DNA from: Asticcacaulis sp. SL142
Lineage (GTDB): Bacteria > Pseudomonadota > Alphaproteobacteria > Caulobacterales > Caulobacteraceae
Length of the DNA: 64,000 nt
Direction: 5' to 3'
NCBI RefSeq assembly: GCF_026625745.1
Contig: NZ_CP113061.1
Location: 3,255,001-3,319,000 of the forward strand
Shown: in pieces, positions 1-64,000 of the stretch
How positions within the stretch are numbered: position 1 is the first letter of the stretch
How the letters are laid out: every line of letters starts with the position of its first letter
The notes under the pieces: model-generated
What the model saw: the letters and a program-made list of their open reading frames with translations, nothing else
Told to the model about the DNA's origin: nothing
Databases searched by the model: none
Made by a program: the position numbers and the translations under genes

Positions 1-40
1 ATTGATTAGATGTCGGATGACATCCATAAGTTTTGTTGAG

Positions 41-2922
<2,882 letters not shown>

Positions 2923-2991
2923 CCTCTACAAAATTTATGGTGTTCAACACCTAAGTCGTTCAATAGATAATGTCTTCGCTCTGTAATTGAT

Positions 2992-3111
2992 TGACCTGGT
3001 GGCTATGCCGGAAGGTCCCCACCCGATCCCATTCCGAACTCGGTCGTTAAGCCCTCCAGGGCCGATGGTACTTCGTCTTAAGGCGCGGGAGAGTAGGTCG
3101 TCGCCAGGTCT
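2992..3111 (+). rRNA. rrf: 5S ribosomal RNA
   Basis: A 120-base 5S gene starts TGACCTGGTGGC and ends GCCAGGTCTA, so the terminal helix closes properly. The internal CCCGATCCCATTCCGAACTC loop is typical. It is flanked by a perfect 13-bp inverted repeat, 2979-2991 with 3112-3124 (CTCTGTAATTGAT / ATCAATTACAGAG), which would extend the terminal helix into a processing stalk of the type cut by RNase during maturation. It lies about 70 bases downstream of 23S in the same transcript. Confidence 0.97.
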
Positions 3112-3166
3112 ATCAATTACAGAGTTGGATGCCTTCTTCAGGCACATACCCTTCATTACAACCCTT

Positions 3167-3206
3167 AAAAAGACCGGTCGGCACACAAAGCTTGCCGGTC
3201 TTTTTT
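3167..3206 (+). terminator. Intrinsic terminator after 5S rRNA
   Basis: AGACCGG (3171-3177) pairs with CCGGTCT (3195-3201), extended by AAAA/TTTT, and the 3' side ends in a run of six T. It lies 55 bases after 5S and before the tRNA, so the tRNA may be read by leakage or from its own promoter. Confidence 0.8.
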
Positions 3207-3349
3207 AATATCTGGGATACGCCTCAAGTGTTCCCCAGATAAAATGTCAGGCTCAAGCAAAAACGACGCTTTTTGCGTAAAGCCTGTCCATACCGAACCG
3301 GTTAAAAGTACACTGAGCACCCGCGAAGGACTTTTAACCGATCCAATAT

Positions 3350-3426
<77 letters not shown>

Positions 3427-3453
3427 AAATTACCAAATTAAATCAATAAGTTA

Positions 3454-3477
3454 GCCGCCCTCTCGGGCGGCTTCTTT
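3454..3477 (+). terminator. Terminator after tRNA-fMet
   Basis: GCCGCCC (3454-3460), a TCTC tetraloop and GGGCGGC (3465-3471) form a strong hairpin followed by TTCTTT. It probably ends the rRNA operon. The following 190 bases, up to the MFS pseudogene, show nothing recognisable. Confidence 0.8.
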
Positions 3478-3669
3478 GTGTGCGCTCAACACCTCCAGCT
3501 ACCACATAGCTACCACCCAAACCCAAAACGCAATCACGGAATTGTGTGGACAAAGGTGTAGCGAAGTCGGGGCGGGTGCAGTTCATTGCGGACGATTGAA
3601 TGATGGAAATTATACAAAAGCGGAAGAGTGTTTGAGTAGCGTATATCTGCTAATGCGGGCTTTTCGACA

Positions 3670-4947
3670 TTAAGGTTGTAACGTTGAATCCTTTAAATTG
3701 CGATCAAGGGCGGGCAATAAGAATAAGCATAAAGCTGACACGATCAGAATGGCCCCGGTTACTAGTAATGGTTTTTCATAGGATTGCGATCTGTCATACT
3801 GCAGGTTCATCAGCAGCGGGACTATACCGCACACGATGGCTATGGCCGAATATATCAACAGAATAATCCGCCCGTAGCTGCGTAGGCCGAAATAACGCGA
3901 CACCAGTAAGGGCAGTGCGCTATATTCCGCCCCCAAGCCCAGTCCCATCAATATGCCTGCCAGAATAAGCATCGCATTGCTATCGCCATATTGCAGCGGC
4001 AGTAATCCTCCGGCCGCGAGGGCATAAAACGGGGCCAAGATCCATACCCCTTTAATCCGGTCCAGCAGAAAGCCCATCGCCCATTGCCCCACCGCGCAGG
4101 TCATCGAAAAGACGGTGATCACCATCACCCCCTGGGTCAGCGTAAGGCCGCGTGACATGGTTACCGGCACAATCTGGGTGAACATGGCCGTAAGGCACGC
4201 CGCGCATAAACCGACGGCAATAGCAAAAAGCTAGAAGGTGCGGGTTTTGAGGGCCTCAGACAGGGTTAGCCCCTCGACCGGCACGGGTGCCACATTGGCT
4301 ACCTGCGGTTTGAGAGGCGGGTCACGCAGGCAAGTCAGTTTAATGGGAAAGCCAAGCGCAAATACCAAAAGCGCCACCCCCTGATAGGTGACGCGCCAGC
4401 CATAATGGGCCAGCAATATCCCCGCCAGTATGGGAATAAGGGGGGCCACCGCGCCATTACCGATACCGGCAGAAAACCCTAACGCGGCCCCCCCGGCCGG
4501 TTTCGAACCAGCCGGCAATGGCATGGCTGTAGATGATCGGTGTGGTAAATATCCCGAAAAAGACCGTGGTGATAAACAGGGCGTAGTAGGGGCCTATCTG
4601 CGGCGGGGTAAAGGAAAACGCCGCCATAGCCACGGCAAAGGTCGTGATCCCGAACAGCACGATCCGGCGCGGGTCGATTTGGTCGAGCAGCCAGCCCAGC
4701 GGTATCAGGTGATGGCCGACAGCAGGGCGGCGATGCTGAGGACGCCGGCCACCTGCGCCCGCGGCCAGCCAAATTCCTGTGCGATCGGCACCATGACAAT
4801 GCCGTAGACGGTCAACAGTGCCGGGGTCGGACTGACGAAGGCCCCGATGGTGGCAGCCAGCAGGGCTTTTTTCTGGGTGGGCCCAAGATCGGGGGCCGCC
4901 CCGGCAGGTGCGTCCACCGCCATTGCCGTCTCACTGATGATTGCCAT
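3670..4947 (-). pseudogene. Broken MFS transporter, paralogue of the intact one at 10192
   Basis: Three pieces in different frames align in order with the intact 426-residue MFS protein at 10192-11472. The likely start is ATG at 4945-4947, preceded by GGGAGC. A one-base deletion near 4711 breaks the frame after the first helices. A second shift lies in a run of seven G at about 4490. A TAG at 4231-4233 stands where the paralogue has Trp in its Phe-Trp-Leu segment (TGG to TAG). The last 171 codons, covering the C-terminal half of the 12-helix fold, remain open. The product would not be made. The family moves small organic acids and similar catabolic substrates; the substrate here is unknown. 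Confidence 0.88.
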
Positions 4948-5073
4948 GATCCGCTCCCGTGTGGTGGTAGCGGGTGAGTTATCCACAGATGGCGGGCGGG
5001 GTCTTGATGTGGGGTGCCATAAGATTTGACCGCCATGACGCGGCCTCTTGCCCTTAGGCGTGCATAGTCGGTT

Positions 5074-5145
5074 TTGATCAACTAATCATGTCCGCGCTGA
5101 CAAGAAGCGAACGACACCCTTTGATAGGGTCGGCGCAGTTGATCA
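5074..5145. promoter_or_regulatory. Possible operator pair upstream of the TauD-type gene
   Basis: TTGATCAACT at 5074-5083 and AGTTGATCA at 5137-5145 form a 9-bp inverted pair about 53 bases apart, each containing the TGATCA palindrome. They sit 20-90 bases before the dioxygenase start in the gap shared with the MFS pseudogene. A looping operator is possible; no regulator is assigned. Confidence 0.3.
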
Positions 5146-5164
5146 CTACGTCAGGGTAAAACCA

Positions 5165-6280
5165 ATGAACATTGCCGTATCCACGCCAAAGAGCGCAAAG
5201 CCGCTCGAACTCAAAGAAATCACCACCTCAGCGGCCTGGCGCGGGGATGTGCTATCGAAAAGCGATTCATGGGTTTACATGCTGTCCGACGCCCAGATCG
5301 CTGAGCTTGAAGTCTTAGGCGCGCGTTTTGTTGAGGCCGACCCTGATCTGCGCTTTGTGCAGAAGGAAGAATACCCGCTGGTCGAATGTGCCGAGGCGAT
5401 CAACGAATGGGGCCGCGATGTCGATTCCGGGCGCGGTTTTGTGCTGGTGCGCGGGCTGAAAACTCACCTCTATTCCGATGCCCTGTCAGCGGCCATCTAT
5501 TACATTTTGGGTCTGCACATGGGCGATCCGATCCGTCAGAACGAAAAGGGCGATCTGATCGACTCCGTTTATGCTACGTCGGATAAGACCATGGACGATC
5601 CGACCGCCAAGTCCTCAAAGGTCCGCGACCATCTGGTGTTTCATTCGGATTCGTCGGATGTGGTGGCCCTGATGTGCCTGCGCCCGGCGCGTGAAGGCGG
5701 GGCATCATGTCTGGTGTCGGGGGCTGAAATCTATAACGAAATCCTGCGCCGTCGTCCGGATCTGGCACCGCTGTTGTTCGAGCCCTACCACTGGGACTGG
5801 CGCCGTCAGGATAAAAACGCCCCCGCCGATACCTATACCTCGCCCATCATCGACCTGACTGGCGGTGTGTTTTCGATGTACGCCGGATCGCTCTATATCC
5901 TGACGGCGCAGGAATATGAGGGGGTGCCCAAGCTTTCGCCAGAGCAGATCGAAGTTCTGGAACTGTTTGATAAGATTACCTATGAGCCCGGTATGGCCAT
6001 TGAGATGGATTTCCGCCCCGGTGATATTCAGTGGCTGTCGAACTATGCCGCCCTTCATGCCCGCACGACCTTTTATGATTATCCGGAACCTCAGCGCCGC
6101 CGCCACCTGCTGCGGCTGTGGCTGAGCCGTCAGGGCGAGCGTCCGGTCATCGACGGCTTCGGCAAGAACGGCGTGGTTCAGGTCCGTCATAAGCCCCGCG
6201 AAGGTCAGACGGTCGATGATCAGGGCTTTTTCCGCATTAAGGATGCGCCTGTGCCGCGCCTTCTGGCCGACCACGGTTGA
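5165..6280 (+). CDS. TauD/TfdA-type Fe(II)/2-oxoglutarate dioxygenase
   Basis: A 371-residue cytoplasmic enzyme of the TauD/TfdA fold, which couples oxidative decarboxylation of 2-oxoglutarate to hydroxylation of an organic substrate. The iron-binding facial triad is visible as H160-x-D162 and distal H298, with R317 positioned to hold the 2-oxoglutarate carboxylate. There is no signal peptide. The length is longer than TauD itself (about 280) and resembles the larger TfdA-like branch of unknown substrate. It is transcribed alone, convergent with the VOC/LigB pair, and a terminator follows directly. The neighbouring dioxygenases suggest a role in breakdown of an aromatic or side-chain-bearing compound, but the substrate cannot be read from sequence. 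Confidence 0.9.
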   Translation: MNIAVSTPKSAKPLELKEITTSAAWRGDVLSKSDSWVYMLSDAQIAELEVLGARFVEADPDLRFVQKEEYPLVECAEAINEWGRDVDSGRGFVLVRGLKTHLYSDALSAAIYYILGLHMGDPIRQNEKGDLIDSVYATSDKTMDDPTAKSSKVRDHLVFHSDSSDVVALMCLRPAREGGASCLVSGAEIYNEILRRRPDLAPLLFEPYHWDWRRQDKNAPADTYTSPIIDLTGGVFSMYAGSLYILTAQEYEGVPKLSPEQIEVLELFDKITYEPGMAIEMDFRPGDIQWLSNYAALHARTTFYDYPEPQRRRHLLRLWLSRQGERPVIDGFGKNGVVQVRHKPREGQTVDDQGFFRIKDAPVPRLLADHG

Positions 6281-6288
6281 TGACACAA

Positions 6289-6315
6289 AGCCCGCTGGCG
6301 ACAGCGGGCTTTTTT
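6289..6315 (+). terminator. Terminator of the TauD-type gene
   Basis: AGCCCGCT (6289-6296), loop GGCGAC, AGCGGGCT (6303-6310), then five T. It starts nine bases after the stop codon. Confidence 0.9.
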
Positions 6316-6332
6316 GATTGCGGAATGGGGTC

Positions 6333-6365
6333 AAAAATAAGCCCTTCGATCAGATCGAAGGGCTT
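6333..6365 (-). terminator. Terminator of the VOC gene
   Basis: A perfect 13-bp inverted repeat, 6339-6351 with 6353-6365 (AAGCCCTTCGATC), lies four bases after the VOC stop codon. On the minus strand it is followed by ATTTTT, so it terminates leftward transcription. It lies back to back with the terminator of the convergent dioxygenase gene. Confidence 0.85.
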
Positions 6366-6369
6366 GTCA

Positions 6370-6861
6370 TTATTCGTGGGTGTAGGTTTCCGGGATGGTC
6401 GGGTTTTCACCGGCCTTACCCCACAGGATGATTTCGTTGCCCCACGGGTCTTCAAAGGCGTAGTTGTAGCCGTTGAATTCTTTCCAGTAATGGTCTTTCC
6501 ACAGGATCTTGGCCCCGCGTTCCTCGGCGGCGGTCAGGATACGCTCAGGGGTATCGTCGTCAGACACCAGCACCCAGATGCGGGCCTTGTGGTCGTCGCG
6601 GCTCAAAGACTTGGGGCCAGCCCCTTCGGGGGAGGGGAAGGGACGGGCGTTGTTGGAATTAAAGATACCGATATGCAGGTTGCCGATTTGGCTCTGGCTG
6701 CCGTCCTTGTTCTTGAAATTCTCACCGGGCACCAGACGGTGATAAACGCCAGCGGGGCGGCCTTCGTTGGTCCAGCCGAACACCTCGGCATAGAACTGCC
6801 CGCAGGCTTCGGGATCGTCTGAGGCCAGGTCAACAAAGATCAGGGTATTGGGATAGGTCAT
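6370..6861 (-). CDS. VOC-fold (glyoxalase/bleomycin-resistance family) protein
   Basis: A 163-residue protein with two beta-alpha-beta-beta-beta modules of the vicinal oxygen chelate fold. The N-terminal half holds the FVDLASDDPEACGQFYAEVF segment and the C-terminal half the FEDPWGNEI segment typical of the family. Members include glyoxalases, extradiol dioxygenases and antibiotic-binding proteins, so sequence alone does not give the reaction. It starts 12 bases after the LigB-type gene and is clearly co-transcribed with it, which makes a step or accessory role in the same ring-cleavage process a reasonable inference. Confidence 0.85.
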   Translation of the reverse strand: MTYPNTLIFVDLASDDPEACGQFYAEVFGWTNEGRPAGVYHRLVPGENFKNKDGSQSQIGNLHIGIFNSNNARPFPSPEGAGPKSLSRDDHKARIWVLVSDDDTPERILTAAEERGAKILWKDHYWKEFNGYNYAFEDPWGNEIILWGKAGENPTIPETYTHE

Positions 6862-6873
6862 AATCTACTTTCT

Positions 6874-7710
6874 TTATCCAAAGCGGAAAGCTGAGACGGT
6901 GGCCTGCATGACCACGTCGGAGAAGATGCGCTCGCCCTTGTCATCGTCACCGGCACCAGCGGCGATCATGAGCGGTAGCAGGTGTTCTTCGCGCGGGTGG
7001 GCATTGCGGGCGGCCGGGCCTTGTGACCACTGCGACAGGGCATCCATGCGCACGGCCTTTTCGTCCTGCGACAGGGATGAGGTCAGATAGTCGTCAAACG
7101 CCTTGGACGGCGCGGTGGCGGACGGCGTGCGGAAGGCGTGCATATTGTGGTAGCTCATGCCCGAACCGACAATCAGCACCCCTTCGTCACGCAGAGCTTT
7201 CAGGGCCTTACCTGCGGCCAGATGTTCTGCCGGGTCGAGGTTTTTCTTCAATGACAGCGGCACGACCGGGATAGACGCGTCCGGGAAGGCCAGCAGGAAC
7301 GGAATAAATACGCCGTGGTCAAAGCCGCGCGTGGCGTCGGTTTTGGCGGCGATTCCGGCGTTGGTCAAAAGCTCAACAATGCGGTTGGCGAGCGCCGCCG
7401 ATCCGGGGGCTGGGTATTGAAGTTCATAGGTATGTTTCGGGAAGCCGTAGTAATCATAGATCATTTCCGGAGCCGGAGAGGTCGCGACCGTAAACACTGA
7501 CTCTTCCCAGTGGCCGGAAATGACGACGATGGCCTTCGGGCGCTCCGGCAGGGTCGAGGCCAGATTTTTCAGCCATTCCGCCGTCTTGTCCCAAGTGTTG
7601 GCCGGTTCGCCCATCAGCGACCAGTCCATGAAAAAGCACGGGCCGCCGCCATGCGGAATAAACAGGGTCGGCTGAGTGGCAGAGGGTGTTGGTGATGCTG
7701 AATCGGGCAT
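6874..7710 (-). CDS. LigB/DODA-type class III extradiol dioxygenase
   Basis: A 278-residue cytoplasmic enzyme of the LigB superfamily, DODA-like branch. The diagnostic segments are PTLFIPHGGGPCFF near residue 15, ISGHWEESVF near residue 65, the Pro-Lys-His-Thr-Tyr-Glu-Leu-Gln-Tyr-Pro-Ala-Pro-Gly stretch near residue 91, GFDHGVFIP near residue 128, and GSGMSYHNMHAF near residue 188. The His and Glu residues in these segments bind the active-site metal in the family. Members open catechol-type rings next to the hydroxyls, using iron, or zinc in the YgiD branch. The VOC gene follows in the same operon. The presence of a ring-cleaving enzyme is the main argument that this region handles an aromatic compound. 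Confidence 0.9.
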   Translation of the reverse strand: MPDSASPTPSATQPTLFIPHGGGPCFFMDWSLMGEPANTWDKTAEWLKNLASTLPERPKAIVVISGHWEESVFTVATSPAPEMIYDYYGFPKHTYELQYPAPGSAALANRIVELLTNAGIAAKTDATRGFDHGVFIPFLLAFPDASIPVVPLSLKKNLDPAEHLAAGKALKALRDEGVLIVGSGMSYHNMHAFRTPSATAPSKAFDDYLTSSLSQDEKAVRMDALSQWSQGPAARNAHPREEHLLPLMIAAGAGDDDKGERIFSDVVMQATVSAFRFG

Positions 7711-7804
7711 TGAGGCTCATCCATAACTAAGGTGAGGTTTGCTTTAACGCGCACGGACGAGGGGCGTCTTGTCTGAGGGCGTTTTGAAACTTGTCGGAAA
7801 CCGC

Positions 7805-9997
7805 TTAGGGTTTTAGCCGCTGGGACGTGATGCGGGCCGAACCGGTCAGCACCAGATCGGTGGCCGAATGACCGACGGCGACGCCATAATTGCCGCCCCC
7901 TATGACCCAGCCCGGTTTGGCTTCATCATAATTGGCCAGCAGGCGCGCATCGGCGGTTAGCGACACCGTGCGCTGTTCGCCTGGTTTCAGGTCAACCTTA
8001 TCAAACCCGATCAGGCGCAAGAGCTTGCGACCCGCCGCATCGGTCAGATAAACTTGAGGCGCATCCTTGCCCGCGACCTTGCCGGTATTGGTGACCTTGA
8101 AACTGACGCTCAAAGTGTTACCGCCTTTGGCCTTAAGGTCGCTATAGCCAAAGGTCGTATAGCTGAGGCCGTGCCCAAACGGAAATAGTGGTGTCTCGCC
8201 GGTCTTGGCGAACCAGCGGTAACCGACATCGGCCCCTTCGTGATAGGTGACATCAAACTGCACCTTGGCGGGCAGATCAAAGCCATCGAGCACCGCCGGG
8301 CGAGGGGTTTGAGCGATATCGCGCGGGAAAGTCATGGGCAGGTGGCCGGACGGATTGACCTCACCAAACAGGACATCAGCGATCGCTTCGCCGCCTTTCG
8401 CGCCGGAATACCAGGCGGAAATGGTGGCGGGGGCCTGATCGATCCACGGCATGGCGACCGGCCCGCCGGTTTGCAGCACGACGACGGTTTTCGGATGGGC
8501 TGCGGTGACCGCAGCGATAAGGGCGTCCTGACCTCTGGGCAGATTCATGTCGGGCGCATCAAGCGATTCGGTCATCCACTGATTGCCAAAGACTATGACC
8601 AGATCGGCGGATTTAGCCTTACGCACCGCCTCAGGCAGGCTGCGGCCATTATCGAACAAAACCCTGGCCTGCGGGGCGCGGGCGCGGATGGCGGTAAGCG
8701 GCGAGGAGGCGTGGTATTGCTCCTTCACATACTGGGCGAACTGGCCTTCGGCACTCATGGGCAGGCCCGGTTGCGGTAGACCCGGCGTGCCGGAATCGCC
8801 GGTGACGTTCGATGAGCCGCCACCCGACAGCACGCCTTTTTCGACATAATCCCCGATGACCAGAATGGTCCGAGCCGTCTTGGCCAGCGGCAGGATATCG
8901 CCGTCGTTTTTCAGAAGGACGATACCTTCTTCGGCGGCGGCACGGCTGACCTCGGCATTTTTGGCATAGTCGATGGAGGTTTTTTGCGGCGGGCTGTCGA
9001 ATATACCCGACGCGATGTGAGCATACAGAATGCGCTGAACCATGTCCGACAGGCGCGTGGCGGGCACAGTCCCGTCCTCGACCGCTTTTTTGAGCGGTGC
9101 ACCAAACCAGAATGCGCCATCCAGTTCCTTGGCCGACTGCTGATCAAGGCCTTTGATGGCAAAATCCGTTGCCTTGACCGAACCCCAATCGGACATGACA
9201 AAGCCCTTATAGCCCCAGTCGCCTTTGAGCACGGTGTTCAGCAGGTGATCATTACCACACGCATATTCCCCGTTGACCAGATTATAGCCGCACATGACTG
9301 ACAACGGATTGCCGCGCTCAATGGCGATCTGAAACGCCAGCAGGTCAGACTCACGCATGGCGGCTTCACCGATCACACTGTTGGACCAGTCACGGTTAGT
9401 CTCTGAATCGTTGACCGCGAAGTGCTTAATGGTCGCGATGATCTTTTGCGACTGGGCGCCGCGAATGGATTCGGCAGCCATGATCCCGGCCAGCCACGGG
9501 TCTTCGCCAAAATACTCAAAATTGCGGCCATTGCGTAGGTCGCGCGTCAGGTTGACGCCGCCGGTCAGAAGCACATTAAACCCCTTGGCGCGGGCTTCTG
9601 ACGCGATCATCGCCCCGCCGTCATAGGCCAGTTTCGGATTAAAGGTGGCCGCAATGGCAAGGCCTGACGGCAGGGCGGTGGCGATATCGCCGGGGCGCAC
9701 ATCGGACGGATTGGTTACCCCCAGACTGGCATCGGTTTCAAACAGGGCCGGGATATTGAGACGCGGTACGCCCGGCACATAGCCGGCGGCGGGAATGGCC
9801 TCAGCCGGTTGCGGATTATCTGCGGTGCGCGGCACCCACGGCACCGGCCAGGTGCCATTCACCATGCTGATGCGCTCATCCAGCGTCATGGCCTGCTCCA
9901 GCTTTACGGCGCGGGCCTTGGCCGCCTCATCGGCCCCTGCATGCGGGGCGAGCAGACTTATCAGGACTAAGGCGGCAAGGCAGGCGGTGCGGGGCAT
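7805..9997 (-). CDS. Secreted GH3 beta-glucosidase-type glycoside hydrolase
   Basis: A 730-residue protein with a cleavable signal peptide of about 22 residues (Leu/Ala-rich, ending AGA-DEA). The N-terminal TIM barrel carries the KHFAVND segment and the catalytic nucleophile D270 in VMSDWGS. An alpha/beta sandwich domain follows, and a C-terminal fibronectin-III-like domain runs from about residue 600 (FPFGHGLSYTTF). This is the full three-domain GH3 layout of beta-glucosidases and related enzymes. It should act in the periplasm, releasing a sugar from a glycoside. It has its own transcript, divergent from the MFS gene at 10192 across a 194-base gap. A plant phenolic glucoside would fit the neighbouring dioxygenases, but that is inference. 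Confidence 0.93.
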   Translation of the reverse strand: MPRTACLAALVLISLLAPHAGADEAAKARAVKLEQAMTLDERISMVNGTWPVPWVPRTADNPQPAEAIPAAGYVPGVPRLNIPALFETDASLGVTNPSDVRPGDIATALPSGLAIAATFNPKLAYDGGAMIASEARAKGFNVLLTGGVNLTRDLRNGRNFEYFGEDPWLAGIMAAESIRGAQSQKIIATIKHFAVNDSETNRDWSNSVIGEAAMRESDLLAFQIAIERGNPLSVMCGYNLVNGEYACGNDHLLNTVLKGDWGYKGFVMSDWGSVKATDFAIKGLDQQSAKELDGAFWFGAPLKKAVEDGTVPATRLSDMVQRILYAHIASGIFDSPPQKTSIDYAKNAEVSRAAAEEGIVLLKNDGDILPLAKTARTILVIGDYVEKGVLSGGGSSNVTGDSGTPGLPQPGLPMSAEGQFAQYVKEQYHASSPLTAIRARAPQARVLFDNGRSLPEAVRKAKSADLVIVFGNQWMTESLDAPDMNLPRGQDALIAAVTAAHPKTVVVLQTGGPVAMPWIDQAPATISAWYSGAKGGEAIADVLFGEVNPSGHLPMTFPRDIAQTPRPAVLDGFDLPAKVQFDVTYHEGADVGYRWFAKTGETPLFPFGHGLSYTTFGYSDLKAKGGNTLSVSFKVTNTGKVAGKDAPQVYLTDAAGRKLLRLIGFDKVDLKPGEQRTVSLTADARLLANYDEAKPGWVIGGGNYGVAVGHSATDLVLTGSARITSQRLKP

Positions 9998-10191
9998 GAA
10001 CGATCCTCATTATAATGGGTAGTGCCTATCCTGCGGGCTGTTGGCCGTGCGGACTATACGCCAAACGCACTGATTTTTGTCAAAAAGCCTTGGCGCGACG
10101 ATAGGCTTTGACGGGCGGCCCGTTCTTGGTTTCTCTGACGGTGGGGATTAGGCCGTCCATGATTTGGGGCGGTTACGTGTCGGAGTGACCA

Positions 10192-11472
10192 ATGACTATT
10201 GAGACCAAAGCCAATGCCAAGACGGCCCTTGGGGTTGTCGTGGCCTGTACCATCGGTAATGTGGTGTGCCTGACCGCGACGGTAAGCGCGGTGTTCGGCG
10301 TCTTTCTGGTGCCGATCTCTGAGGATTTCGGCTGGCAGCGCTCTCAGGTGACGGCGGTTTTGGGGATCATCTCTCTGGTCAGCATCATCGCCTTTCCGGT
10401 GGTCGGGCGGCTGATGGATATTTATGGTGGCCGTAAGGTTCTGCTGATTGGCAACCTGTTTTTCGCCCTCAGTGTCGCCGCAGTCAGTCAGGTCAATAAC
10501 AACCTGATGAATTTTTATCTGCTGTTTGCCCTGATCGGGATTGCGGGGGCGGTTCCCTGTACGGCCATGTTCTCAAAAGTCGTGTCGGAATGGTTCGATA
10601 AGCGGCGTGGCTTGATGCTGGGGATTTCCGCTGGCGTCGGTAACGGCTTGGGCGCGACCCTGATGCCGATCATTGCCGCCATATTGCTGGGCTATATGGG
10701 CTGGCAGATGAGCTATGCGGTGATCGGCTTTTTGATTTTCGCGCTTGGGTTTCCGGCGACGTATTTTTTGCTGAAGGACGCACCGCGCCCGGTGGTGACT
10801 GAGGCGACTAATCCGAAATACCATCCTAATGCGCCGTCCGAAGCCCTGGAAGGTCTGACCCTCACTGAGGCCCTGAAATCCGTACCGTTCTGGCTGATCA
10901 TTGCGTCTTTGGGGCTGGGCGCCGGGTGTCTGACGGCGATATTTTCGCACGTCATTCCGGTGCTGACCGACCGTGGCCAAAGCCTGACGATTGCGACAAC
11001 GGTTATGGTGGTTCTGGCGCTGGTGACCTCCGGCTGGCAGGTGGCGGTTGGGTCGTTGCTCGACCATATCAAATCGCCGCGGGTAGCCGCCCCGTCGTTT
11101 GTAGTGGCGACCATTGGCCTGTGGCTGCTGGAGACCGGCTCGTCGACGCCGCTGCTGATTTTGGCCGGTGCCTTGCTGGGCGTAGGTCTTGGGACCGCGT
11201 TCGGGGCCTTGCCCTATTTCATCTCCCGCTATTTTGGCCTTAAGGCCTACGGCGTCATCACCGGCGTGATCTATTCCGTGGTGATGCTGGCCCAGGGGGT
11301 GACGCCGTATCTGATGGATATCTGGTTTGATGCCCATAAGGCCTATTTCGGGTCGATCGTAATCATCGGTATCTGCCTGCTGATCGTGGCCGGTCTGATC
11401 ATGCTGTTCCCGCCGTATCGCATCAAGGTCAGTGCCGCTGATGTCGCACAGGTTAATCACGGCGGATTATAG
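10192..11472 (+). CDS. MFS transporter
   Basis: A 426-residue inner-membrane protein with twelve predicted helices in two halves and the loop 2-3 signature GRLMDIYGGRKV. It is an intact paralogue of the broken transporter at 3670-4947; shared segments include FALGFP and GLTLxEALK. GGAGTGACC lies directly before the ATG. Members of this branch import carboxylates and aromatic or other catabolic substrates by proton symport. It faces the GH3 gene head to head and converges on the AraC gene of the Rieske/amidase operon, so import of the pathway substrate or its aglycone is likely but unproven. Confidence 0.92.
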   Translation: MTIETKANAKTALGVVVACTIGNVVCLTATVSAVFGVFLVPISEDFGWQRSQVTAVLGIISLVSIIAFPVVGRLMDIYGGRKVLLIGNLFFALSVAAVSQVNNNLMNFYLLFALIGIAGAVPCTAMFSKVVSEWFDKRRGLMLGISAGVGNGLGATLMPIIAAILLGYMGWQMSYAVIGFLIFALGFPATYFLLKDAPRPVVTEATNPKYHPNAPSEALEGLTLTEALKSVPFWLIIASLGLGAGCLTAIFSHVIPVLTDRGQSLTIATTVMVVLALVTSGWQVAVGSLLDHIKSPRVAAPSFVVATIGLWLLETGSSTPLLILAGALLGVGLGTAFGALPYFISRYFGLKAYGVITGVIYSVVMLAQGVTPYLMDIWFDAHKAYFGSIVIIGICLLIVAGLIMLFPPYRIKVSAADVAQVNHGGL

Positions 11473-11485
11473 TAAATCGCGGGCT

Positions 11486-12439
11486 TTAAGCCTTACCCTG
11501 CGCTGACTGTCTGTGTTTGGACGGGGAGATACCAAAGCGCTCGCGGAAAGTGCGGCTGAAATGAGCGGCGTCATTAAACCCCCAGCGAAAGCAGATTTCC
11601 GACACCGATAGCTGCGAATGGACCGGGCTGATCAGGTCGGCATAGCACCTCTCCAGACGCCGCGTCTTGAGGTAGTTGGAAAACGTCATTTTTGATGCGG
11701 TAAACAGTTTTTGCACATAGCGCGGCGATACGCCGTTTTCATTGGCGACCTTGATCAGCGACAGGTTCGGGTCGTGCAGCAGGGTCTCGATCTTCTGACA
11801 AATTCGGCGCAGGTGAAAGGCGCGCGCGCCTGCCGCTCCGCCGCGCGATTCCGTGCGGCCATCATTGGCCAGCGATGCCGCCAGAAACTCGATCATCGAT
11901 TGTTCGACCGGTGGGAACTGATCGTCGGTCAGGCTCTCCAAAGTATCGGCCAGAGTAATCAGCATACCGTGAAAGATACGCTCCAGCCCCGTCCCGCCGG
12001 TCAGAACCCCGACCCTTGGCCCCATGGGCGTCACCAGACGCGGGCTGACGGCCAGTTGCGGGATCTTGATGAACAGCATCCGAAAGTCGGTGGTCAGCGT
12101 CAGGGTCGTTTCAACACCTGATGCGCCAAAAATGATCGAGCGGGCGCTGAGTTTCGTGGCCACGCCACCGACGTCGAGCACCCCTTCGCCGCGCGCCAGC
12201 ACGGCCAGCCAGACGGCGGAATTGTGATCGGGATTACGCCCGGAATAGGTCTGCGGTGTTGACTCCAGCACGGCAAATTCGCACCCCAGCGGCGTGGTGG
12301 TGATCATGACTGATCCGCGCACCCGCGCCAGTGACCCGATGTCGGCCACAGGCAGTTTCAGGCGGCGCAGGACATCCACCCACGCCGCCTGACGCTCCGT
12401 TTCGGGGAGCGGATCAACCGAGAACTTCCAAAGCGGCAT
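11486..12439 (-). CDS. AraC-family regulator next to an acetamidase gene
   Basis: A 317-residue regulator with an N-terminal cupin-like ligand-binding region and two C-terminal helix-turn-helix motifs from about residue 215 (ENGVSPRYVQKLF and ICFRWGFNDAAHFSRTF). The start chosen is ATG 12437-12439, one base after the TAA of the acetamidase gene, so the two are translationally coupled. A longer frame running back into the acetamidase gene is possible but would overlap it. The HTH half is strikingly similar to that of the AraC-acetamidase fusion at 22541, with shared RRLER, RYxQKLF and WGFND segments. It probably controls its own operon (Rieske oxygenase, amidase) and perhaps the divergent genes nearby. 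Confidence 0.92.
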   Translation of the reverse strand: MPLWKFSVDPLPETERQAAWVDVLRRLKLPVADIGSLARVRGSVMITTTPLGCEFAVLESTPQTYSGRNPDHNSAVWLAVLARGEGVLDVGGVATKLSARSIIFGASGVETTLTLTTDFRMLFIKIPQLAVSPRLVTPMGPRVGVLTGGTGLERIFHGMLITLADTLESLTDDQFPPVEQSMIEFLAASLANDGRTESRGGAAGARAFHLRRICQKIETLLHDPNLSLIKVANENGVSPRYVQKLFTASKMTFSNYLKTRRLERCYADLISPVHSQLSVSEICFRWGFNDAAHFSRTFRERFGISPSKHRQSAQGKA

Positions 12440-12440
12440 T

Positions 12441-13532
12441 TTAATCCGGATCTTTGACCACGCCCTTATCGGGGAAGATATTGCGATCAATGCGTACGTG
12501 AATGCCCTTGGTGCCGTCAACCACCTGCGTCACGCCAAAATCAGCGGCAACCGACATCAGCGAATATGCATCGTTACGCGATAGGCCCTGATGCTCGGTC
12601 AACAGCTCCAGCATGTCGAGTGAGGCGTTCTTCATGGCCTTATTCAGGTCTTCGTCAAAGCCGTGGACGATCCAGTTGTTCGGGGTTTCCAGCAGCGGCG
12701 ACGGGAACTTGAAATCCTTACGCAGAATTATCTGGAACAGGCAGTTAAGCGACGCTTCGATGGCGGTGCCGGAGATTTCGCCGTCGCCCTGAGAGACATG
12801 CGGATCGCCGATCGAGAACAGGCCGCCCTTGACCTGCACCGGATAGTACATGGTAGCACCCGCGCCGATGCGCCAGTTGTCGATATTGCCGCCGTGCAGG
12901 CCGGGGGGGATGGTTGAGACGCGCTGATCAACCGCAGGGGCGACACCGGCGGTCCCAAGGTGCGGACGGGCCGGAATGGAAATGCCTTTGAGGGCCGGCA
13001 CGCGGTCACATTCGGCGCAGTGGGTGATGGTGCCTGGGGTCATGTAGACGCCCGGAAAATCATAGGCATAAAGGGCGGACGCCGTATTGGAATTGGGGTT
13101 CAACTCATAGATGGTGACGCGTTCTTTCTTGTCGAACTCTTCGTACAGGTGACCCCAGTTGGCCGCCAGGTTCGAGCCGTAGTTAAAGCGCGGAGTCATC
13201 TGCAGGTAGCGTACCTCCAGCATGTCGCCGGGCTCGGCGCCTTCGACATAGATCGGGCCGGTCATGATGTGCACGCCCGGATTACGGTCGGCTTCCGGGA
13301 TTTCGGTAAAGATACGCTTGATCGCTTCATCGAACATCAGTTCCGGCGCATCGCCAGCGTGGTGGGTGACCGCTTCGGCCATGATCATGTCGCCGGATTT
13401 GACCGTCAGGGACGGCTTCACTTCCGGATGGAAATAGCCCCAGTGCACCGTCTCAGGCGTGGCACGCAGGACGTGCAGGTTTTTCGGTTCGGTGTCCTGA
13501 CGGGTCTCACCGGGCGTACAGATAAAGGCCAT
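12441..13532 (-). CDS. Acetamidase/formamidase family protein (FmdA/AmdA)
   Basis: A 363-residue cytoplasmic hydrolase of the FmdA_AmdA family, which releases ammonia from short amides such as formamide and acetamide. Family marks are TVHWGYF near residue 30, VTHHAGDAPEL near residue 53, GGNIDNWRIGAG near residue 217 and GDPHVSQGDGEISGTAIE near residue 245, with His and Asp residues likely to bind metal. It lies between a Rieske oxygenase gene (86-base gap) and an AraC gene (one-base gap). The true substrate may be a larger amide made by or feeding the oxygenase. The same domain forms the C-terminal half of the fusion protein at 22541, which has two extra inserts. Confidence 0.93.
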   Translation of the reverse strand: MAFICTPGETRQDTEPKNLHVLRATPETVHWGYFHPEVKPSLTVKSGDMIMAEAVTHHAGDAPELMFDEAIKRIFTEIPEADRNPGVHIMTGPIYVEGAEPGDMLEVRYLQMTPRFNYGSNLAANWGHLYEEFDKKERVTIYELNPNSNTASALYAYDFPGVYMTPGTITHCAECDRVPALKGISIPARPHLGTAGVAPAVDQRVSTIPPGLHGGNIDNWRIGAGATMYYPVQVKGGLFSIGDPHVSQGDGEISGTAIEASLNCLFQIILRKDFKFPSPLLETPNNWIVHGFDEDLNKAMKNASLDMLELLTEHQGLSRNDAYSLMSVAADFGVTQVVDGTKGIHVRIDRNIFPDKGVVKDPD

Positions 13533-13567
13533 GAAGCGATCTCTTATAAAAAACAGGGGAGGGCGAT

Positions 13568-13592
13568 CTCCGTTCGGACAGGCCGGACGGAG
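13568..13592 (-). promoter_or_regulatory. Stem-loop between Rieske and acetamidase genes
   Basis: CTCCGTTCGG (13568-13577) and CCGGACGGAG (13583-13592) pair with one wobble around a five-base loop in the 86-base gap. No T run follows on the minus strand, so it looks like an mRNA stability or processing hairpin rather than a terminator. Confidence 0.4.
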
Positions 13593-13618
13593 TCGAAAAC
13601 GATAAGGTTTCAGGTGGT

Positions 13619-14827
13619 TCAGGCCGCGCCCTTGACCGCCGTCAGTTTAGGGCCGGTCAAACGGTCATAGGCATCGCGGTAGCGCTTGATCAGCCAGCGG
13701 TTAAATTGGATCTGCGCCCCTTCCTGCCAGGAATAGCGACCGCGCGGCGCGAACTTGGAGCGCAGGCCGACCTGCACCAGTTCATCAACGTGCATGTCCT
13801 GATCGATGATGTGCATGGCCGCGACCATGTTCATTTCCATCTTGTGCCCGAAGGACGGATGCTTTGAGGCACCGGGCGCGACCAGCACACCGGTGTCCTG
13901 CTCCATCGTCTCAGGGCCGGTCGGGCGCAGGATCAGATAGATGACCATGTCGCTCATCATCACCAAGGACAGGGTCGGCGGGATGTTGGCAAAGGTCATG
14001 CGGTTGCGGTCGGCCTCGCTCAGGTTAGGGAACACCGGCAGCAGTGCCTTTTGCGTGGCGTTAAAGCTGGCGTCGGCATGAAGCGTGCCGTTGTAGCGCA
14101 GGAACCCGGCATCGGCCGGATCGGCCGGTGGAAACTCAGCCAGGTCGGACGGCACAAAATCATGCAACGGCCCCTGATGCAGCTTTGAGGCGTGGTAACC
14201 GTCATTGTTGTTTTCAAACATGACCTTCCAGTTCCACGGGAACACACCGGGCTTTTCCGGTTTGTCGCCGTCGGCATTGGCCAGATCATAGCCCGCAATA
14301 GCCTCCGATACGTCCTTAAGGCGCGGGGCCAACGGGGCGGCATCCAAGTCAAAATTAACAAAGATAAAGCCGTGCCAGATTTCGACCGCAAAACGGGTCA
14401 GGCCGTGGTCTTCTTTGTTAAAGTTGCAGGTCTTTTCCATGGCGGGTGCGCCGGTCAGCTTGCCGTCCAGACCGTAGGCCCAGTGGTGGTAAGGACACAG
14501 GAACATGCGCGTATTGCCGGAGCCTTCGGCCACCAGCATGGCGCGGTGCGCGCACACCGATGACATGGCGTTGACCTTGCCATCACGGCCGCGGGCGACG
14601 ACGATGGGCTCACCGGCAATATGGGTGGTGAAATAGTCGCCGGGGTTTTTCACCCAGCTTTCGCGGCCAACGCACAGCCATTCGTGATAATAGAGCGCTT
14701 CTTTTTCAAACTCATAGAAATCCGCGTCCGTGTAACATTCGGGCGGCAAGGTCTGCGCATCCGCCAGATCGATGTCGGATGAGTCAAAGGAAGCGATAAA
14801 GTCGCGGGAGGGAAGTTTCAAAGCCAT
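13619..14827 (-). CDS. Rieske non-heme iron oxygenase, large (alpha) subunit
   Basis: A 402-residue oxygenase component. The Rieske [2Fe-2S] ligands are visible as Cys-Ala-His near residue 93 and Cys-Pro-Tyr-His-His near residue 112. The catalytic domain has the mononuclear iron motif E-N-N-N-D-G-Y-H-A-S-K-L-H, i.e. bridging Asp and two His, with a later Asp in the IIDQD region as the probable third ligand. Family members hydroxylate aromatic rings or quaternary amines using electrons from a separate reductase. No reductase is adjacent; the PDR-type reductase at 25388 is the nearest candidate. ATG 14825-14827 is preferred over an upstream GTG because GAGGTG lies six bases before it. It is first in an operon with acetamidase and AraC. 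Confidence 0.93.
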   Translation of the reverse strand: MALKLPSRDFIASFDSSDIDLADAQTLPPECYTDADFYEFEKEALYYHEWLCVGRESWVKNPGDYFTTHIAGEPIVVARGRDGKVNAMSSVCAHRAMLVAEGSGNTRMFLCPYHHWAYGLDGKLTGAPAMEKTCNFNKEDHGLTRFAVEIWHGFIFVNFDLDAAPLAPRLKDVSEAIAGYDLANADGDKPEKPGVFPWNWKVMFENNNDGYHASKLHQGPLHDFVPSDLAEFPPADPADAGFLRYNGTLHADASFNATQKALLPVFPNLSEADRNRMTFANIPPTLSLVMMSDMVIYLILRPTGPETMEQDTGVLVAPGASKHPSFGHKMEMNMVAAMHIIDQDMHVDELVQVGLRSKFAPRGRYSWQEGAQIQFNRWLIKRYRDAYDRLTGPKLTAVKGAA

Positions 14828-15001
14828 GGTGAACACCTCGTGTTCGGTCGTTTCGTGGCAGCGCCCCTGAGAGTCCTCGGCTCAGGCGGATGCCATCGTG
14901 AGCTAAACCTAAATCCCGCGCCGGGCTCGGTCTTGTGTTTAGGCGCACAACAACTTGTTCGCGGCGGGTGAGGTGACTAAGAAAAATATTCATCCAAATG
15001 G

Positions 15002-15047
15002 TTGACTATTGCATCGGAATTAGATATTCACCCTTATGGGTGAATAT
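15002..15047 (+). promoter_or_regulatory. ArsR promoter and operator overlapping the start codon
   Basis: A perfect 10-bp inverted repeat, ATATTCACCC (15024-15033) and GGGTGAATAT (15038-15047) around TTAT, spans the ATG at 15036. A -35-like TTGACT lies at 15002-15007, and a 17-base spacer would put the -10 at about 15025-15030 and the transcription start at or next to the ATG. No Shine-Dalgarno sequence precedes the start. The simplest reading is an autoregulated, leaderless transcript with the ArsR dimer sitting on the start site. Confidence 0.65.
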
Positions 15048-15383
15048 ACGAATGATGTTGAGCTATCTAAAATTCTCAAGGCGGCGGGCGATACCACGCG
15101 GCGGCACATCCTGACTCTTTTGGTGCAGGAAGGCGCGCTGAGGGTCACGGGTTTGGCGGTGCATTTTGAGATGTCACTGAACTCAGTCTCCAAGCACATC
15201 AAGGTGTTGGAGGAGGCGGGCCTTGTCACCCGAAAGACGGTTGGGCGTGAGCATTATATTGCGGCCAATCTTGAACCCCTGCGCCAGACCGAAGCGTGGT
15301 TTGCGCAACTCAAGTCAATCTGGGATTTACGTCTGGCGGCGCTGGACGACCTGCTGGTTTTAAAGGAGAGCGACGATGAATGA
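15036..15383 (+). CDS. ArsR-family transcriptional regulator
   Basis: A 115-residue winged-helix repressor. The fold runs from residue 10 (ILKAAGDTTRRHILTLL) through the recognition region FEMSLNSVSKHIKVLEEAGL to the wing (VTRKTVGREHYI). There are no paired cysteines of the metal-sensing ArsR/SmtB type, so it belongs to the group coupled to SRPBCC proteins and probably does not sense metal. It overlaps the next gene by eight bases. Its start codon lies inside a perfect palindrome that is probably its own operator. Confidence 0.93.
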   Translation: MGEYTNDVELSKILKAAGDTTRRHILTLLVQEGALRVTGLAVHFEMSLNSVSKHIKVLEEAGLVTRKTVGREHYIAANLEPLRQTEAWFAQLKSIWDLRLAALDDLLVLKESDDE

Positions 15384-15819
15384 TCTGGAACTGACCGTCA
15401 GCCGCAAAATCGCGGCCCCTCGTCAGGAGGTTTTCAATGCCTGGCTGTCACCGGCCACGCTGGCGCGGTTTATGAAAACCGCCGCTGACGGGCTGGATGC
15501 CGTTAAGGTCGAGACCGATCCGGTTAAGGGTGGGCGCTTTTCCATCCTGATGGTGACGCCGGAACGTGAGGTGCCTCATGCGGGCACTTATCTTGATGTG
15601 ACGCCCTACAGCCGGTTGTCGTTTACGTGGGAGTCGCCCCATTCGCTCGATGACAGTGTGGTTACGCTTGAGTTTGCAGAACTTGAGTCGCGCTTGACCG
15701 AAGTTACGCTGACGCAGGTCAAGTTCCGCAGCGAAGAGGCCCGCCTTGGCCACATTAAGGGCTGGACGGCGATCATCGGCTATCTTGAGAGTACCTTGCT
15801 GGATAGCCCGGTCGCCTAA
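15376..15819 (+). CDS. SRPBCC (AHSA1-like) domain protein
   Basis: A 147-residue protein of the START-like SRPBCC fold, AHSA1 branch, with the usual opening VSRKIAAPRQEVFNAWL and the C-terminal long helix (HIKGWTAIIGYLES). These proteins have a hydrophobic ligand pocket. An ArsR gene followed by this gene is a very common pair in bacteria; the function is poorly known, with stress or small-hydrophobe binding proposed. The eight-base overlap indicates translational coupling. It converges on the SDR gene with a four-base overlap at the stop codons. Confidence 0.9.
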   Translation: MNDLELTVSRKIAAPRQEVFNAWLSPATLARFMKTAADGLDAVKVETDPVKGGRFSILMVTPEREVPHAGTYLDVTPYSRLSFTWESPHSLDDSVVTLEFAELESRLTEVTLTQVKFRSEEARLGHIKGWTAIIGYLESTLLDSPVA

Positions 15820-16640
15820 GCCTCAAACCCCGTCGAGAGTGACAGGTCGCGCCATTGGTCGAGGTCTTTTTGGATCTCGGCCATTTCTTCTTCGGCGTAT
15901 CCGACCGCATCGGCCCCCAGCAGCAGATGCAGGGGCGGGGCTTTCATACCGGCGATTTTGAGCACGGCCGCAGCGAGCTTTGCCGGATCACCCGGCTCAT
16001 GGCCACCGTGGGCCGCAAGCGTGCGTTCGGCTTCGCGGGCCTTGCCGTCATAATCGCCGATTTTGGAGGTGACGATGTTGAGCGAGCTGCCGGCAAAATT
16101 TGTGCGGAACCCACCGGGGGCGAGGTTGGTGACGCCGATACCCAGTTCCTCAACCTCTTCGGCCAGTGTGCGGCCTAAGCCCTCCATGGCAAATTTGGTG
16201 GCCCCGTAGATGCCCGATCCAGCCCAGGGCGCATAGCCGCTGACCGAGGTCACATTGATGATATGGCCGGACCGGCGGGCGCGCATATAGGGCAGGACCG
16301 CCTGAAGCACGCTGATCGCGCCAAACACATTGACATCAAAGCAGGTGCGGATTTCCTCATAACTGGCTTCTTCAACCGCCCCGATCAGACCAAAACCGGC
16401 ATTGTTGACCAGAACCTCAATGCCGCCGGAGGCTTTTTCAGCGGCGGCCACGGCGGCATCTATGCTGGCGCAGTCGGTGACATCGGCGATCAGGCCCAAT
16501 GTATCGCCGGGCAGGGCCTCAAATGCCTTAAGATCAGCCGCATTACGCACCGTGCCCGCCACGAAATCGCCGCGCGCGAGGGCCGCATGTGCAATCGCCA
16601 GTCCAAAGCCTTTGCTGACGCCGGTTATGAACCATTTCAT
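15816..16640 (-). CDS. Short-chain dehydrogenase/reductase
   Basis: A 274-residue NAD(P)-dependent oxidoreductase of the classical SDR type. The nucleotide-binding turn is TGVSKGFG at residues 6-13, the structural NNAG lies near residue 83, and the catalytic Ser-Tyr-Lys set is seen as TSVSGYAPW and YGATK. The start ATG 16638-16640 is chosen because GAGG lies six bases upstream; a longer frame to 16652 lacks a ribosome-binding site. It is probably cytoplasmic. The substrate is unknown, and its position beside the ArsR/SRPBCC pair gives no further clue. Confidence 0.92.
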   Translation of the reverse strand: MKWFITGVSKGFGLAIAHAALARGDFVAGTVRNAADLKAFEALPGDTLGLIADVTDCASIDAAVAAAEKASGGIEVLVNNAGFGLIGAVEEASYEEIRTCFDVNVFGAISVLQAVLPYMRARRSGHIINVTSVSGYAPWAGSGIYGATKFAMEGLGRTLAEEVEELGIGVTNLAPGGFRTNFAGSSLNIVTSKIGDYDGKAREAERTLAAHGGHEPGDPAKLAAAVLKIAGMKAPPLHLLLGADAVGYAEEEMAEIQKDLDQWRDLSLSTGFEA

Positions 16641-17057
16641 AGTAAGCCTCATGGGAGTTTTAGGACGCTTATTGCGCCTGTGAATTCGGGCGCGATCATC
16701 TGTATGCCGCGGGTTCTGGTCTTGATAGTTTGCGTCTGAATTGTTGTTCGGCGGCGTTATCGACCTGTGCCAGGGGGCCCGAAGACAGCGCTTGCCCCGT
16801 CAAATCTTGTCTGCACGCGCACGCAAGGGGGCCGGTGAGCTATTGGCTATGTGGGAAAAATACATCGTTTGACGCGCAGGCAGGGCAGCGGCGCAAGTTA
16901 GAGGGCGCAGGGGCTCAAGACGGTGACCTGACTATTGTGACAGATTTTTATCAACGATCGGCTGGATCGGACACCTAACCTGAACGCGGCCTTCGCACCT
17001 CCCGGCGAATGCAGCATGGTAATAGAAGCTCAATTTTGACCAAGGGGATATGGCAAG
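16641..17057. other. Intergenic region, SDR to TonB-dependent receptor
   Basis: A 417-base divergent gap that must hold promoters for the SDR gene and the receptor at 17058. No gene, gene remnant, Fur box or riboswitch motif was recognised. AAGGGG shortly before the receptor ATG is a plausible ribosome-binding site. Confidence 0.5.
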
Positions 17058-19466
17058 ATGAACGGCAAGCGTACTCAATTAAAATTCTATCTGCTGGGGC
17101 TGACGGCCCTGAGTGGCATCATGTCGGCCCCGGCATTTGCGCAAGAGGCGGCTGAGGGTGATGCGGTGACCGAAGTGGTCGTCACCGGTGCCCGCGACTT
17201 GGCAGGCGTCAAGCAAAAGCGCTCAACCAGCAGCGTTTTCGGTATTGATAAGCCGCTGGTCGACACCCCGCGCGCCGTGACCGAAATTTCGGATAAGTTG
17301 CTGTCGCGCTATTCGATCAAGAGCGTCTATGACTTTACGGCGGTGGCCGCGGGCACCTATACCGGTTCCTACTTCGGCGTTCCGGGCAGCCTGAACATTC
17401 GCGGCACGATGGCTGACAACTATTATAACGGCTTTCAGGGCCTGTCGAATTTTGCCAACTACCCGACGCCGGTTGATGCGACCTCATCGATTGAAATCGT
17501 ACGCGGCCCGACTTCTCCGGTTTACGGTGCCGGTCAGGTTGGCGGATTCATGAACTTTATCCCGAAGACCGGTTATGGTGAAAACACCAAGTACGTCAAC
17601 GAACTGGGCGGCGATGCGTCGATCACCATCGGCTCTTACGGTGAAAAGGTTGTCACGGGTAACCTGTCGGTGCCGGTTGACTGGAAGGGCAATAGTGCGG
17701 GCTTGCACGTCTTTGCCAAGGTCGAAGATTCCGACAGCTTCTATAAGGGCATGCACCCGTCGTCCGAAGTGGCACAGATTGCCTTTGCCAGTGACCTCGG
17801 CTCAAAATGGTCGCTGGAAACCAGCTATCAGTTCATCCACTCTGATGGCTATCTGAAAAACATCGGCTGGAACCGCGTCACGCAGGATCTGATTGATAAC
17901 GGCAACTATATCTCCGGCTCACCGATCGCCAAGATCAACGATGGCTCGACGCCGTTCATCACCGCCGGTCAGTTCTTTGGCACCGCCTTTGGTTCGACTT
18001 TGTTGTTTACCGCGCCCTCTATCGGCGTGACCCCGACACCGAACGATTTCACCACCCTTGATCCGGCGACCGTAAAGCTGGTTAAGCTGTCGCCGCGCAC
18101 CACCTTCATCGACGAAGGCGTTGACCTCAACGAGGCCATGACCCACACCCTGTATGCCGGTGTGTCACGTGTGTTCGAAAGCGGCGGCAAGCTGAAGTTC
18201 GAGGGCTTCCTCAATACGCTCGATTCAGAAAACTACCAAAGCTACGGCTTCGGCAGCAAATATATGTCGACCTTGAGCGAGCAGCGCATCACCTATACGC
18301 AGGATTTTGCGACCGGGCCGGTCGAGTGGAAGACGGTATCGGGTGTCAGCCACCGCTTTACCCACGCCCACGTTCAGGGCAGCCTGAATGACTTTGTGAT
18401 CTCCGAAGATCGCCGTGATTTGAGCGTCGGGGCCACCCCTGATGACCGCTTCAACAATCCGTTTGCGGCCGGTTATAGCTGGGCTACCGATGTGACCAGC
18501 AAGATCCACAACTACGGCGCGTTCCTGCTGGGCGATGCGACCTGGGGCCCGGTTAGCCTGACCCTTGGCGGCCGCTCGGATAAGTATGAGGTTGAGGCCA
18601 AGAACATAGGTACGGAAACCGGCGGTATCAATGTCGCTACGGCTGACGACGATACGGCCTATAGCTATAACGCCTCGCTGGCCTATAAGTTCGACTGGGC
18701 GACCTTCTACACCACCTATGCCCGCGCCAAGTCGCTGCAGGTCGATCAGGGCGGTGGTCTGGCCCCCAGCCTGATCCTCAACGGCGCTTATCTCGGTAAT
18801 TCGCGCCTGCGCGAAGCCGGGGTCAAGACCTCGCAGTTCGGCGGACGTTTGTTTGCCGCTCTGGCTGTCTATGATCAGGATCGCTCCTACCTAAGCCAGC
18901 CGCCATCGGGCGTGCAGACCGTCAGCGCCCTGCGTACCCAGGGGATAGAGGCGGAACTGCGCTACCTCGTCACCGAAAGCTTTGGGATGACGGCGACCCT
19001 GACCAAGCAAAAGACCAAGATGCAGCCGACTGCCGGTGCCGGTTTCTTCATCACCGTGCCGTCCTGTCTGGCCGGCATTGAATGTACCGAAGGCTACGGC
19101 GGTTATGCGTTCTCCAATGCCAACTACTTCCCCGGTATGCAGGACGGCTATTACCTGCACGCCACGCCGGAAACCAGCGGATCACTGTTTGCCACCTATG
19201 ATAAGCGCGGCAAGTGGGGCATGACCGGCGGCGTGACCTATGCGTCGGAAACCGGCGGCTTCCTGCCGGGATCGATCGTCCTGCCGGAATATGTGGTGGC
19301 GCGGGCCGGGGCCTACTACATCCACGGGCCGTACCGGTTTGATTTCAATGTCGATAACCTGTTTGATGAGGAATATTTCCTGGCCAACAGCGATACCGAC
19401 GCCAATGCCAACGTCCTGCCCGGTATCGGCCGTACGATGCGTATAAAGCTCAGCCGGACGTTCTAA
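17058..19466 (+). CDS. TonB-dependent outer-membrane receptor
   Basis: An 802-residue receptor. A signal peptide of about 29 residues ends PAFA-QE. The TonB box is seen in AVTEVVVTGARD, followed by the plug domain (LNIRGTM near residue 115, IEIVRGPTSPVYGAGQVGG near residue 150) and a 22-strand barrel ending with the outer-membrane Phe (LSRTF). The plug resembles siderophore-type receptors, but many such proteins in Caulobacterales import plant-derived or other organic molecules. The carboxylesterase gene follows 128 bases downstream on the same strand, so the ligand may be an ester. Confidence 0.93.
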   Translation: MNGKRTQLKFYLLGLTALSGIMSAPAFAQEAAEGDAVTEVVVTGARDLAGVKQKRSTSSVFGIDKPLVDTPRAVTEISDKLLSRYSIKSVYDFTAVAAGTYTGSYFGVPGSLNIRGTMADNYYNGFQGLSNFANYPTPVDATSSIEIVRGPTSPVYGAGQVGGFMNFIPKTGYGENTKYVNELGGDASITIGSYGEKVVTGNLSVPVDWKGNSAGLHVFAKVEDSDSFYKGMHPSSEVAQIAFASDLGSKWSLETSYQFIHSDGYLKNIGWNRVTQDLIDNGNYISGSPIAKINDGSTPFITAGQFFGTAFGSTLLFTAPSIGVTPTPNDFTTLDPATVKLVKLSPRTTFIDEGVDLNEAMTHTLYAGVSRVFESGGKLKFEGFLNTLDSENYQSYGFGSKYMSTLSEQRITYTQDFATGPVEWKTVSGVSHRFTHAHVQGSLNDFVISEDRRDLSVGATPDDRFNNPFAAGYSWATDVTSKIHNYGAFLLGDATWGPVSLTLGGRSDKYEVEAKNIGTETGGINVATADDDTAYSYNASLAYKFDWATFYTTYARAKSLQVDQGGGLAPSLILNGAYLGNSRLREAGVKTSQFGGRLFAALAVYDQDRSYLSQPPSGVQTVSALRTQGIEAELRYLVTESFGMTATLTKQKTKMQPTAGAGFFITVPSCLAGIECTEGYGGYAFSNANYFPGMQDGYYLHATPETSGSLFATYDKRGKWGMTGGVTYASETGGFLPGSIVLPEYVVARAGAYYIHGPYRFDFNVDNLFDEEYFLANSDTDANANVLPGIGRTMRIKLSRTF

Positions 19467-19542
19467 GCGCTTCCGCTAAGCGTTAAGACGAAAGGTGAGG
19501 GTTGTCCTATCTCCCGGACAATCAGTGTTTGTTGCCTAAAGG

Positions 19543-19574
19543 ACAGGTTCGGTGCACTCCGGTGCCGGACCTGT
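19543..19574 (+). promoter_or_regulatory. Stem-loop between receptor and carboxylesterase
   Basis: ACAGGTTCGG (19543-19552) pairs with CCGGACCTGT (19565-19574) with one wobble. There is no T run, so partial attenuation or mRNA processing between the two genes is more likely than full termination. Confidence 0.4.
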
Positions 19575-19594
19575 TCCTGCGTTCTCAGGAGTGA

Positions 19595-21094
19595 ATGATG
19601 CGCACAGCGATTTTGATGTCGGCGGCCCTGATGGCCATTGCGGCGCCTGCCGTTTGGGCGGGGCCAAAGGTTCAGATTGATGCAGGGACGATTGAGGGTG
19701 TGAGTGCGGCAGGCATCGACCGCTATCTGGGCATCCCTTACGCCGCGCCGCCGGTAGGTGAATTACGCTGGCGCGCGCCGCAAAGTCCGGCTCCGTGGTC
19801 AGGAACGCTTGAGTCCAGACAGTACGGCCCAGATTGCGTGCAGATGGACATGGACAGCCCGCCGGGACCGGGGTTCGTCAATCCGGAATCCGAAGACTGT
19901 CTTTATCTCAATGTCTGGGCCCCTGAAGGTGCGGCCAATAAAAAGCTGCCGGTCATGGTGTGGATCTATGGCGGGGCGTTCATCATGGGGGCGTCGTCCT
20001 ACCCCAGCTATGACGGCACGGCTTTTGCCAAACAGGATGTGATCGTGGTGTCGATGAACTACCGCGTCGGGCGGTTCGGGTTCTTTGCCCATCCTGAGTT
20101 AAGTGTGCCGGGCGAAGCCACCGGCAATTTCGGCCTGATGGACCAGATCGCCGCCCTGAAATGGGTGCAGGCCAATATTGCGGCCTTTGGCGGCGACGCC
20201 GGTAATGTCACTATTTTCGGTGAGTCGGCGGGTGCGTCTTCGGTCAATTTCCTGATGGCATCACCGGCGGCGAAGGGCCTGTTCCATAAGGCCATCGCTC
20301 AGTCCGGGGGTTCAAACGCCTATGTCAAACCGCTGGAAAAGGCCCATGCCGATGCGGTCGCTTGGGGCGAAAAGGCCGGGGCGAAATCCGCCGAAGATTT
20401 GCGCAAACTGCCTGCCGCCACCGTGCTGGGCGCCCCGGTCATTGCTCCTGAAACCGTCATTGCCGATGGCCAGATTGTGTCGAAATCAACGCCAGACGCT
20501 TATCTGGCCGGTGAGATTGCCGATGTCCCTTATCTGGTCGGGGCCAATGACTATGAGGAAAGCCTGATCAAATGGCTGCCGGGGGCGGAAAAGAAATTGA
20601 TTGAAAGCCTTGGGCCAAAAGGTGAGGCGGTCGTGACGCTTTATATGGCCGAGGGGGCATCGCGTGAGGTCGCTGAAAAGCGGGTGTGGGGCGAATATGC
20701 CATGACCTTGCCCGCCCGCTGGCGCGCCGATCAGCGTGCGAAATCGGGCAGTAAGGTCTGGCTCTACCGCTTTTCCTATGTGCCGGAAATGCTGCGGGCG
20801 ACCACGCCGGGGGCAGGCCATGAAAATGAGATTGAAATGGTCTTTGATATCCGCAACAGCCGCACCGCGCGTCATGACTGGACGGCGGCGGATTTGAAGA
20901 TGGCATCGTCCATGAACCGCTACTGGGCCAATTTCGCCAAGACCGGAAATCCTAATGGCGATGGTTTAGCGCCATGGCCCGCCTATACAGTCAAATCCCG
21001 CACCCTGATGCAATTTGGTAAGGACGGCATCGCGCCGATCAAAGACTTCGCCAAGGCCCGCCTTGATGCGCTTGAGGCGGCGACGGCGAAATAG
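19595..21094 (+). CDS. Secreted type-B carboxylesterase
   Basis: A 499-residue alpha/beta hydrolase of the carboxylesterase type-B family with a signal peptide of about 22 residues (ending VWA-GPK). The oxyanion-hole segment WIYGGAF lies near residue 124, the nucleophile S211 is in GESAGAS, the acid is probably Glu in NDYEES near residue 320, and the His is in GAGHENEIE near residue 410. It cleaves carboxylic esters, probably in the periplasm. AGGAG precedes tandem ATG codons at 19595 and 19598, either of which may be used. It is coupled by position to the receptor at 17058. Confidence 0.93.
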   Translation: MMRTAILMSAALMAIAAPAVWAGPKVQIDAGTIEGVSAAGIDRYLGIPYAAPPVGELRWRAPQSPAPWSGTLESRQYGPDCVQMDMDSPPGPGFVNPESEDCLYLNVWAPEGAANKKLPVMVWIYGGAFIMGASSYPSYDGTAFAKQDVIVVSMNYRVGRFGFFAHPELSVPGEATGNFGLMDQIAALKWVQANIAAFGGDAGNVTIFGESAGASSVNFLMASPAAKGLFHKAIAQSGGSNAYVKPLEKAHADAVAWGEKAGAKSAEDLRKLPAATVLGAPVIAPETVIADGQIVSKSTPDAYLAGEIADVPYLVGANDYEESLIKWLPGAEKKLIESLGPKGEAVVTLYMAEGASREVAEKRVWGEYAMTLPARWRADQRAKSGSKVWLYRFSYVPEMLRATTPGAGHENEIEMVFDIRNSRTARHDWTAADLKMASSMNRYWANFAKTGNPNGDGLAPWPAYTVKSRTLMQFGKDGIAPIKDFAKARLDALEAATAK

Positions 21095-21114
21095 AGGTTG
21101 GTAACTTAGTCGCT

Positions 21115-21390
21115 CTATGTTTCGCCATCGTTGAACCACGACGTGGCAACAGCGGCTGTCTCTGCCTCGTGAACCGATGCAAATGGGCCAATAATGGTAA
21201 TGGGCTCGCGATTTCTAAAGATCGTGTCCCTGACCCATTCCTGTTCCACATAATAGGCTTGGCCATTGCGCAGTTCATGAATTTCGATGCCGCGCTTGCC
21301 GTCTATACTGTATAGATTGGCCGTGACCCGATATTCGACTCCATCGAGAGATTGTCTGGTTTTTCGGGTAAAAAGTTCCCACCATGCCAT
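21115..21390 (-). CDS. Small protein of unknown function
   Basis: A 91-residue protein not recognised. It has a strong ribosome-binding site (AGGAGGGGG, six bases before the ATG), no signal peptide and no membrane segment. The sequence is rich in aromatic and charged residues (MAWWELFTRKTRQ, YYVEQEWVRD) and looks like a compact alpha/beta domain. It lies alone between the convergent carboxylesterase and the ribokinase gene. Confidence 0.75.
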   Translation of the reverse strand: MAWWELFTRKTRQSLDGVEYRVTANLYSIDGKRGIEIHELRNGQAYYVEQEWVRDTIFRNREPITIIGPFASVHEAETAAVATSWFNDGET

Positions 21391-21478
21391 AGATACCCCC
21401 TCCTGCTACGGGAACGGGGGATTATTTAGTATGATCCTTAGCAAGGCAAGAGTTGGGACTCAGGGAAATCGACGTTTC

Positions 21479-22417
21479 CTAAACCGTCTCCGACAAAAAC
21501 GCCTCGACCTCGGTGCGGGTCGGGGCGGAATTGGCTGAGGGGCGTGACACGGAAATAGCGGCGGCAGCAGAGGCAAATTCCAGCGCGTCGATCAGCGAGC
21601 GTCCCCAGGCCAGTTCGCAGGCCAGCGCGCCGTTAAATACATCGCCTGCGCCGGTCGCATCTACGGCTTCAACCCGAAACGCCGGAAGCCGGATCAATGT
21701 CCCCTCAATCAGGGCCGCGCAGCCATTTGACCCCAGGGTGGCTACCACCTGACCAGCCCCGGCCTTACTTAAGCTATGCAGAGCGGCGTGCAGGGTGGCG
21801 TCACCCAGTCCCTCTATGCCCGTCAGGCTGGACAGTTCGGTATCGTTGGGCGTAACCACATCGGCCAGAGGCATCAACGCCAAAGCCGCCATATCGACGG
21901 GGGCGGGATTAAGTATGGCCTTGACGCCATGCGCGCGGGCGATCTCCAGCGCTTTACGCACGGCCTCAAGCGGAATTTCAAGCTGCACCACCACCACATC
22001 GGCCACAGCGATCAGGTGAGTGGCGGCCTCAATCATCTCCGGCGTGACGCAGGCATTGGCACCCGGAGCGACCGCAATCGTGTTCTGACCATCAGTGGCG
22101 ACGGTAATATGGGCGGTGCCGGTCGGCATTGCGGCCACGGTCTCGACATGCTCGTCCTTGACCCCATTGGTCTTGAGATAGGCGCGGGCCTGCTGACCAA
22201 AGGCATCGTCACCGACCGCGCCAACCATGCGTGTATCACAGCCAAGCCGCGCCATCGCCACCGCCTGATTAACGCCCTTACCGCCGATGACGGTGGTAAA
22301 GCTTTTGCCCATCACGGTTTCATTGGCGCGCGGTAAGGCTTTGACCTCAACAATGAAATCCGCATTGATTGAACCGACGACGACGATTTTTGGCGTGATT
22401 TTAGCGGGCGTAGACAT
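21479..22417 (-). CDS. rbsK: Ribokinase (PfkB family sugar kinase)
   Basis: A 312-residue kinase that phosphorylates ribose (or a close relative) with ATP. PfkB signatures are present: the GGKGVNQAVAMARLG segment near residue 45 and the catalytic DATGAGDVFNGAL near residue 258. GSINADF near the N-terminus matches ribokinase rather than fructokinase. It is downstream of the fusion gene on the same strand, 123 bases away, with a hairpin between. Nucleoside-derived ribose could tie it to amide or N-heterocycle breakdown, but this is speculative. Confidence 0.9.
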   Translation of the reverse strand: MSTPAKITPKIVVVGSINADFIVEVKALPRANETVMGKSFTTVIGGKGVNQAVAMARLGCDTRMVGAVGDDAFGQQARAYLKTNGVKDEHVETVAAMPTGTAHITVATDGQNTIAVAPGANACVTPEMIEAATHLIAVADVVVVQLEIPLEAVRKALEIARAHGVKAILNPAPVDMAALALMPLADVVTPNDTELSSLTGIEGLGDATLHAALHSLSKAGAGQVVATLGSNGCAALIEGTLIRLPAFRVEAVDATGAGDVFNGALACELAWGRSLIDALEFASAAAAISVSRPSANSAPTRTEVEAFLSETV

Positions 22418-22447
22418 GATACTCTCCGAAGATGGATTTCATGATAT

Positions 22448-22474
22448 GACAAGTCCACAAACGATGGTCTTGTC
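22448..22474 (-). promoter_or_regulatory. Stem-loop between fusion gene and ribokinase
   Basis: GACAAGTCC (22448-22456) pairs with GGTCTTGTC (22466-22474), eight of nine positions, around a nine-base loop. It may be an operator or processing hairpin between the fusion gene and rbsK. No T run follows. Confidence 0.35.
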
Positions 22475-22540
22475 CTGAGGCGCATGACCTCTTGTTACCG
22501 GATGAGGCTCGGCGCTTACCATGTGGCATATTACCGCGAA

Positions 22541-24868
22541 CTATCCGGTGAAAATACCCTTGCGGATAATGGCGTGAGCGCCCCAGTTGCCATTGACCAT
22601 TTGCGTCACGCCAAAATCAACCCCGACCGACAACAGCGATATGGCCTCATCTTCGCTCAGGCCCTTGGTGGTCATCAAAAACCGCCGGGCCTTTCGGAAC
22701 GCATCGCGCATGGCCCCTTCGATCGAGGCCTTTTTGTAGATTTCGCTCTGGGCCTTATCGCCCAGTTCACGCAAGTAATTGGGCTGGGAAAAGCCCATGA
22801 TTACCCATTCGTCCTTGGTTTCGATCAGCGGGTAATCCAGATCCCGCAGCGGATCACGCTGGGTCGATTTGGGGTGCAGGACGATCTGGATCAGGGCGGT
22901 CATCGAACACTCAATGGCCGTGCCGCATAGCTCAGAATCGCCCTGAGAGGCATGGGGATCGCCCAGCGACAGCAGGGCCTCCGCCACGTTGACCGGCAAA
23001 AATATCGACGCGCCGGGGCCTAAGCGCCAGTTATCGATATTGCCGCCGAAATTGGCCGGTGGCACGGAATCGACCAGCCCCTCCTGAGCGGGCGCGACCG
23101 CCACAAACCCGAAATGCGGCCGCACCGGAATTTCGACATTGCGCAGAACGTCATAGTTTTTCTGGATCGTCGTATGATCAATCGGCACGCCCGGATAGTC
23201 GTAACGGTCATGTTTGGTGCCATAAGGATCGATCTGCGGGGTATAGCGGAAATTATAGACGGCGTGGGCGCAACAGCGTTCATGGCCGGTTTCGACCTCA
23301 TAGATGGTGACGACTTCGCGCGGTTTCGGCTCGGTCAGCAGGTCATGATAATGAAACCCCCAATAGGCGGCGACATTGCTGCCAAAGCTGCGACCGGCAA
23401 ATTTCGGATTGACCGACGGACGGGTCTTGATCTCCAGGAAGCGCACCTCAACCACATCGCCGGGCTTGGCCCCCATGACCCCGATCGGGCCGGTGCAGAT
23501 ATGGACGCCAAAGCCTTCGCCGGCCCCGCGCCCGACCGCAGAGCCGTCCATCGGCCCGGCACCACGCCGTTCAATTGCCTTACCTTCGGGTATCCAGGCA
23601 TAGACGCTTTCGGCCCCGGCATCGCCTTCGATCATGCGCTCATAATCATCGGCGGCATGGTGAGTCAGGGTTTCAATGGTCACATAATCGCCGGACTGAA
23701 CTCTAAGTGTCGGTTTAAGATTGCGGCTGATATAGCCCCAGTGCACCGTCTCAGGTGAGGCGGGCAGGTAGTGGTGCCTTACGCCGGATTGCACAGGCAA
23801 AGGTGCGTCTTCGGCATCAACCTCAACGGTCAGGGCCTCATCGAGATCCAGCGGTTCGTCTTCGGCAACGGGCGGCTTTTCCTGACGGGCGGTCGGGCGG
23901 CCGCGGCGCGGGGCTTCGGCGTCTTCGTTCTCAAGCGGTGGTGATTTGCGGTATTCGCGTGGGGACACGCCGTATTGCTCACGAAAGGCCCGGCTGAAGG
24001 AGGCTGAATCGTTAAACCCCCACTGGAACAGAATATCGGAAATGGATTTCTGGGCATGGAGCGGGCTCAACAGGTCCATGCGGCAGCGCTCTAACCGGCG
24101 CAATTTGACATAATGCCCAAAGCTTTCATCAACCGTTTCAAACAGTTTTTGCAGATACCGCATGGAGATGCCGTGCTCGGACGCCACCTGCTGCAGGTTC
24201 AGGTTGGGATCGGACAGGTGCATTTCTATGGTCTGAAACACCCGCTCCAGTAACATGGCGCGCGCGCCCGCTGACCCGCCCAATGACTTTGACGGCGCGC
24301 CTTCCATCAGGGCGGTCAGCAAAAATTCCGGCAGGCTAAGTTCAACCGGCCGCACCCGGTCGGTATTCAGGTCGTTGATGGTATCGGCCACCGAGCGCAA
24401 CATGCCTGATAGTATCCGGCCCGCGCCAGTATCGCTGGCGATCAGGTTAATGCCGTCGGGCAAAGGGTTGCGTACCCGCAGCGCCAGATAGGGCTTGGGC
24501 ACCTTGATCAGCAGAAAGCGGTGATCGCGGTGGAAATCGAGGACGGCTTCAATATTGCCATCACCAAAGACGATATCACCTTCGCGCACGGTCAGGATAT
24601 GGGTGCCGTGGCTGACTTTTAAGTCGCCTTCCAGCAGTTGCAGCAGCCAGATATGATCCGGCTGATCCTGCATATCGATTTTGACGATCTGGGCGGTGGA
24701 CGACACGCTGATGAAATCAACGCCCTGGGTGCTCTGGTAGCTCGACAGTTCGCCGTAGGCCGTGTCAGTGCTCAAAGCCTCAAGCTTCAGGGATTTACGC
24801 TGCAATGCAAAGCGCCAGGAGTCCCAGCGTTGTTCCTTGGGGTAGGCATTGGTCGTAAAACGCAACAT
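22541..24868 (-). CDS. AraC regulator fused to acetamidase/formamidase
   Basis: One uninterrupted 775-codon gene. Residues 1-200 form an AraC-type ligand-binding region, and 205-308 carry two helix-turn-helix motifs (EHGISMRYLQKLF; ILFQWGFNDSASFSRAF). Residues 310-362 are a Pro/Glu/Arg-rich linker, and 363-775 are a complete FmdA/AmdA amidase (TVHWGY, TLTHHAADD, GGNIDNWRLGPG, GDPHASQGDSELCGTAIE). The amidase half keeps the likely metal and catalytic residues of the separate enzyme at 12441 and has inserts near 410-450 and 530-565. No ATG lies between codons 264 and 412, so a full amidase cannot start independently from ATG. The protein lacks export or membrane signals. It may be a regulator that senses its amide substrate through the enzyme domain, or simply a bifunctional protein. 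Confidence 0.93.
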   Translation of the reverse strand: MLRFTTNAYPKEQRWDSWRFALQRKSLKLEALSTDTAYGELSSYQSTQGVDFISVSSTAQIVKIDMQDQPDHIWLLQLLEGDLKVSHGTHILTVREGDIVFGDGNIEAVLDFHRDHRFLLIKVPKPYLALRVRNPLPDGINLIASDTGAGRILSGMLRSVADTINDLNTDRVRPVELSLPEFLLTALMEGAPSKSLGGSAGARAMLLERVFQTIEMHLSDPNLNLQQVASEHGISMRYLQKLFETVDESFGHYVKLRRLERCRMDLLSPLHAQKSISDILFQWGFNDSASFSRAFREQYGVSPREYRKSPPLENEDAEAPRRGRPTARQEKPPVAEDEPLDLDEALTVEVDAEDAPLPVQSGVRHHYLPASPETVHWGYISRNLKPTLRVQSGDYVTIETLTHHAADDYERMIEGDAGAESVYAWIPEGKAIERRGAGPMDGSAVGRGAGEGFGVHICTGPIGVMGAKPGDVVEVRFLEIKTRPSVNPKFAGRSFGSNVAAYWGFHYHDLLTEPKPREVVTIYEVETGHERCCAHAVYNFRYTPQIDPYGTKHDRYDYPGVPIDHTTIQKNYDVLRNVEIPVRPHFGFVAVAPAQEGLVDSVPPANFGGNIDNWRLGPGASIFLPVNVAEALLSLGDPHASQGDSELCGTAIECSMTALIQIVLHPKSTQRDPLRDLDYPLIETKDEWVIMGFSQPNYLRELGDKAQSEIYKKASIEGAMRDAFRKARRFLMTTKGLSEDEAISLLSVGVDFGVTQMVNGNWGAHAIIRKGIFTG

Positions 24869-24914
24869 GGGGCTATCCGGCAGTTAGGGTGAACGCAAGG
24901 GGCAGGGTTTGCCT

Positions 24915-24930
24915 AAGATGATTTCATCTT
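24915..24930. promoter_or_regulatory. Palindrome upstream of the fusion gene
   Basis: AAGATGA-TT-TCATCTT is a perfect 7-bp inverted repeat 47 bases before the fusion ATG, a likely place for promoter control. It could be an operator for another regulator, since AraC proteins usually bind direct repeats. Confidence 0.45.
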
Positions 24931-25387
24931 ATGCACTGTAATATATGGTAATTTTTGATTTCACGGGCGGGGCGTCACCGAGGGCTCCCCCTGCGTCACC
25001 TTGTCGCCTGTAAGGTTATTGGCGGGTTAAACCCTAAAACTGTCAACGTCAGGCGCGGGTTTGTGCGCGTACAGACAAGAAAACGTGCAGACGGAACACA
25101 GGCATATTCGCAAATGCAAAAAAACGGTCACAATGGAACGCTGCCCGGTGCAAAACATCTGAGGGAAAACTACACCGGGTCCATTGTGACCGGCCCAAGT
25201 TCGAGGGGAGGCGGGCACCTTACCCATAAATCGGGTACGCTCGCGGGTCTTGATCGGTCGCGTCCTGAAACTTGGTGGCGCGTTTGGGGGGCGGATATCT
25301 GTTCAAGATTATGTGCCTTTATCGACAAGTCACGCACCACGGGTCTCGCTATGGTGGCTCATCGAGTTTTGCTTTGAGGTAGTGAGT
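24931..25387. other. Divergent control region, fusion gene to reductase
   Basis: No gene or gene remnant is recognised in these 457 bases. A long frame at 24955-25377 has no family resemblance and overlaps the structured element. The region holds the 66-base interrupted inverted repeat described separately, and must contain promoters for the reductase gene and probably the fusion gene. Confidence 0.5.
25126..25191. promoter_or_regulatory. Long interrupted inverted repeat in the divergent promoter region
   Basis: GGTCACAATGGA (25126-25137) pairs perfectly with TCCATTGTGACC (25180-25191). Directly inside on the right, and after a six-base bulge on the left, CCCGGTG (25144-25150) pairs with CACCGGG (25173-25179). 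That gives 19 paired bases with one asymmetric bulge and a 22-base loop. It could be a DNA operator pair or a transcribed RNA hairpin. Confidence 0.6.
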
Positions 25388-26362
25388 ATGTCGGAAACCC
25401 ATCTTCGGGTGCGCGTCCATAATCTGACTGAGGTTGGCCAAAGTGGCGAAGCCGGTTGTGTGCGTATCCTTGACCTGAGAGCCGAAGAGGGTTCGGACCT
25501 GCCGCCGTTTGAAGCCGGCGCGCACATCGATATCGTGGCGCGTGAAGGGCTGATCCGGCAATATTCGCTGCTCAATGCGCCGTCGGAGTGTCATCGCTAC
25601 GTGGTGGCCATTGCGCTGGATGCGACCAGCCGGGGCGGGTCAAAGCATTTTCATGACTGGGTTGAGCCTGACGATGTCCTGACCATCAGTGCGCCGAGGT
25701 GCCATTTTCACCTCAATGAAGACAGCCCCTATACGGTGCTGATCGCCGGTGGGATCGGGGTGACGCCGGTGTGGTCGATGGCGCAGCGCCTGCTGGCACT
25801 GGGTATGCCGTTTGAGTTTCATTACGGCGCCCGCGCCCGGTCGCAGGCGGCGCTGCTGACGGAAATTGAGGCGACGCTTAAGGCCGCAGGTGTGCACTTT
25901 GAGGCGCGGTTTGAAGAGGATGGCGGCGCGCGGCTTAATCTGACGGATATTTTCGAGGGGGCCCCTGAAGGCGCGCATTTCTATGCCTGCGGCCCGTCAG
26001 GGATGCTGGATGCCTATATTGCCGCGGGGTCGGCGCGTGGGGTGGACTATGTTCACTATGAACGCTTCTCCGGTGTTGAAGAGGCGGCCACCGAAGGCGG
26101 TTTTGAGGTCGAACTGGCCCGCACAGGCGGCTGTTATGAAGTGCCTTCGGGCCTGACCATTCTTGAGGCACTCAAAACTCATGGCATTAATGTGCCGCAT
26201 AGTTGCGCCGAAGGTATCTGCGGCGCTTGTGAATGTGGGGTCTTATCGGGTATCCCCGACCATCGCGACAGTGTGCTGACCGACGCGGAAAAAGCCGCCA
26301 ACACGACTATGATGGTGTGCTGCTCCGGATCGCGCTCGCCCAAGCTCGTGCTTGACCTGTAA
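25388..26362 (+). CDS. PDR/VanB-type oxygenase reductase (flavin, NAD, 2Fe-2S)
   Basis: A 324-residue electron-transfer protein of the phthalate dioxygenase reductase family. Order: flavin-binding beta barrel (RQYSLLN near residue 58), NAD-binding domain (IAGGIGVTP near residue 119; YACGPSGM near residue 200), then a plant-type ferredoxin with ligands in CAEGICGACECG and a final Cys in MMVCCSGS. It passes electrons from NADH to a Rieske oxygenase. ATG 25388 is preferred because GAGGTAG precedes it; the reading frame extends upstream without support. The Rieske alpha subunit at 13619 is the only visible partner and lacks a reductase of its own. It starts a probable operon with the BASS transporter. 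Confidence 0.93.
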   Translation: MSETHLRVRVHNLTEVGQSGEAGCVRILDLRAEEGSDLPPFEAGAHIDIVAREGLIRQYSLLNAPSECHRYVVAIALDATSRGGSKHFHDWVEPDDVLTISAPRCHFHLNEDSPYTVLIAGGIGVTPVWSMAQRLLALGMPFEFHYGARARSQAALLTEIEATLKAAGVHFEARFEEDGGARLNLTDIFEGAPEGAHFYACGPSGMLDAYIAAGSARGVDYVHYERFSGVEEAATEGGFEVELARTGGCYEVPSGLTILEALKTHGINVPHSCAEGICGACECGVLSGIPDHRDSVLTDAEKAANTTMMVCCSGSRSPKLVLDL

Positions 26363-26374
26363 CCGGATAGACTG

Positions 26375-27355
26375 ATGATCAATAAACTCAAAAACGCCGC
26401 CAAGGTGATCGACCCGTTCATCGTGATCATGCTGGGGCTGGTGGTGCTGGCCAGCGTCCTGCCGGTGCGCGGGCAGGCGGCGGTGGTGGCTGATATTGTC
26501 ACCGATGCCGCGATTGTGCTGCTGTTTTTCCTGCATGGGGCCAAGCTGTCGCGGGAAGCTATTGTGGCCGGATTTTCCAACTGGCGCGTCCACGGCGTGG
26601 TGCTGGCGACGACCTTTGTGGTCTTTCCGCTGATAGGGCTTTTGATGCAGGTAAGCCTTAGCGGCATTATCGCCCCCATGATCCTGAGCGGGTTTCTGTT
26701 CCTCACCCTGCTGCCATCGACCGTGCAGTCTTCGATCGCCTTTACCGGCATAGCGCGCGGCAATGTCGCCGCCGCCGTGTGCAGTGCGTCCTTATCCAAC
26801 GTGCTGGGGATATTCCTGACGCCGTTGATGGTCGGGCTGTTTATGGGGGCGACCTCTGGCGTATCGATGGCGGCGATTGAAAAGATCGCCCTGCAACTGC
26901 TTTTGCCATTTGTGCTGGGTCATCTGGCGCGGCCAATCCTTGCCGGGTTTATCGCCAAGCATAAGACGCTGGTGGGACGGGTCGATCGCACCTCGATCCT
27001 GCTGGTGGTCTACACGGCGTTTTCGGCTTCGGTTGTTGAGGGCCTATGGTCGAAAGTCTCCGCCGTTGATCTGATCAGTGTCCTGATACTGTGCGCCGTC
27101 GTCCTGACCGTTGTTTTGTGGGGGACGTGGTTTATCTCCGGCCGGTTAGGGTTTGCCCGCGAAGACCGGGTGGTCATCCTGTTCTGTGGCTCAAAGAAAA
27201 GCCTGGCGTCCGGCGTGCCCATGGCCTCAACCCTGTTTCCAGCAGTCATGCTCGGGCCGGTGATTTTGCCGCTGATGCTGTTTCACCAGATTCAGTTGAT
27301 CGTCTGCGCCTTTATTGCCCAGAAGATGAAATCACCCGGTAAGGAGGAGCACTGA
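26375..27355 (+). CDS. Bile acid:sodium symporter family (BASS) transporter
   Basis: A 326-residue inner-membrane protein with about ten hydrophobic helices of the SBF-like branch. Characteristic features are FFLHGAKLSREAIVAGF near residue 50 and the VILFCGSKKSLASGVP segment near residue 260. BASS members move organic acids and sterol acids with sodium; the SBF-like group is less well defined. It starts 12 bases after the reductase gene and is followed two bases later by the dehydrogenase pseudogene, so all three form one transcript. Uptake or export of the oxygenase substrate is plausible. Confidence 0.9.
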   Translation: MINKLKNAAKVIDPFIVIMLGLVVLASVLPVRGQAAVVADIVTDAAIVLLFFLHGAKLSREAIVAGFSNWRVHGVVLATTFVVFPLIGLLMQVSLSGIIAPMILSGFLFLTLLPSTVQSSIAFTGIARGNVAAAVCSASLSNVLGIFLTPLMVGLFMGATSGVSMAAIEKIALQLLLPFVLGHLARPILAGFIAKHKTLVGRVDRTSILLVVYTAFSASVVEGLWSKVSAVDLISVLILCAVVLTVVLWGTWFISGRLGFAREDRVVILFCGSKKSLASGVPMASTLFPAVMLGPVILPLMLFHQIQLIVCAFIAQKMKSPGKEEH

Positions 27356-27357
27356 CC

Positions 27358-27846
27358 ATGAAGATTCTATTCGCAGGCTTAGGCGCCATGGGCGGTCCGA
27401 TGGCAGGGTAACTGATTCAGGCGGGCCATACGGTTGTTGGTTATAACCGATCCTTCGGGCGGGCTCAGACTTGGAGTGAAAACTACGCCGCCCCTGTCTT
27501 TGAAGCGTTTGAGGACGCGGTTTTGGGCGTGGACGTGCTGGCCCTGTGCGTCGGCAATGACGATGATGTGCGTAATCTGGTGTTTTAGGCCATTTCCAAA
27601 GGGGCGGCGGGTTCATGGCAGATGGATAACCGCTGGAAAACCATGTCGGCGGGGGAATATGACTTCGGCTTTGCGGTGGAATGGATACGTAAGGATCTGG
27701 GCATCGCGCTGGATGAAAGCCGCCGCAATGGCGCCAACCTGCCCATGACCGCCCTGATTGATCAGTTCTACAGCGAAGTGACGGCCATGGGCGGACGGCG
27801 GTGGGATACGTCGTCCCTGCATAAGCGGTTGGAGGAAAAATGCTAA
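27358..27846 (+). pseudogene. Decayed 3-hydroxyisobutyrate dehydrogenase-like gene
   Basis: The frame starts with the Rossmann signature GLGAMGGPMAG and continues for about 76 codons, with in-frame stops TAA at 27409-27411 and TAG at 27586-27588. It then jumps to the family's C-terminal helix bundle (DFGFAVEWIRKDLGIAL ... RWDTSSLHKRL), still in the same frame. Family members are about 290 residues; only about 162 codons remain, so roughly 120 or more codons of the middle are deleted. The gene begins two bases after the BASS stop and once belonged to that operon. It would have oxidised a beta-hydroxyacid with NAD. Confidence 0.85.
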
Positions 27847-28072
27847 TGCTTACTAACTTTATCAAAGATATCATACTCCATCCGCATTTCATCGCATGTG
27901 ACCTAAACTAACCGATTGCACAAGCGGTGGCAGGTTGCCGATTAATCTATTTGCGTCGGGCAAAATTGGACGAGCCAACTCGCTCTACCGGTATTTGAAG
28001 GCGCCAGGTAGTGTAAGCAATGGCGGGCAGCTTTGGCCCGCGCCACAGGGACGCAGGCCTGTTCAGCGGACA

Positions 28073-28567
28073 TTACGGGTTGACGAAATCGTCGCCTTTT
28101 TTGTCGTTCTTTTGCTGTGTCAGGATTTCCACGTCCTTGGTGGTGATGGTGTTGTCCTTATCGGCGTCATGGCGGTTAAACATGGCGTGGCCTGATGCCT
28201 GAAATTCCGTGAAGGTCATTTTGGCGTCTTTGTCCTTATCGAGCACGCCAAAGCGCACCTTGGCCTGACGCATCTGGCGCTGGTACTGTTCTTTTTTCTT
28301 TTCGGCATCTGTGACGGACTCAAGCTGTGTGTTCAGACGTGTTTCGTATTCACCGACATACTCTGCCTCTGATAGGGTGCCATTGCTATCTGCATCCATG
28401 ACCTTGAAATGGGCGGCGCGTTCGGCATCAAATTCTTCGAGCGTGACCTTTCCGTCTTTATTAGTGTCCTGTTCGGCGATGAAGGTGGTGGTCGAATGTG
28501 AGGCGGCCATTGACTGACCGGCGATGGCGAGGGTGGTGACGATAGCTATTTTACCAATTAATTTCAT
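28073..28567 (-). CDS. Secreted four-EF-hand protein
   Basis: A 164-residue protein with a signal peptide (about 22 residues, ending SMA-ASH) and four EF-hand-like loops: DTNKDGKVTLEE, DADSNGTLSEAE, DKDKDAKMTFTE and DADKDNTITTKD. It should bind calcium or another divalent ion in the periplasm. The start ATG 28565-28567 is chosen because the signal peptide begins there; the frame extends further upstream into the DUF4198 gene. It follows the DUF4198 gene by 14 bases and is probably under the same Fur-box promoter. Its last residues lie 140 bases from a GCGGGC/GCCCGC hairpin that may end the transcript. Confidence 0.88.
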   Translation of the reverse strand: MKLIGKIAIVTTLAIAGQSMAASHSTTTFIAEQDTNKDGKVTLEEFDAERAAHFKVMDADSNGTLSEAEYVGEYETRLNTQLESVTDAEKKKEQYQRQMRQAKVRFGVLDKDKDAKMTFTEFQASGHAMFNRHDADKDNTITTKDVEILTQQKNDKKGDDFVNP

Positions 28568-28581
28568 GACTTTATCCAGTG

Positions 28582-29385
28582 TTATTGAGGCAGAACTTCG
28601 AGGGTGAGGGTGGCGGTTTCCGACAGCCACAAATCAGCGCGCTCAGGACTTTGGCTTCGGACGCGCACCTGAATGAGGTAGACGCCGGTTTTCGGAGGTG
28701 TGAAGCGGGCCGTGCCATCGGCACCGGTTTTCAGGTGTAGCGGTGCCGTTTTCTGAGCTTCGTAGATTTCGCCGTCACGGACGATTTCGATATCTTCACC
28801 GGCCACCGGCTTGCCGGAATTAAGCACTGAAAAGACGAATGCTTCCCCCGCATAGGCGTCGTTCGGCGCGGTGACGGGCTGGATAGCCACACCGGCCTGC
28901 GGTTTCGCATAGGCACCCGATGTGGGCGCGCCCTTGGTGACATAGACATCGGCGCGCGTCAGGCTCTGGACATCGACGACCTTATCCCCCGCTTTCGGGG
29001 CTGAGGCGGGGCCTTCGCCAAAGACGACCTTGCCGTCCTTGAGGGTGGCCTTGGCGACGCGCCCGGTACGCACCCCTGATGAGATGCGATAGGTGCCCTC
29101 AACCGGCAGGGCAGGCTCAAGCAGAACCGCGTCTTTCAAGGTTGCTGCCGGGGTCAGGGGCGTGGTCGCCCCATCAGGGGCTGTGAGGTTGAAGGCGTCC
29201 GATTTCATGGCCACATCGGATTTCAACTCGCCTTCTGCAAACGAGGCTTCGACGGTGACATGCTTGCGGGCCTTGTCCGGGGTGAAGTGGTTTGGGCGCA
29301 GATAAGGGGAGTGAGCCAGGGTGGAACTGGCCATTAAGCCTATAAAAAACAAGGGACTGGATTTGAGCCATAAGGGTTTGAACAT
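28582..29385 (-). CDS. Periplasmic DUF4198-family protein
   Basis: A 267-residue protein with a signal peptide (ending TLA-HSP). The mature start HSPYLRPNHF is typical of DUF4198, a beta-sandwich family often found beside metal-uptake receptors and transporters (NikK-like proteins belong here). A second Ig-like domain covers about residues 175-267. AGAAGG lies seven bases before the ATG. It is divergent from the receptor-TonB pair, with a Fur box between, so a role in iron or other metal uptake is likely. Confidence 0.87.
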   Translation of the reverse strand: MFKPLWLKSSPLFFIGLMASSTLAHSPYLRPNHFTPDKARKHVTVEASFAEGELKSDVAMKSDAFNLTAPDGATTPLTPAATLKDAVLLEPALPVEGTYRISSGVRTGRVAKATLKDGKVVFGEGPASAPKAGDKVVDVQSLTRADVYVTKGAPTSGAYAKPQAGVAIQPVTAPNDAYAGEAFVFSVLNSGKPVAGEDIEIVRDGEIYEAQKTAPLHLKTGADGTARFTPPKTGVYLIQVRVRSQSPERADLWLSETATLTLEVLPQ

Positions 29386-29445
29386 CGGGTTTCCTTCTCG
29401 ATTGCGAGGCTGAATAATTCTGGCGTGGCTGAATTATCACTTTCT

Positions 29446-29464
29446 ATTAATGAGAATCATTATT
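29446..29464. promoter_or_regulatory. Fur box
   Basis: ATTAATGAGAATCATTATT matches 15 of 19 positions of the classical Fur consensus GATAATGATAATCATTATC. It lies 61 bases before the DUF4198 start and 125 bases before the receptor start, placed to repress both transcripts when iron is plentiful. Confidence 0.8.
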
Positions 29465-29588
29465 ATTTGCAAGCGGCTTGACAGGACTGATTTGCGCGCC
29501 TATCACGCCGTTAATGCGAATTAATCGCAATATCAATCTATTTTGTGTGACGTCACATGAGGGCGTCGGTTTTCAAGGAGTGTGGGGC

Positions 29589-31730
29589 ATGTCGAAGTTT
29601 TCAGGGCGCCGTGGGGGCGTAAGTGTATCGGTTTTGGGATTGGCGTTAGCATTGGCGGCGGGGGCTCAGGTCGTAGCGCCCGCGGCTATGGCGCAAGAGG
29701 CTGATTCCAAAACCGATACCGGCACAGAACAGGACGACGGCGCGGTCTCGCAACTGTCGCTGGGTAAGATTGTGGTCTCGACCGGCGTCGATAAGGTCGC
29801 CATCGATACGCCGCAGTCGGTGACCACGCTTGATCAGGAAGACATCGATAATGCCCAGGCCTCAACCATCGGCGATCTGCTGGAGGGGATTCCGGGCGTG
29901 TCGGCGGTCGGTGGCGTCAGTGGTCTGGGGCAGGGTTTTAACATCCGCGGCATGGGCACGGGGGTGGCCGATTCCGACAGCCGTATTCTGATCAATGTCG
30001 ATGGCGTCTCAAAGTTTTTCGAGCAGTATCGCATGGGCGGGTTCTTTTCGGAGCCAGAGCTTTATAAGCGCGTCGAAGTGCTGCGCGGACCGTCGTCCTC
30101 GACCCTTTATGGCGCGGGCGCTCTGGCGGGCGTGATCAATTTCCAGACCAAGGACGCGTCTGATTTTCTGCGCGGCAATGACCGCCTGATGGTGCGGTTT
30201 AAGGGCAGCGGCGAGTCCAATGCCGATGCTCGCGCTGGTTCGGTCATCATCGCCGGCCGTCCGACCGACAATCTTGATCTGTTGCTCAGCCTGTCGTCGC
30301 GCGTCAGCGATGACTATAAAGATGGCAACGGCAATGTCGTCACCCCGTCCAAGGCTGAAGGGGATTCAGTATTGGCCAAGGCGCGTTATTATGTGGGTGG
30401 CGACAAAGGCCACAGCGTCTGGGCGTCGGCCGAAAACTGGCAGAACGATTCCTATCAGGTCTATGATCAGGCCGAAGCCTTTGCCACCACGCCGGTGCGC
30501 CGTAAGACGGTCAATGAGAGCTATATCATCGGTTACGACAACGCCTTTGACGGCAATGACTGGCTGGATGTCAAGGCGCAACTGGCCTGGTCCAACATGC
30601 AGGTCGATCAGACCGACAATGCCGGTTTCAGCCCTAATACGGTAGGCTATAATTCGTCCTATGTTTATAAAACGGTTCAGGGACGATTGGAAAACACCTC
30701 GACCTTGACCTTCGGGCCGGACTGGAACGCCTTTGTGACGACGGGCCTGCAAACCTATAAGCAGGAGCGCCGCAACCCGCGCTATCGTCAGGACGGCAGC
30801 TACATTAATCCGGGCGCCACCACCCACCCGGAAGGCGACCTGACCCGCTACAGCGCCTTCATTCAGGGCGAGTTTATCTGGAAAGAAAAGCTGACCATCA
30901 TTCCCGGCGTGCGCGTGGATCGTGTCAAGCTGGAGTCGGATTACCTGATTGCTACCCAGTCGAAACCGGAGACCGTCGAGGACACCGGCGTGTCGCCAAA
31001 AATCGCGGTGCTCTATAGCTTCAACGATAATTTCAATGTGTTCGGGTCGGTGTCGCGCACCGTGCGTATGCCGGTCCTGGATGAGGTCTATTCGGCAACC
31101 GCAACACAGCCGCTTAATCTCAATCTGGAAAACGAAGAATCCACTAACTACGAAATGGGCGGTGCGCTCGCTTTTGGCAGCCTGTTGACTGACCGCGATA
31201 AACTTCATGCCAAGCTGACGGTGTTCCGCAATAACGTGGATAATCTCATTGCACGCGGCACAACAGGTTCCTCCTATTTCCGCAATTTCGGTGAGGCCCG
31301 CTATGAAGGGGTTGAGTTTGAGGCGGAATATGCCACCCGCCGTTTCTTTACCCGTGCCGCACTGTCTGTCGTTGACGGCGAGGATCGCACGGCGCAGGCG
31401 ATCCCACTCAATACAGTGCCCGCCGATGAACTGACGCTCAATGCCGGTTATGTCGTTCCGTCGTTGAACCTGACGCTGGGGTGGCGCGGTGAATTTGCGG
31501 CTAAGGCCTATAAATATAACACCGCGACCGGCGCTGTCACCAGCACGACTGACGACTATAACATTCACAACCTTTACGCCATCTGGAAGCCGCAGGGCGA
31601 AGCCGTTCTGCGCGGTGTGGATGTGCGCTTGAGCGTCGATAATGTCGGCGATGAATATTTCCGCAGGCACCTGTCCTCCCTGCCCGCGGAAGGCAGAACG
31701 GTGAAGCTCAGCGTCGGCAAGACATTCTAA
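29589..31730 (+). CDS. TonB-dependent receptor, heme/hemoglobin-type
   Basis: A 713-residue outer-membrane receptor. ATG 29589 is preferred because AAGGAG lies nine bases upstream and a signal peptide begins at once (ending AAMA-QEA). The TonB box region is LGKIVVSTG; the plug has FNIRGMGTG near residue 117 and VEVLRGPSSSTLYGAGALAG near residue 155. The plug and the EYFRRHLSSLPAEGRTV ending resemble heme/hemoglobin/transferrin-type receptors. Its own tonB follows six bases later and a Fur box lies upstream, which supports iron or heme uptake. Confidence 0.9.
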   Translation: MSKFSGRRGGVSVSVLGLALALAAGAQVVAPAAMAQEADSKTDTGTEQDDGAVSQLSLGKIVVSTGVDKVAIDTPQSVTTLDQEDIDNAQASTIGDLLEGIPGVSAVGGVSGLGQGFNIRGMGTGVADSDSRILINVDGVSKFFEQYRMGGFFSEPELYKRVEVLRGPSSSTLYGAGALAGVINFQTKDASDFLRGNDRLMVRFKGSGESNADARAGSVIIAGRPTDNLDLLLSLSSRVSDDYKDGNGNVVTPSKAEGDSVLAKARYYVGGDKGHSVWASAENWQNDSYQVYDQAEAFATTPVRRKTVNESYIIGYDNAFDGNDWLDVKAQLAWSNMQVDQTDNAGFSPNTVGYNSSYVYKTVQGRLENTSTLTFGPDWNAFVTTGLQTYKQERRNPRYRQDGSYINPGATTHPEGDLTRYSAFIQGEFIWKEKLTIIPGVRVDRVKLESDYLIATQSKPETVEDTGVSPKIAVLYSFNDNFNVFGSVSRTVRMPVLDEVYSATATQPLNLNLENEESTNYEMGGALAFGSLLTDRDKLHAKLTVFRNNVDNLIARGTTGSSYFRNFGEARYEGVEFEAEYATRRFFTRAALSVVDGEDRTAQAIPLNTVPADELTLNAGYVVPSLNLTLGWRGEFAAKAYKYNTATGAVTSTTDDYNIHNLYAIWKPQGEAVLRGVDVRLSVDNVGDEYFRRHLSSLPAEGRTVKLSVGKTF

Positions 31731-31736
31731 TCCTCA

Positions 31737-32498
31737 ATGTCTGCATCGATAAGAACTCACGTTCTGGCCGTAGGAGCCTCCGTTCTGGTGAACGGGGGCT
31801 TCCTCGCTATGGTCATGTTTGTAGCATCACCAGCACCGCCTGAAGTCTACGAAGAGGCCGCAATGATGGTGACTATGGTGGGCCCGGCCTCGGAGGCGCA
31901 AAGTGCATCTGAGGCGTCGGATGATGTGTCTGAGGCTGATGCGTCGGATGACGATCATCCACCTGAAAAACCTGAGCTCGAACCCGTAAAGCCAGTGCCG
32001 GTAAAGCCATCGCCGCTTGAGCCGATAGCCAGTGCGCCCAGTGAGCCTGTGGTGGATCAAAACACCGCCACCGCTCTGGCTCGTCCGTCAAAACCGGCAT
32101 CACAGTCGGCGCCATCGGCAAAAAGTACCGCACCAGCTTCACCGTCAGCCCCCTCTGCATCTGGCCCTGTGGCTCAGGCGGCCAGCATGTCCAACACATC
32201 ACGTAATCATACCAACGCCTATCTGGCGCGGGTCAGGGCCTATGTCGAAAGTCATAAGGTCTATCCGCGCGGGGCCAAACGCCTGCGTCAGGAAGGGGTA
32301 GTCACCGTCAGTTTCACTATTGATCGTGAGGGACGATTGTTATCGAGCCGGATAGTCAAATCTTCTGGGATAGCGGCCTTTGATCAGGAGGCGCTTGAGG
32401 TTTTGAAACGCGCAGAACCGATGCCTAAACCACCAAAGGATGTCATAGGAAACAGGCTGGAAATGATCACGCAACTCGAATTCAGTTTGGAAAAATAG
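31737..32498 (+). CDS. tonB: TonB energy transducer
   Basis: A 253-residue inner-membrane-anchored protein that carries proton-motive energy to outer-membrane receptors. One N-terminal helix (about residues 8-30) is followed by a Pro/Glu/Lys/Ser-rich periplasmic spacer to about residue 150. The C-terminal TonB domain has VYPRGAKRLRQEGVVTVSF, the YP motif and the LLSSRIVKSSG segment. It is dedicated to, and six bases downstream of, the Fur-controlled receptor. ExbB/ExbD genes are not in the window and must come from elsewhere. Confidence 0.93.
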   Translation: MSASIRTHVLAVGASVLVNGGFLAMVMFVASPAPPEVYEEAAMMVTMVGPASEAQSASEASDDVSEADASDDDHPPEKPELEPVKPVPVKPSPLEPIASAPSEPVVDQNTATALARPSKPASQSAPSAKSTAPASPSAPSASGPVAQAASMSNTSRNHTNAYLARVRAYVESHKVYPRGAKRLRQEGVVTVSFTIDREGRLLSSRIVKSSGIAAFDQEALEVLKRAEPMPKPPKDVIGNRLEMITQLEFSLEK

Positions 32499-32714
32499 CG
32501 GAATACTCAGGCATGAACTCTAACCAATCAACCTCAGTCGCTGATTTCAGTTTACTCACGGTGATAGTCCTTTAACGTCGGGAACAGGGGTGGCGCGATT
32601 ACGAGAGCCTTAACTCCCGCGTCCCTTATCGCGATCGCAGGCGATCCCCGCCTATCAAAAATGCGCACAAATTAACCAGCATTTTGCCCGGAGGTTCATT
32701 CTCCGACAATGGCC
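32499..32714. other. Gap after tonB
   Basis: About 216 bases between tonB and the recognisable end of the recombinase pseudogene. No coding signal is recognised; it may hold further decayed recombinase sequence. Confidence 0.4.
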
Positions 32715-33734
32715 CTTATGGCTCTGCTTCTCGATCTTTACCAGTTCCGCTTTCCAGGCATCGCCGCTGGAGCGGCGCTCCCGGTTCAGCCGGTTGGTCT
32801 CCTACGCATAGTCGCGCATGGCTTCCTCAACGATCTCAGGGGCCATCATGCGGTCTTTCAGACCGGAGAGCACACGGGCCTCCAGATACTCACGCGGGAT
32901 CGTGCGGCTATATGAACAGGCGCCCTTGCTGATGTGGTTCGAGCAGGCGAAGCGATCAGCGCCACGAAGCGAGTAGGGGTCTTCGAAGCTGCCGTAGAAC
33001 ACCAGGCCGGACAGAAGCGACTTGGGCCTACGTGTGCCGTTCAGGCGGTTCTTTTTATGGTGTTTGCGAACGGCTTCGGTGACGTTGGCAAACTTCTCGG
33101 CGATCTCGCCTTGCCGGGCACGGACCGACTGCCAGAGTTCGTCTTCCACAATGCGCAGCTCCGGCACATCCTTGATGATCCATTCCGATTCCGGGTTCAG
33201 GCGTGACACGCGCTTTCCGGTGGATGGATCTTTGATCTAGCGGAGCCGGTTCCAGATCAGGCGGCCGATATAGAGTTCATTATTCACCAGCCCCGTGCCG
33301 CGCTTCACATGGCCGCGGATCGTCGTGTCGTTCCACAACTTGCCACCCGGGCCGGGCACACCTTCTTCGTTCAGGGTGCGGGCAATGGTGCGCGGGCCGA
33401 CGCCGGCGGCGAACTTGCGGAAAATGCGCCGGACAACATTCGCCTCGGCTTCATTGATCTCGCGGTCGCCGCGAATGGGATCACCGCGCGAATCGAGTTG
33501 CTTGACGACATTGGAGCCAAAGCACAGTCCGCCGCCTGACTTGCCGTCCTCGACGCGACCACGAATGCCGCGATGGGTTTTGGCGGCAAGGTCTTTCAGG
33601 AACAGCGCGTTCATCGTGCCCTTCAGGCCGACATGAAGCTCGCTGATCTCGCCTTCGGATATTCGCTTCAATCTCGGTGTTCTGAACGTTATTACTGGAG
33701 CGTCGAAAACAGGCAAGTCGGCGCTACTAGACAT
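32715..33734 (-). pseudogene. Serine recombinase (resolvase/invertase family) remnant
   Basis: A decayed large serine recombinase. Homology begins at [19 protein letters not shown] near 33662, so the N-terminal catalytic domain with the active Ser is missing; the 70 bases before it are unrelated. The recombinase domain (about 33237-33600) ends at a TAG (33237-33239) where relatives have an aromatic residue in the Arg-Leu-Arg-Tyr segment. The frame then continues through NPESEW and a Cys-poor zinc-ribbon region to a second TAG at 32802-32804 (GAG to TAG). After that the ETNRLNRERR coiled-coil region can still be read to about 32715. It suggests a former phage or integrative element at the edge of the czc cluster. 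Confidence 0.85.
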
Positions 33735-33859
33735 CGTTGACTACTGCTGGGGGCGAACGGAAGCCCTGCACGATTTCAATTATTAAATGATGGTTGTTAT
33801 TGCTTCGTGCCGATTGTTTAGGCATGGTGCCATGCAAATATTTTAGGCTGAACTTCCCA

Positions 33860-34279
33860 ATGCAGGTCTGCTTTCGCCAATCAAAGACTGAAGGCTTTCG
33901 AGTGTGGCTGTTGACGATCTGTCTCAGCTTGCTCGTGCATGGGGCGTGGATCACCAGTCAGTCGGACGTAAATATTATTGACCATATGGCTCGCGGTGAC
34001 ATTGAGCAGATGTTCGGCCGCGAAGATCATCACCACGACGCGCTTAATCATGACGAACAGGCTCATGCCGATGCCTATGATATCCTAGTTGCGGACGCTG
34101 ATAGCCCGTTAGATGTTCATCATCATCACCAGGTTTATGAGACTTCGGCCAGCCTTCTGCCGACGATCAGTCTTGTCACGCCACCGTCGATGGCGTCTTC
34201 TCTGCTGGTAGCGCCGGGTGATCTGCCGGCACCCGATGGTGTCCGCCCATCAGGCCCCTTCCAGCCGCCCCGCGGCTGA
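33860..34279 (+). CDS. His-rich exported protein upstream of czcC
   Basis: A small protein of about 139 residues with an N-terminal hydrophobic signal or anchor (RVWLLTICLSLLVHGAWI) and two histidine clusters (EDHHHDALNHDEQAHAD and DVHHHHQ). Similar short His-rich genes sit at the head of heavy-metal RND operons, where they probably bind metal in the periplasm. The start is uncertain: ATG 33860 is chosen because it places the signal near the N-terminus, but no good ribosome-binding site is visible. It is 59 bases upstream of czcC on the same strand. Confidence 0.65.
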   Translation: MQVCFRQSKTEGFRVWLLTICLSLLVHGAWITSQSDVNIIDHMARGDIEQMFGREDHHHDALNHDEQAHADAYDILVADADSPLDVHHHHQVYETSASLLPTISLVTPPSMASSLLVAPGDLPAPDGVRPSGPFQPPRG

Positions 34280-34338
34280 GTCGAATACCAAAGCGCTGCG
34301 TCGTCCGACGCGGTGAGGTTCGATTCAAGGAAACTTTC

Positions 34339-35603
34339 ATGCAAAATACCCTTAAGCGTCCCCTCATGGGGCGCGTCGGGCTGAGTCTGCTTGCCTGCGC
34401 AAGCCTCGGCCTGACCACAGCCGCGTGGGCCGAGGCCCTGCCGCTGTCCGTCGCACTGTCCCGTGCGGCCGAAGCCGACCCGCATCTCAAGGCTGTCGAC
34501 AGCCGCCTGCGGGCGGTTGATGGCGCGGTACAGCAGGCCGGTTTGCGGCCCAATCCGACCCTTGGGCTGCAAACCGAGAATGTGCTGGGCTCGAACAGCT
34601 ATGGCGGAATCGATGGCGCAGAGACCACACTCAGTTACAGTCAGGTCTATGAGTCGCCGCAAAAGCGCCAGGCGCGTCAGGATATGGCCGTGACACAGCG
34701 TGATCTGCTTCTGGCTGAGGCACGGGTGCGCGGCCTTGATCTCATGCTGGAGGTCGAGATGGTCTGGATTGAGGCGCAGGCAGCGCAGGCCGAGGCGGAT
34801 TTGGCCGAGCGCCGCTTGCACATGGCGCAGCGTTCACAAAAAGAAATCACCCGCCGGGTCACTGCGGCGCGCGATCCCCTATTTGCTGGGGCTCTGATCG
34901 ATGCCAGCGTCGCCAAAGCGCAGATCGGTCTGGATCAGGCCCGTCGCAAGGCCCGCGCCGCCAAGTCACGACTGGTCGCCTATTGGAGCGGGAACGCCGA
35001 CATCGATCTGGACGAGACGGCGTTTGCGTCCCCGGTACTGCCGACCTTCATATCGGATGACATGCCTGACGCGGAGGTACTTCGGGCCCGCGAGCGTGCC
35101 GCTCTGGCACGGGTTCGCGTTGAGACGACCCGGCCTTTACGCGATAAGACCTTGTCTGCCGGGGTGCGGCACTTCAATGCCGATGGCTCCGTCGCGTTCG
35201 TGGTGGGCGGGTCTGTCCCTTTGGGGCGCCATGATACCAATCGCGGCGCGATCGCCCAGGCCAATGCCGAGGCAGAGGCTGCCGCACTCGATATTCGCGC
35301 CTACGAGGTGCAGCGCGCGCGGGAACGGGCGGCGATCGAGGCCCGTCTTGGCGGCTATCTGGCCGAGGTCGCACGGCTTGATGCCGAGGTGGTGCCACAG
35401 GCCGAGCGGGCCATTCGGTTGGTCGAGGACGGCTTTGCCCGGGGCGGCTTCGCCTACCGTGACCTGATGACCGCCCAGGAGGCGCTTTTGACCGTGCAGG
35501 CTGAACGCCTGATTATTCTGAAAACCTTTCATATGGAACGGGCGCGCTTTGAGCGGCTGAGCGGTCAATGGATCGCCTTGCTGCCCGCCCCGGAGGCACA
35601 CTA

Positions 35604-35604
<1 letters not shown>
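34339..35604 (+). CDS. czcC: CzcC-type outer-membrane efflux protein
   Basis: A 421-residue TolC-family protein with a signal peptide of about 31 residues (ending AWA-EAL). Two repeated halves of long helices and beta strands form the outer-membrane channel of a tripartite heavy-metal efflux pump (Co/Zn/Cd type). The NPTLGLQTENVLG segment near residue 74 is typical of CzcC/CnrC. The frame is intact, unlike those of the next two genes. Its stop TAA overlaps the czcB start by one base (TAATG). Confidence 0.9.
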
Positions 35605-40045
<4,441 letters not shown>

Positions 40046-40051
40046 ATTCCG

Positions 40052-40088
40052 TGGGGGTGGCGTTACGCTGCCCCCATTGCTCTTTTTC
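40052..40088 (+). terminator. Terminator after czcA
   Basis: TGGGGG (40052-40057) pairs with CCCCCA (40071-40076), with further inner pairing including two wobbles, followed by CTCTTTTT. It starts seven bases after the czcA stop. Confidence 0.75.
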
Positions 40089-40100
40089 ACAGAATTTTCC

Positions 40101-40214
40101 ATGTTGAGCGTCCTTCAAAACAGAAACCATCGCTACATGTCCGGGGCTCAGGCCATAGGGTTCGCCGTTCGGTTCAGCAAGTCACAAGCTCGGCAGTTCA
40201 GACACCCCATTTGA
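40101..40214 (+). pseudogene. Possible N-terminal remnant of an MFS transporter
   Basis: The first codons read MLSVLQNRNHRYMSGAQAIG, close to the usual opening of a group of MFS transporters (SVLxNRTYRHLFxAQVIAL), before the similarity fades and a TGA at 40212-40214 ends the frame. Such transporters are sometimes found directly downstream of czcA. Only about 20-24 codons support this, so it is a tentative call. Confidence 0.4.
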
Positions 40215-40392
40215 CCGCTTTGGGGTGCCAATCGGTTCTGTTCTGGATTTCTTTTAATTAAAAATTTGCGCCCAATAGGCCTTATGAGACTTCGGAACGA
40301 CCGTGAACGCAGGTTTACATTTCATTTGTATAGATTCAGTCAACCTCACGAAATTACTCGGACCAAAAGAAACAGAACAGACAGAACCGATT
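40203..40392. repeat. MITE-like element with inverted ends, plus adjoining hairpin
   Basis: AATCGGTTCTGTTCTG begins at 40230 and its inverted copy ends at 40392. The two arms match for about 24 bases apart from a four-base TCTG duplication in the right arm and two extra bases in the left. The enclosed 163 bases are AT-rich and without a gene. A hairpin CACCCCA/TGGGGTG (40203-40209 with 40221-40227) adjoins the left end. No clear target-site duplication is visible. It may be a small non-autonomous element or a structured RNA. Confidence 0.45.
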
Positions 40393-40647
40393 TTCCGCCA
40401 GCCAAGCCAAATCGCGATCACACTTTAACACCCTGGCAAAAAACGCTCTATCCTAAGTTGACAGATAAACGAAAAGGGGGCTCCTTTGTCCAAGGCCATT
40501 ATGCGCCTTAAATCGCAGTTAAGTTGGCGATGCTCATAAAGTTCACGCACTTGCCATGCTCAGTTTAGTCAGTCAGTCGGTAGGGACGTGTGATGTCCCC
40601 AGAATGTAGAAACTTGGTTGTTACGAAACGGACTAGGAGAGCTGCAA
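40393..40647. other. Region before the Gfo/Idh/MocA gene
   Basis: No gene is recognised. It presumably carries the promoter of the oxidoreductase at 40648; AGGAGAG lies eight bases before its ATG. Confidence 0.4.
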
Positions 40648-41862
40648 ATGAAGATACCAAACCCGTCTCGTCGAGTGTTTCTTGAAGCTGGGGCTGCGGC
40701 TGCGGCCTCTTTAGCCCTCGCACAGAGTACCAGCGCCGCAACGGCTCCACGCGTTGTAGGACAGCCAATGCCGGGGGGCGTGGCGTTGCCGAAGACGCCG
40801 CCCCGTGCGCCCCGTGCAGACAGTGTCGGCTTTGCGATCGTCGGTCTGGGCGACTATGCGCTTAACCAGATGATGCCGCGCTTTGAGCAGTCGCCGCGAA
40901 GCCACATTGCGGCGATCGTTTCCGGTAATCCAGGTAAGTTGCGCAGTGTCGGTGAGGCTTACGGCGTACCGGAAGATGCGCGGTACAGCTACGACGACTT
41001 CGACCGGATTGCCAAGGATAAGCGGGTGGATGCTGTCTACATCGTCCTGCCGACCGGACTGCACGCCGAATGGACCGAGAAAGCCTTCGCCGTCGGCAAG
41101 CACGTCCTATGCGAGAAGCCGATGGCGCTATCGAGCGCGGAATGTTCGCGGATGATTGCCGCAAGCGAGCGCGCCAAACGTAAGCTGATGATCGCCTATC
41201 GCTGTCATTTCGAGCCTCACAACCTTCTGGCCATGGACCTGATGGCGCAGAAAGCTCTGGGGCCGCTGCGCATAATTCGCTCTGATCAGGAATATCGAAT
41301 GGGGCCCGTCACGCCCGCACAAAACTGGCGGCTCAATCGGGCGCTGGCCGGTGGCGGCCCGCTTGAAGATTTTGGGCTTTACGGACTTCAGGCGGCGCTC
41401 TACCTCACTCAGGAGATGCCCGAACTCATTACCGCTTCAGCCTTCCGGCCGGAAAACGATGCGCGGTTTACCGAAGTTTTTGCCCATGTCGGCACCCATA
41501 TGCGCTTCCCCTCCGGCGCTGTAGCGCAGTTGTCGACGTCTTACGACGCTGCCGGGGCTAATATCATCTACGCCCGAGGCACAACCGGCAAGCTCATTAT
41601 GGACCCGGCTATAGGTTATAGTGGTCACAAGATGCGCCTTGAGCAAGCGGGCCAGCCAGACCGAGACCTGACACCCGGCGACCCGGACGTGCAGTTTGCG
41701 CGACAACTCGATCATTTCGTCGCCGCCATCCGCGACAATAGCCCGATCAAGACGCCCGGCGAGCTGGGGCTTCGCGACGTGCGGCTTATTGAGGCAATCT
41801 ATGCCTCCGCCGAGACGGGCCGCAACGTCTGGCTCAATCCTGACGGTACTATGCGTACCTAA
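40648..41862 (+). CDS. Tat-exported Gfo/Idh/MocA family oxidoreductase
   Basis: A 404-residue NAD(P)-dependent sugar oxidoreductase similar to glucose-fructose oxidoreductase. The N-terminus PSRRVFLEAGAAAAASLALA is a twin-arginine export signal, so the enzyme would be folded with its cofactor and sent to the periplasm. The Rossmann motif VGLGDY lies near residue 55 and the catalytic EKPM near residue 157; the C-terminal beta sheet domain follows. ATG 40648 is chosen for its AGGAGAG site; a longer frame to 40618 adds nothing. Glucose-fructose oxidoreductases carry tightly bound NADP; this is inferred here. Confidence 0.9.
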   Translation: MKIPNPSRRVFLEAGAAAAASLALAQSTSAATAPRVVGQPMPGGVALPKTPPRAPRADSVGFAIVGLGDYALNQMMPRFEQSPRSHIAAIVSGNPGKLRSVGEAYGVPEDARYSYDDFDRIAKDKRVDAVYIVLPTGLHAEWTEKAFAVGKHVLCEKPMALSSAECSRMIAASERAKRKLMIAYRCHFEPHNLLAMDLMAQKALGPLRIIRSDQEYRMGPVTPAQNWRLNRALAGGGPLEDFGLYGLQAALYLTQEMPELITASAFRPENDARFTEVFAHVGTHMRFPSGAVAQLSTSYDAAGANIIYARGTTGKLIMDPAIGYSGHKMRLEQAGQPDRDLTPGDPDVQFARQLDHFVAAIRDNSPIKTPGELGLRDVRLIEAIYASAETGRNVWLNPDGTMRT

Positions 41863-41914
41863 ACGTACGCTGTTTCCTCAACCGGCGTGACCCGCGTTGT
41901 GCCGCCTATACCGA

Positions 41915-42028
41915 TCATAGCCCCTGCCGGAAGACACAATCGTTGCCAATGGTTGCATATTCGTGGATGACGATGCCATGTTGATGGCCGATTTTAAAAC
42001 GGCGGCCGATTTGTATTTGTAATACATT
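41915..42028 (-). pseudogene. Serine acetyltransferase-type remnant
   Basis: On the minus strand about 37 codons read as one stretch of left-handed beta helix: IQIGRRFKIGHQHGIVIHEY then ATIGNDCVFRQGL, ending in TGA at 41915-41917. The His-x-His-Gly-Ile-Val-Ile segment followed by Ile-Gly-x-x-Cys and Arg-Gln-Gly is the active-site coil of CysE-like serine O-acetyltransferases and polysaccharide-linked relatives. The rest of the gene is missing or unrecognisable. It fills part of the 307-base gap between the oxidoreductase and the esterase; nothing else is seen there. Confidence 0.6.
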
Positions 42029-42169
42029 TCAATGCCTTAGTGATTGAGAACGTGCCGGAATATTAGCAATGGGTAGTTTGATACCACGTCATGACTGACC
42101 GACTTAGCAATATGGAAATGTCTCAATCATTTTTATTGTCACGGTTCCCCTCACGTCCATAGTTCATGT

Positions 42170-43150
42170 CTATAGGGTCAAAATCTTAAATAGCCACTGC
42201 GCGCCGTCTGTCAGAGCTTGCTCGGCCAAAGGGGCGATGGAGACGGCCTCAAGGAAGCTGTGGGACGCACCGGCATAGATGACGGTTTGGGTATCGACCC
42301 CGGCGGTGGTCATTTTTTCCGCCAGTTTCAGACTTTGGCGGCTTAGGACATCGCACTGGGCCACCGCGAAAAAAGCTGGCGGCAGGCCGGTCATGTCACC
42401 GCGCATGGGTACTACCAGCGGGTTCTGGCGCTCGGCGTCGCTGTTGAGATAATTGTCCCAGAACATGACCATTTCTTCGGCGGTCAGCATATAGCCGTCG
42501 CCGCCGTAGCGCTTAACGTCCTCCGGCGCGCATACGTCATCAAAGGCACCGTAATTGAGCACCAGACCTTTGAGCAGATCGCCTTGGCCTTGATCGCGCA
42601 GGCTCAAAGCCGCCGCCACCGACATATTGCCGCCGACCGAATCCCCGCCGATGGCGATGCGGTTCGCATCGATATTCAAGGTTTCCGCATGGTCGCGCAC
42701 CCAGTGAAGGGTGGCGAGGACTTCGTTTAGTGCCACCGGAAAGCGGGCGGCGGGGGCATGGCTGTAATCGACGCCGATGACCACAAAACCGCCCCGGGCC
42801 GCATATTCGCGCATCAGCCGGTCGTGGGTGTTGATCGAAAACAGCATCCAGCCGCCGCCGTGAACATAGATCAGAACCGGCTTTGGGGTATCTGACGGCA
42901 GCAGGGGATCATGCAGACGCACGCGCACCTCGCCGTAAGGTGTCGGTACGCTATGTTCCTCAGTGCGGGCCATGACGGGGCCGCCTTTGACCCACGGTTC
43001 GCGCACCGCTTCGGCCACGGCACGGATCTCTGCGGGCGACAGGGCCTCAAACGGCGGATGCTGGTGATAGGCCTCAGACGTGATGGCGATAAAGCGCGCA
43101 ATATCCGGGTCTAAATCGGCCCCTGCCAAGGTCAATGTCTGCGCCGTCAT
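42170..43150 (-). CDS. Alpha/beta hydrolase of the hormone-sensitive-lipase type
   Basis: A 326-residue esterase or lactonase. The oxyanion-hole motif HGGGW lies near residue 94, the nucleophile Ser is in GGDSVGGN near residue 168, and the acid and His lie in the C-terminal region (YAGASHSF). No signal peptide is present. ATG 43148-43150 is chosen because family similarity starts there and GGAAAG precedes it; the frame runs further upstream into the divergent promoter. It is paired head to head with an AraC gene 94 bases away, which probably regulates it. Confidence 0.88.
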   Translation of the reverse strand: MTAQTLTLAGADLDPDIARFIAITSEAYHQHPPFEALSPAEIRAVAEAVREPWVKGGPVMARTEEHSVPTPYGEVRVRLHDPLLPSDTPKPVLIYVHGGGWMLFSINTHDRLMREYAARGGFVVIGVDYSHAPAARFPVALNEVLATLHWVRDHAETLNIDANRIAIGGDSVGGNMSVAAALSLRDQGQGDLLKGLVLNYGAFDDVCAPEDVKRYGGDGYMLTAEEMVMFWDNYLNSDAERQNPLVVPMRGDMTGLPPAFFAVAQCDVLSRQSLKLAEKMTTAGVDTQTVIYAGASHSFLEAVSIAPLAEQALTDGAQWLFKILTL

Positions 43151-43201
43151 ATCGTCTGCTTTCCGTGAACTGAAGGTATATTTGCAATGAAGTGTGTCTG
43201 G

Positions 43202-43222
43202 CGCGCTATAGAAAATAGCGCG
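43202..43222. promoter_or_regulatory. Palindrome between esterase and AraC genes
   Basis: CGCGCTAT (43202-43209) and ATAGCGCG (43215-43222) form a perfect 8-bp inverted repeat around AGAAA in the 94-base divergent gap, 22 bases before the AraC start. It is a candidate operator for both promoters. Confidence 0.5.
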
Positions 43223-43244
43223 AAAATCGTCTAATTTGGGCCAT

Positions 43245-44054
43245 ATGGTTCTCAAGGCATTACGCAGCACCCACGGCGAAGATTATCAGCACGTCAACCG
43301 CCCGATTGCGATACTGATTGACGAGTATCCGACAGGGTTTGTCGATCCGCCCCACGCCCACGAACGCGCCCAGCTTTTGTACGCCACCGAAGGCGTGATG
43401 ACGGTCATCACCGATGCGGTCAGCTTCACCATCCCGCCCCAGCGTGGGGTGTGGATGCCGGCCGGTGTGCGTCACGAAGCCCATTGTCGTGGTCATGTGT
43501 CCTTAAAAACCCTTTATGTCGCCTCTGAAACCGATCCGCGTTTGCCGACCCGGTGCCAGAGCCTGAAGATTTCCCCGTTGCTCAGGGAACTGATTATCGA
43601 AGCCAGCCACCTGCCGATCGAATATGCCCTGACCGGACGTGACGCACGGATCATGGAACTGATCCTGGATGAGATTGCCGAAGCGGTTGAACATCCGGTG
43701 TCGGCGCTCAATGTGCCCATGCCGTCTGATCCGCGTCTGGTGCGCATCTGCCGGGCGATCATGGATGACCCCTCAAGCGAAGATGACCTCGATCACTGGG
43801 CCGATATCGCCTGCATGGGTCGCCGTACCTTTACCCGTGCCTTTCGCCGTGAAACCGGCGTCAGCTTTTCCGAGTGGCGCCAGCAGGTCCGGCTGGCCGA
43901 AGCCATCTCCATGCTGTCGCAGGGCAAGTCGGTTACCTCGGTGGCCTATGATGTCGGCTACAACAGTCCGTCGGCCTTTACCGCCATGTTTCAGCGCGCG
44001 TTTGGCGCCTCGCCCAGCCAGTATTTTGACCCGAAAGGCCAGCCCAGAAGCTAG
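43245..44054 (+). CDS. AraC-family regulator with cupin domain
   Basis: A 269-residue regulator. The N-terminal cupin (DPPHAHERAQLLYATEGVM near residue 30, PAGVRHEAHC near residue 74) is followed by a C-terminal AraC helix-turn-helix pair (IACMGRRTFTRAFRRETG; YDVGYNSPSAFTAMFQRAFG). This arrangement is common in regulators of neighbouring catabolic or efflux genes. ATG 43245 is chosen over an upstream TTG. It is divergent from the esterase and not closely similar to the two amidase-linked AraC proteins in this window. Confidence 0.9.
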   Translation: MVLKALRSTHGEDYQHVNRPIAILIDEYPTGFVDPPHAHERAQLLYATEGVMTVITDAVSFTIPPQRGVWMPAGVRHEAHCRGHVSLKTLYVASETDPRLPTRCQSLKISPLLRELIIEASHLPIEYALTGRDARIMELILDEIAEAVEHPVSALNVPMPSDPRLVRICRAIMDDPSSEDDLDHWADIACMGRRTFTRAFRRETGVSFSEWRQQVRLAEAISMLSQGKSVTSVAYDVGYNSPSAFTAMFQRAFGASPSQYFDPKGQPRS

Positions 44055-44062
44055 GCGCGCCG

Positions 44063-44689
44063 TTAACCGCGACCGGGGTTATAGACACGCATATGCTGCA
44101 TCAGGTCGTGCTCTCCTTCCTCAGTTAGTCCGTTCAGAATATCAGTGAATACGTCGTCGCGCTCATCCTGCCCCAGCTTGAAGGCGGCGTTTTGGGAAAC
44201 GATATCGGCGCGAAAGCCGATGATGCCGCGCGCCAGCCGGTGAGCGCGTTCGCCCATCTCGGCCATCGACCAGCCATTCGGGCGACCCGCTTCCATTGCG
44301 ACAATCAGGTCATTAAGATCGGCTTCGATCCCGTCAGCATCTTCGATAAATGTCAGGTCGCATTCAAACGCCGCTGACATGTAGTTCCAGGTCGAGGCCT
44401 GAGTGCGGTCAGCCATCCATGACGGCGACACATAGGCGTGCGGGCCCATAAACAGGATCAGGGCGCGCGAGTGCGCTTTGAGCCGTTCGACCTGCGGGTT
44501 TGAACGCGCAAAGTGACCGGCAAACGCCACCAGCTTACCCTCAGCATCCAGGCGCGGACGAAGCGGCAGGGGCGTGGCCCCGTACCCGCTGCCCGCCGAT
44601 ACGATCCAGGCGAACGTGTGGGCTTCGATCAGGCTTAGGATATCCGCATCACTGCGCGGCGCGTACTTAGGTGGTTTCGGATCCATCAT
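44063..44689 (-). CDS. PaiB-type FMN-binding protein
   Basis: A 208-residue protein of the PaiB family (FMN-binding split-barrel fold). Typical segments are AHTFAWIVS near residue 23, ATPLPLRP near residue 38, GHFARSNPQ near residue 58 and MGPHAYVSPSWM near residue 81. In Bacillus PaiB is linked to negative control of protease and sporulation genes; the enzymatic role is unclear. Its ATG overlaps the S9 peptidase stop codon by four bases, so it is translationally coupled to a peptidase. Confidence 0.9.
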   Translation of the reverse strand: MMDPKPPKYAPRSDADILSLIEAHTFAWIVSAGSGYGATPLPLRPRLDAEGKLVAFAGHFARSNPQVERLKAHSRALILFMGPHAYVSPSWMADRTQASTWNYMSAAFECDLTFIEDADGIEADLNDLIVAMEAGRPNGWSMAEMGERAHRLARGIIGFRADIVSQNAAFKLGQDERDDVFTDILNGLTEEGEHDLMQHMRVYNPGRG

Positions 44690-46830
44690 GCGTCGTACAC
44701 ACTCAGTTGCGCGAAGGCCCAGAAGGTCGCCATCTGGGCATAGATATCCGACAGGCCTGATGCGCTCTGGTGACCGGCGGTCATGTTGACCTTGAACAGG
44801 ATTGGCTTATCCGAGGTCGTGTGGACACGCAGGTTGGCGACCCACTTGGCGGCTTCCCAGTAACTCACGCGGTCATCGCGCACGCCGGCGGTCGCCAGCA
44901 CCATCGGATAGGCGGCTTTGCGGACATTCTCATAGGGTGAGATCGCGGCGATATAGTCATAGGCGACCGGATCAGTCAGCGGATCACCCCAGTCCGGTCG
45001 GAACGCAGGCACCAGCGGGTGGGTGTCATCCGACATGGTGTTGAGCATATCGACAAATGGCACCTGCGCGATCACCCCGGCATAAAGATCGGGTCGCAGG
45101 TTCATGGCCCCGCCGACCAGCAGCCCGCCCGCCGACAGGCCATAGGCGACGATTTTACGTTTGCGGGTATATTTGTGTTTGATCAGATAGTCGGCGCAGG
45201 CGTTGAAATCGGTAAAGCTGTTGGCCTTTTTGAAGCGCCGTCCGTTCAGGAACCAGTTACGGCCTTTTTCTGATCCGCCGCGCACATGGGCAATAGCGTA
45301 GATAAAGCCCTCGTTCACCAGGGCCAGCGCAGGGATGGAAAACTCGGCTTCTGACGACAGGCCGTAGGCGCCATAGCCATAGATCAGCAGCGGTGACTGA
45401 CCGTTCAGCTTGGTGCCTGTCCGCATCAGCACCGTCAGGGGTACGGTCTCACCATCGGGGGCCGGGGCCATCAGGCGGCGCACCTCATATTTTTCCGGGT
45501 CGAAATTGGCGATGGTCTGGCGCGTCACTACGGTATGGGTGCCGGTCGCCATATCATAATCTATATGGTGCGGCGGCGTACGCGGCGACTGATAGATCAG
45601 ACGCACGGTGTGGCCGTAAAAGACCTGACCGTCGGCCACCGTGACATCATAGGCCGGTTCATCGAACGCGACCTGCGCGGTCTTACCATCCTTTGACATC
45701 ACCACGATCTCAAGCTTGCCGTCCCGGCGCTGGCGGATGACCAAATGATCCTTAAACGGCGTGACGCTGAGGATGTGGGTGCCGGCGGCGTAAGGTCGGA
45801 AAGCTTGCCAATCACTGGCCGACTGACCGGGCAGGGCGGTCATCAGCTTGCCATCGACCGCGCCGTCGGCATCGGTTGTGATGACCAGTTTGCCGTTCCA
45901 GTCGCACACTTCGTAGTGCAGTCCAACGTTACGCGCCTGCATAAGTTGCGGCGCGGCCGTCGGCGCATCTGCCGGGATCAGCCGCCATTCATCGACATCG
46001 GGGCCGGAAATGTGAATGAAGTTATAGGCATCCGACGCCATCCGCCCGATGGACACAAACAGGGCCGGGTCTTTTTCTTCGTAAATGAGCGTTTGCACCA
46101 CCGGCCCGCGGGCATTGGCGCGGTAGACCTTGGCCGGGCGGCCATATGGATCGCGCCAGATCCAGAACACCCACTGCGAGTCGGCGGATACCGTCAAACC
46201 CGACCAGCCATAGCCGTCTTCCCACGACCGGATCTCACCGGTTTTGAGGTCATGGACACAGATGCGGTGGCGGTCGGAACCTTTCAGGTCTTCGGCCCAG
46301 ACGAACAGGCTATGGTCGGGGGAGATTTGGGCTTCGATGACGCGGTAATAGCTCTGGCCGCGTGACCGGGCCTGTTCATCCAGCAGAACCTGCTCATCGC
46401 CGCCGCCTGCGGGTTTGCGGGCGTGGACCAGATGATCTTCGCCGGGGCGGACATAGGTGTAGTAAATAAATCCGCCTTTGGGTGCGGACGGTACCGGGTC
46501 AGACGCCGCCGTCATGGCCATCATGTTGACGGCAAAGGTGCCTTCCCACGCCTGAGCCGCGATCATCACCTGATCGGCATAAGCGTTTTCGGCGTTCAGA
46601 TGGGCTTCGATCTCAGGATCGAGTGGACGCTCACCTTTCAGAAAAGCGCTGTAATTCGGGTCGCGCAGCCAGGCGTAGTTGTCGGTACGCACCCGCCCAA
46701 GCTGCTCGATCCGTTTGGGTCTCACGGCGGGTATGGGCGGGGTAAGTGTCCCCGCCTGAGCCGCGAACGCAGGTAGACCCGACATGAACGCGGCAGCAGA
46801 CGCCGATACTAAAAACTGTCGCCGGTTCAT
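44686..46830 (-). CDS. Prolyl oligopeptidase family (S9) peptidase, oligopeptidase B-like
   Basis: A 714-residue serine peptidase with an N-terminal seven-blade propeller and a C-terminal alpha/beta hydrolase domain. The triad is S566 in GLSAGG, D652 in GVRDDRV and H687 in AGHQSASG. Oligopeptidase B usually has GGSAGG, so the Leu before Ser is atypical. The start MNRRQFLVSASAAAFMSGLP is a probable Tat or Sec export signal, so it acts in the periplasm on short peptides. It lies 29 bases after the receptor gene and overlaps the PaiB gene, forming one operon. Confidence 0.92.
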   Translation of the reverse strand: MNRRQFLVSASAAAFMSGLPAFAAQAGTLTPPIPAVRPKRIEQLGRVRTDNYAWLRDPNYSAFLKGERPLDPEIEAHLNAENAYADQVMIAAQAWEGTFAVNMMAMTAASDPVPSAPKGGFIYYTYVRPGEDHLVHARKPAGGGDEQVLLDEQARSRGQSYYRVIEAQISPDHSLFVWAEDLKGSDRHRICVHDLKTGEIRSWEDGYGWSGLTVSADSQWVFWIWRDPYGRPAKVYRANARGPVVQTLIYEEKDPALFVSIGRMASDAYNFIHISGPDVDEWRLIPADAPTAAPQLMQARNVGLHYEVCDWNGKLVITTDADGAVDGKLMTALPGQSASDWQAFRPYAAGTHILSVTPFKDHLVIRQRRDGKLEIVVMSKDGKTAQVAFDEPAYDVTVADGQVFYGHTVRLIYQSPRTPPHHIDYDMATGTHTVVTRQTIANFDPEKYEVRRLMAPAPDGETVPLTVLMRTGTKLNGQSPLLIYGYGAYGLSSEAEFSIPALALVNEGFIYAIAHVRGGSEKGRNWFLNGRRFKKANSFTDFNACADYLIKHKYTRKRKIVAYGLSAGGLLVGGAMNLRPDLYAGVIAQVPFVDMLNTMSDDTHPLVPAFRPDWGDPLTDPVAYDYIAAISPYENVRKAAYPMVLATAGVRDDRVSYWEAAKWVANLRVHTTSDKPILFKVNMTAGHQSASGLSDIYAQMATFWAFAQLSVYDA

Positions 46831-46859
46831 GTCGGTTATCCTTACGCTATCTAACTAAA

Positions 46860-49094
46860 TTAATACGCCCACGACAGCGAGACGCCAACCGTGCGCGGAC
46901 GCACGATACCGTCGCCGATGCCGTTGATCTCGGCGACGGTGCGGGTAACGCCCCGCTCATCAGAGATATTATTGGCAAAGACCGCAACCGTGGTCTTGCC
47001 CAGGGTGGCACGCAGGCGGGCATTGATCAGGTTATAATCGCCCTGAAGGTTCGGCGTCGCTCCCGGAATGGAGGAGTTCATGTCGCTATAGCCTTCAGAC
47101 ACAAACTGATGGGTCAGCATCAGCACCGGGTTATAGTTGCCACCAAAGCGGTAGGTGGCGGTATTGGCGGCCGTCCATTCCGACGATCCGGCCAGACGCG
47201 AGCCCTTGGGGGCCGTACCTGACCACAGGATAAACAGGTCTTCGGTCAGGACGGCATCGGTATAGGTGATGGCGGTCGACAGATCGAGGTTTTCGGTCGG
47301 CCGGAAGGTAATCGAGGTTTCCACGCCTTGCGACTTGGCCGAGCCGCCATTGGCCGCATAGTTGAAGAAGTCCGGCGTTTGCAGGCGAAGCTGAATGTCC
47401 TGCCAGTCGACGTAGAACAGGGTCGCATCAACCAGTAACTTATTGCCCAGCCAGTTCGACCGCATACCCAGCTCAAAATTGACCAGTTCGTCCGAGGTCG
47501 AACCCGACGGGATCGGGAAGGCGCTTAAGCCCGCCGTATTAGGCGTGCCAAAGCGGAAGCCCTTAGAGACCAGACCATAGACCATCAGATCGTCAGACGG
47601 CTTATAGGTCAGCGACGCCTTGGGCGAGAAGCCTTCCTCGGTCGTTTTCGACGTCACCGGCGTGGATGGCGGGGCGCCGTAAACGCCAAAACCGGCCGAG
47701 CTTGGCGTATCGGACACGGTCGTCTTGAACAGACGGCCTCCGAAGGTCAGCTTCCATTTCGGCGCGAAATAGTAGTTAGCTTCCCCGAACAGGGCGGTCT
47801 CGGAGCCTTCGACGCGGCTAAAGAAGGCGTTAAAGATGTCGTCATTAGGCGCGATGACGGCACCTGACCCCGGCCCGAACAGCGGCGAAGCGTCAAACTG
47901 CGCGGCCGCCCCAACCGAGCCCAGTTGCTCATAAAGGTCTTTGTCCGAGCGGAAGTAGCTGGCCCCGATCAGCCATTCAAAGGTATCGCTGGGCGCGGAC
48001 GCCAGACGGGTTTCAATCGAGCGACCCTCACTGCGACCACCGCTTTGGATATAGAGCGGATTGGTCAGGTTCAGGCCCAGATCGGCATTATAGACGGCGC
48101 GCAGGCCGTCGAAATCGAACTGCCAGTCCTGTGCCTTTTTCTGGTAGGAGGCCAGACCCGTAAAGGTCGCCCAGCCCAGATCATGATCAACGCGAAGGCT
48201 GTGGATCTGAATGTCGGTATTGACGGGTTCTTCGATAGCGGTCGAGCGCTTAAGGTCGCCCAGAGCCGGAAGCTGATAGGACGAATCCTCGGCATCAATG
48301 GTCTGGAACAGACTTAACCAGGTGACGGTGGTATCCGTGGTCGGCGTAAAGGTCAATGACACCCGCCCGCCAGACGTCGTGATGTCGTTGGAACCGTCCT
48401 TGCCCAGACCGATATTGTCGAGGTAGCCCGACTGCTTATCGTAATTGCCGACGATGCGGATGGCCAGCTTATCGTCGATGATCGGGATATTGGTCATGGC
48501 CTTAAGGCCGGGGCTTAAGTCCGCGTTTTCGGTCTGCGACAGGGTGGCTTCGATAGCCGCGTCATAGCCGCTGGTGTTGGCCGTATTGACGATATAGTTG
48601 ACCGCACCACCCAGAGAGGCCGCGCCAAACAGGGAACCTTGCGGGCCGCGCAGCACTTCGACGCGGTTGACATCAAATGTGTCAATATCGGGCACGGCGA
48701 TGGTCCAGCCGGGCTCAGTCAGCGGCACGTCATTGAGGAAATAGCCGGTGGTGCCTTGGCCTTGCGCGTTGCCGGAAGTGGTGGCAATGCCGCGCAGGGT
48801 GACGTGGGAGACGCCCGGCAGGTATTTGTTAAACGTCACGCCCGGTACGCGGCCGATATAGTCCTCAAGGCTCTGGGCGCCGAGGGCTTTGAGTTCATCG
48901 GAGCCGACCGCACTGACCGAACCTGAGACCGCTCTCACGCGCTCAGAGCGCTTGGAGGCGGTGACGATCACTTCAACGGTCTCTTCAGCGGTGGTGGTCT
49001 CCTGAGCCATTGCGGCGACGGGCATGATAAACGCGGCGGTGGCTAACGACGCGCCGGCTAATAGATATGTTTTTAAGTCACTCAGTCTTTTCAT
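46860..49094 (-). CDS. TonB-dependent receptor in a peptidase operon
   Basis: A 744-residue outer-membrane receptor with a signal peptide of about 30 residues (ending AMA-QET), TonB box VEVIVTASK, and plug segments VTLRGIA near residue 98 and VEVLRGPQGSLFGAASLGG near residue 145. The C-terminus ends LSWAY with an aromatic residue. It belongs to the large group of Caulobacterales receptors of unknown substrate. The S9 peptidase and PaiB genes follow in the same transcript, so an oligopeptide or peptide-like ligand is inferred. Confidence 0.92.
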   Translation of the reverse strand: MKRLSDLKTYLLAGASLATAAFIMPVAAMAQETTTAEETVEVIVTASKRSERVRAVSGSVSAVGSDELKALGAQSLEDYIGRVPGVTFNKYLPGVSHVTLRGIATTSGNAQGQGTTGYFLNDVPLTEPGWTIAVPDIDTFDVNRVEVLRGPQGSLFGAASLGGAVNYIVNTANTSGYDAAIEATLSQTENADLSPGLKAMTNIPIIDDKLAIRIVGNYDKQSGYLDNIGLGKDGSNDITTSGGRVSLTFTPTTDTTVTWLSLFQTIDAEDSSYQLPALGDLKRSTAIEEPVNTDIQIHSLRVDHDLGWATFTGLASYQKKAQDWQFDFDGLRAVYNADLGLNLTNPLYIQSGGRSEGRSIETRLASAPSDTFEWLIGASYFRSDKDLYEQLGSVGAAAQFDASPLFGPGSGAVIAPNDDIFNAFFSRVEGSETALFGEANYYFAPKWKLTFGGRLFKTTVSDTPSSAGFGVYGAPPSTPVTSKTTEEGFSPKASLTYKPSDDLMVYGLVSKGFRFGTPNTAGLSAFPIPSGSTSDELVNFELGMRSNWLGNKLLVDATLFYVDWQDIQLRLQTPDFFNYAANGGSAKSQGVETSITFRPTENLDLSTAITYTDAVLTEDLFILWSGTAPKGSRLAGSSEWTAANTATYRFGGNYNPVLMLTHQFVSEGYSDMNSSIPGATPNLQGDYNLINARLRATLGKTTVAVFANNISDERGVTRTVAEINGIGDGIVRPRTVGVSLSWAY

Positions 49095-49335
49095 GATGTA
49101 TCCCCTACATGAAACCCCGCGGAGGACAGCCCCGCCGGTCTGTAACGCCTTTAAACCCCTATGCGGTGCGACCGCGTCTTAAGAGCGCCTGTGACAACTG
49201 TATGACGGGGTTATGAACCTGACTTAGCATGTGGGGCCAATTATTAACGCAAATGGGCCACGGCATAAGGTCGTGGTTTTCTGTGGTAAAAAGGCGCGTT
49301 ACTAATATCAGGCGCTTTAATTTCAGGGTTTAGTC

Positions 49336-50343
49336 ATGATCTGCATCCATTCACCCGCAAGTCTGGGTCAGAACCCGCAAAGCTTTTTCCGGCATGGTAA
49401 TCTGCGCGATCATCCCGAAACGTCCGAACGCTACCGCATATTGCTGGGGGCTATCCAGGGCCATGAGATCATTGAGGCCCGCGATCATGGCACCAACCCG
49501 ATCCGAGCGGTGCATAATGATGACTATGTTGATTTTCTGATGACCGCGTGGGGTAGGCGGTCTGAACTGGTGGGTATTACGGATCAGCTTGTCGCCACCC
49601 AGTTTCCGCGTGTCGGTATGAATGCGAGACCCGCCGGATTGCAGGGGCAGTTGGGCTACTATCTGGGCGACACCTCAACCTCGATCCGTGAGGATACGTG
49701 GAGCGCCATTGCGGGCTCGGCCCACGCAGCGGTCGATGCGGCGGACTATGCGCTCAAGGCCGGTAAAGCCTATGCCCTGTGCCGTCCGCCGGGGCATCAT
49801 GCCTATAGCGGCTACGGCAGCGGGTTTTGTTATCTGAACAATGCCGCTATCGCCGCCCAAAGGCTGCGCGAGGCGGGCGAAACCGTCGCCGTGCTAGACA
49901 TCGATGTTCACCACGGCAACGGCACCCAAGGGGTGTTCTATGAGCGCGATGACGTTTTGACCGTCTCGGTCCACGCCGAAACCTCAGCCTATTTCCCGTT
50001 CTATTCCGGCTATGAGGCCGAAACAGGAACCGGCGCGGGGGAGGGGTTCAATATCAATCTGGCGCTGGATCATGGTCTGGGCGATGAGCCGTGGCTGGCC
50101 GCGATTGCGCGCGGGCTTGACGCGATTAGCGCCTATGGGGCCACGGCGCTTGTGGTGTCGCTGGGGCTTGATGCCTCAGAGCATGACCCGATCGGGGTGC
50201 TCAAAGTCACGACCGCAGGCTTTGAGCAGGCGGGCGCATTGATCGCCTTAGCCGGCCTTCCGATGGCGATCATTCAGGAAGGCGGCTATATCTGCGAGGC
50301 CCTGTCGCATAATCTGGCGGCGTTTCTGGCCGGGGCGGATTAG
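49336..50343 (+). CDS. Histone-deacetylase-family amidohydrolase, acetylpolyamine-type
   Basis: A 335-residue zinc hydrolase of the arginase/deacetylase fold. Catalytic segments are RPPGHHAYSGYGSGFCY near residue 151, DIDVHHGNGTQ near residue 186, SLGLDASEHDP near residue 272 and QEGGYI near residue 317, which supply the tandem His pair, the zinc ligands and the Gly-rich loop. Length and motifs fit acetylpolyamine amidohydrolases, which deacetylate acetylated diamines and polyamines. No signal peptide is seen. It is transcribed alone, divergent from the receptor at 46860. Confidence 0.9.
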   Translation: MICIHSPASLGQNPQSFFRHGNLRDHPETSERYRILLGAIQGHEIIEARDHGTNPIRAVHNDDYVDFLMTAWGRRSELVGITDQLVATQFPRVGMNARPAGLQGQLGYYLGDTSTSIREDTWSAIAGSAHAAVDAADYALKAGKAYALCRPPGHHAYSGYGSGFCYLNNAAIAAQRLREAGETVAVLDIDVHHGNGTQGVFYERDDVLTVSVHAETSAYFPFYSGYEAETGTGAGEGFNINLALDHGLGDEPWLAAIARGLDAISAYGATALVVSLGLDASEHDPIGVLKVTTAGFEQAGALIALAGLPMAIIQEGGYICEALSHNLAAFLAGAD

Positions 50344-50426
50344 GCGCGCATTTATTATGTCGGGTTTTGGCTAGCTTGTGCATCATCTCATGAGTCTGTC
50401 ACAAAAGGCGGCTAAAGCGAGGCGGT

Positions 50427-51005
50427 GTGAGTATTGGCTGGAGACGCGGCGTGGAGCCTCAGCGGCATGACGATGAATGGGCGGCCATCCGCCTGATTGT
50501 GCGCCGTTATGCCCTAAGCCGCACCCGCCAGCCTGATCTGGCGGATGATATTGCGCAGCAAGCGGTGCTGAACGCCATTGAATATCAGCAAAATCATATT
50601 GTTATCAGTCTTCACGCTTTGGCGTTTCGCATCGCGGATAACCTGATCAAGGGCCATTACCGCAGGCTTAAACCCATTTCGGACATCAGTGAAATTGATG
50701 GCATGGCTTGCGCACGTCCCTTGCCGGATCGGATCACCGAGGATCGCGCCGAAACGCGGGCCATGCTGGAGGCGCTGAACAAGATGCCGCCGCTCAGGCG
50801 TGATGTGTTTATGCGTCGCCGTCTTGATGGCCAAAGCTGCGAAGATATCGGCCGGGCCCTTAATCTTAACCCGAAGGCGATCGAAAAGCATATTACGCGG
50901 GCGCTGGTCGATCTGCATGCCGCGCGCCGCAAATGGCGAGAGGTTGAGACGCCCGACAAAACTATAAAACCGGATAACGATATAGCAGAAGGGTGGGCGT
51001 CATGA
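50427..51005 (+). CDS. ECF sigma factor, FecI-type
   Basis: A 192-residue sigma-70 family factor. Region 2 is seen in QPDLADDIAQQAVLNAIEY, and region 4 in MPPLRRDVFMRRRLDGQSCE with its helix-turn-helix NLNPKAIEKHITRAL. It starts at a GTG with GAGG five bases before. The FecR-like gene overlaps its stop by four bases (ATGA) and a receptor with a signalling domain follows, the standard layout for cell-surface signalling. It should direct transcription of the receptor when the ligand is present. Confidence 0.92.
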   Translation: MSIGWRRGVEPQRHDDEWAAIRLIVRRYALSRTRQPDLADDIAQQAVLNAIEYQQNHIVISLHALAFRIADNLIKGHYRRLKPISDISEIDGMACARPLPDRITEDRAETRAMLEALNKMPPLRRDVFMRRRLDGQSCEDIGRALNLNPKAIEKHITRALVDLHAARRKWREVETPDKTIKPDNDIAEGWAS

Positions 51006-51964
51006 TCAGGGTTGTGAACGAGCCAAACCTTTTGTCGGTTGAAGATGAGGCCGCGGCCTGGGTTGTGGCCATGATGGCGGAGACTGTGCAGGCCCATACT
51101 GAACGTCAGTTTGAACTGTGGATCAAGGCGCACCCCGACCATGCGCAGGCCTATGCTGACATGTGCGCCACCTGGCATGCGGCCCCGGTTGAAGACGCCC
51201 TGACGGTTAAGCGACAGCAGTGTACATCGCGCCGGTTTATGGGTGTGGTGGTGGGTGGGGCGCTGGCCGCCTGTCTGGTGCTGGGGTTTGTGGGGTTAAA
51301 TACGAAAACCCTGTCCCTCACCGGGTCTGCAAAACCCCAATATAGCGCCAGTCTTATGACCGGGCCGGGTGACATTCAGGACGTGGCCTTACCCGATGGC
51401 ACCCGCATCGCCTTAAGTGGTAATTCAGCGCTTACCGTGCGTTTTGACCGCGGCGTAAGGCAGGTTAATCTGACGCGCGGTGAGGCCTTTTTTGATGTCG
51501 CCCATGAGGCAAACAGGCCGTTTCAGATCGCGGCCAATGCGGCTCAGGTTGTAGTGCTGGGCACGGCGTTTAACATCGATTTGCCGGACGATAAGGCGAC
51601 GGAAATCTCAGTTTATCGCGGCAAGGTGCAGGTTGAAGCGGGCGGGCAGGTCAATCGGCTGAGCGTCGGCCAAAAGCTGATCAGCCGTGGCAGCGGGGTC
51701 GTGCGTGAAACTTTTGAAGCCTCTGAGGCACCTGACTGGCGTGAAGGCTGGTATGAAGCCGAGGACGTGCCGCTTAAGCGCCTGATCGCTGAAGTTAACC
51801 GTTTCTCGAAAATTCCGGTTGAGATTGGTGACCCGGATCTGGCTAAAAAGATGGTGTCTGGGCGGTTTAAAGTGTCGGATCCGGCGCTGGTGCTGAACGG
51901 TCTGACGCAGGTATATGGGGTGCGCGCCACTCAGGAAAATAAGGTCATTGTACTGACGAATTAG
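51002..51964 (+). CDS. FecR-family transmembrane sigma regulator
   Basis: A 320-residue inner-membrane protein that holds or activates the sigma factor. An N-terminal cytoplasmic helix region (DUF4880-like, LWIKAHPDHAQAYADM), one membrane helix at about residues 78-97 and the periplasmic FecR domain (PDGTRIALSGNSALTV; GEAFFDVAH) are followed by a C-terminal DUF4974-like end (FSKIPVEIGDPDLAKKMVSG). ATG 51002 overlaps the sigma stop by four bases and is preferred over an upstream GTG. It should receive the signal from the N-terminal domain of the receptor at 52094. Confidence 0.92.
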   Translation: MIRVVNEPNLLSVEDEAAAWVVAMMAETVQAHTERQFELWIKAHPDHAQAYADMCATWHAAPVEDALTVKRQQCTSRRFMGVVVGGALAACLVLGFVGLNTKTLSLTGSAKPQYSASLMTGPGDIQDVALPDGTRIALSGNSALTVRFDRGVRQVNLTRGEAFFDVAHEANRPFQIAANAAQVVVLGTAFNIDLPDDKATEISVYRGKVQVEAGGQVNRLSVGQKLISRGSGVVRETFEASEAPDWREGWYEAEDVPLKRLIAEVNRFSKIPVEIGDPDLAKKMVSGRFKVSDPALVLNGLTQVYGVRATQENKVIVLTN

Positions 51965-52093
51965 ACCTAAGTGTAGAAAATGTGTCTGATTTCATTCACA
52001 AAACATTCATAATAATATTTGTCGGGAACCGGGGCCCGTTCGCATCTCCCCTAGGCGAGGCCGATGGGGGCCGCGTTTACCGGAGATTTAAAC

Positions 52094-55000
52094 GTGACGA
52101 CGAAATTCAGACTTGTGCAGGGACTTTCCGTGCTGGCGCTTATGGCTGGGGGTATGGCCGCGCCGCTGATGGTTCAGGCTCAAACCCAGGCCACCGCCAC
52201 CCAATCCTACAAAATTGCCCCAAAGGACGTGTCCTCGGCGCTTAAGGATTTTTCCAAGGCGACCGGCCTTCAGGTCATGGCCGACCCTGCTCTGATGCGC
52301 GGTAAGCGCTCCGGCGGCGTGTCGGGGTCACTGACCGCGCGTGAGGCCCTGACCCAACTGCTGAAGGGTACGGGCTTAAGCGCCGATATCTCCGGCGGTT
52401 CGGTGGTGGTGCGCACCCAAGGTACTGCCCCGGCGGTTCAAAGTGCTGTGTCGCCCGCCACGGATGAAGTGATCGAGACGGTCGTGGTGCGCGGTTATGC
52501 CTCCGCCATGCTCGATTCCCTCAATGACAAGCGCAAGAACAAGAACATTTCTGACCGCGTCAGCGCCGACGACATGGGCAATCTGCCGGTTGAAAACGTC
52601 GCGGAAGCCTTGGCCAAGGTGCCCGGCGTCAATGCGGTGCGCGACAGCCGTACCGGCGAAGGCGACCGCATCACTGTGCGCGGCCTGTCGACTGAACTTA
52701 ACAACTACACCATGAACGGCGTGAAAATGTCGGGCGCCGGCTCACGCGATGCCAATTTTTACCGCGGTGTGCGCCTAAGTTTCCTGCCGCCCGAAGGCAT
52801 TTCAGGCATTACGGTTCATAAAACCATCCTGCCAAACATGGACGGCGACGCCCTGGGCGGCACGGTGGAAATCGACACCCCAACGGCCTTTAACTATAAG
52901 GGCACCCATTTCGGCATCGCGCTGCAAGGGGCGGTGATGGATAAGTTCGATAACCCGACCTCATCAAAGGCCGCGATCTCGTTTGGCAAGAAATTCAATG
53001 ACCGTCTGGGCCTGTTTGTGACAGCGTCCTATGCCAAGCGCGAAACCCAGTTTGAGGAAAACGGTGGTGACGGCGACAGCCAGCCGCGTACCTGGTATTC
53101 CGATCCGGAAACCCTGGATGCCGATCTGAATGACTTTGTGTTCCGCGGGATGCAGATCGCCACCGGCACGACTGAGATTGAGCGCAAAGGCATCAACTCA
53201 TCGCTGGACTGGCGCGGGGATGACCATGATTTCCACCTGCGCGGCACCTATAACGAATATAAGGAAAAGGAATTTTCCAACCGCCTGAACTTCCGCAATG
53301 ATACGTCAAAAAACTCGACCCGCCTGTCTCAAGTCGATAAGTCCGATACCTCGCTGATTTCGCCTGCCGATGCCATCATTGGCACGGATAGTCGCGGCAA
53401 TATCTATAGCTATACCACCGCGCAGATCGTTGATCGCGACAAGGATGGGGTCATAACCGACAAGGATAAATCAACCAAGTCGCTCTACAGCCTTGATGGC
53501 GGCTCCGGCACCTGGGACCCGCAGGGTTTCCGTCTGCGCCGTTTCTGGGAAGGCAGCTATTCGACCGGTCTGTTGAGCTCGCTCAATTTTGGGGGCAAGA
53601 GCCGGTTCGGTAAGTTGACCGTCGATTACGACCTGTCGGTATCAACCTCCGAAGATGTCATGGACGGCGGCTATGAGCTTGAGTTCCGTACGGACAAGTA
53701 TGGCTGGTTGGGCAATAAGGGCGTTGATGTCGATTCCTCCGGTGACAGCCGCTATCCGAAATGGGTGCTTAATGAGGCGGGCCTTAAGGGCGTGCAGGAC
53801 CCGGCCAACTTCAACTTCTCAGGCCTTGAGGCTGAGGTGTCGTCCTCAACCGAAAACCTGAAGCAGGCGCAGATCAACTTTACCTATGAGTTCGATCACG
53901 AATGGCTGCGCAACGTCAAGACCGGCGGTAAATACTATAAGTCCGAGCGTGAAAAGTTCGAGGGCTCGTTCCTTGATCTGTCGCGCACCGGCACCATGGC
54001 CGATTTTGAGGATTTCTTCGGCACGCCGGTCGACAGCCTGTTTGATGGTCAATATAGCGGCGATCACCGCTTAGGTGTGGTGCTGGATGATGACCGCATG
54101 CTGTCGGAACTGGCTCTGGCCAATCAGGGCAAGAGCACGTTTTTCAATGGTACGGCGCTGAACCCTGACGATGCTGAAATTTCTGACGAAGACAGCTTCC
54201 AGTTCGATGAGAAGGTCACGGCCGCCTATGTGATGGGCGAGGCGCAGTTTGGTCAGCTTCAGGTCATCGCCGGCGCGCGGGTCGAGACCACCAACAATAC
54301 CGTCATCGCCTATACCTTTGATGCGGTGCGCGGCAACGAATATCAGGAAACGACCAGCAAGTTCACCAATGTCCTGCCCTCAATTCATGCCACCTATCAT
54401 ATTCGCCCTGATCTGTTTCTGCGCGGGGCAATCTGGACCAGCTTTGCCCGCCCCGATATCGCCCGCATGAGTTCGGCGCGCGAATATGGCTACATCCAGG
54501 ATCCTGATGGTGACGGCAAAAACAACCCGACTTCGGAATGGCTGCTGGCGAGCATCAGCCAGGGTAACCCTGATCTGAAGCCAATGGAGGCCGTCAATTA
54601 CGACGTGTCGCTGGAATGGTATCGCGGCAAGTCTGGTGCCTATGCGATCGCGGCCTATTACAAGGATATCGAGAACTTCCTGTTCCGCTCGTCATCCTCC
54701 AATATCCGCAACGGTACGGTCGGTGAAAACGAAGACCCGAACGGCGTCGTCATCTCTATGCCGAACAACGGGAAAAAGGCCACGGTTCAGGGCATCGAGA
54801 TCAGCGCCCGTCAGATCTTTGACTGGCTGCCATCACCGCTGGATGGTTTTGGTATCGGCTTTAACGGCACCTTCCAGACCTCGGAAGCGGTTACCGGCTT
54901 AAGCTGGCATCCGGAAGGCTACACGCTGCCGCTGATGGAGACGCCGGAGCGGGTCTATAACCTTGAACTGTTCTACGAAAAATACGGCTGGGAAGGCTAT

Positions 55001-55255
55001 ATCGCCGCCAACCATCAGTCCGAAATGCTCAGCGGCATTCAGGATTTTGGCAACAACCCTTATGAGCAGGACTATACTTTTGTGGACATGAAAATCCGCA
55101 AAGACCTGACCAAAAAGGCCAAGGTCAGCCTCAATGTCCAGAATATGTTCGACGAACACACCTACTGGATTTCCTACGGCCCGACCGAAGCGTCCAGCCG
55201 CGCGTTCATCAAGAATGGCCGCACGATCTCACTTAGCTTCAACTACGTTTACTAA
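52094..55255 (+). CDS. FecA-type TonB-dependent transducer receptor with STN domain
   Basis: A receptor of 1053 residues. GTG 52094 (GGAG eight bases upstream) is preferred because a signal peptide starts there (ending VQA-QTQ); ATG 52064 is the alternative. After the signal comes an STN/secretin-type signalling domain (YKIAPKDVSSALKDFSKATG to about residue 115). The TonB box VIETVVVRGYA, plug (ITVRGLSTELNNYTMNG; TVHKTILPNMDGDALGGTVE) and barrel ending in aromatic Tyr follow. The length is typical of the large carbohydrate- or polymer-type receptors in Caulobacterales. With the sigma factor and FecR it forms a complete surface-signalling unit. Confidence 0.93.
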   Translation: MTTKFRLVQGLSVLALMAGGMAAPLMVQAQTQATATQSYKIAPKDVSSALKDFSKATGLQVMADPALMRGKRSGGVSGSLTAREALTQLLKGTGLSADISGGSVVVRTQGTAPAVQSAVSPATDEVIETVVVRGYASAMLDSLNDKRKNKNISDRVSADDMGNLPVENVAEALAKVPGVNAVRDSRTGEGDRITVRGLSTELNNYTMNGVKMSGAGSRDANFYRGVRLSFLPPEGISGITVHKTILPNMDGDALGGTVEIDTPTAFNYKGTHFGIALQGAVMDKFDNPTSSKAAISFGKKFNDRLGLFVTASYAKRETQFEENGGDGDSQPRTWYSDPETLDADLNDFVFRGMQIATGTTEIERKGINSSLDWRGDDHDFHLRGTYNEYKEKEFSNRLNFRNDTSKNSTRLSQVDKSDTSLISPADAIIGTDSRGNIYSYTTAQIVDRDKDGVITDKDKSTKSLYSLDGGSGTWDPQGFRLRRFWEGSYSTGLLSSLNFGGKSRFGKLTVDYDLSVSTSEDVMDGGYELEFRTDKYGWLGNKGVDVDSSGDSRYPKWVLNEAGLKGVQDPANFNFSGLEAEVSSSTENLKQAQINFTYEFDHEWLRNVKTGGKYYKSEREKFEGSFLDLSRTGTMADFEDFFGTPVDSLFDGQYSGDHRLGVVLDDDRMLSELALANQGKSTFFNGTALNPDDAEISDEDSFQFDEKVTAAYVMGEAQFGQLQVIAGARVETTNNTVIAYTFDAVRGNEYQETTSKFTNVLPSIHATYHIRPDLFLRGAIWTSFARPDIARMSSAREYGYIQDPDGDGKNNPTSEWLLASISQGNPDLKPMEAVNYDVSLEWYRGKSGAYAIAAYYKDIENFLFRSSSSNIRNGTVGENEDPNGVVISMPNNGKKATVQGIEISARQIFDWLPSPLDGFGIGFNGTFQTSEAVTGLSWHPEGYTLPLMETPERVYNLELFYEKYGWEGYIAANHQSEMLSGIQDFGNNPYEQDYTFVDMKIRKDLTKKAKVSLNVQNMFDEHTYWISYGPTEASSRAFIKNGRTISLSFNYVY

Positions 55256-55265
55256 TCTCTGTAAC

Positions 55266-55309
55266 GGCGGAACCTCCTGGTCATCCAGGGGTTCCGCCTT
55301 TTGCTTTTT
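55266..55309 (+). terminator. Terminator between receptor and phosphatase
   Basis: GGCGGAACC pairs with GGTTCCGCC and CCTGG with CCAGG around TCAT, with a one-base bulge; TTTTGCTTTTT follows. It is strong, so the phosphatase gene is at most partly co-transcribed with the receptor. Confidence 0.88.
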
Positions 55310-55322
55310 AAAGGCGGCTTCC

Positions 55323-56714
55323 ATGACCTCATCTGCAAAATATCTGGCGGCGCGGGCCCTGCTGACGGCGGCGGGGCTGGCCATCAGCGTGCTGGCCACG
55401 GCACAGACCGCACCGGCGCCCACCGTGCCGCCATTGGTTGCAGCAACCGTTGAGCCGGAACGGATTATCCTCAATCTCACCGGCGACCCGCAGCATGAAA
55501 TGGCCATCACCTGGCGCTCGGCAACAGGATCGGCTCCGGGCAAGGTGCAGTTTGCGGTCTCGGAACCCGGACCGAACTTTGTCGCCCGCGCAACCGAAGT
55601 GGCCGCAAAAACCGAGGCCCTGACGCTGGATGTGCAGGAGCAGGCGGGCTTTCAGGCGACCTATAATTCGGTGGTGCTGACCGGGCTGAAGCCCGCCACC
55701 CGCTATGTCTACCGCGTCGGTGATGGCACCCACTGGTCGGAATGGTTCCAGTTTTCAACGGCGGGCAAGGCCGGTGACAAGTTCACCTTCATCTATCTGG
55801 GTGACGCCCAGAACAATGTCAAAGAGCACTGGTCGCGAGTATTGCGCGAAGCCCTGCGCGAAGACGGCAAAGCGTCGTTCATGCTCCATGCCGGTGACCT
55901 GATCAACCGCCACGCCAGCGACCGCGAATGGGGCGAATGGTTCTCAGCCGGTGGCTTTATCCATGCGCAGACCCCGTCGATCATGACGCCGGGCAATCAC
56001 GAATATGGCCGCCCGATTGATGATACCGGCGCGCGGTTGTCGCCTCAGTGGCGGGCGCAATATACCCTGCCGGAAAATGGCCCTGAAGGTCGCGCCAAGC
56101 TCAAAGAAACGGCATTCTACGTCGATTATCAGGGCGTGCGGGTGATTTCGATTGATGCGCCGCTGCTGCATGGTGATGAAGCCGAGCGGGCCGCACAGGT
56201 TCAGTGGCTTGATAAGATTCTGGCCAATAACCCGAATACCTGGACGGTTATCAGCCTGCATTTTCCGCTCTATTCGTCTGAGCCTGATCGCGATAATCCA
56301 CGCGTGCGTGAAGCCCTTAAGCCGCTGATCGACAAATACAAAGTTGATTTGCTGCTGCAAGGCCATGACCACGGCTATGCGCGCGGGGCCGCTCCCACGG
56401 CGCGGTCAAAGCAAAACCCGAAAGACGATGCCACCGTCTATGTGGTCTCGGTCGCCGGGCCTAAGATGTATGCCGTCTCAGATCTTGCGTGGGCCGACCG
56501 TAAGGCTTCACAGACCCAGTTGTTTCAGGTTCTGACAGTCGAGGGCAAAAGCCTGAACTATAAGGCCTTCACCGCCAATGGTGAGCTTTATGACGCCTTT
56601 TCGCTGACCAAGGACGCCAAGGGTCGCAAGACGCGCAAAGATCTTAAACCGGCAACCCCTGAACTATGGGTGCCGGGCAAAAAACCACCGAAAAATGGCG
56701 ACCTGTCGCAATAA
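55323..56714 (+). CDS. Exported purple-acid-phosphatase-like metallophosphoesterase
   Basis: A 463-residue enzyme with a signal peptide (ending ATA-QTA), an N-terminal fibronectin-like domain (about residues 40-145) and a C-terminal metallophosphoesterase domain. Metal-binding motifs are LGDAQNN near 159, HAGDLINRH near 188, GNHEY near 222, LHFPL near 313 and QGHDHGY near 351. This is the purple acid phosphatase layout; it would release phosphate from organic esters in the periplasm. ATG 55323 is chosen because the signal begins there; the frame extends back into the receptor gene. It lies directly after the FecIRA-type unit, beyond a terminator. Confidence 0.92.
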   Translation: MTSSAKYLAARALLTAAGLAISVLATAQTAPAPTVPPLVAATVEPERIILNLTGDPQHEMAITWRSATGSAPGKVQFAVSEPGPNFVARATEVAAKTEALTLDVQEQAGFQATYNSVVLTGLKPATRYVYRVGDGTHWSEWFQFSTAGKAGDKFTFIYLGDAQNNVKEHWSRVLREALREDGKASFMLHAGDLINRHASDREWGEWFSAGGFIHAQTPSIMTPGNHEYGRPIDDTGARLSPQWRAQYTLPENGPEGRAKLKETAFYVDYQGVRVISIDAPLLHGDEAERAAQVQWLDKILANNPNTWTVISLHFPLYSSEPDRDNPRVREALKPLIDKYKVDLLLQGHDHGYARGAAPTARSKQNPKDDATVYVVSVAGPKMYAVSDLAWADRKASQTQLFQVLTVEGKSLNYKAFTANGELYDAFSLTKDAKGRKTRKDLKPATPELWVPGKKPPKNGDLSQ

Positions 56715-56737
56715 ATCACCCAAATAGCCATCTAACC

Positions 56738-56793
56738 CGCACCCTTAGAGCAAGGTCCGATCACGTCGATCCGGACTTTGCTCTAAGGGTGCG
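56738..56793. repeat. Large palindromic intergenic repeat
   Basis: A 22-bp inverted repeat (56738-56759 with 56772-56793) with one mismatch around a 12-base loop. It includes CCTTAGAGCAA and its complement. No T run follows. It looks like a REP-type genomic palindrome and may also end or stabilise the phosphatase and Lrp transcripts, which converge here. Confidence 0.6.
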
Positions 56794-56822
56794 ACTGATT
56801 GCTGGGACGCGCTTTCCACAGG

Positions 56823-57308
56823 CTACCCATGAAATATTATCGGCGGAGTTGTCAGGTTTCTGACTTCGCGCATAACGAAGCTGCTTCTGATCTTGGCAAC
56901 GTGGGGCAGGGTCGACAGTTCGCGACGATAGATCGAGTCGTAGGTCTCAAACGAGGCCACGTTCAGGATCATAATAAAGTCGGTATCTCCGGAAACAAAA
57001 CTACAGAAAGACATGGATGGACTTCTGAGAACGGCCTGTTCAAAATCATTCAAAGCGTGTTCTGCCTGAGAAGACAGTTCAATAGAAACTATCACAATAA
57101 TGCTTAGACCCAGCGTTTTGTAATTAAGGTTGACCGTGTAGCCTGAAATTATGCCGGACTCTTCTAATATTTTACGGCGACGGGCCACCGCTGTACTTGA
57201 CAGATTAAGTCGCTCACCCAGGGCGACATCCGACATGCGCCCGTCTTCGGTCAATTGTCGCAAGATTTTGTAATCTGTAGCATCAAGCCGCTTAGTGTCG
57301 AAATTCAT
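56823..57308 (-). CDS. Lrp/AsnC-family regulator
   Basis: A 161-residue regulator with an N-terminal helix-turn-helix (DYKILRQLTEDGRMSDVALG; LSSTAVARRRKILEESGII) and a C-terminal RAM ligand-binding domain (VSGDTDFIMILNVASF). ATG 57308 is used rather than the preceding TTG. Lrp-type proteins sense amino acids. It is divergent, by 186 bases, from the receptor and amidohydrolase genes at 57495-63650 and is the natural candidate to control them. Confidence 0.93.
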   Translation of the reverse strand: MNFDTKRLDATDYKILRQLTEDGRMSDVALGERLNLSSTAVARRRKILEESGIISGYTVNLNYKTLGLSIIVIVSIELSSQAEHALNDFEQAVLRSPSMSFCSFVSGDTDFIMILNVASFETYDSIYRRELSTLPHVAKIRSSFVMREVRNLTTPPIIFHG

Positions 57309-57494
57309 CAAAAAATCCCCATTTTGGTTCTGATTTCAAATCACATGCTCATAAATAGGCTGAAATTTCCGAGATATTCAACCCGTCGTCATGTTAACGT
57401 CACATTTACAAAGTTCTGCGGTGCGTTTTTGCCGGCCTAAGCTTCATAAATCTTACAGGAGGAAACCACACTTCGACACATAAGGGGATTTAGT

Positions 57495-60305
57495 ATGTCG
57501 AAAACAAGGTTTCCAAAGTTACTAGCCGCTACATCATTATTTGCACTTGCCACCTGCCACTCCGTCTGGGCGCAGGAAGCCCCCGCGCCAGCACCAGATC
57601 CCGAAGCGGAGGCGGTGGAGGAAGTCGTGGTCACCGGCTCGCGCGTTGTGCGAAACGGCTTTGCCGCGCCGACCCCAGTCAACGTGCTGGGCAAGGAAGA
57701 AATCAAGGCCGAAGCCCCCGCCAATATCGCCGATTTCGTCAACACCTTGCCATCGGTTAAGGGCAGTGCGACGGCGTCCAACTCATCGGGGGCCTTGTCG
57801 AACGGGCAGGCGGGCATCAGTGCGCTGAACCTGCGCGCTCTGGGTACGGGCCGCACGCTGGTTCTGTTTGACGGGCAGCGTTCGGTGATTTCGTCCGCCA
57901 CCGGCCTTGTCGACACCAATACCTTTCCGCAGTCGCTGATTGAGCGCGTCGAAGTGGTGACCGGCGGGGCCTCTTCGGCCTATGGTTCCGATGCCATCGG
58001 CGGGGTGGTCAACTTCATCCTTGATAAGAAATATACCGGCTTCAAGACGACGGCTGAGTACGGCGAAACCGCCGAAGGCGATGCCGAAAACTGGAAGCTG
58101 AACGCCACCTATGGCGCAGGCTTTGCCGATGATCGCGGCCATTTCCTGCTGAGCTATGAAAAGGCCAAGCAGGAAGGGGTTCACTACACCGCGCGCGACT
58201 GGGCCAAAAAAGGCTATTACTCGATGCGCAATCCTAATACCGCCGCGGGACAGCCCTATTATATCGTCTCCGACGGTATTGGTCTGTCTAGCCTGACGCC
58301 GGGCGGACTGATCACGGCGGGACCGCTCAAGGGCACCTATTTCGGCGAAGGCGGTTCTGTCAACCAACTGACCTACGGCGCATCATCGGGCCAGTGGATG
58401 CTGGGCGGGGACGGGGCATATTCAACATCGGGCATGATCGGCACCAACAGTCTGGTGGCTGGTGATGACCGCGACAGCCTCTTTACCCGTCTGAGCTATG
58501 AGGTCACACCGTATCTGAACGTGTTCGCTCAGGCGTCCTACGCTAAATATGAAGGCCTGAGCTACTACATCCAGCCGACCACGACGGGCGTCACGATCCG
58601 CTCAGACAATGCCTATCTGCCCGCATCGGTCCGCACGGCCATGACCAACGCAGGGGTAACCTCCTTTGTTATGGGCACCAGCAATGCCGATATGCCCGCG
58701 TCGGGCAGCACTATGGAGCGCGAGACTCAGCGTTATGTGGTCGGTGCTGACGGCACTTTTGATGCGCTCGGCTTAGGCTTTAAGTGGGACAGCTATTATC
58801 AGATGGGCATCACCGACACGGTCGAAGCCCTGACCGATACCTATAATACCGCCCTTCTGACCTTGGCGACCGATGCGGTCTTCCGCCCCGGTACGACCGA
58901 AATCGTGTGCCGTTCGACCCTGACCAATCCGACCAATGGCTGCGTGCCGATCAACCGCTTTGGTATCGGTGTAGCCAGTGCCGAGGCGCTTGATTATGTG
59001 CTGGGCACGCCGACCCGTAAGCAGCGCTTTGAGCAGGACGTGGCGGCGTTCAATTTCTCGACCAGCGACATCATGGGCTGGGCCGGGCCGATCTCTCTGG
59101 CCTTCGGGGCGGAGTGGCGTCGTGAGGCGATGGACGGCTTTGTGCCGCCGCAGTATCAAAGCGGCTGGAAGTACGGCAATTTCAAGGTCTCGACCGGTTC
59201 CTATGAGGTGGCCGAAGCCTATGTCGAAGCCGTGGTGCCAATGTTCAAGGGCTTTGATCTGAACGCCGCCTTCCGCTATGCCGACTATTCCACCTCTGGC
59301 GCGGCCCGTCCGTGGAAGGTCGGCTTCACCTACGCGCCGATCGAGGATATCAAGCTGCGCTACACCATGTCGCGCGATATCCGTGCGCCGAACCTGTCGG
59401 AACTTTATGACTCCGGCACGGCCCGTTCCAACTCGGTCGCCATCAACGGTACGTCGGTGGCCTTTGTGCAGAACCTTCAGGGCTCGACCTTGGTCAAGCC
59501 CGAAGTCGCCGATGGGGTCGGTGTGGGTATCGTGGTCCGTCCGCGCTTTTGGCCTGGTTTTGAGGCTTCGGTCGATTATTATGACATCGAGGTCGAAGGC
59601 GTCATCAGCTTTGTCACCGCCCAGCAGGTCGCGGACTATTGTAACATCAACGGTATCCAGAGCTACTGCAACAACATGATCTATAGCGGCGGGACGCTTC
59701 AGACCATCAACCTTTATTATGATAACCTCAACCGTATGCTGGCGCGGGGTATGGATATCGAAGCCTCCTACCGCTTCAATCTGGCCGATGTCTATTCCAA
59801 GGCCAGCGGGTCTTTAATCCTGCGCGGTATGGCGACCCACTACATCACCAATATCACCGATGATGGTGTGACCGCCGTTGATTTTGCCGGTTCCAACTCC
59901 GGATCAACGCCGAATTGGGTGTACCGCGTGACCGCGCTTTATAAGCTCGATCCGTGGACGATCAATCTGACGGCGCGCGGGGTCTCCGACGGGGTTCTGT
60001 CTAACGCCTATACCGAATGCACCAGCGGTTGCCCGGCCAGCGTCGCCCCTTACTACACCATCAACGATAATTCCGTTGACGGGGCAGTCTATTTCGATGT
60101 GGCGATCAACCGCGTCATCGAGATCGGTGGCGTTAAGGCGGAGGGCTATTTCACCGTCAAAAACATTATGGATAAGGACCCGGTGCTGTTGTCCAACCCT
60201 TCCAACCTGGGTGCCGAAAACACGCCAGCCTATCTGCAAACCAACCGGGGGCTCTATGATGTCATGGGCCGCGTCTACCGCGTTGGCCTGCGGATGGAGT
60301 TCTAG
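57495..60305 (+). CDS. TonB-dependent receptor of the Lrp-linked hydrolase cluster
   Basis: A 936-residue outer-membrane receptor with a signal peptide (ending VWA-QEA), TonB box VEEVVVTGSR, and plug segments LNLRALGTGRTLVLFDGQR near residue 114 and VEVVTGGASSAYGSDAIGGV near residue 152, ending in terminal Phe. This plug type (GTGRTLVL, GSDAIGGVVNF) is common in Caulobacterales and sphingomonads, with mostly unknown ligands. AAGGGG precedes the ATG. Two M20 amidohydrolases follow after a terminator, so a peptide- or amide-bound ligand is inferred. Confidence 0.93.
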   Translation: MSKTRFPKLLAATSLFALATCHSVWAQEAPAPAPDPEAEAVEEVVVTGSRVVRNGFAAPTPVNVLGKEEIKAEAPANIADFVNTLPSVKGSATASNSSGALSNGQAGISALNLRALGTGRTLVLFDGQRSVISSATGLVDTNTFPQSLIERVEVVTGGASSAYGSDAIGGVVNFILDKKYTGFKTTAEYGETAEGDAENWKLNATYGAGFADDRGHFLLSYEKAKQEGVHYTARDWAKKGYYSMRNPNTAAGQPYYIVSDGIGLSSLTPGGLITAGPLKGTYFGEGGSVNQLTYGASSGQWMLGGDGAYSTSGMIGTNSLVAGDDRDSLFTRLSYEVTPYLNVFAQASYAKYEGLSYYIQPTTTGVTIRSDNAYLPASVRTAMTNAGVTSFVMGTSNADMPASGSTMERETQRYVVGADGTFDALGLGFKWDSYYQMGITDTVEALTDTYNTALLTLATDAVFRPGTTEIVCRSTLTNPTNGCVPINRFGIGVASAEALDYVLGTPTRKQRFEQDVAAFNFSTSDIMGWAGPISLAFGAEWRREAMDGFVPPQYQSGWKYGNFKVSTGSYEVAEAYVEAVVPMFKGFDLNAAFRYADYSTSGAARPWKVGFTYAPIEDIKLRYTMSRDIRAPNLSELYDSGTARSNSVAINGTSVAFVQNLQGSTLVKPEVADGVGVGIVVRPRFWPGFEASVDYYDIEVEGVISFVTAQQVADYCNINGIQSYCNNMIYSGGTLQTINLYYDNLNRMLARGMDIEASYRFNLADVYSKASGSLILRGMATHYITNITDDGVTAVDFAGSNSGSTPNWVYRVTALYKLDPWTINLTARGVSDGVLSNAYTECTSGCPASVAPYYTINDNSVDGAVYFDVAINRVIEIGGVKAEGYFTVKNIMDKDPVLLSNPSNLGAENTPAYLQTNRGLYDVMGRVYRVGLRMEF

Positions 60306-60312
60306 TCCGGTT

Positions 60313-60345
60313 AATGCCCTGTCGTCCCCACGGCAGGGCATTTTT
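60313..60345 (+). terminator. Terminator after the receptor
   Basis: AATGCCCTG (60313-60321) pairs with CAGGGCATT (60334-60342), with further CG pairing inside, followed by a T run. Confidence 0.85.
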
Positions 60346-60412
60346 ATTGCCTTTCGCGTCGTTAAGCGGCGCAACCCCGTCAAAATCAACCGATTTACAG
60401 GAGTAAACGCGT

Positions 60413-62017
60413 ATGACTGTGTCCAGACGTTTTTTGAGTACCCTGCTGCTGGCGACCTGCCTGACAGCCCCATCTCTAGTCTATGCCGAGGCCAGCCCTA
60501 AATTAAAAGCCGCCGCTCAGGCAGGCGTCAAGGACCGCGCCGTTCTGGCCCAGCAGATGGTCGATTCGATCTACAGCTTCGCGGAACCCGGTTTTCAGGA
60601 ATATAAAACCTCCGAGTACGTGACCGGTATCTTAGAGAAAAACGGTTTTACCATTACGCGCGGCGTGGCCGGTATCCCTACTGCCTGGACGGCGACCTGG
60701 GGTGAGGGTGGGCCGATGATCGCGCTCGGTTCTGATATCGACGGGCTGCTGGGCCTGTCGCAGGTGCCGGGTAATCCGGTGATCACGCCGCAGGTGCCGG
60801 GAGCGCCCGGTCACGGCGAAGGCCACAATTCCGGTATGCCGCTGGTTGTGGTGGCAGCCTTAGCTGCCAAGGATGTCATGGTGGCTAACAACATTAAGGG
60901 CCGCCTGATGATCTGGCCCGGTGTGGCCGAAGAACTGCTGGCCACTAAGGCCTTTTATGTCCGCGACGGCGTGTTCAAGGGCGTCGATGTGTCGATCTTC
61001 ACCCACGTCAGCAACGATCTGGGCACCTCATGGGGGCCGATGCTGAGCGGCATGGTGTCGGTCGAATATAGCTTTAAGGGCAAGACATCTCACTCGGCAG
61101 GGGCGCCGTGGGCCGGTAAGTCCGCGCTCGATGCCGTAGAGTGGATGGATCTGGCGTGGAACATGCGCCGCGAGCATTTGCCGGTGACGCAGCGTTCGCA
61201 CTACATCATCACCAATGGCGGCAGCCAGCCCAATATCGTCCCCGGTGACGCCAGTGTCTGGTACTATTTCCGTGAGCTGGATTTCGCCACGGTTCGTAAT
61301 TTGTATGAAACCGGCAACACGATCTCAGAGGCGGCAGCGCAGGCGACGGGCACGACCGTGACGCGCAAACTGCTGGGCTATGCCGCGCCGAACTATGGCA
61401 ATAAGCCTCTGGCCGAAGCCGCCTATGCCAATATGAAAAAGGTTGGCCTGCCACAATGGTCGGCGGACGATCAGGCCTTTGCCAAGGCCGTGCAGGAAAC
61501 CAACGGCTTTAAACTAAAGCCGCTGACGACCACGCTTTCGCCTTTGTCGACGCCGGAAATGCGGGCGGGCATGAACTTTGGTGGTTCGGACGATATCGGT
61601 GACGTCATGTGGACCGTGCCGACCATCACCATTTTCTATCCCTCAAACGTACCCAACACCATCGGCCATAATGTGACCGCGGCTATGGCTATGGCCACGC
61701 CGATTGCCCACAAAGGGGTCGTCAATGGCGCTGAGGTTCTGGCCATGACCATCATGGATATCGTCACCACCCCCTCACTGGTGAAAGAGGCCAAAGCCTT
61801 CCAGCAGAACGTGCAGTTCAAGGATGTCAAATACGATCCGGTTCTGACCGCCGAAGATACCCCGGCCATCCACCTCAATAAAGAGGTCATGGAGCGTCTG
61901 CGTCCGCAGATGGAGCCGTTCTATTACGATCCGACCAAATATAGCTCCTACCTTGAGCAACTGGGCGTCAAATATCCGGCGGTGGCCGTGCCGCCTGCCG
62001 CCAAAAGCGGTCAATAA
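60413..62017 (+). CDS. Exported M20-family amidohydrolase, copy 1
   Basis: A 534-residue metal-dependent hydrolase of the M20 peptidase family, similar to aminobenzoyl-glutamate hydrolase (AbgB) and amino-acyl amide hydrolases. The signal peptide ends VYA-EAS. Catalytic segments are GSDIDGLLGL near residue 104, GHGEGHNSG near residue 130, the catalytic Glu pair in GVAEELLATKAFYVRDG near residue 173 and KTSHSAGAPW near residue 224. In M20D enzymes the Gly-His-Gly motif usually has a metal-binding Cys where this protein has Glu (GHGEGHN). A near-identical copy follows 29 bases later, which points to tandem duplication. Confidence 0.92.
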   Translation: MTVSRRFLSTLLLATCLTAPSLVYAEASPKLKAAAQAGVKDRAVLAQQMVDSIYSFAEPGFQEYKTSEYVTGILEKNGFTITRGVAGIPTAWTATWGEGGPMIALGSDIDGLLGLSQVPGNPVITPQVPGAPGHGEGHNSGMPLVVVAALAAKDVMVANNIKGRLMIWPGVAEELLATKAFYVRDGVFKGVDVSIFTHVSNDLGTSWGPMLSGMVSVEYSFKGKTSHSAGAPWAGKSALDAVEWMDLAWNMRREHLPVTQRSHYIITNGGSQPNIVPGDASVWYYFRELDFATVRNLYETGNTISEAAAQATGTTVTRKLLGYAAPNYGNKPLAEAAYANMKKVGLPQWSADDQAFAKAVQETNGFKLKPLTTTLSPLSTPEMRAGMNFGGSDDIGDVMWTVPTITIFYPSNVPNTIGHNVTAAMAMATPIAHKGVVNGAEVLAMTIMDIVTTPSLVKEAKAFQQNVQFKDVKYDPVLTAEDTPAIHLNKEVMERLRPQMEPFYYDPTKYSSYLEQLGVKYPAVAVPPAAKSGQ

Positions 62018-62045
62018 TTACACATAATCTCACGGAGTAAACTTC

Positions 62046-63650
62046 ATGCACATTTCCAAACGCTCACTTATGGCCGCGCTGATGGCGAGCGCCCTAGTCC
62101 TGCCCGCAGGTCTGGCTCACGCCCAGGCCAGCCCCAAGCTGAAAGCCGCCGCTCAGGCAGGCGTCAAGGACCGCGCCGTCCTGACCCAGCAGATGGTCGA
62201 TTCGATCTACAGCTTCGCGGAACCGGGTTTTCAGGAGTTTAAGACCTCCGAGTACGTTACGGGTATTCTGGAAAAGAACGGCTTTACCATTACGCGTGGC
62301 ATTGCCGGTATCCCCACCGCCTGGACGGCGACCTGGGGTGAGGGCGGGCCGATGATCGCGCTGGGATCCGATATCGACGGACTTTTGGGGCTATCGCAGG
62401 TGCCGGGCAATCCGGTGATCACGCCGCAGGTGCCGGGTGCGCCCGGTCACGGCGAAGGTCACAATTCCGGTATGCCGCTGGTGGTGGTGGCAGCATTGGC
62501 TGCCAAGGATGTGATGGTCGCCAACAACATCAAAGGCCGTCTGATGATCTGGCCCGGTGTGGCCGAAGAACTGCTGGCGACCAAGGCATTTTATGTCCGC
62601 GACGGCGTGTTCAAGGATGTGGATGTGTCAATCTTTACCCATGTGGCCAATGAACTGGGCACGTCGTGGGGGCCTGCCGGCAATAACGGCATGGTGTCGG
62701 TCGAATATACCTTTAAGGGCAAGACCTCGCACTCGGCCGGCGCGCCGTGGGCTGGTCGCAGCGCCCTTGACGGGGTCGAACTGATGAACGCCGCCTGGAA
62801 CATGAAGCGCGAGCATCTACCGGTCACGCAGCGTTCGCACTACATCATCACCAATGGCGGCAGCCAGCCTAATATCGTTCCCGGCGAAGCCAGCGTCTGG
62901 TACTATTTCCGGGAGCAGACTTTTGAGTCCATCCGTAACCTTTATGAGACCGGCAACACGATCTCAGAGGCCGCCGCCAAGGCCACCGGCACGACGGTCA
63001 CCCGCCGCGTTCTGGGCTATGCCGCGCCGAACTATGGCAATAAACCTCTGGCTGAGGCGGCCTATGCCAATATGCAAAAGGTCGGTTTGCCTAAATGGTC
63101 AGCCGATGATCAGGCCTTTGCCAAGGCTGTGCAGGAAACCAACGGCTTTGCGCTGAAACCGCTGACGACCAAACTGGCACCTCTGTCGACGCCGGAAACG
63201 CGCGGGCCATCTATGGGTGGCGGGTCAGACGATATTGGTGACATCATGTGGACGGTGCCGACCATCACCATCCGCTTCCCGTCCAATATCCCCAATGTCA
63301 TCGGCCATAATGTGACGGCGGCGATCGCCATGGCCACCCCGATTGCCCACAAAGGGGCGGTCAATGGCGCTGAGGTTCTGGCCATGACCATCATGGATAT
63401 TGTGACGACCCCGTCGCTGGTTGCGGCCGCCAAGGACTATCAGCAGACCGTGCAGTTTAAGGATATGAAATATGATCCGGTTCTGACCGCCGAGGATACT
63501 CCGGCTATCCACCTCAACAAGGAAACCATGGAGCGTCTGCGTCCGCAGATGGAGCCGTTCTATTACGATCCGACCAAGTATAGCTCTTACCTTGAGCAGC
63601 TTGGTGTCAAATATCCGGCGGCGGCAGTTCTGCCCGCGGCTAAAAAGTAA
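62046..63650 (+). CDS. Exported M20-family amidohydrolase, copy 2
   Basis: A 534-residue tandem paralogue of the gene before it; by eye about nine of ten residues match from ASPKLK onward, while the signal peptides (this one ending AHA-QAS) are unrelated in sequence. It keeps the same motifs, including GHGEGHNSG and GVAEELLATK. Clear differences are the loop after TSWGP (AGNNG here, MLSG in copy 1) and the segment near residue 383 (RGPSMGGG against RAGMNFGG). CACGGAGTAAACTTC before the ATG contains GGAG. The two copies probably differ in substrate range or expression. Confidence 0.92.
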   Translation: MHISKRSLMAALMASALVLPAGLAHAQASPKLKAAAQAGVKDRAVLTQQMVDSIYSFAEPGFQEFKTSEYVTGILEKNGFTITRGIAGIPTAWTATWGEGGPMIALGSDIDGLLGLSQVPGNPVITPQVPGAPGHGEGHNSGMPLVVVAALAAKDVMVANNIKGRLMIWPGVAEELLATKAFYVRDGVFKDVDVSIFTHVANELGTSWGPAGNNGMVSVEYTFKGKTSHSAGAPWAGRSALDGVELMNAAWNMKREHLPVTQRSHYIITNGGSQPNIVPGEASVWYYFREQTFESIRNLYETGNTISEAAAKATGTTVTRRVLGYAAPNYGNKPLAEAAYANMQKVGLPKWSADDQAFAKAVQETNGFALKPLTTKLAPLSTPETRGPSMGGGSDDIGDIMWTVPTITIRFPSNIPNVIGHNVTAAIAMATPIAHKGAVNGAEVLAMTIMDIVTTPSLVAAAKDYQQTVQFKDMKYDPVLTAEDTPAIHLNKETMERLRPQMEPFYYDPTKYSSYLEQLGVKYPAAAVLPAAKK

Positions 63651-63651
63651 A

Positions 63652-63695
63652 GCGCATCCCCAAAAGTGTGCAGCGGTTTTGGGATCAAGATGCGC
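63652..63695. repeat. Nested palindromic repeat after the amidohydrolase
   Basis: GCGCATC (63652-63658) pairs with GATGCGC (63689-63695) and CCCAAAA (63659-63665) with TTTTGGG (63677-63683), around GTGTGCAGCGG. This sequence type is familiar as a dispersed repeat in alphaproteobacterial genomes and starts two bases after the stop codon. It may also act as a transcript end. Confidence 0.6.
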
Positions 63696-63803
63696 GACTA
63701 AAAAACTCTACTCGGCCCTATCCCCTTGGTCTGGTTCTTTTGGGCCTGATCCGCGCAGGGAAGCGACGGCGCGGATCATTTTTCTATTTTGTGATTTTTA
63801 TCA

Positions 63804-64000
63804 ATGAGGTACGCGGTGCGGCACGCAAATTATCAGGTCTCAACCCTTCTGGCCCTTATCCTTATGGCGCAGGCCCCGGCTCAGGCTGTGGCGCAGAATA
63901 AACCCGCAGCGTCTGCCCCGGCCCCCGGATGGGCGGCGCAATCGGCGGCCTATAAGCGCCTTGACGGCCTGCTGCCGCTGTTTGTCGATGCCACCGGCGG
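63804..64000 (+). CDS. Start of an exported protein, probable DUF5117-type metalloprotease
   Basis: An open frame runs off the window edge after 65 codons. The N-terminus has a signal-like stretch (VSTLLALILMAQAPAQAVAQ). The last residues, YKRLDGLLPLFVDATGG, resemble the start of the conserved domain in zinc-dependent metalloproteases of the DUF5117/DUF5118 group. The start ATG lacks a good ribosome-binding site and a downstream GTG is possible. The call rests on a short match only. Confidence 0.5.
   Translation, partial: MRYAVRHANYQVSTLLALILMAQAPAQAVAQNKPAASAPAPGWAAQSAAYKRLDGLLPLFVDATG

Follow-up and report, generated by a model that had tools for sequence, protein, structure and literature searches.

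Ada and PutA are bifunctional regulators with a catalytic part, and, to our knowledge, few folds are represented among the enzyme-derived sensor domains of transcription factors. In the MocR/GabR regulators a GntR helix-turn-helix (HTH) is joined to an aminotransferase-like sensor domain, and the protein controls genes of related metabolism (PMC5320631). Here a protein was analyzed in which an AraC-type regulator is followed, in the same chain, by an amidase of the acetamidase/formamidase family. The fusion is real, its amidase half is complete and the arrangement is conserved. The window (the whole 64-kb stretch of DNA analyzed) encodes it as follows.

22541..24868, minus strand: AraC-amidase fusion gene, 775 aa (from frame, Pfam, relatives and AlphaFold2 model)
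24284..24868, minus strand: AraC N-terminal cupin and helix domain, residues 1-195
23945..24259, minus strand: AraC double-HTH DNA-binding domain, residues 204-308
23783..23944, minus strand: linker, residues 309-362, disordered in the model
22544..23782, minus strand: complete FmdA/AmdA amidase domain, residues 363-775

A sequence-only reading of this DNA had proposed one continuous frame at 22541-24868, and this was confirmed: the frame begins with ATG and runs for 775 codons with no internal stop, on the minus strand, which that reading had not given. The AraC regions that it described were recovered as Pfam HTH_18 (residues 229-308, 69.1 bits) and HTH_AraC (267-308, 48.3 bits), while AraC_binding_2 matched residues 53-168 at 25.5 bits, slightly below the cut-off of 27. 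The combination of a double-HTH domain with an N-terminal cupin-type effector domain places the protein in the AraC/XylS family. The amidase half proved to be full length, as had been claimed, with FmdA_AmdA scoring 86.3 bits against a cut-off of 27 and both the GGNIDNW and GDPHASQGD segments present. A score above the curated cut-off, the complete fold and the GGNxD plus GDxH...GDxE signature assign it to the FmdA/AmdA family (PF03069); against the Formamidase FmdA equivalog NF045496 it scored 57.6 bits, below the cut-off of 500. A separate amidase start had been judged absent, and indeed codons 264-412 contain no ATG, nor was a Shine-Dalgarno sequence evident by eye at the TTG/GTG codons 267, 301, 357, 359, 375 and 396. 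In the AlphaFold2 model the two halves were confident, pLDDT fell below 50 at residues 312-361 of the linker, and no reliable contact was found between the AraC and amidase halves (pTM 0.55).

Full-length fusions were found in 16 of 299 genomes of the family (five genera; at most three candidates scored per genome), in 4/385 genomes of the class and in 8/398 of the phylum, the source genome being included each time; the other 15 fusions of the family share 51-98% identity with the query. Additionally, 80 loci were kept out of 544 related stretches, all of them spanning both halves, from Caulobacteraceae, sphingomonads, Hyphomonas, Parvibaculum, Burkholderiaceae, Aliiglaciecola/Paraglaciecola and Nevskia. 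Eighteen plasmid records contained a match, with at least 80% query coverage in 16 and a near-complete match in 15. The 80 loci, eight plasmid loci and the window make up the 89 loci compared below, which are best matches and form an uneven, sphingomonad-rich sample. The arrangement is an old one and extends over three proteobacterial classes. Within the genus Asticcacaulis, nine listed genomes carry the fusion together with matches to the separate amidase and AraC described below, and 16 listed genomes have no match, so the cluster seems to be gained or lost as a unit. The exception among the 16 plasmid records is Rhizobium johnstonii TP60 (locus L069, 9466-11875), where the match begins at residue 145 and the fusion is annotated as two genes; the N-terminal part of this fusion seems disrupted. 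Public records label the gene either as 'acetamidase/formamidase family protein' or as 'AraC family transcriptional regulator', and the fusion is therefore easily missed.

That the junction might be an assembly artefact had been named by the sequence-only reading as one finding that would undo it; a chance read-through of two genes was considered alongside. Nothing in favour of either was found. Each of the 89 loci gave one full-length alignment across the junction, from many assemblies, the genome itself is a single contig and both halves are under purifying selection, which refutes an artefact and leaves this explanation with virtually no probability. Among 62 fusions the mean pairwise identity was 72% for the amidase, 71% for the HTH, 42% for the AraC N-domain and 21% for the linker. 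Over eight pairs dN/dS ranged from 0.01 to 0.08 for the amidase, from 0.02 to 0.15 for the AraC N-domain and from 0.01 to 1.06 for the linker, and over seven pairs from 0 to 0.05 for the HTH.

The fusion gene lies within a cluster of catabolic, transport and regulatory genes.

5165..6280, plus strand: TauD-family dioxygenase, cluster member
6370..6861, minus strand: VOC/glyoxalase protein, cluster member
6874..7710, minus strand: LigB extradiol-type dioxygenase, cluster member
10192..11472, plus strand: MFS transporter, cluster member
11486..12439, minus strand: stand-alone AraC, 317 aa, sister clade of the fused AraC half
12441..13532, minus strand: stand-alone amidase, 363 aa, distant D-type clade
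13619..14836, minus strand: Rieske oxygenase alpha subunit, cluster member
15816..16652, minus strand: SDR oxidoreductase, cluster member
17058..19466, plus strand: TonB-dependent receptor
19595..21094, plus strand: carboxylesterase; no operator site found upstream
21479..22417, minus strand: PfkB (ribokinase-like) kinase, cluster member
25388..26362, plus strand: ferredoxin-type reductase, start taken at ATG 25388; a longer frame runs from TTG 25250
26375..27355, plus strand: SBF-like transporter

Across the 89 loci the recurring neighbours were SDR (60), Rieske oxygenase (56), MFS (56), PfkB (50) and VOC (49) genes, followed by LigB (47), RutA-like monooxygenase (46), isochorismatase (45) and TauD (40), with family names taken from one representative each; a TRZ/ATZ-type deaminase protein was also among the cluster families (one representative). 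The RutA-like monooxygenase, isochorismatase, TRZ/ATZ-type deaminase, PfkB, Rieske, LigB and TauD families point to a nitrogen heterocycle or amide as the substrate. A separate amidase gene accompanied the fusion at 76 of the 89 loci and none was seen in the other 13, some of which are short stretches; the fused copy is therefore seldom the sole enzyme. In four annotated records, from Neorhizobium, Rhizobium, Caballeronia and Paraburkholderia, the fusion adjoins an amino-acid-type ABC importer and an amidase of ~413 aa.

Several further features were recorded. At 11486-13532 (minus strand) the amidase is followed directly by the sister-clade AraC, a gene order that reverses the domain order of the fusion. 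A family-3 glycoside hydrolase (7805-9997, minus strand) sits between the LigB and MFS genes and is absent from the recurring neighbours listed. In nine Burkholderiaceae loci (L060, L137, L138 and L140-L145) a polysaccharide-deacetylase-like gene lies directly 3' of the fusion, and in six of these it is preceded by a weak operator-like site (12.9-14.1 bits). Elsewhere in the window an RND-type efflux system (35767-40045, plus strand) comprises an 812-aa frame that encodes the membrane-fusion portion together with the initial portion of the pump, whose remainder lies in another, overlapping frame; a sequence error or a broken gene is possible. A recombinase-type fragment (Pfam Recombinase; 33237-33734, minus strand) is perhaps the relic of a mobile element, and a short MFS-like frame, truncated-looking by eye, lies at 3670-4185 (minus strand) near a tRNA-Met gene (3350-3426).

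The best NCBIfam match of the AraC half was FeaR NF007243 (residues 14-309), at 119.3 bits and thus below the equivalog cut-off of 199. In the AraC tree the stand-alone AraCs beside D-type amidases were split from the fused AraC halves by a branch with support 100/99. The only outgroup row is of low quality and is placed within the fused halves, so that the stand-alone AraCs may derive from fused ones by loss. A relaxed AraC N-domain, in which sensing would have moved to the amidase, was apparent when pairs were binned by HTH identity and failed a paired comparison of genomes holding both regulators. Here N-domain conservation was lower in the fusion in 1/91 pairs, the HTH was the more conserved part in 89/91, and no decay of the AraC cupin was found. 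The N-terminal cupin, intact in the fusion, may therefore be the real sensor.

Three short elements stand out in the linker and the amidase half.

23894..23905, minus strand: RGxP motif (RGRP here), residues 322-325, from 62 fusions compared with 33 sister AraCs
23033..23047, minus strand: GGNID signature, residues 608-612, from invariance in alignments
22931..22963, minus strand: GDPHASQGDSE signature, residues 636-646, from invariance in alignments

RGxP is the only fixed element of the linker: its R, G and P were invariant in 62/62 fusions, and the motif occurred in 0/33 stand-alone sister AraCs in the stretch that follows the HTH. Its form here, RGRP, is one that we take to resemble an AT-hook core. 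In the amidase signatures G608, G609, N610 and D612, as well as G636, D637, H639, G643, D644 and E646, were invariant over 62 fusions and 44 stand-alone enzymes; one member (L063) of the other set, of 33 fusions, has Ala at position 643.

At 66 loci encoding both enzymes, mean identity was 73% for the fused amidase domain and 76% for the separate D-type enzyme, and the fused domain was at least as conserved in 392 of 2145 pairs. By these sequence comparisons the amidase half is under strong purifying selection. Fusion-specific changes affected 5 positions, compared with 5, 1 and 46 in three enzyme groups (46 in the distant group). This comparison gave no sign of catalytic loss in the fused amidase, so that a plain enzymatic role is possible, and catalysis is likely to be retained. 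At residue 403, His is found in 44/44 stand-alone amidases and in the protein of the window, and Gln in 16/33 fusions; this difference may mark two functional kinds of fusion.

These data bear on the suggestion of a catalytically silent amidase half that serves as a module for oligomerization or scaffolding, with sensing left to the AraC cupin. Residue 624 is Leu in 33/33 fusions and Tyr or Phe in 44/44 stand-alone enzymes, Gly is replaced by Ala at residue 590 in 29/33 fusions, and the four chains in the entry PDB 3b9t, an enzyme deposited under a Tat-signal name, would suit a multimer. However, the substitution of Tyr624 by Leu was ruled out as evidence of lost catalysis, since Leu occupies the equivalent position in the 2f4l and 5ubu alignments too, and the signature residues are unchanged over the 62 fusions. 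We consider a silent module improbable.

In the amidase tree (10 near-copies left out) the fused domains formed one clade (support 99/97, recovered in each of 200 bootstrap trees), separate from a clade of D-type stand-alone amidases (100/100). The enzyme that is paired with the sister AraC belongs to another lineage than the fused amidase. In an earlier tree the clade adjoining the fused domains contained nine stand-alone amidases, eight of them with a Tat-like motif near the start. The simplest reading of these trees is a single fusion event.

Comparison of upstream regions yielded an initial short motif with 54 intergenic (290 kb) and 16 coding (1,471 kb) matches; none of 200 permuted patterns reached 54 intergenic matches (maximum 16). 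The refined operator is CTTG-N7-GCGC-N8-TTG, with CTTG-like direct repeats spaced by 22 bp. On the training loci themselves the refined matrix gave 329 intergenic and 38 coding sites at a threshold of at least 15 bits. When 20 permuted seeds were used (eight listed), one equalled the real motif with 329/38 sites and presumably represents the same motif, and another gave an AT-rich run (609/34). In comparisons between classes, a matrix trained on alpha loci and applied at 18 bits or more identified 14 intergenic and 0 coding sites in 12/14 beta loci, and 2 intergenic and 1 coding site in 2/3 rhizobial loci; a beta-trained matrix identified 34 intergenic and 0 coding sites in 24/68 alpha loci. 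Four gamma loci gave 10 intergenic and 0 coding sites, a result of low weight since the gene calls are poor. Site centres lay at a median of 108 bp upstream of start codons.

With a matrix trained without Asticcacaulis, the 64-kb window contained 10 sites of at least 15 bits, all between cluster genes if the reductase starts at 25388, compared with a mean of 0.37 and a maximum of 2 in shuffled windows (n=30). The fusion gene itself is preceded only by a weak site of 12.6 bits.

5003..5030, plus strand: predicted operator, 19.8 bits
5077..5104, minus strand: predicted operator, 19.7 bits
7768..7795, plus strand: predicted operator upstream of LigB, 20.0 bits
10054..10081, plus strand: predicted operator near MFS, 15.6 bits
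14932..14959, plus strand: predicted operator upstream of the Rieske-amidase-AraC operon, 25.3 bits
16721..16748, plus strand: predicted operator between SDR and TonB receptor, 24.3 bits
16892..16919, minus strand: predicted operator between SDR and TonB receptor, 21.4 bits
22469..22496, plus strand: predicted operator upstream of PfkB, 22.7 bits
25052..25079, minus strand: weaker half-type site, 12.6 bits, 184 bp upstream of the fusion start
25249..25276, plus strand: predicted operator upstream of reductase, 22.7 bits
25302..25329, minus strand: predicted operator upstream of reductase, 21.6 bits

Short patterns performed poorly by comparison. With up to two mismatches, 21 matches were found in the window against 15 expected, which is near chance; with up to one mismatch there were 4 against 0.93 expected, a count reached by 2/100 shuffles. 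Genome-wide, the matches inside the cluster were 4 of 66, 4 of 30 and 5 of 43, most lying elsewhere. One short form, drawn partly from the loci in question, had three exact matches in the genome, all in the cluster, and 40 one-mismatch matches, two of them in the cluster; another had four exact matches, two in the cluster. Only the 28-bp matrix is convincing; the short patterns are not.

To which regulator the operator belongs was addressed from both sides. Of the 89 fusion loci, 75 lack a separate sister AraC within the stretch, and an operator site was present in 71 of these 75, compared with 1/75 after shuffling. Conversely, the operator was present in 20/20 clusters without the fusion that encode a stand-alone sister AraC (20-kb stretches). 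These clusters were chosen from 45 family genomes with a match and without a full-length fusion; they were preselected for an AraC plus amidase match, and 'without the fusion' rests on a search scoring at most three candidates per genome. An operator specific to the fusion, suggested by 2/14 short fusion-less loci, was overturned by this result. DNA recognition therefore needs no amidase, nor can the operator be credited solely to the fusion: it is probably read by both the fusion and the sister AraC, each a candidate in the window. Genomic evidence gives good support to control of the cluster by the fusion.

Taken together, the data favour a model, to which we give a probability of roughly 0.58, in which the fusion is an AraC-type activator of an amide or nitrogen-heterocycle regulon and its amidase half binds an amide intermediate and alters the AraC half through the linker. 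The activator would control genes for the catabolism of a substrate that contains an amide or a nitrogen heterocycle by binding tandem half-sites CTTG-N7-GCGC-N8-TTG, mostly ~70-210 bp before its targets, as conservation suggests. The amidase domain, akin to amidases with export signals, would bind an amide intermediate of the pathway and, through the linker, would change the DNA binding or the RNA polymerase contact of the AraC half. On this view a one-time enzyme may have been recruited to sense the substrate. Because the active-site signature is preserved, the domain might also hydrolyse its ligand slowly and so reset the switch, a speculative addition. We infer the sensor role from a complete and constrained domain, the usual presence of a separate enzyme, the fixed linker element and the MocR/GabR precedent, and it fits a genomic context in which a separate amidase is usual, yet the fused one is strongly constrained. 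The proposal of the sequence-only reading, an amidase acting as a substrate-gated sensor for the regulator, is supported in part.

The retained signature is equally what a bifunctional protein without coupling would display, in which the AraC half is run by its own N-terminal domain and the amidase is an extra cytoplasmic enzyme of the pathway; the long, variable linker, disordered in the model, and the preserved AraC N-domain are also consistent with this account. However, most loci already have a separate amidase gene (the 76 noted above), and an enzyme fused to a regulator would presumably be made at regulator level. Moreover, coupling is suggested by a fusion that has stayed intact over three proteobacterial classes and whose otherwise unconstrained linker keeps RGxP invariant. 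We regard the uncoupled protein as a possible but doubtful alternative to a coupled amide sensor.

An extended form of the coupled model is unlikely as a whole and is put forward tentatively. Here the sensor would reset itself by both binding and destroying its inducer, so that output follows flux and the system switches itself off; this AraC lineage would have become linked to amidases on two occasions, in one case by being joined to an exported-type amidase in a single chain and in the other as an AraC gene lying next to, and after, a D-type amidase gene; and where the genes are separate, the adjacent amidase may influence its AraC in trans. An amidase-free sister with the same operator is a natural control, and a clean test of the contribution of the catalytic domain is therefore possible. 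A genetic biosensor for amides could additionally be derived from the fusion, which also draws attention to a catabolic cluster that is so far uncharacterised.

Among the systems known, Ada (DNA methyl repair) and PutA (membrane-redox switching) differ from the fusion in folds, chemistry and logic. The FeaR model NF007243 (303 positions), the nearest for the AraC half, has no amidase domain, and the predicted acetamidase/formamidase of Methylobacillus flagellatus (PDB 3b9t), named for a twin-arginine translocation pathway signal, is stand-alone, while the fusion has an AraC regulator in front. The sister AraC and D-type amidase of Caulobacteraceae share with the fusion the AraC lineage, operator and cluster genes; they differ in being separate genes, amidase then AraC, with an amidase of a distant clade. 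With MocR/GabR (PMC5320631) the fusion shares a DNA-binding domain joined to a large domain of enzyme fold. The folds are unrelated, however, since the fusion combines an AraC double HTH, a cupin and FmdA/AmdA in place of GntR and a PLP aminotransferase, and Pfam found in it neither a GntR winged HTH nor a class I aminotransferase domain; it would work like MocR/GabR at most by analogy. No description of an AraC-amidase fusion was found in the open-licence PMC literature searched, which included parts of PMC10781810, PMC12421990 and PMC5320631. An enzyme-derived domain on a transcription factor is of a known kind, and no account of the pairing of AraC with an amidase was found in that search; what the fusion brings to the known systems is an AraC regulator bearing an amidase fold, distributed over three classes of proteobacteria and accompanied by a predicted operator and regulon.
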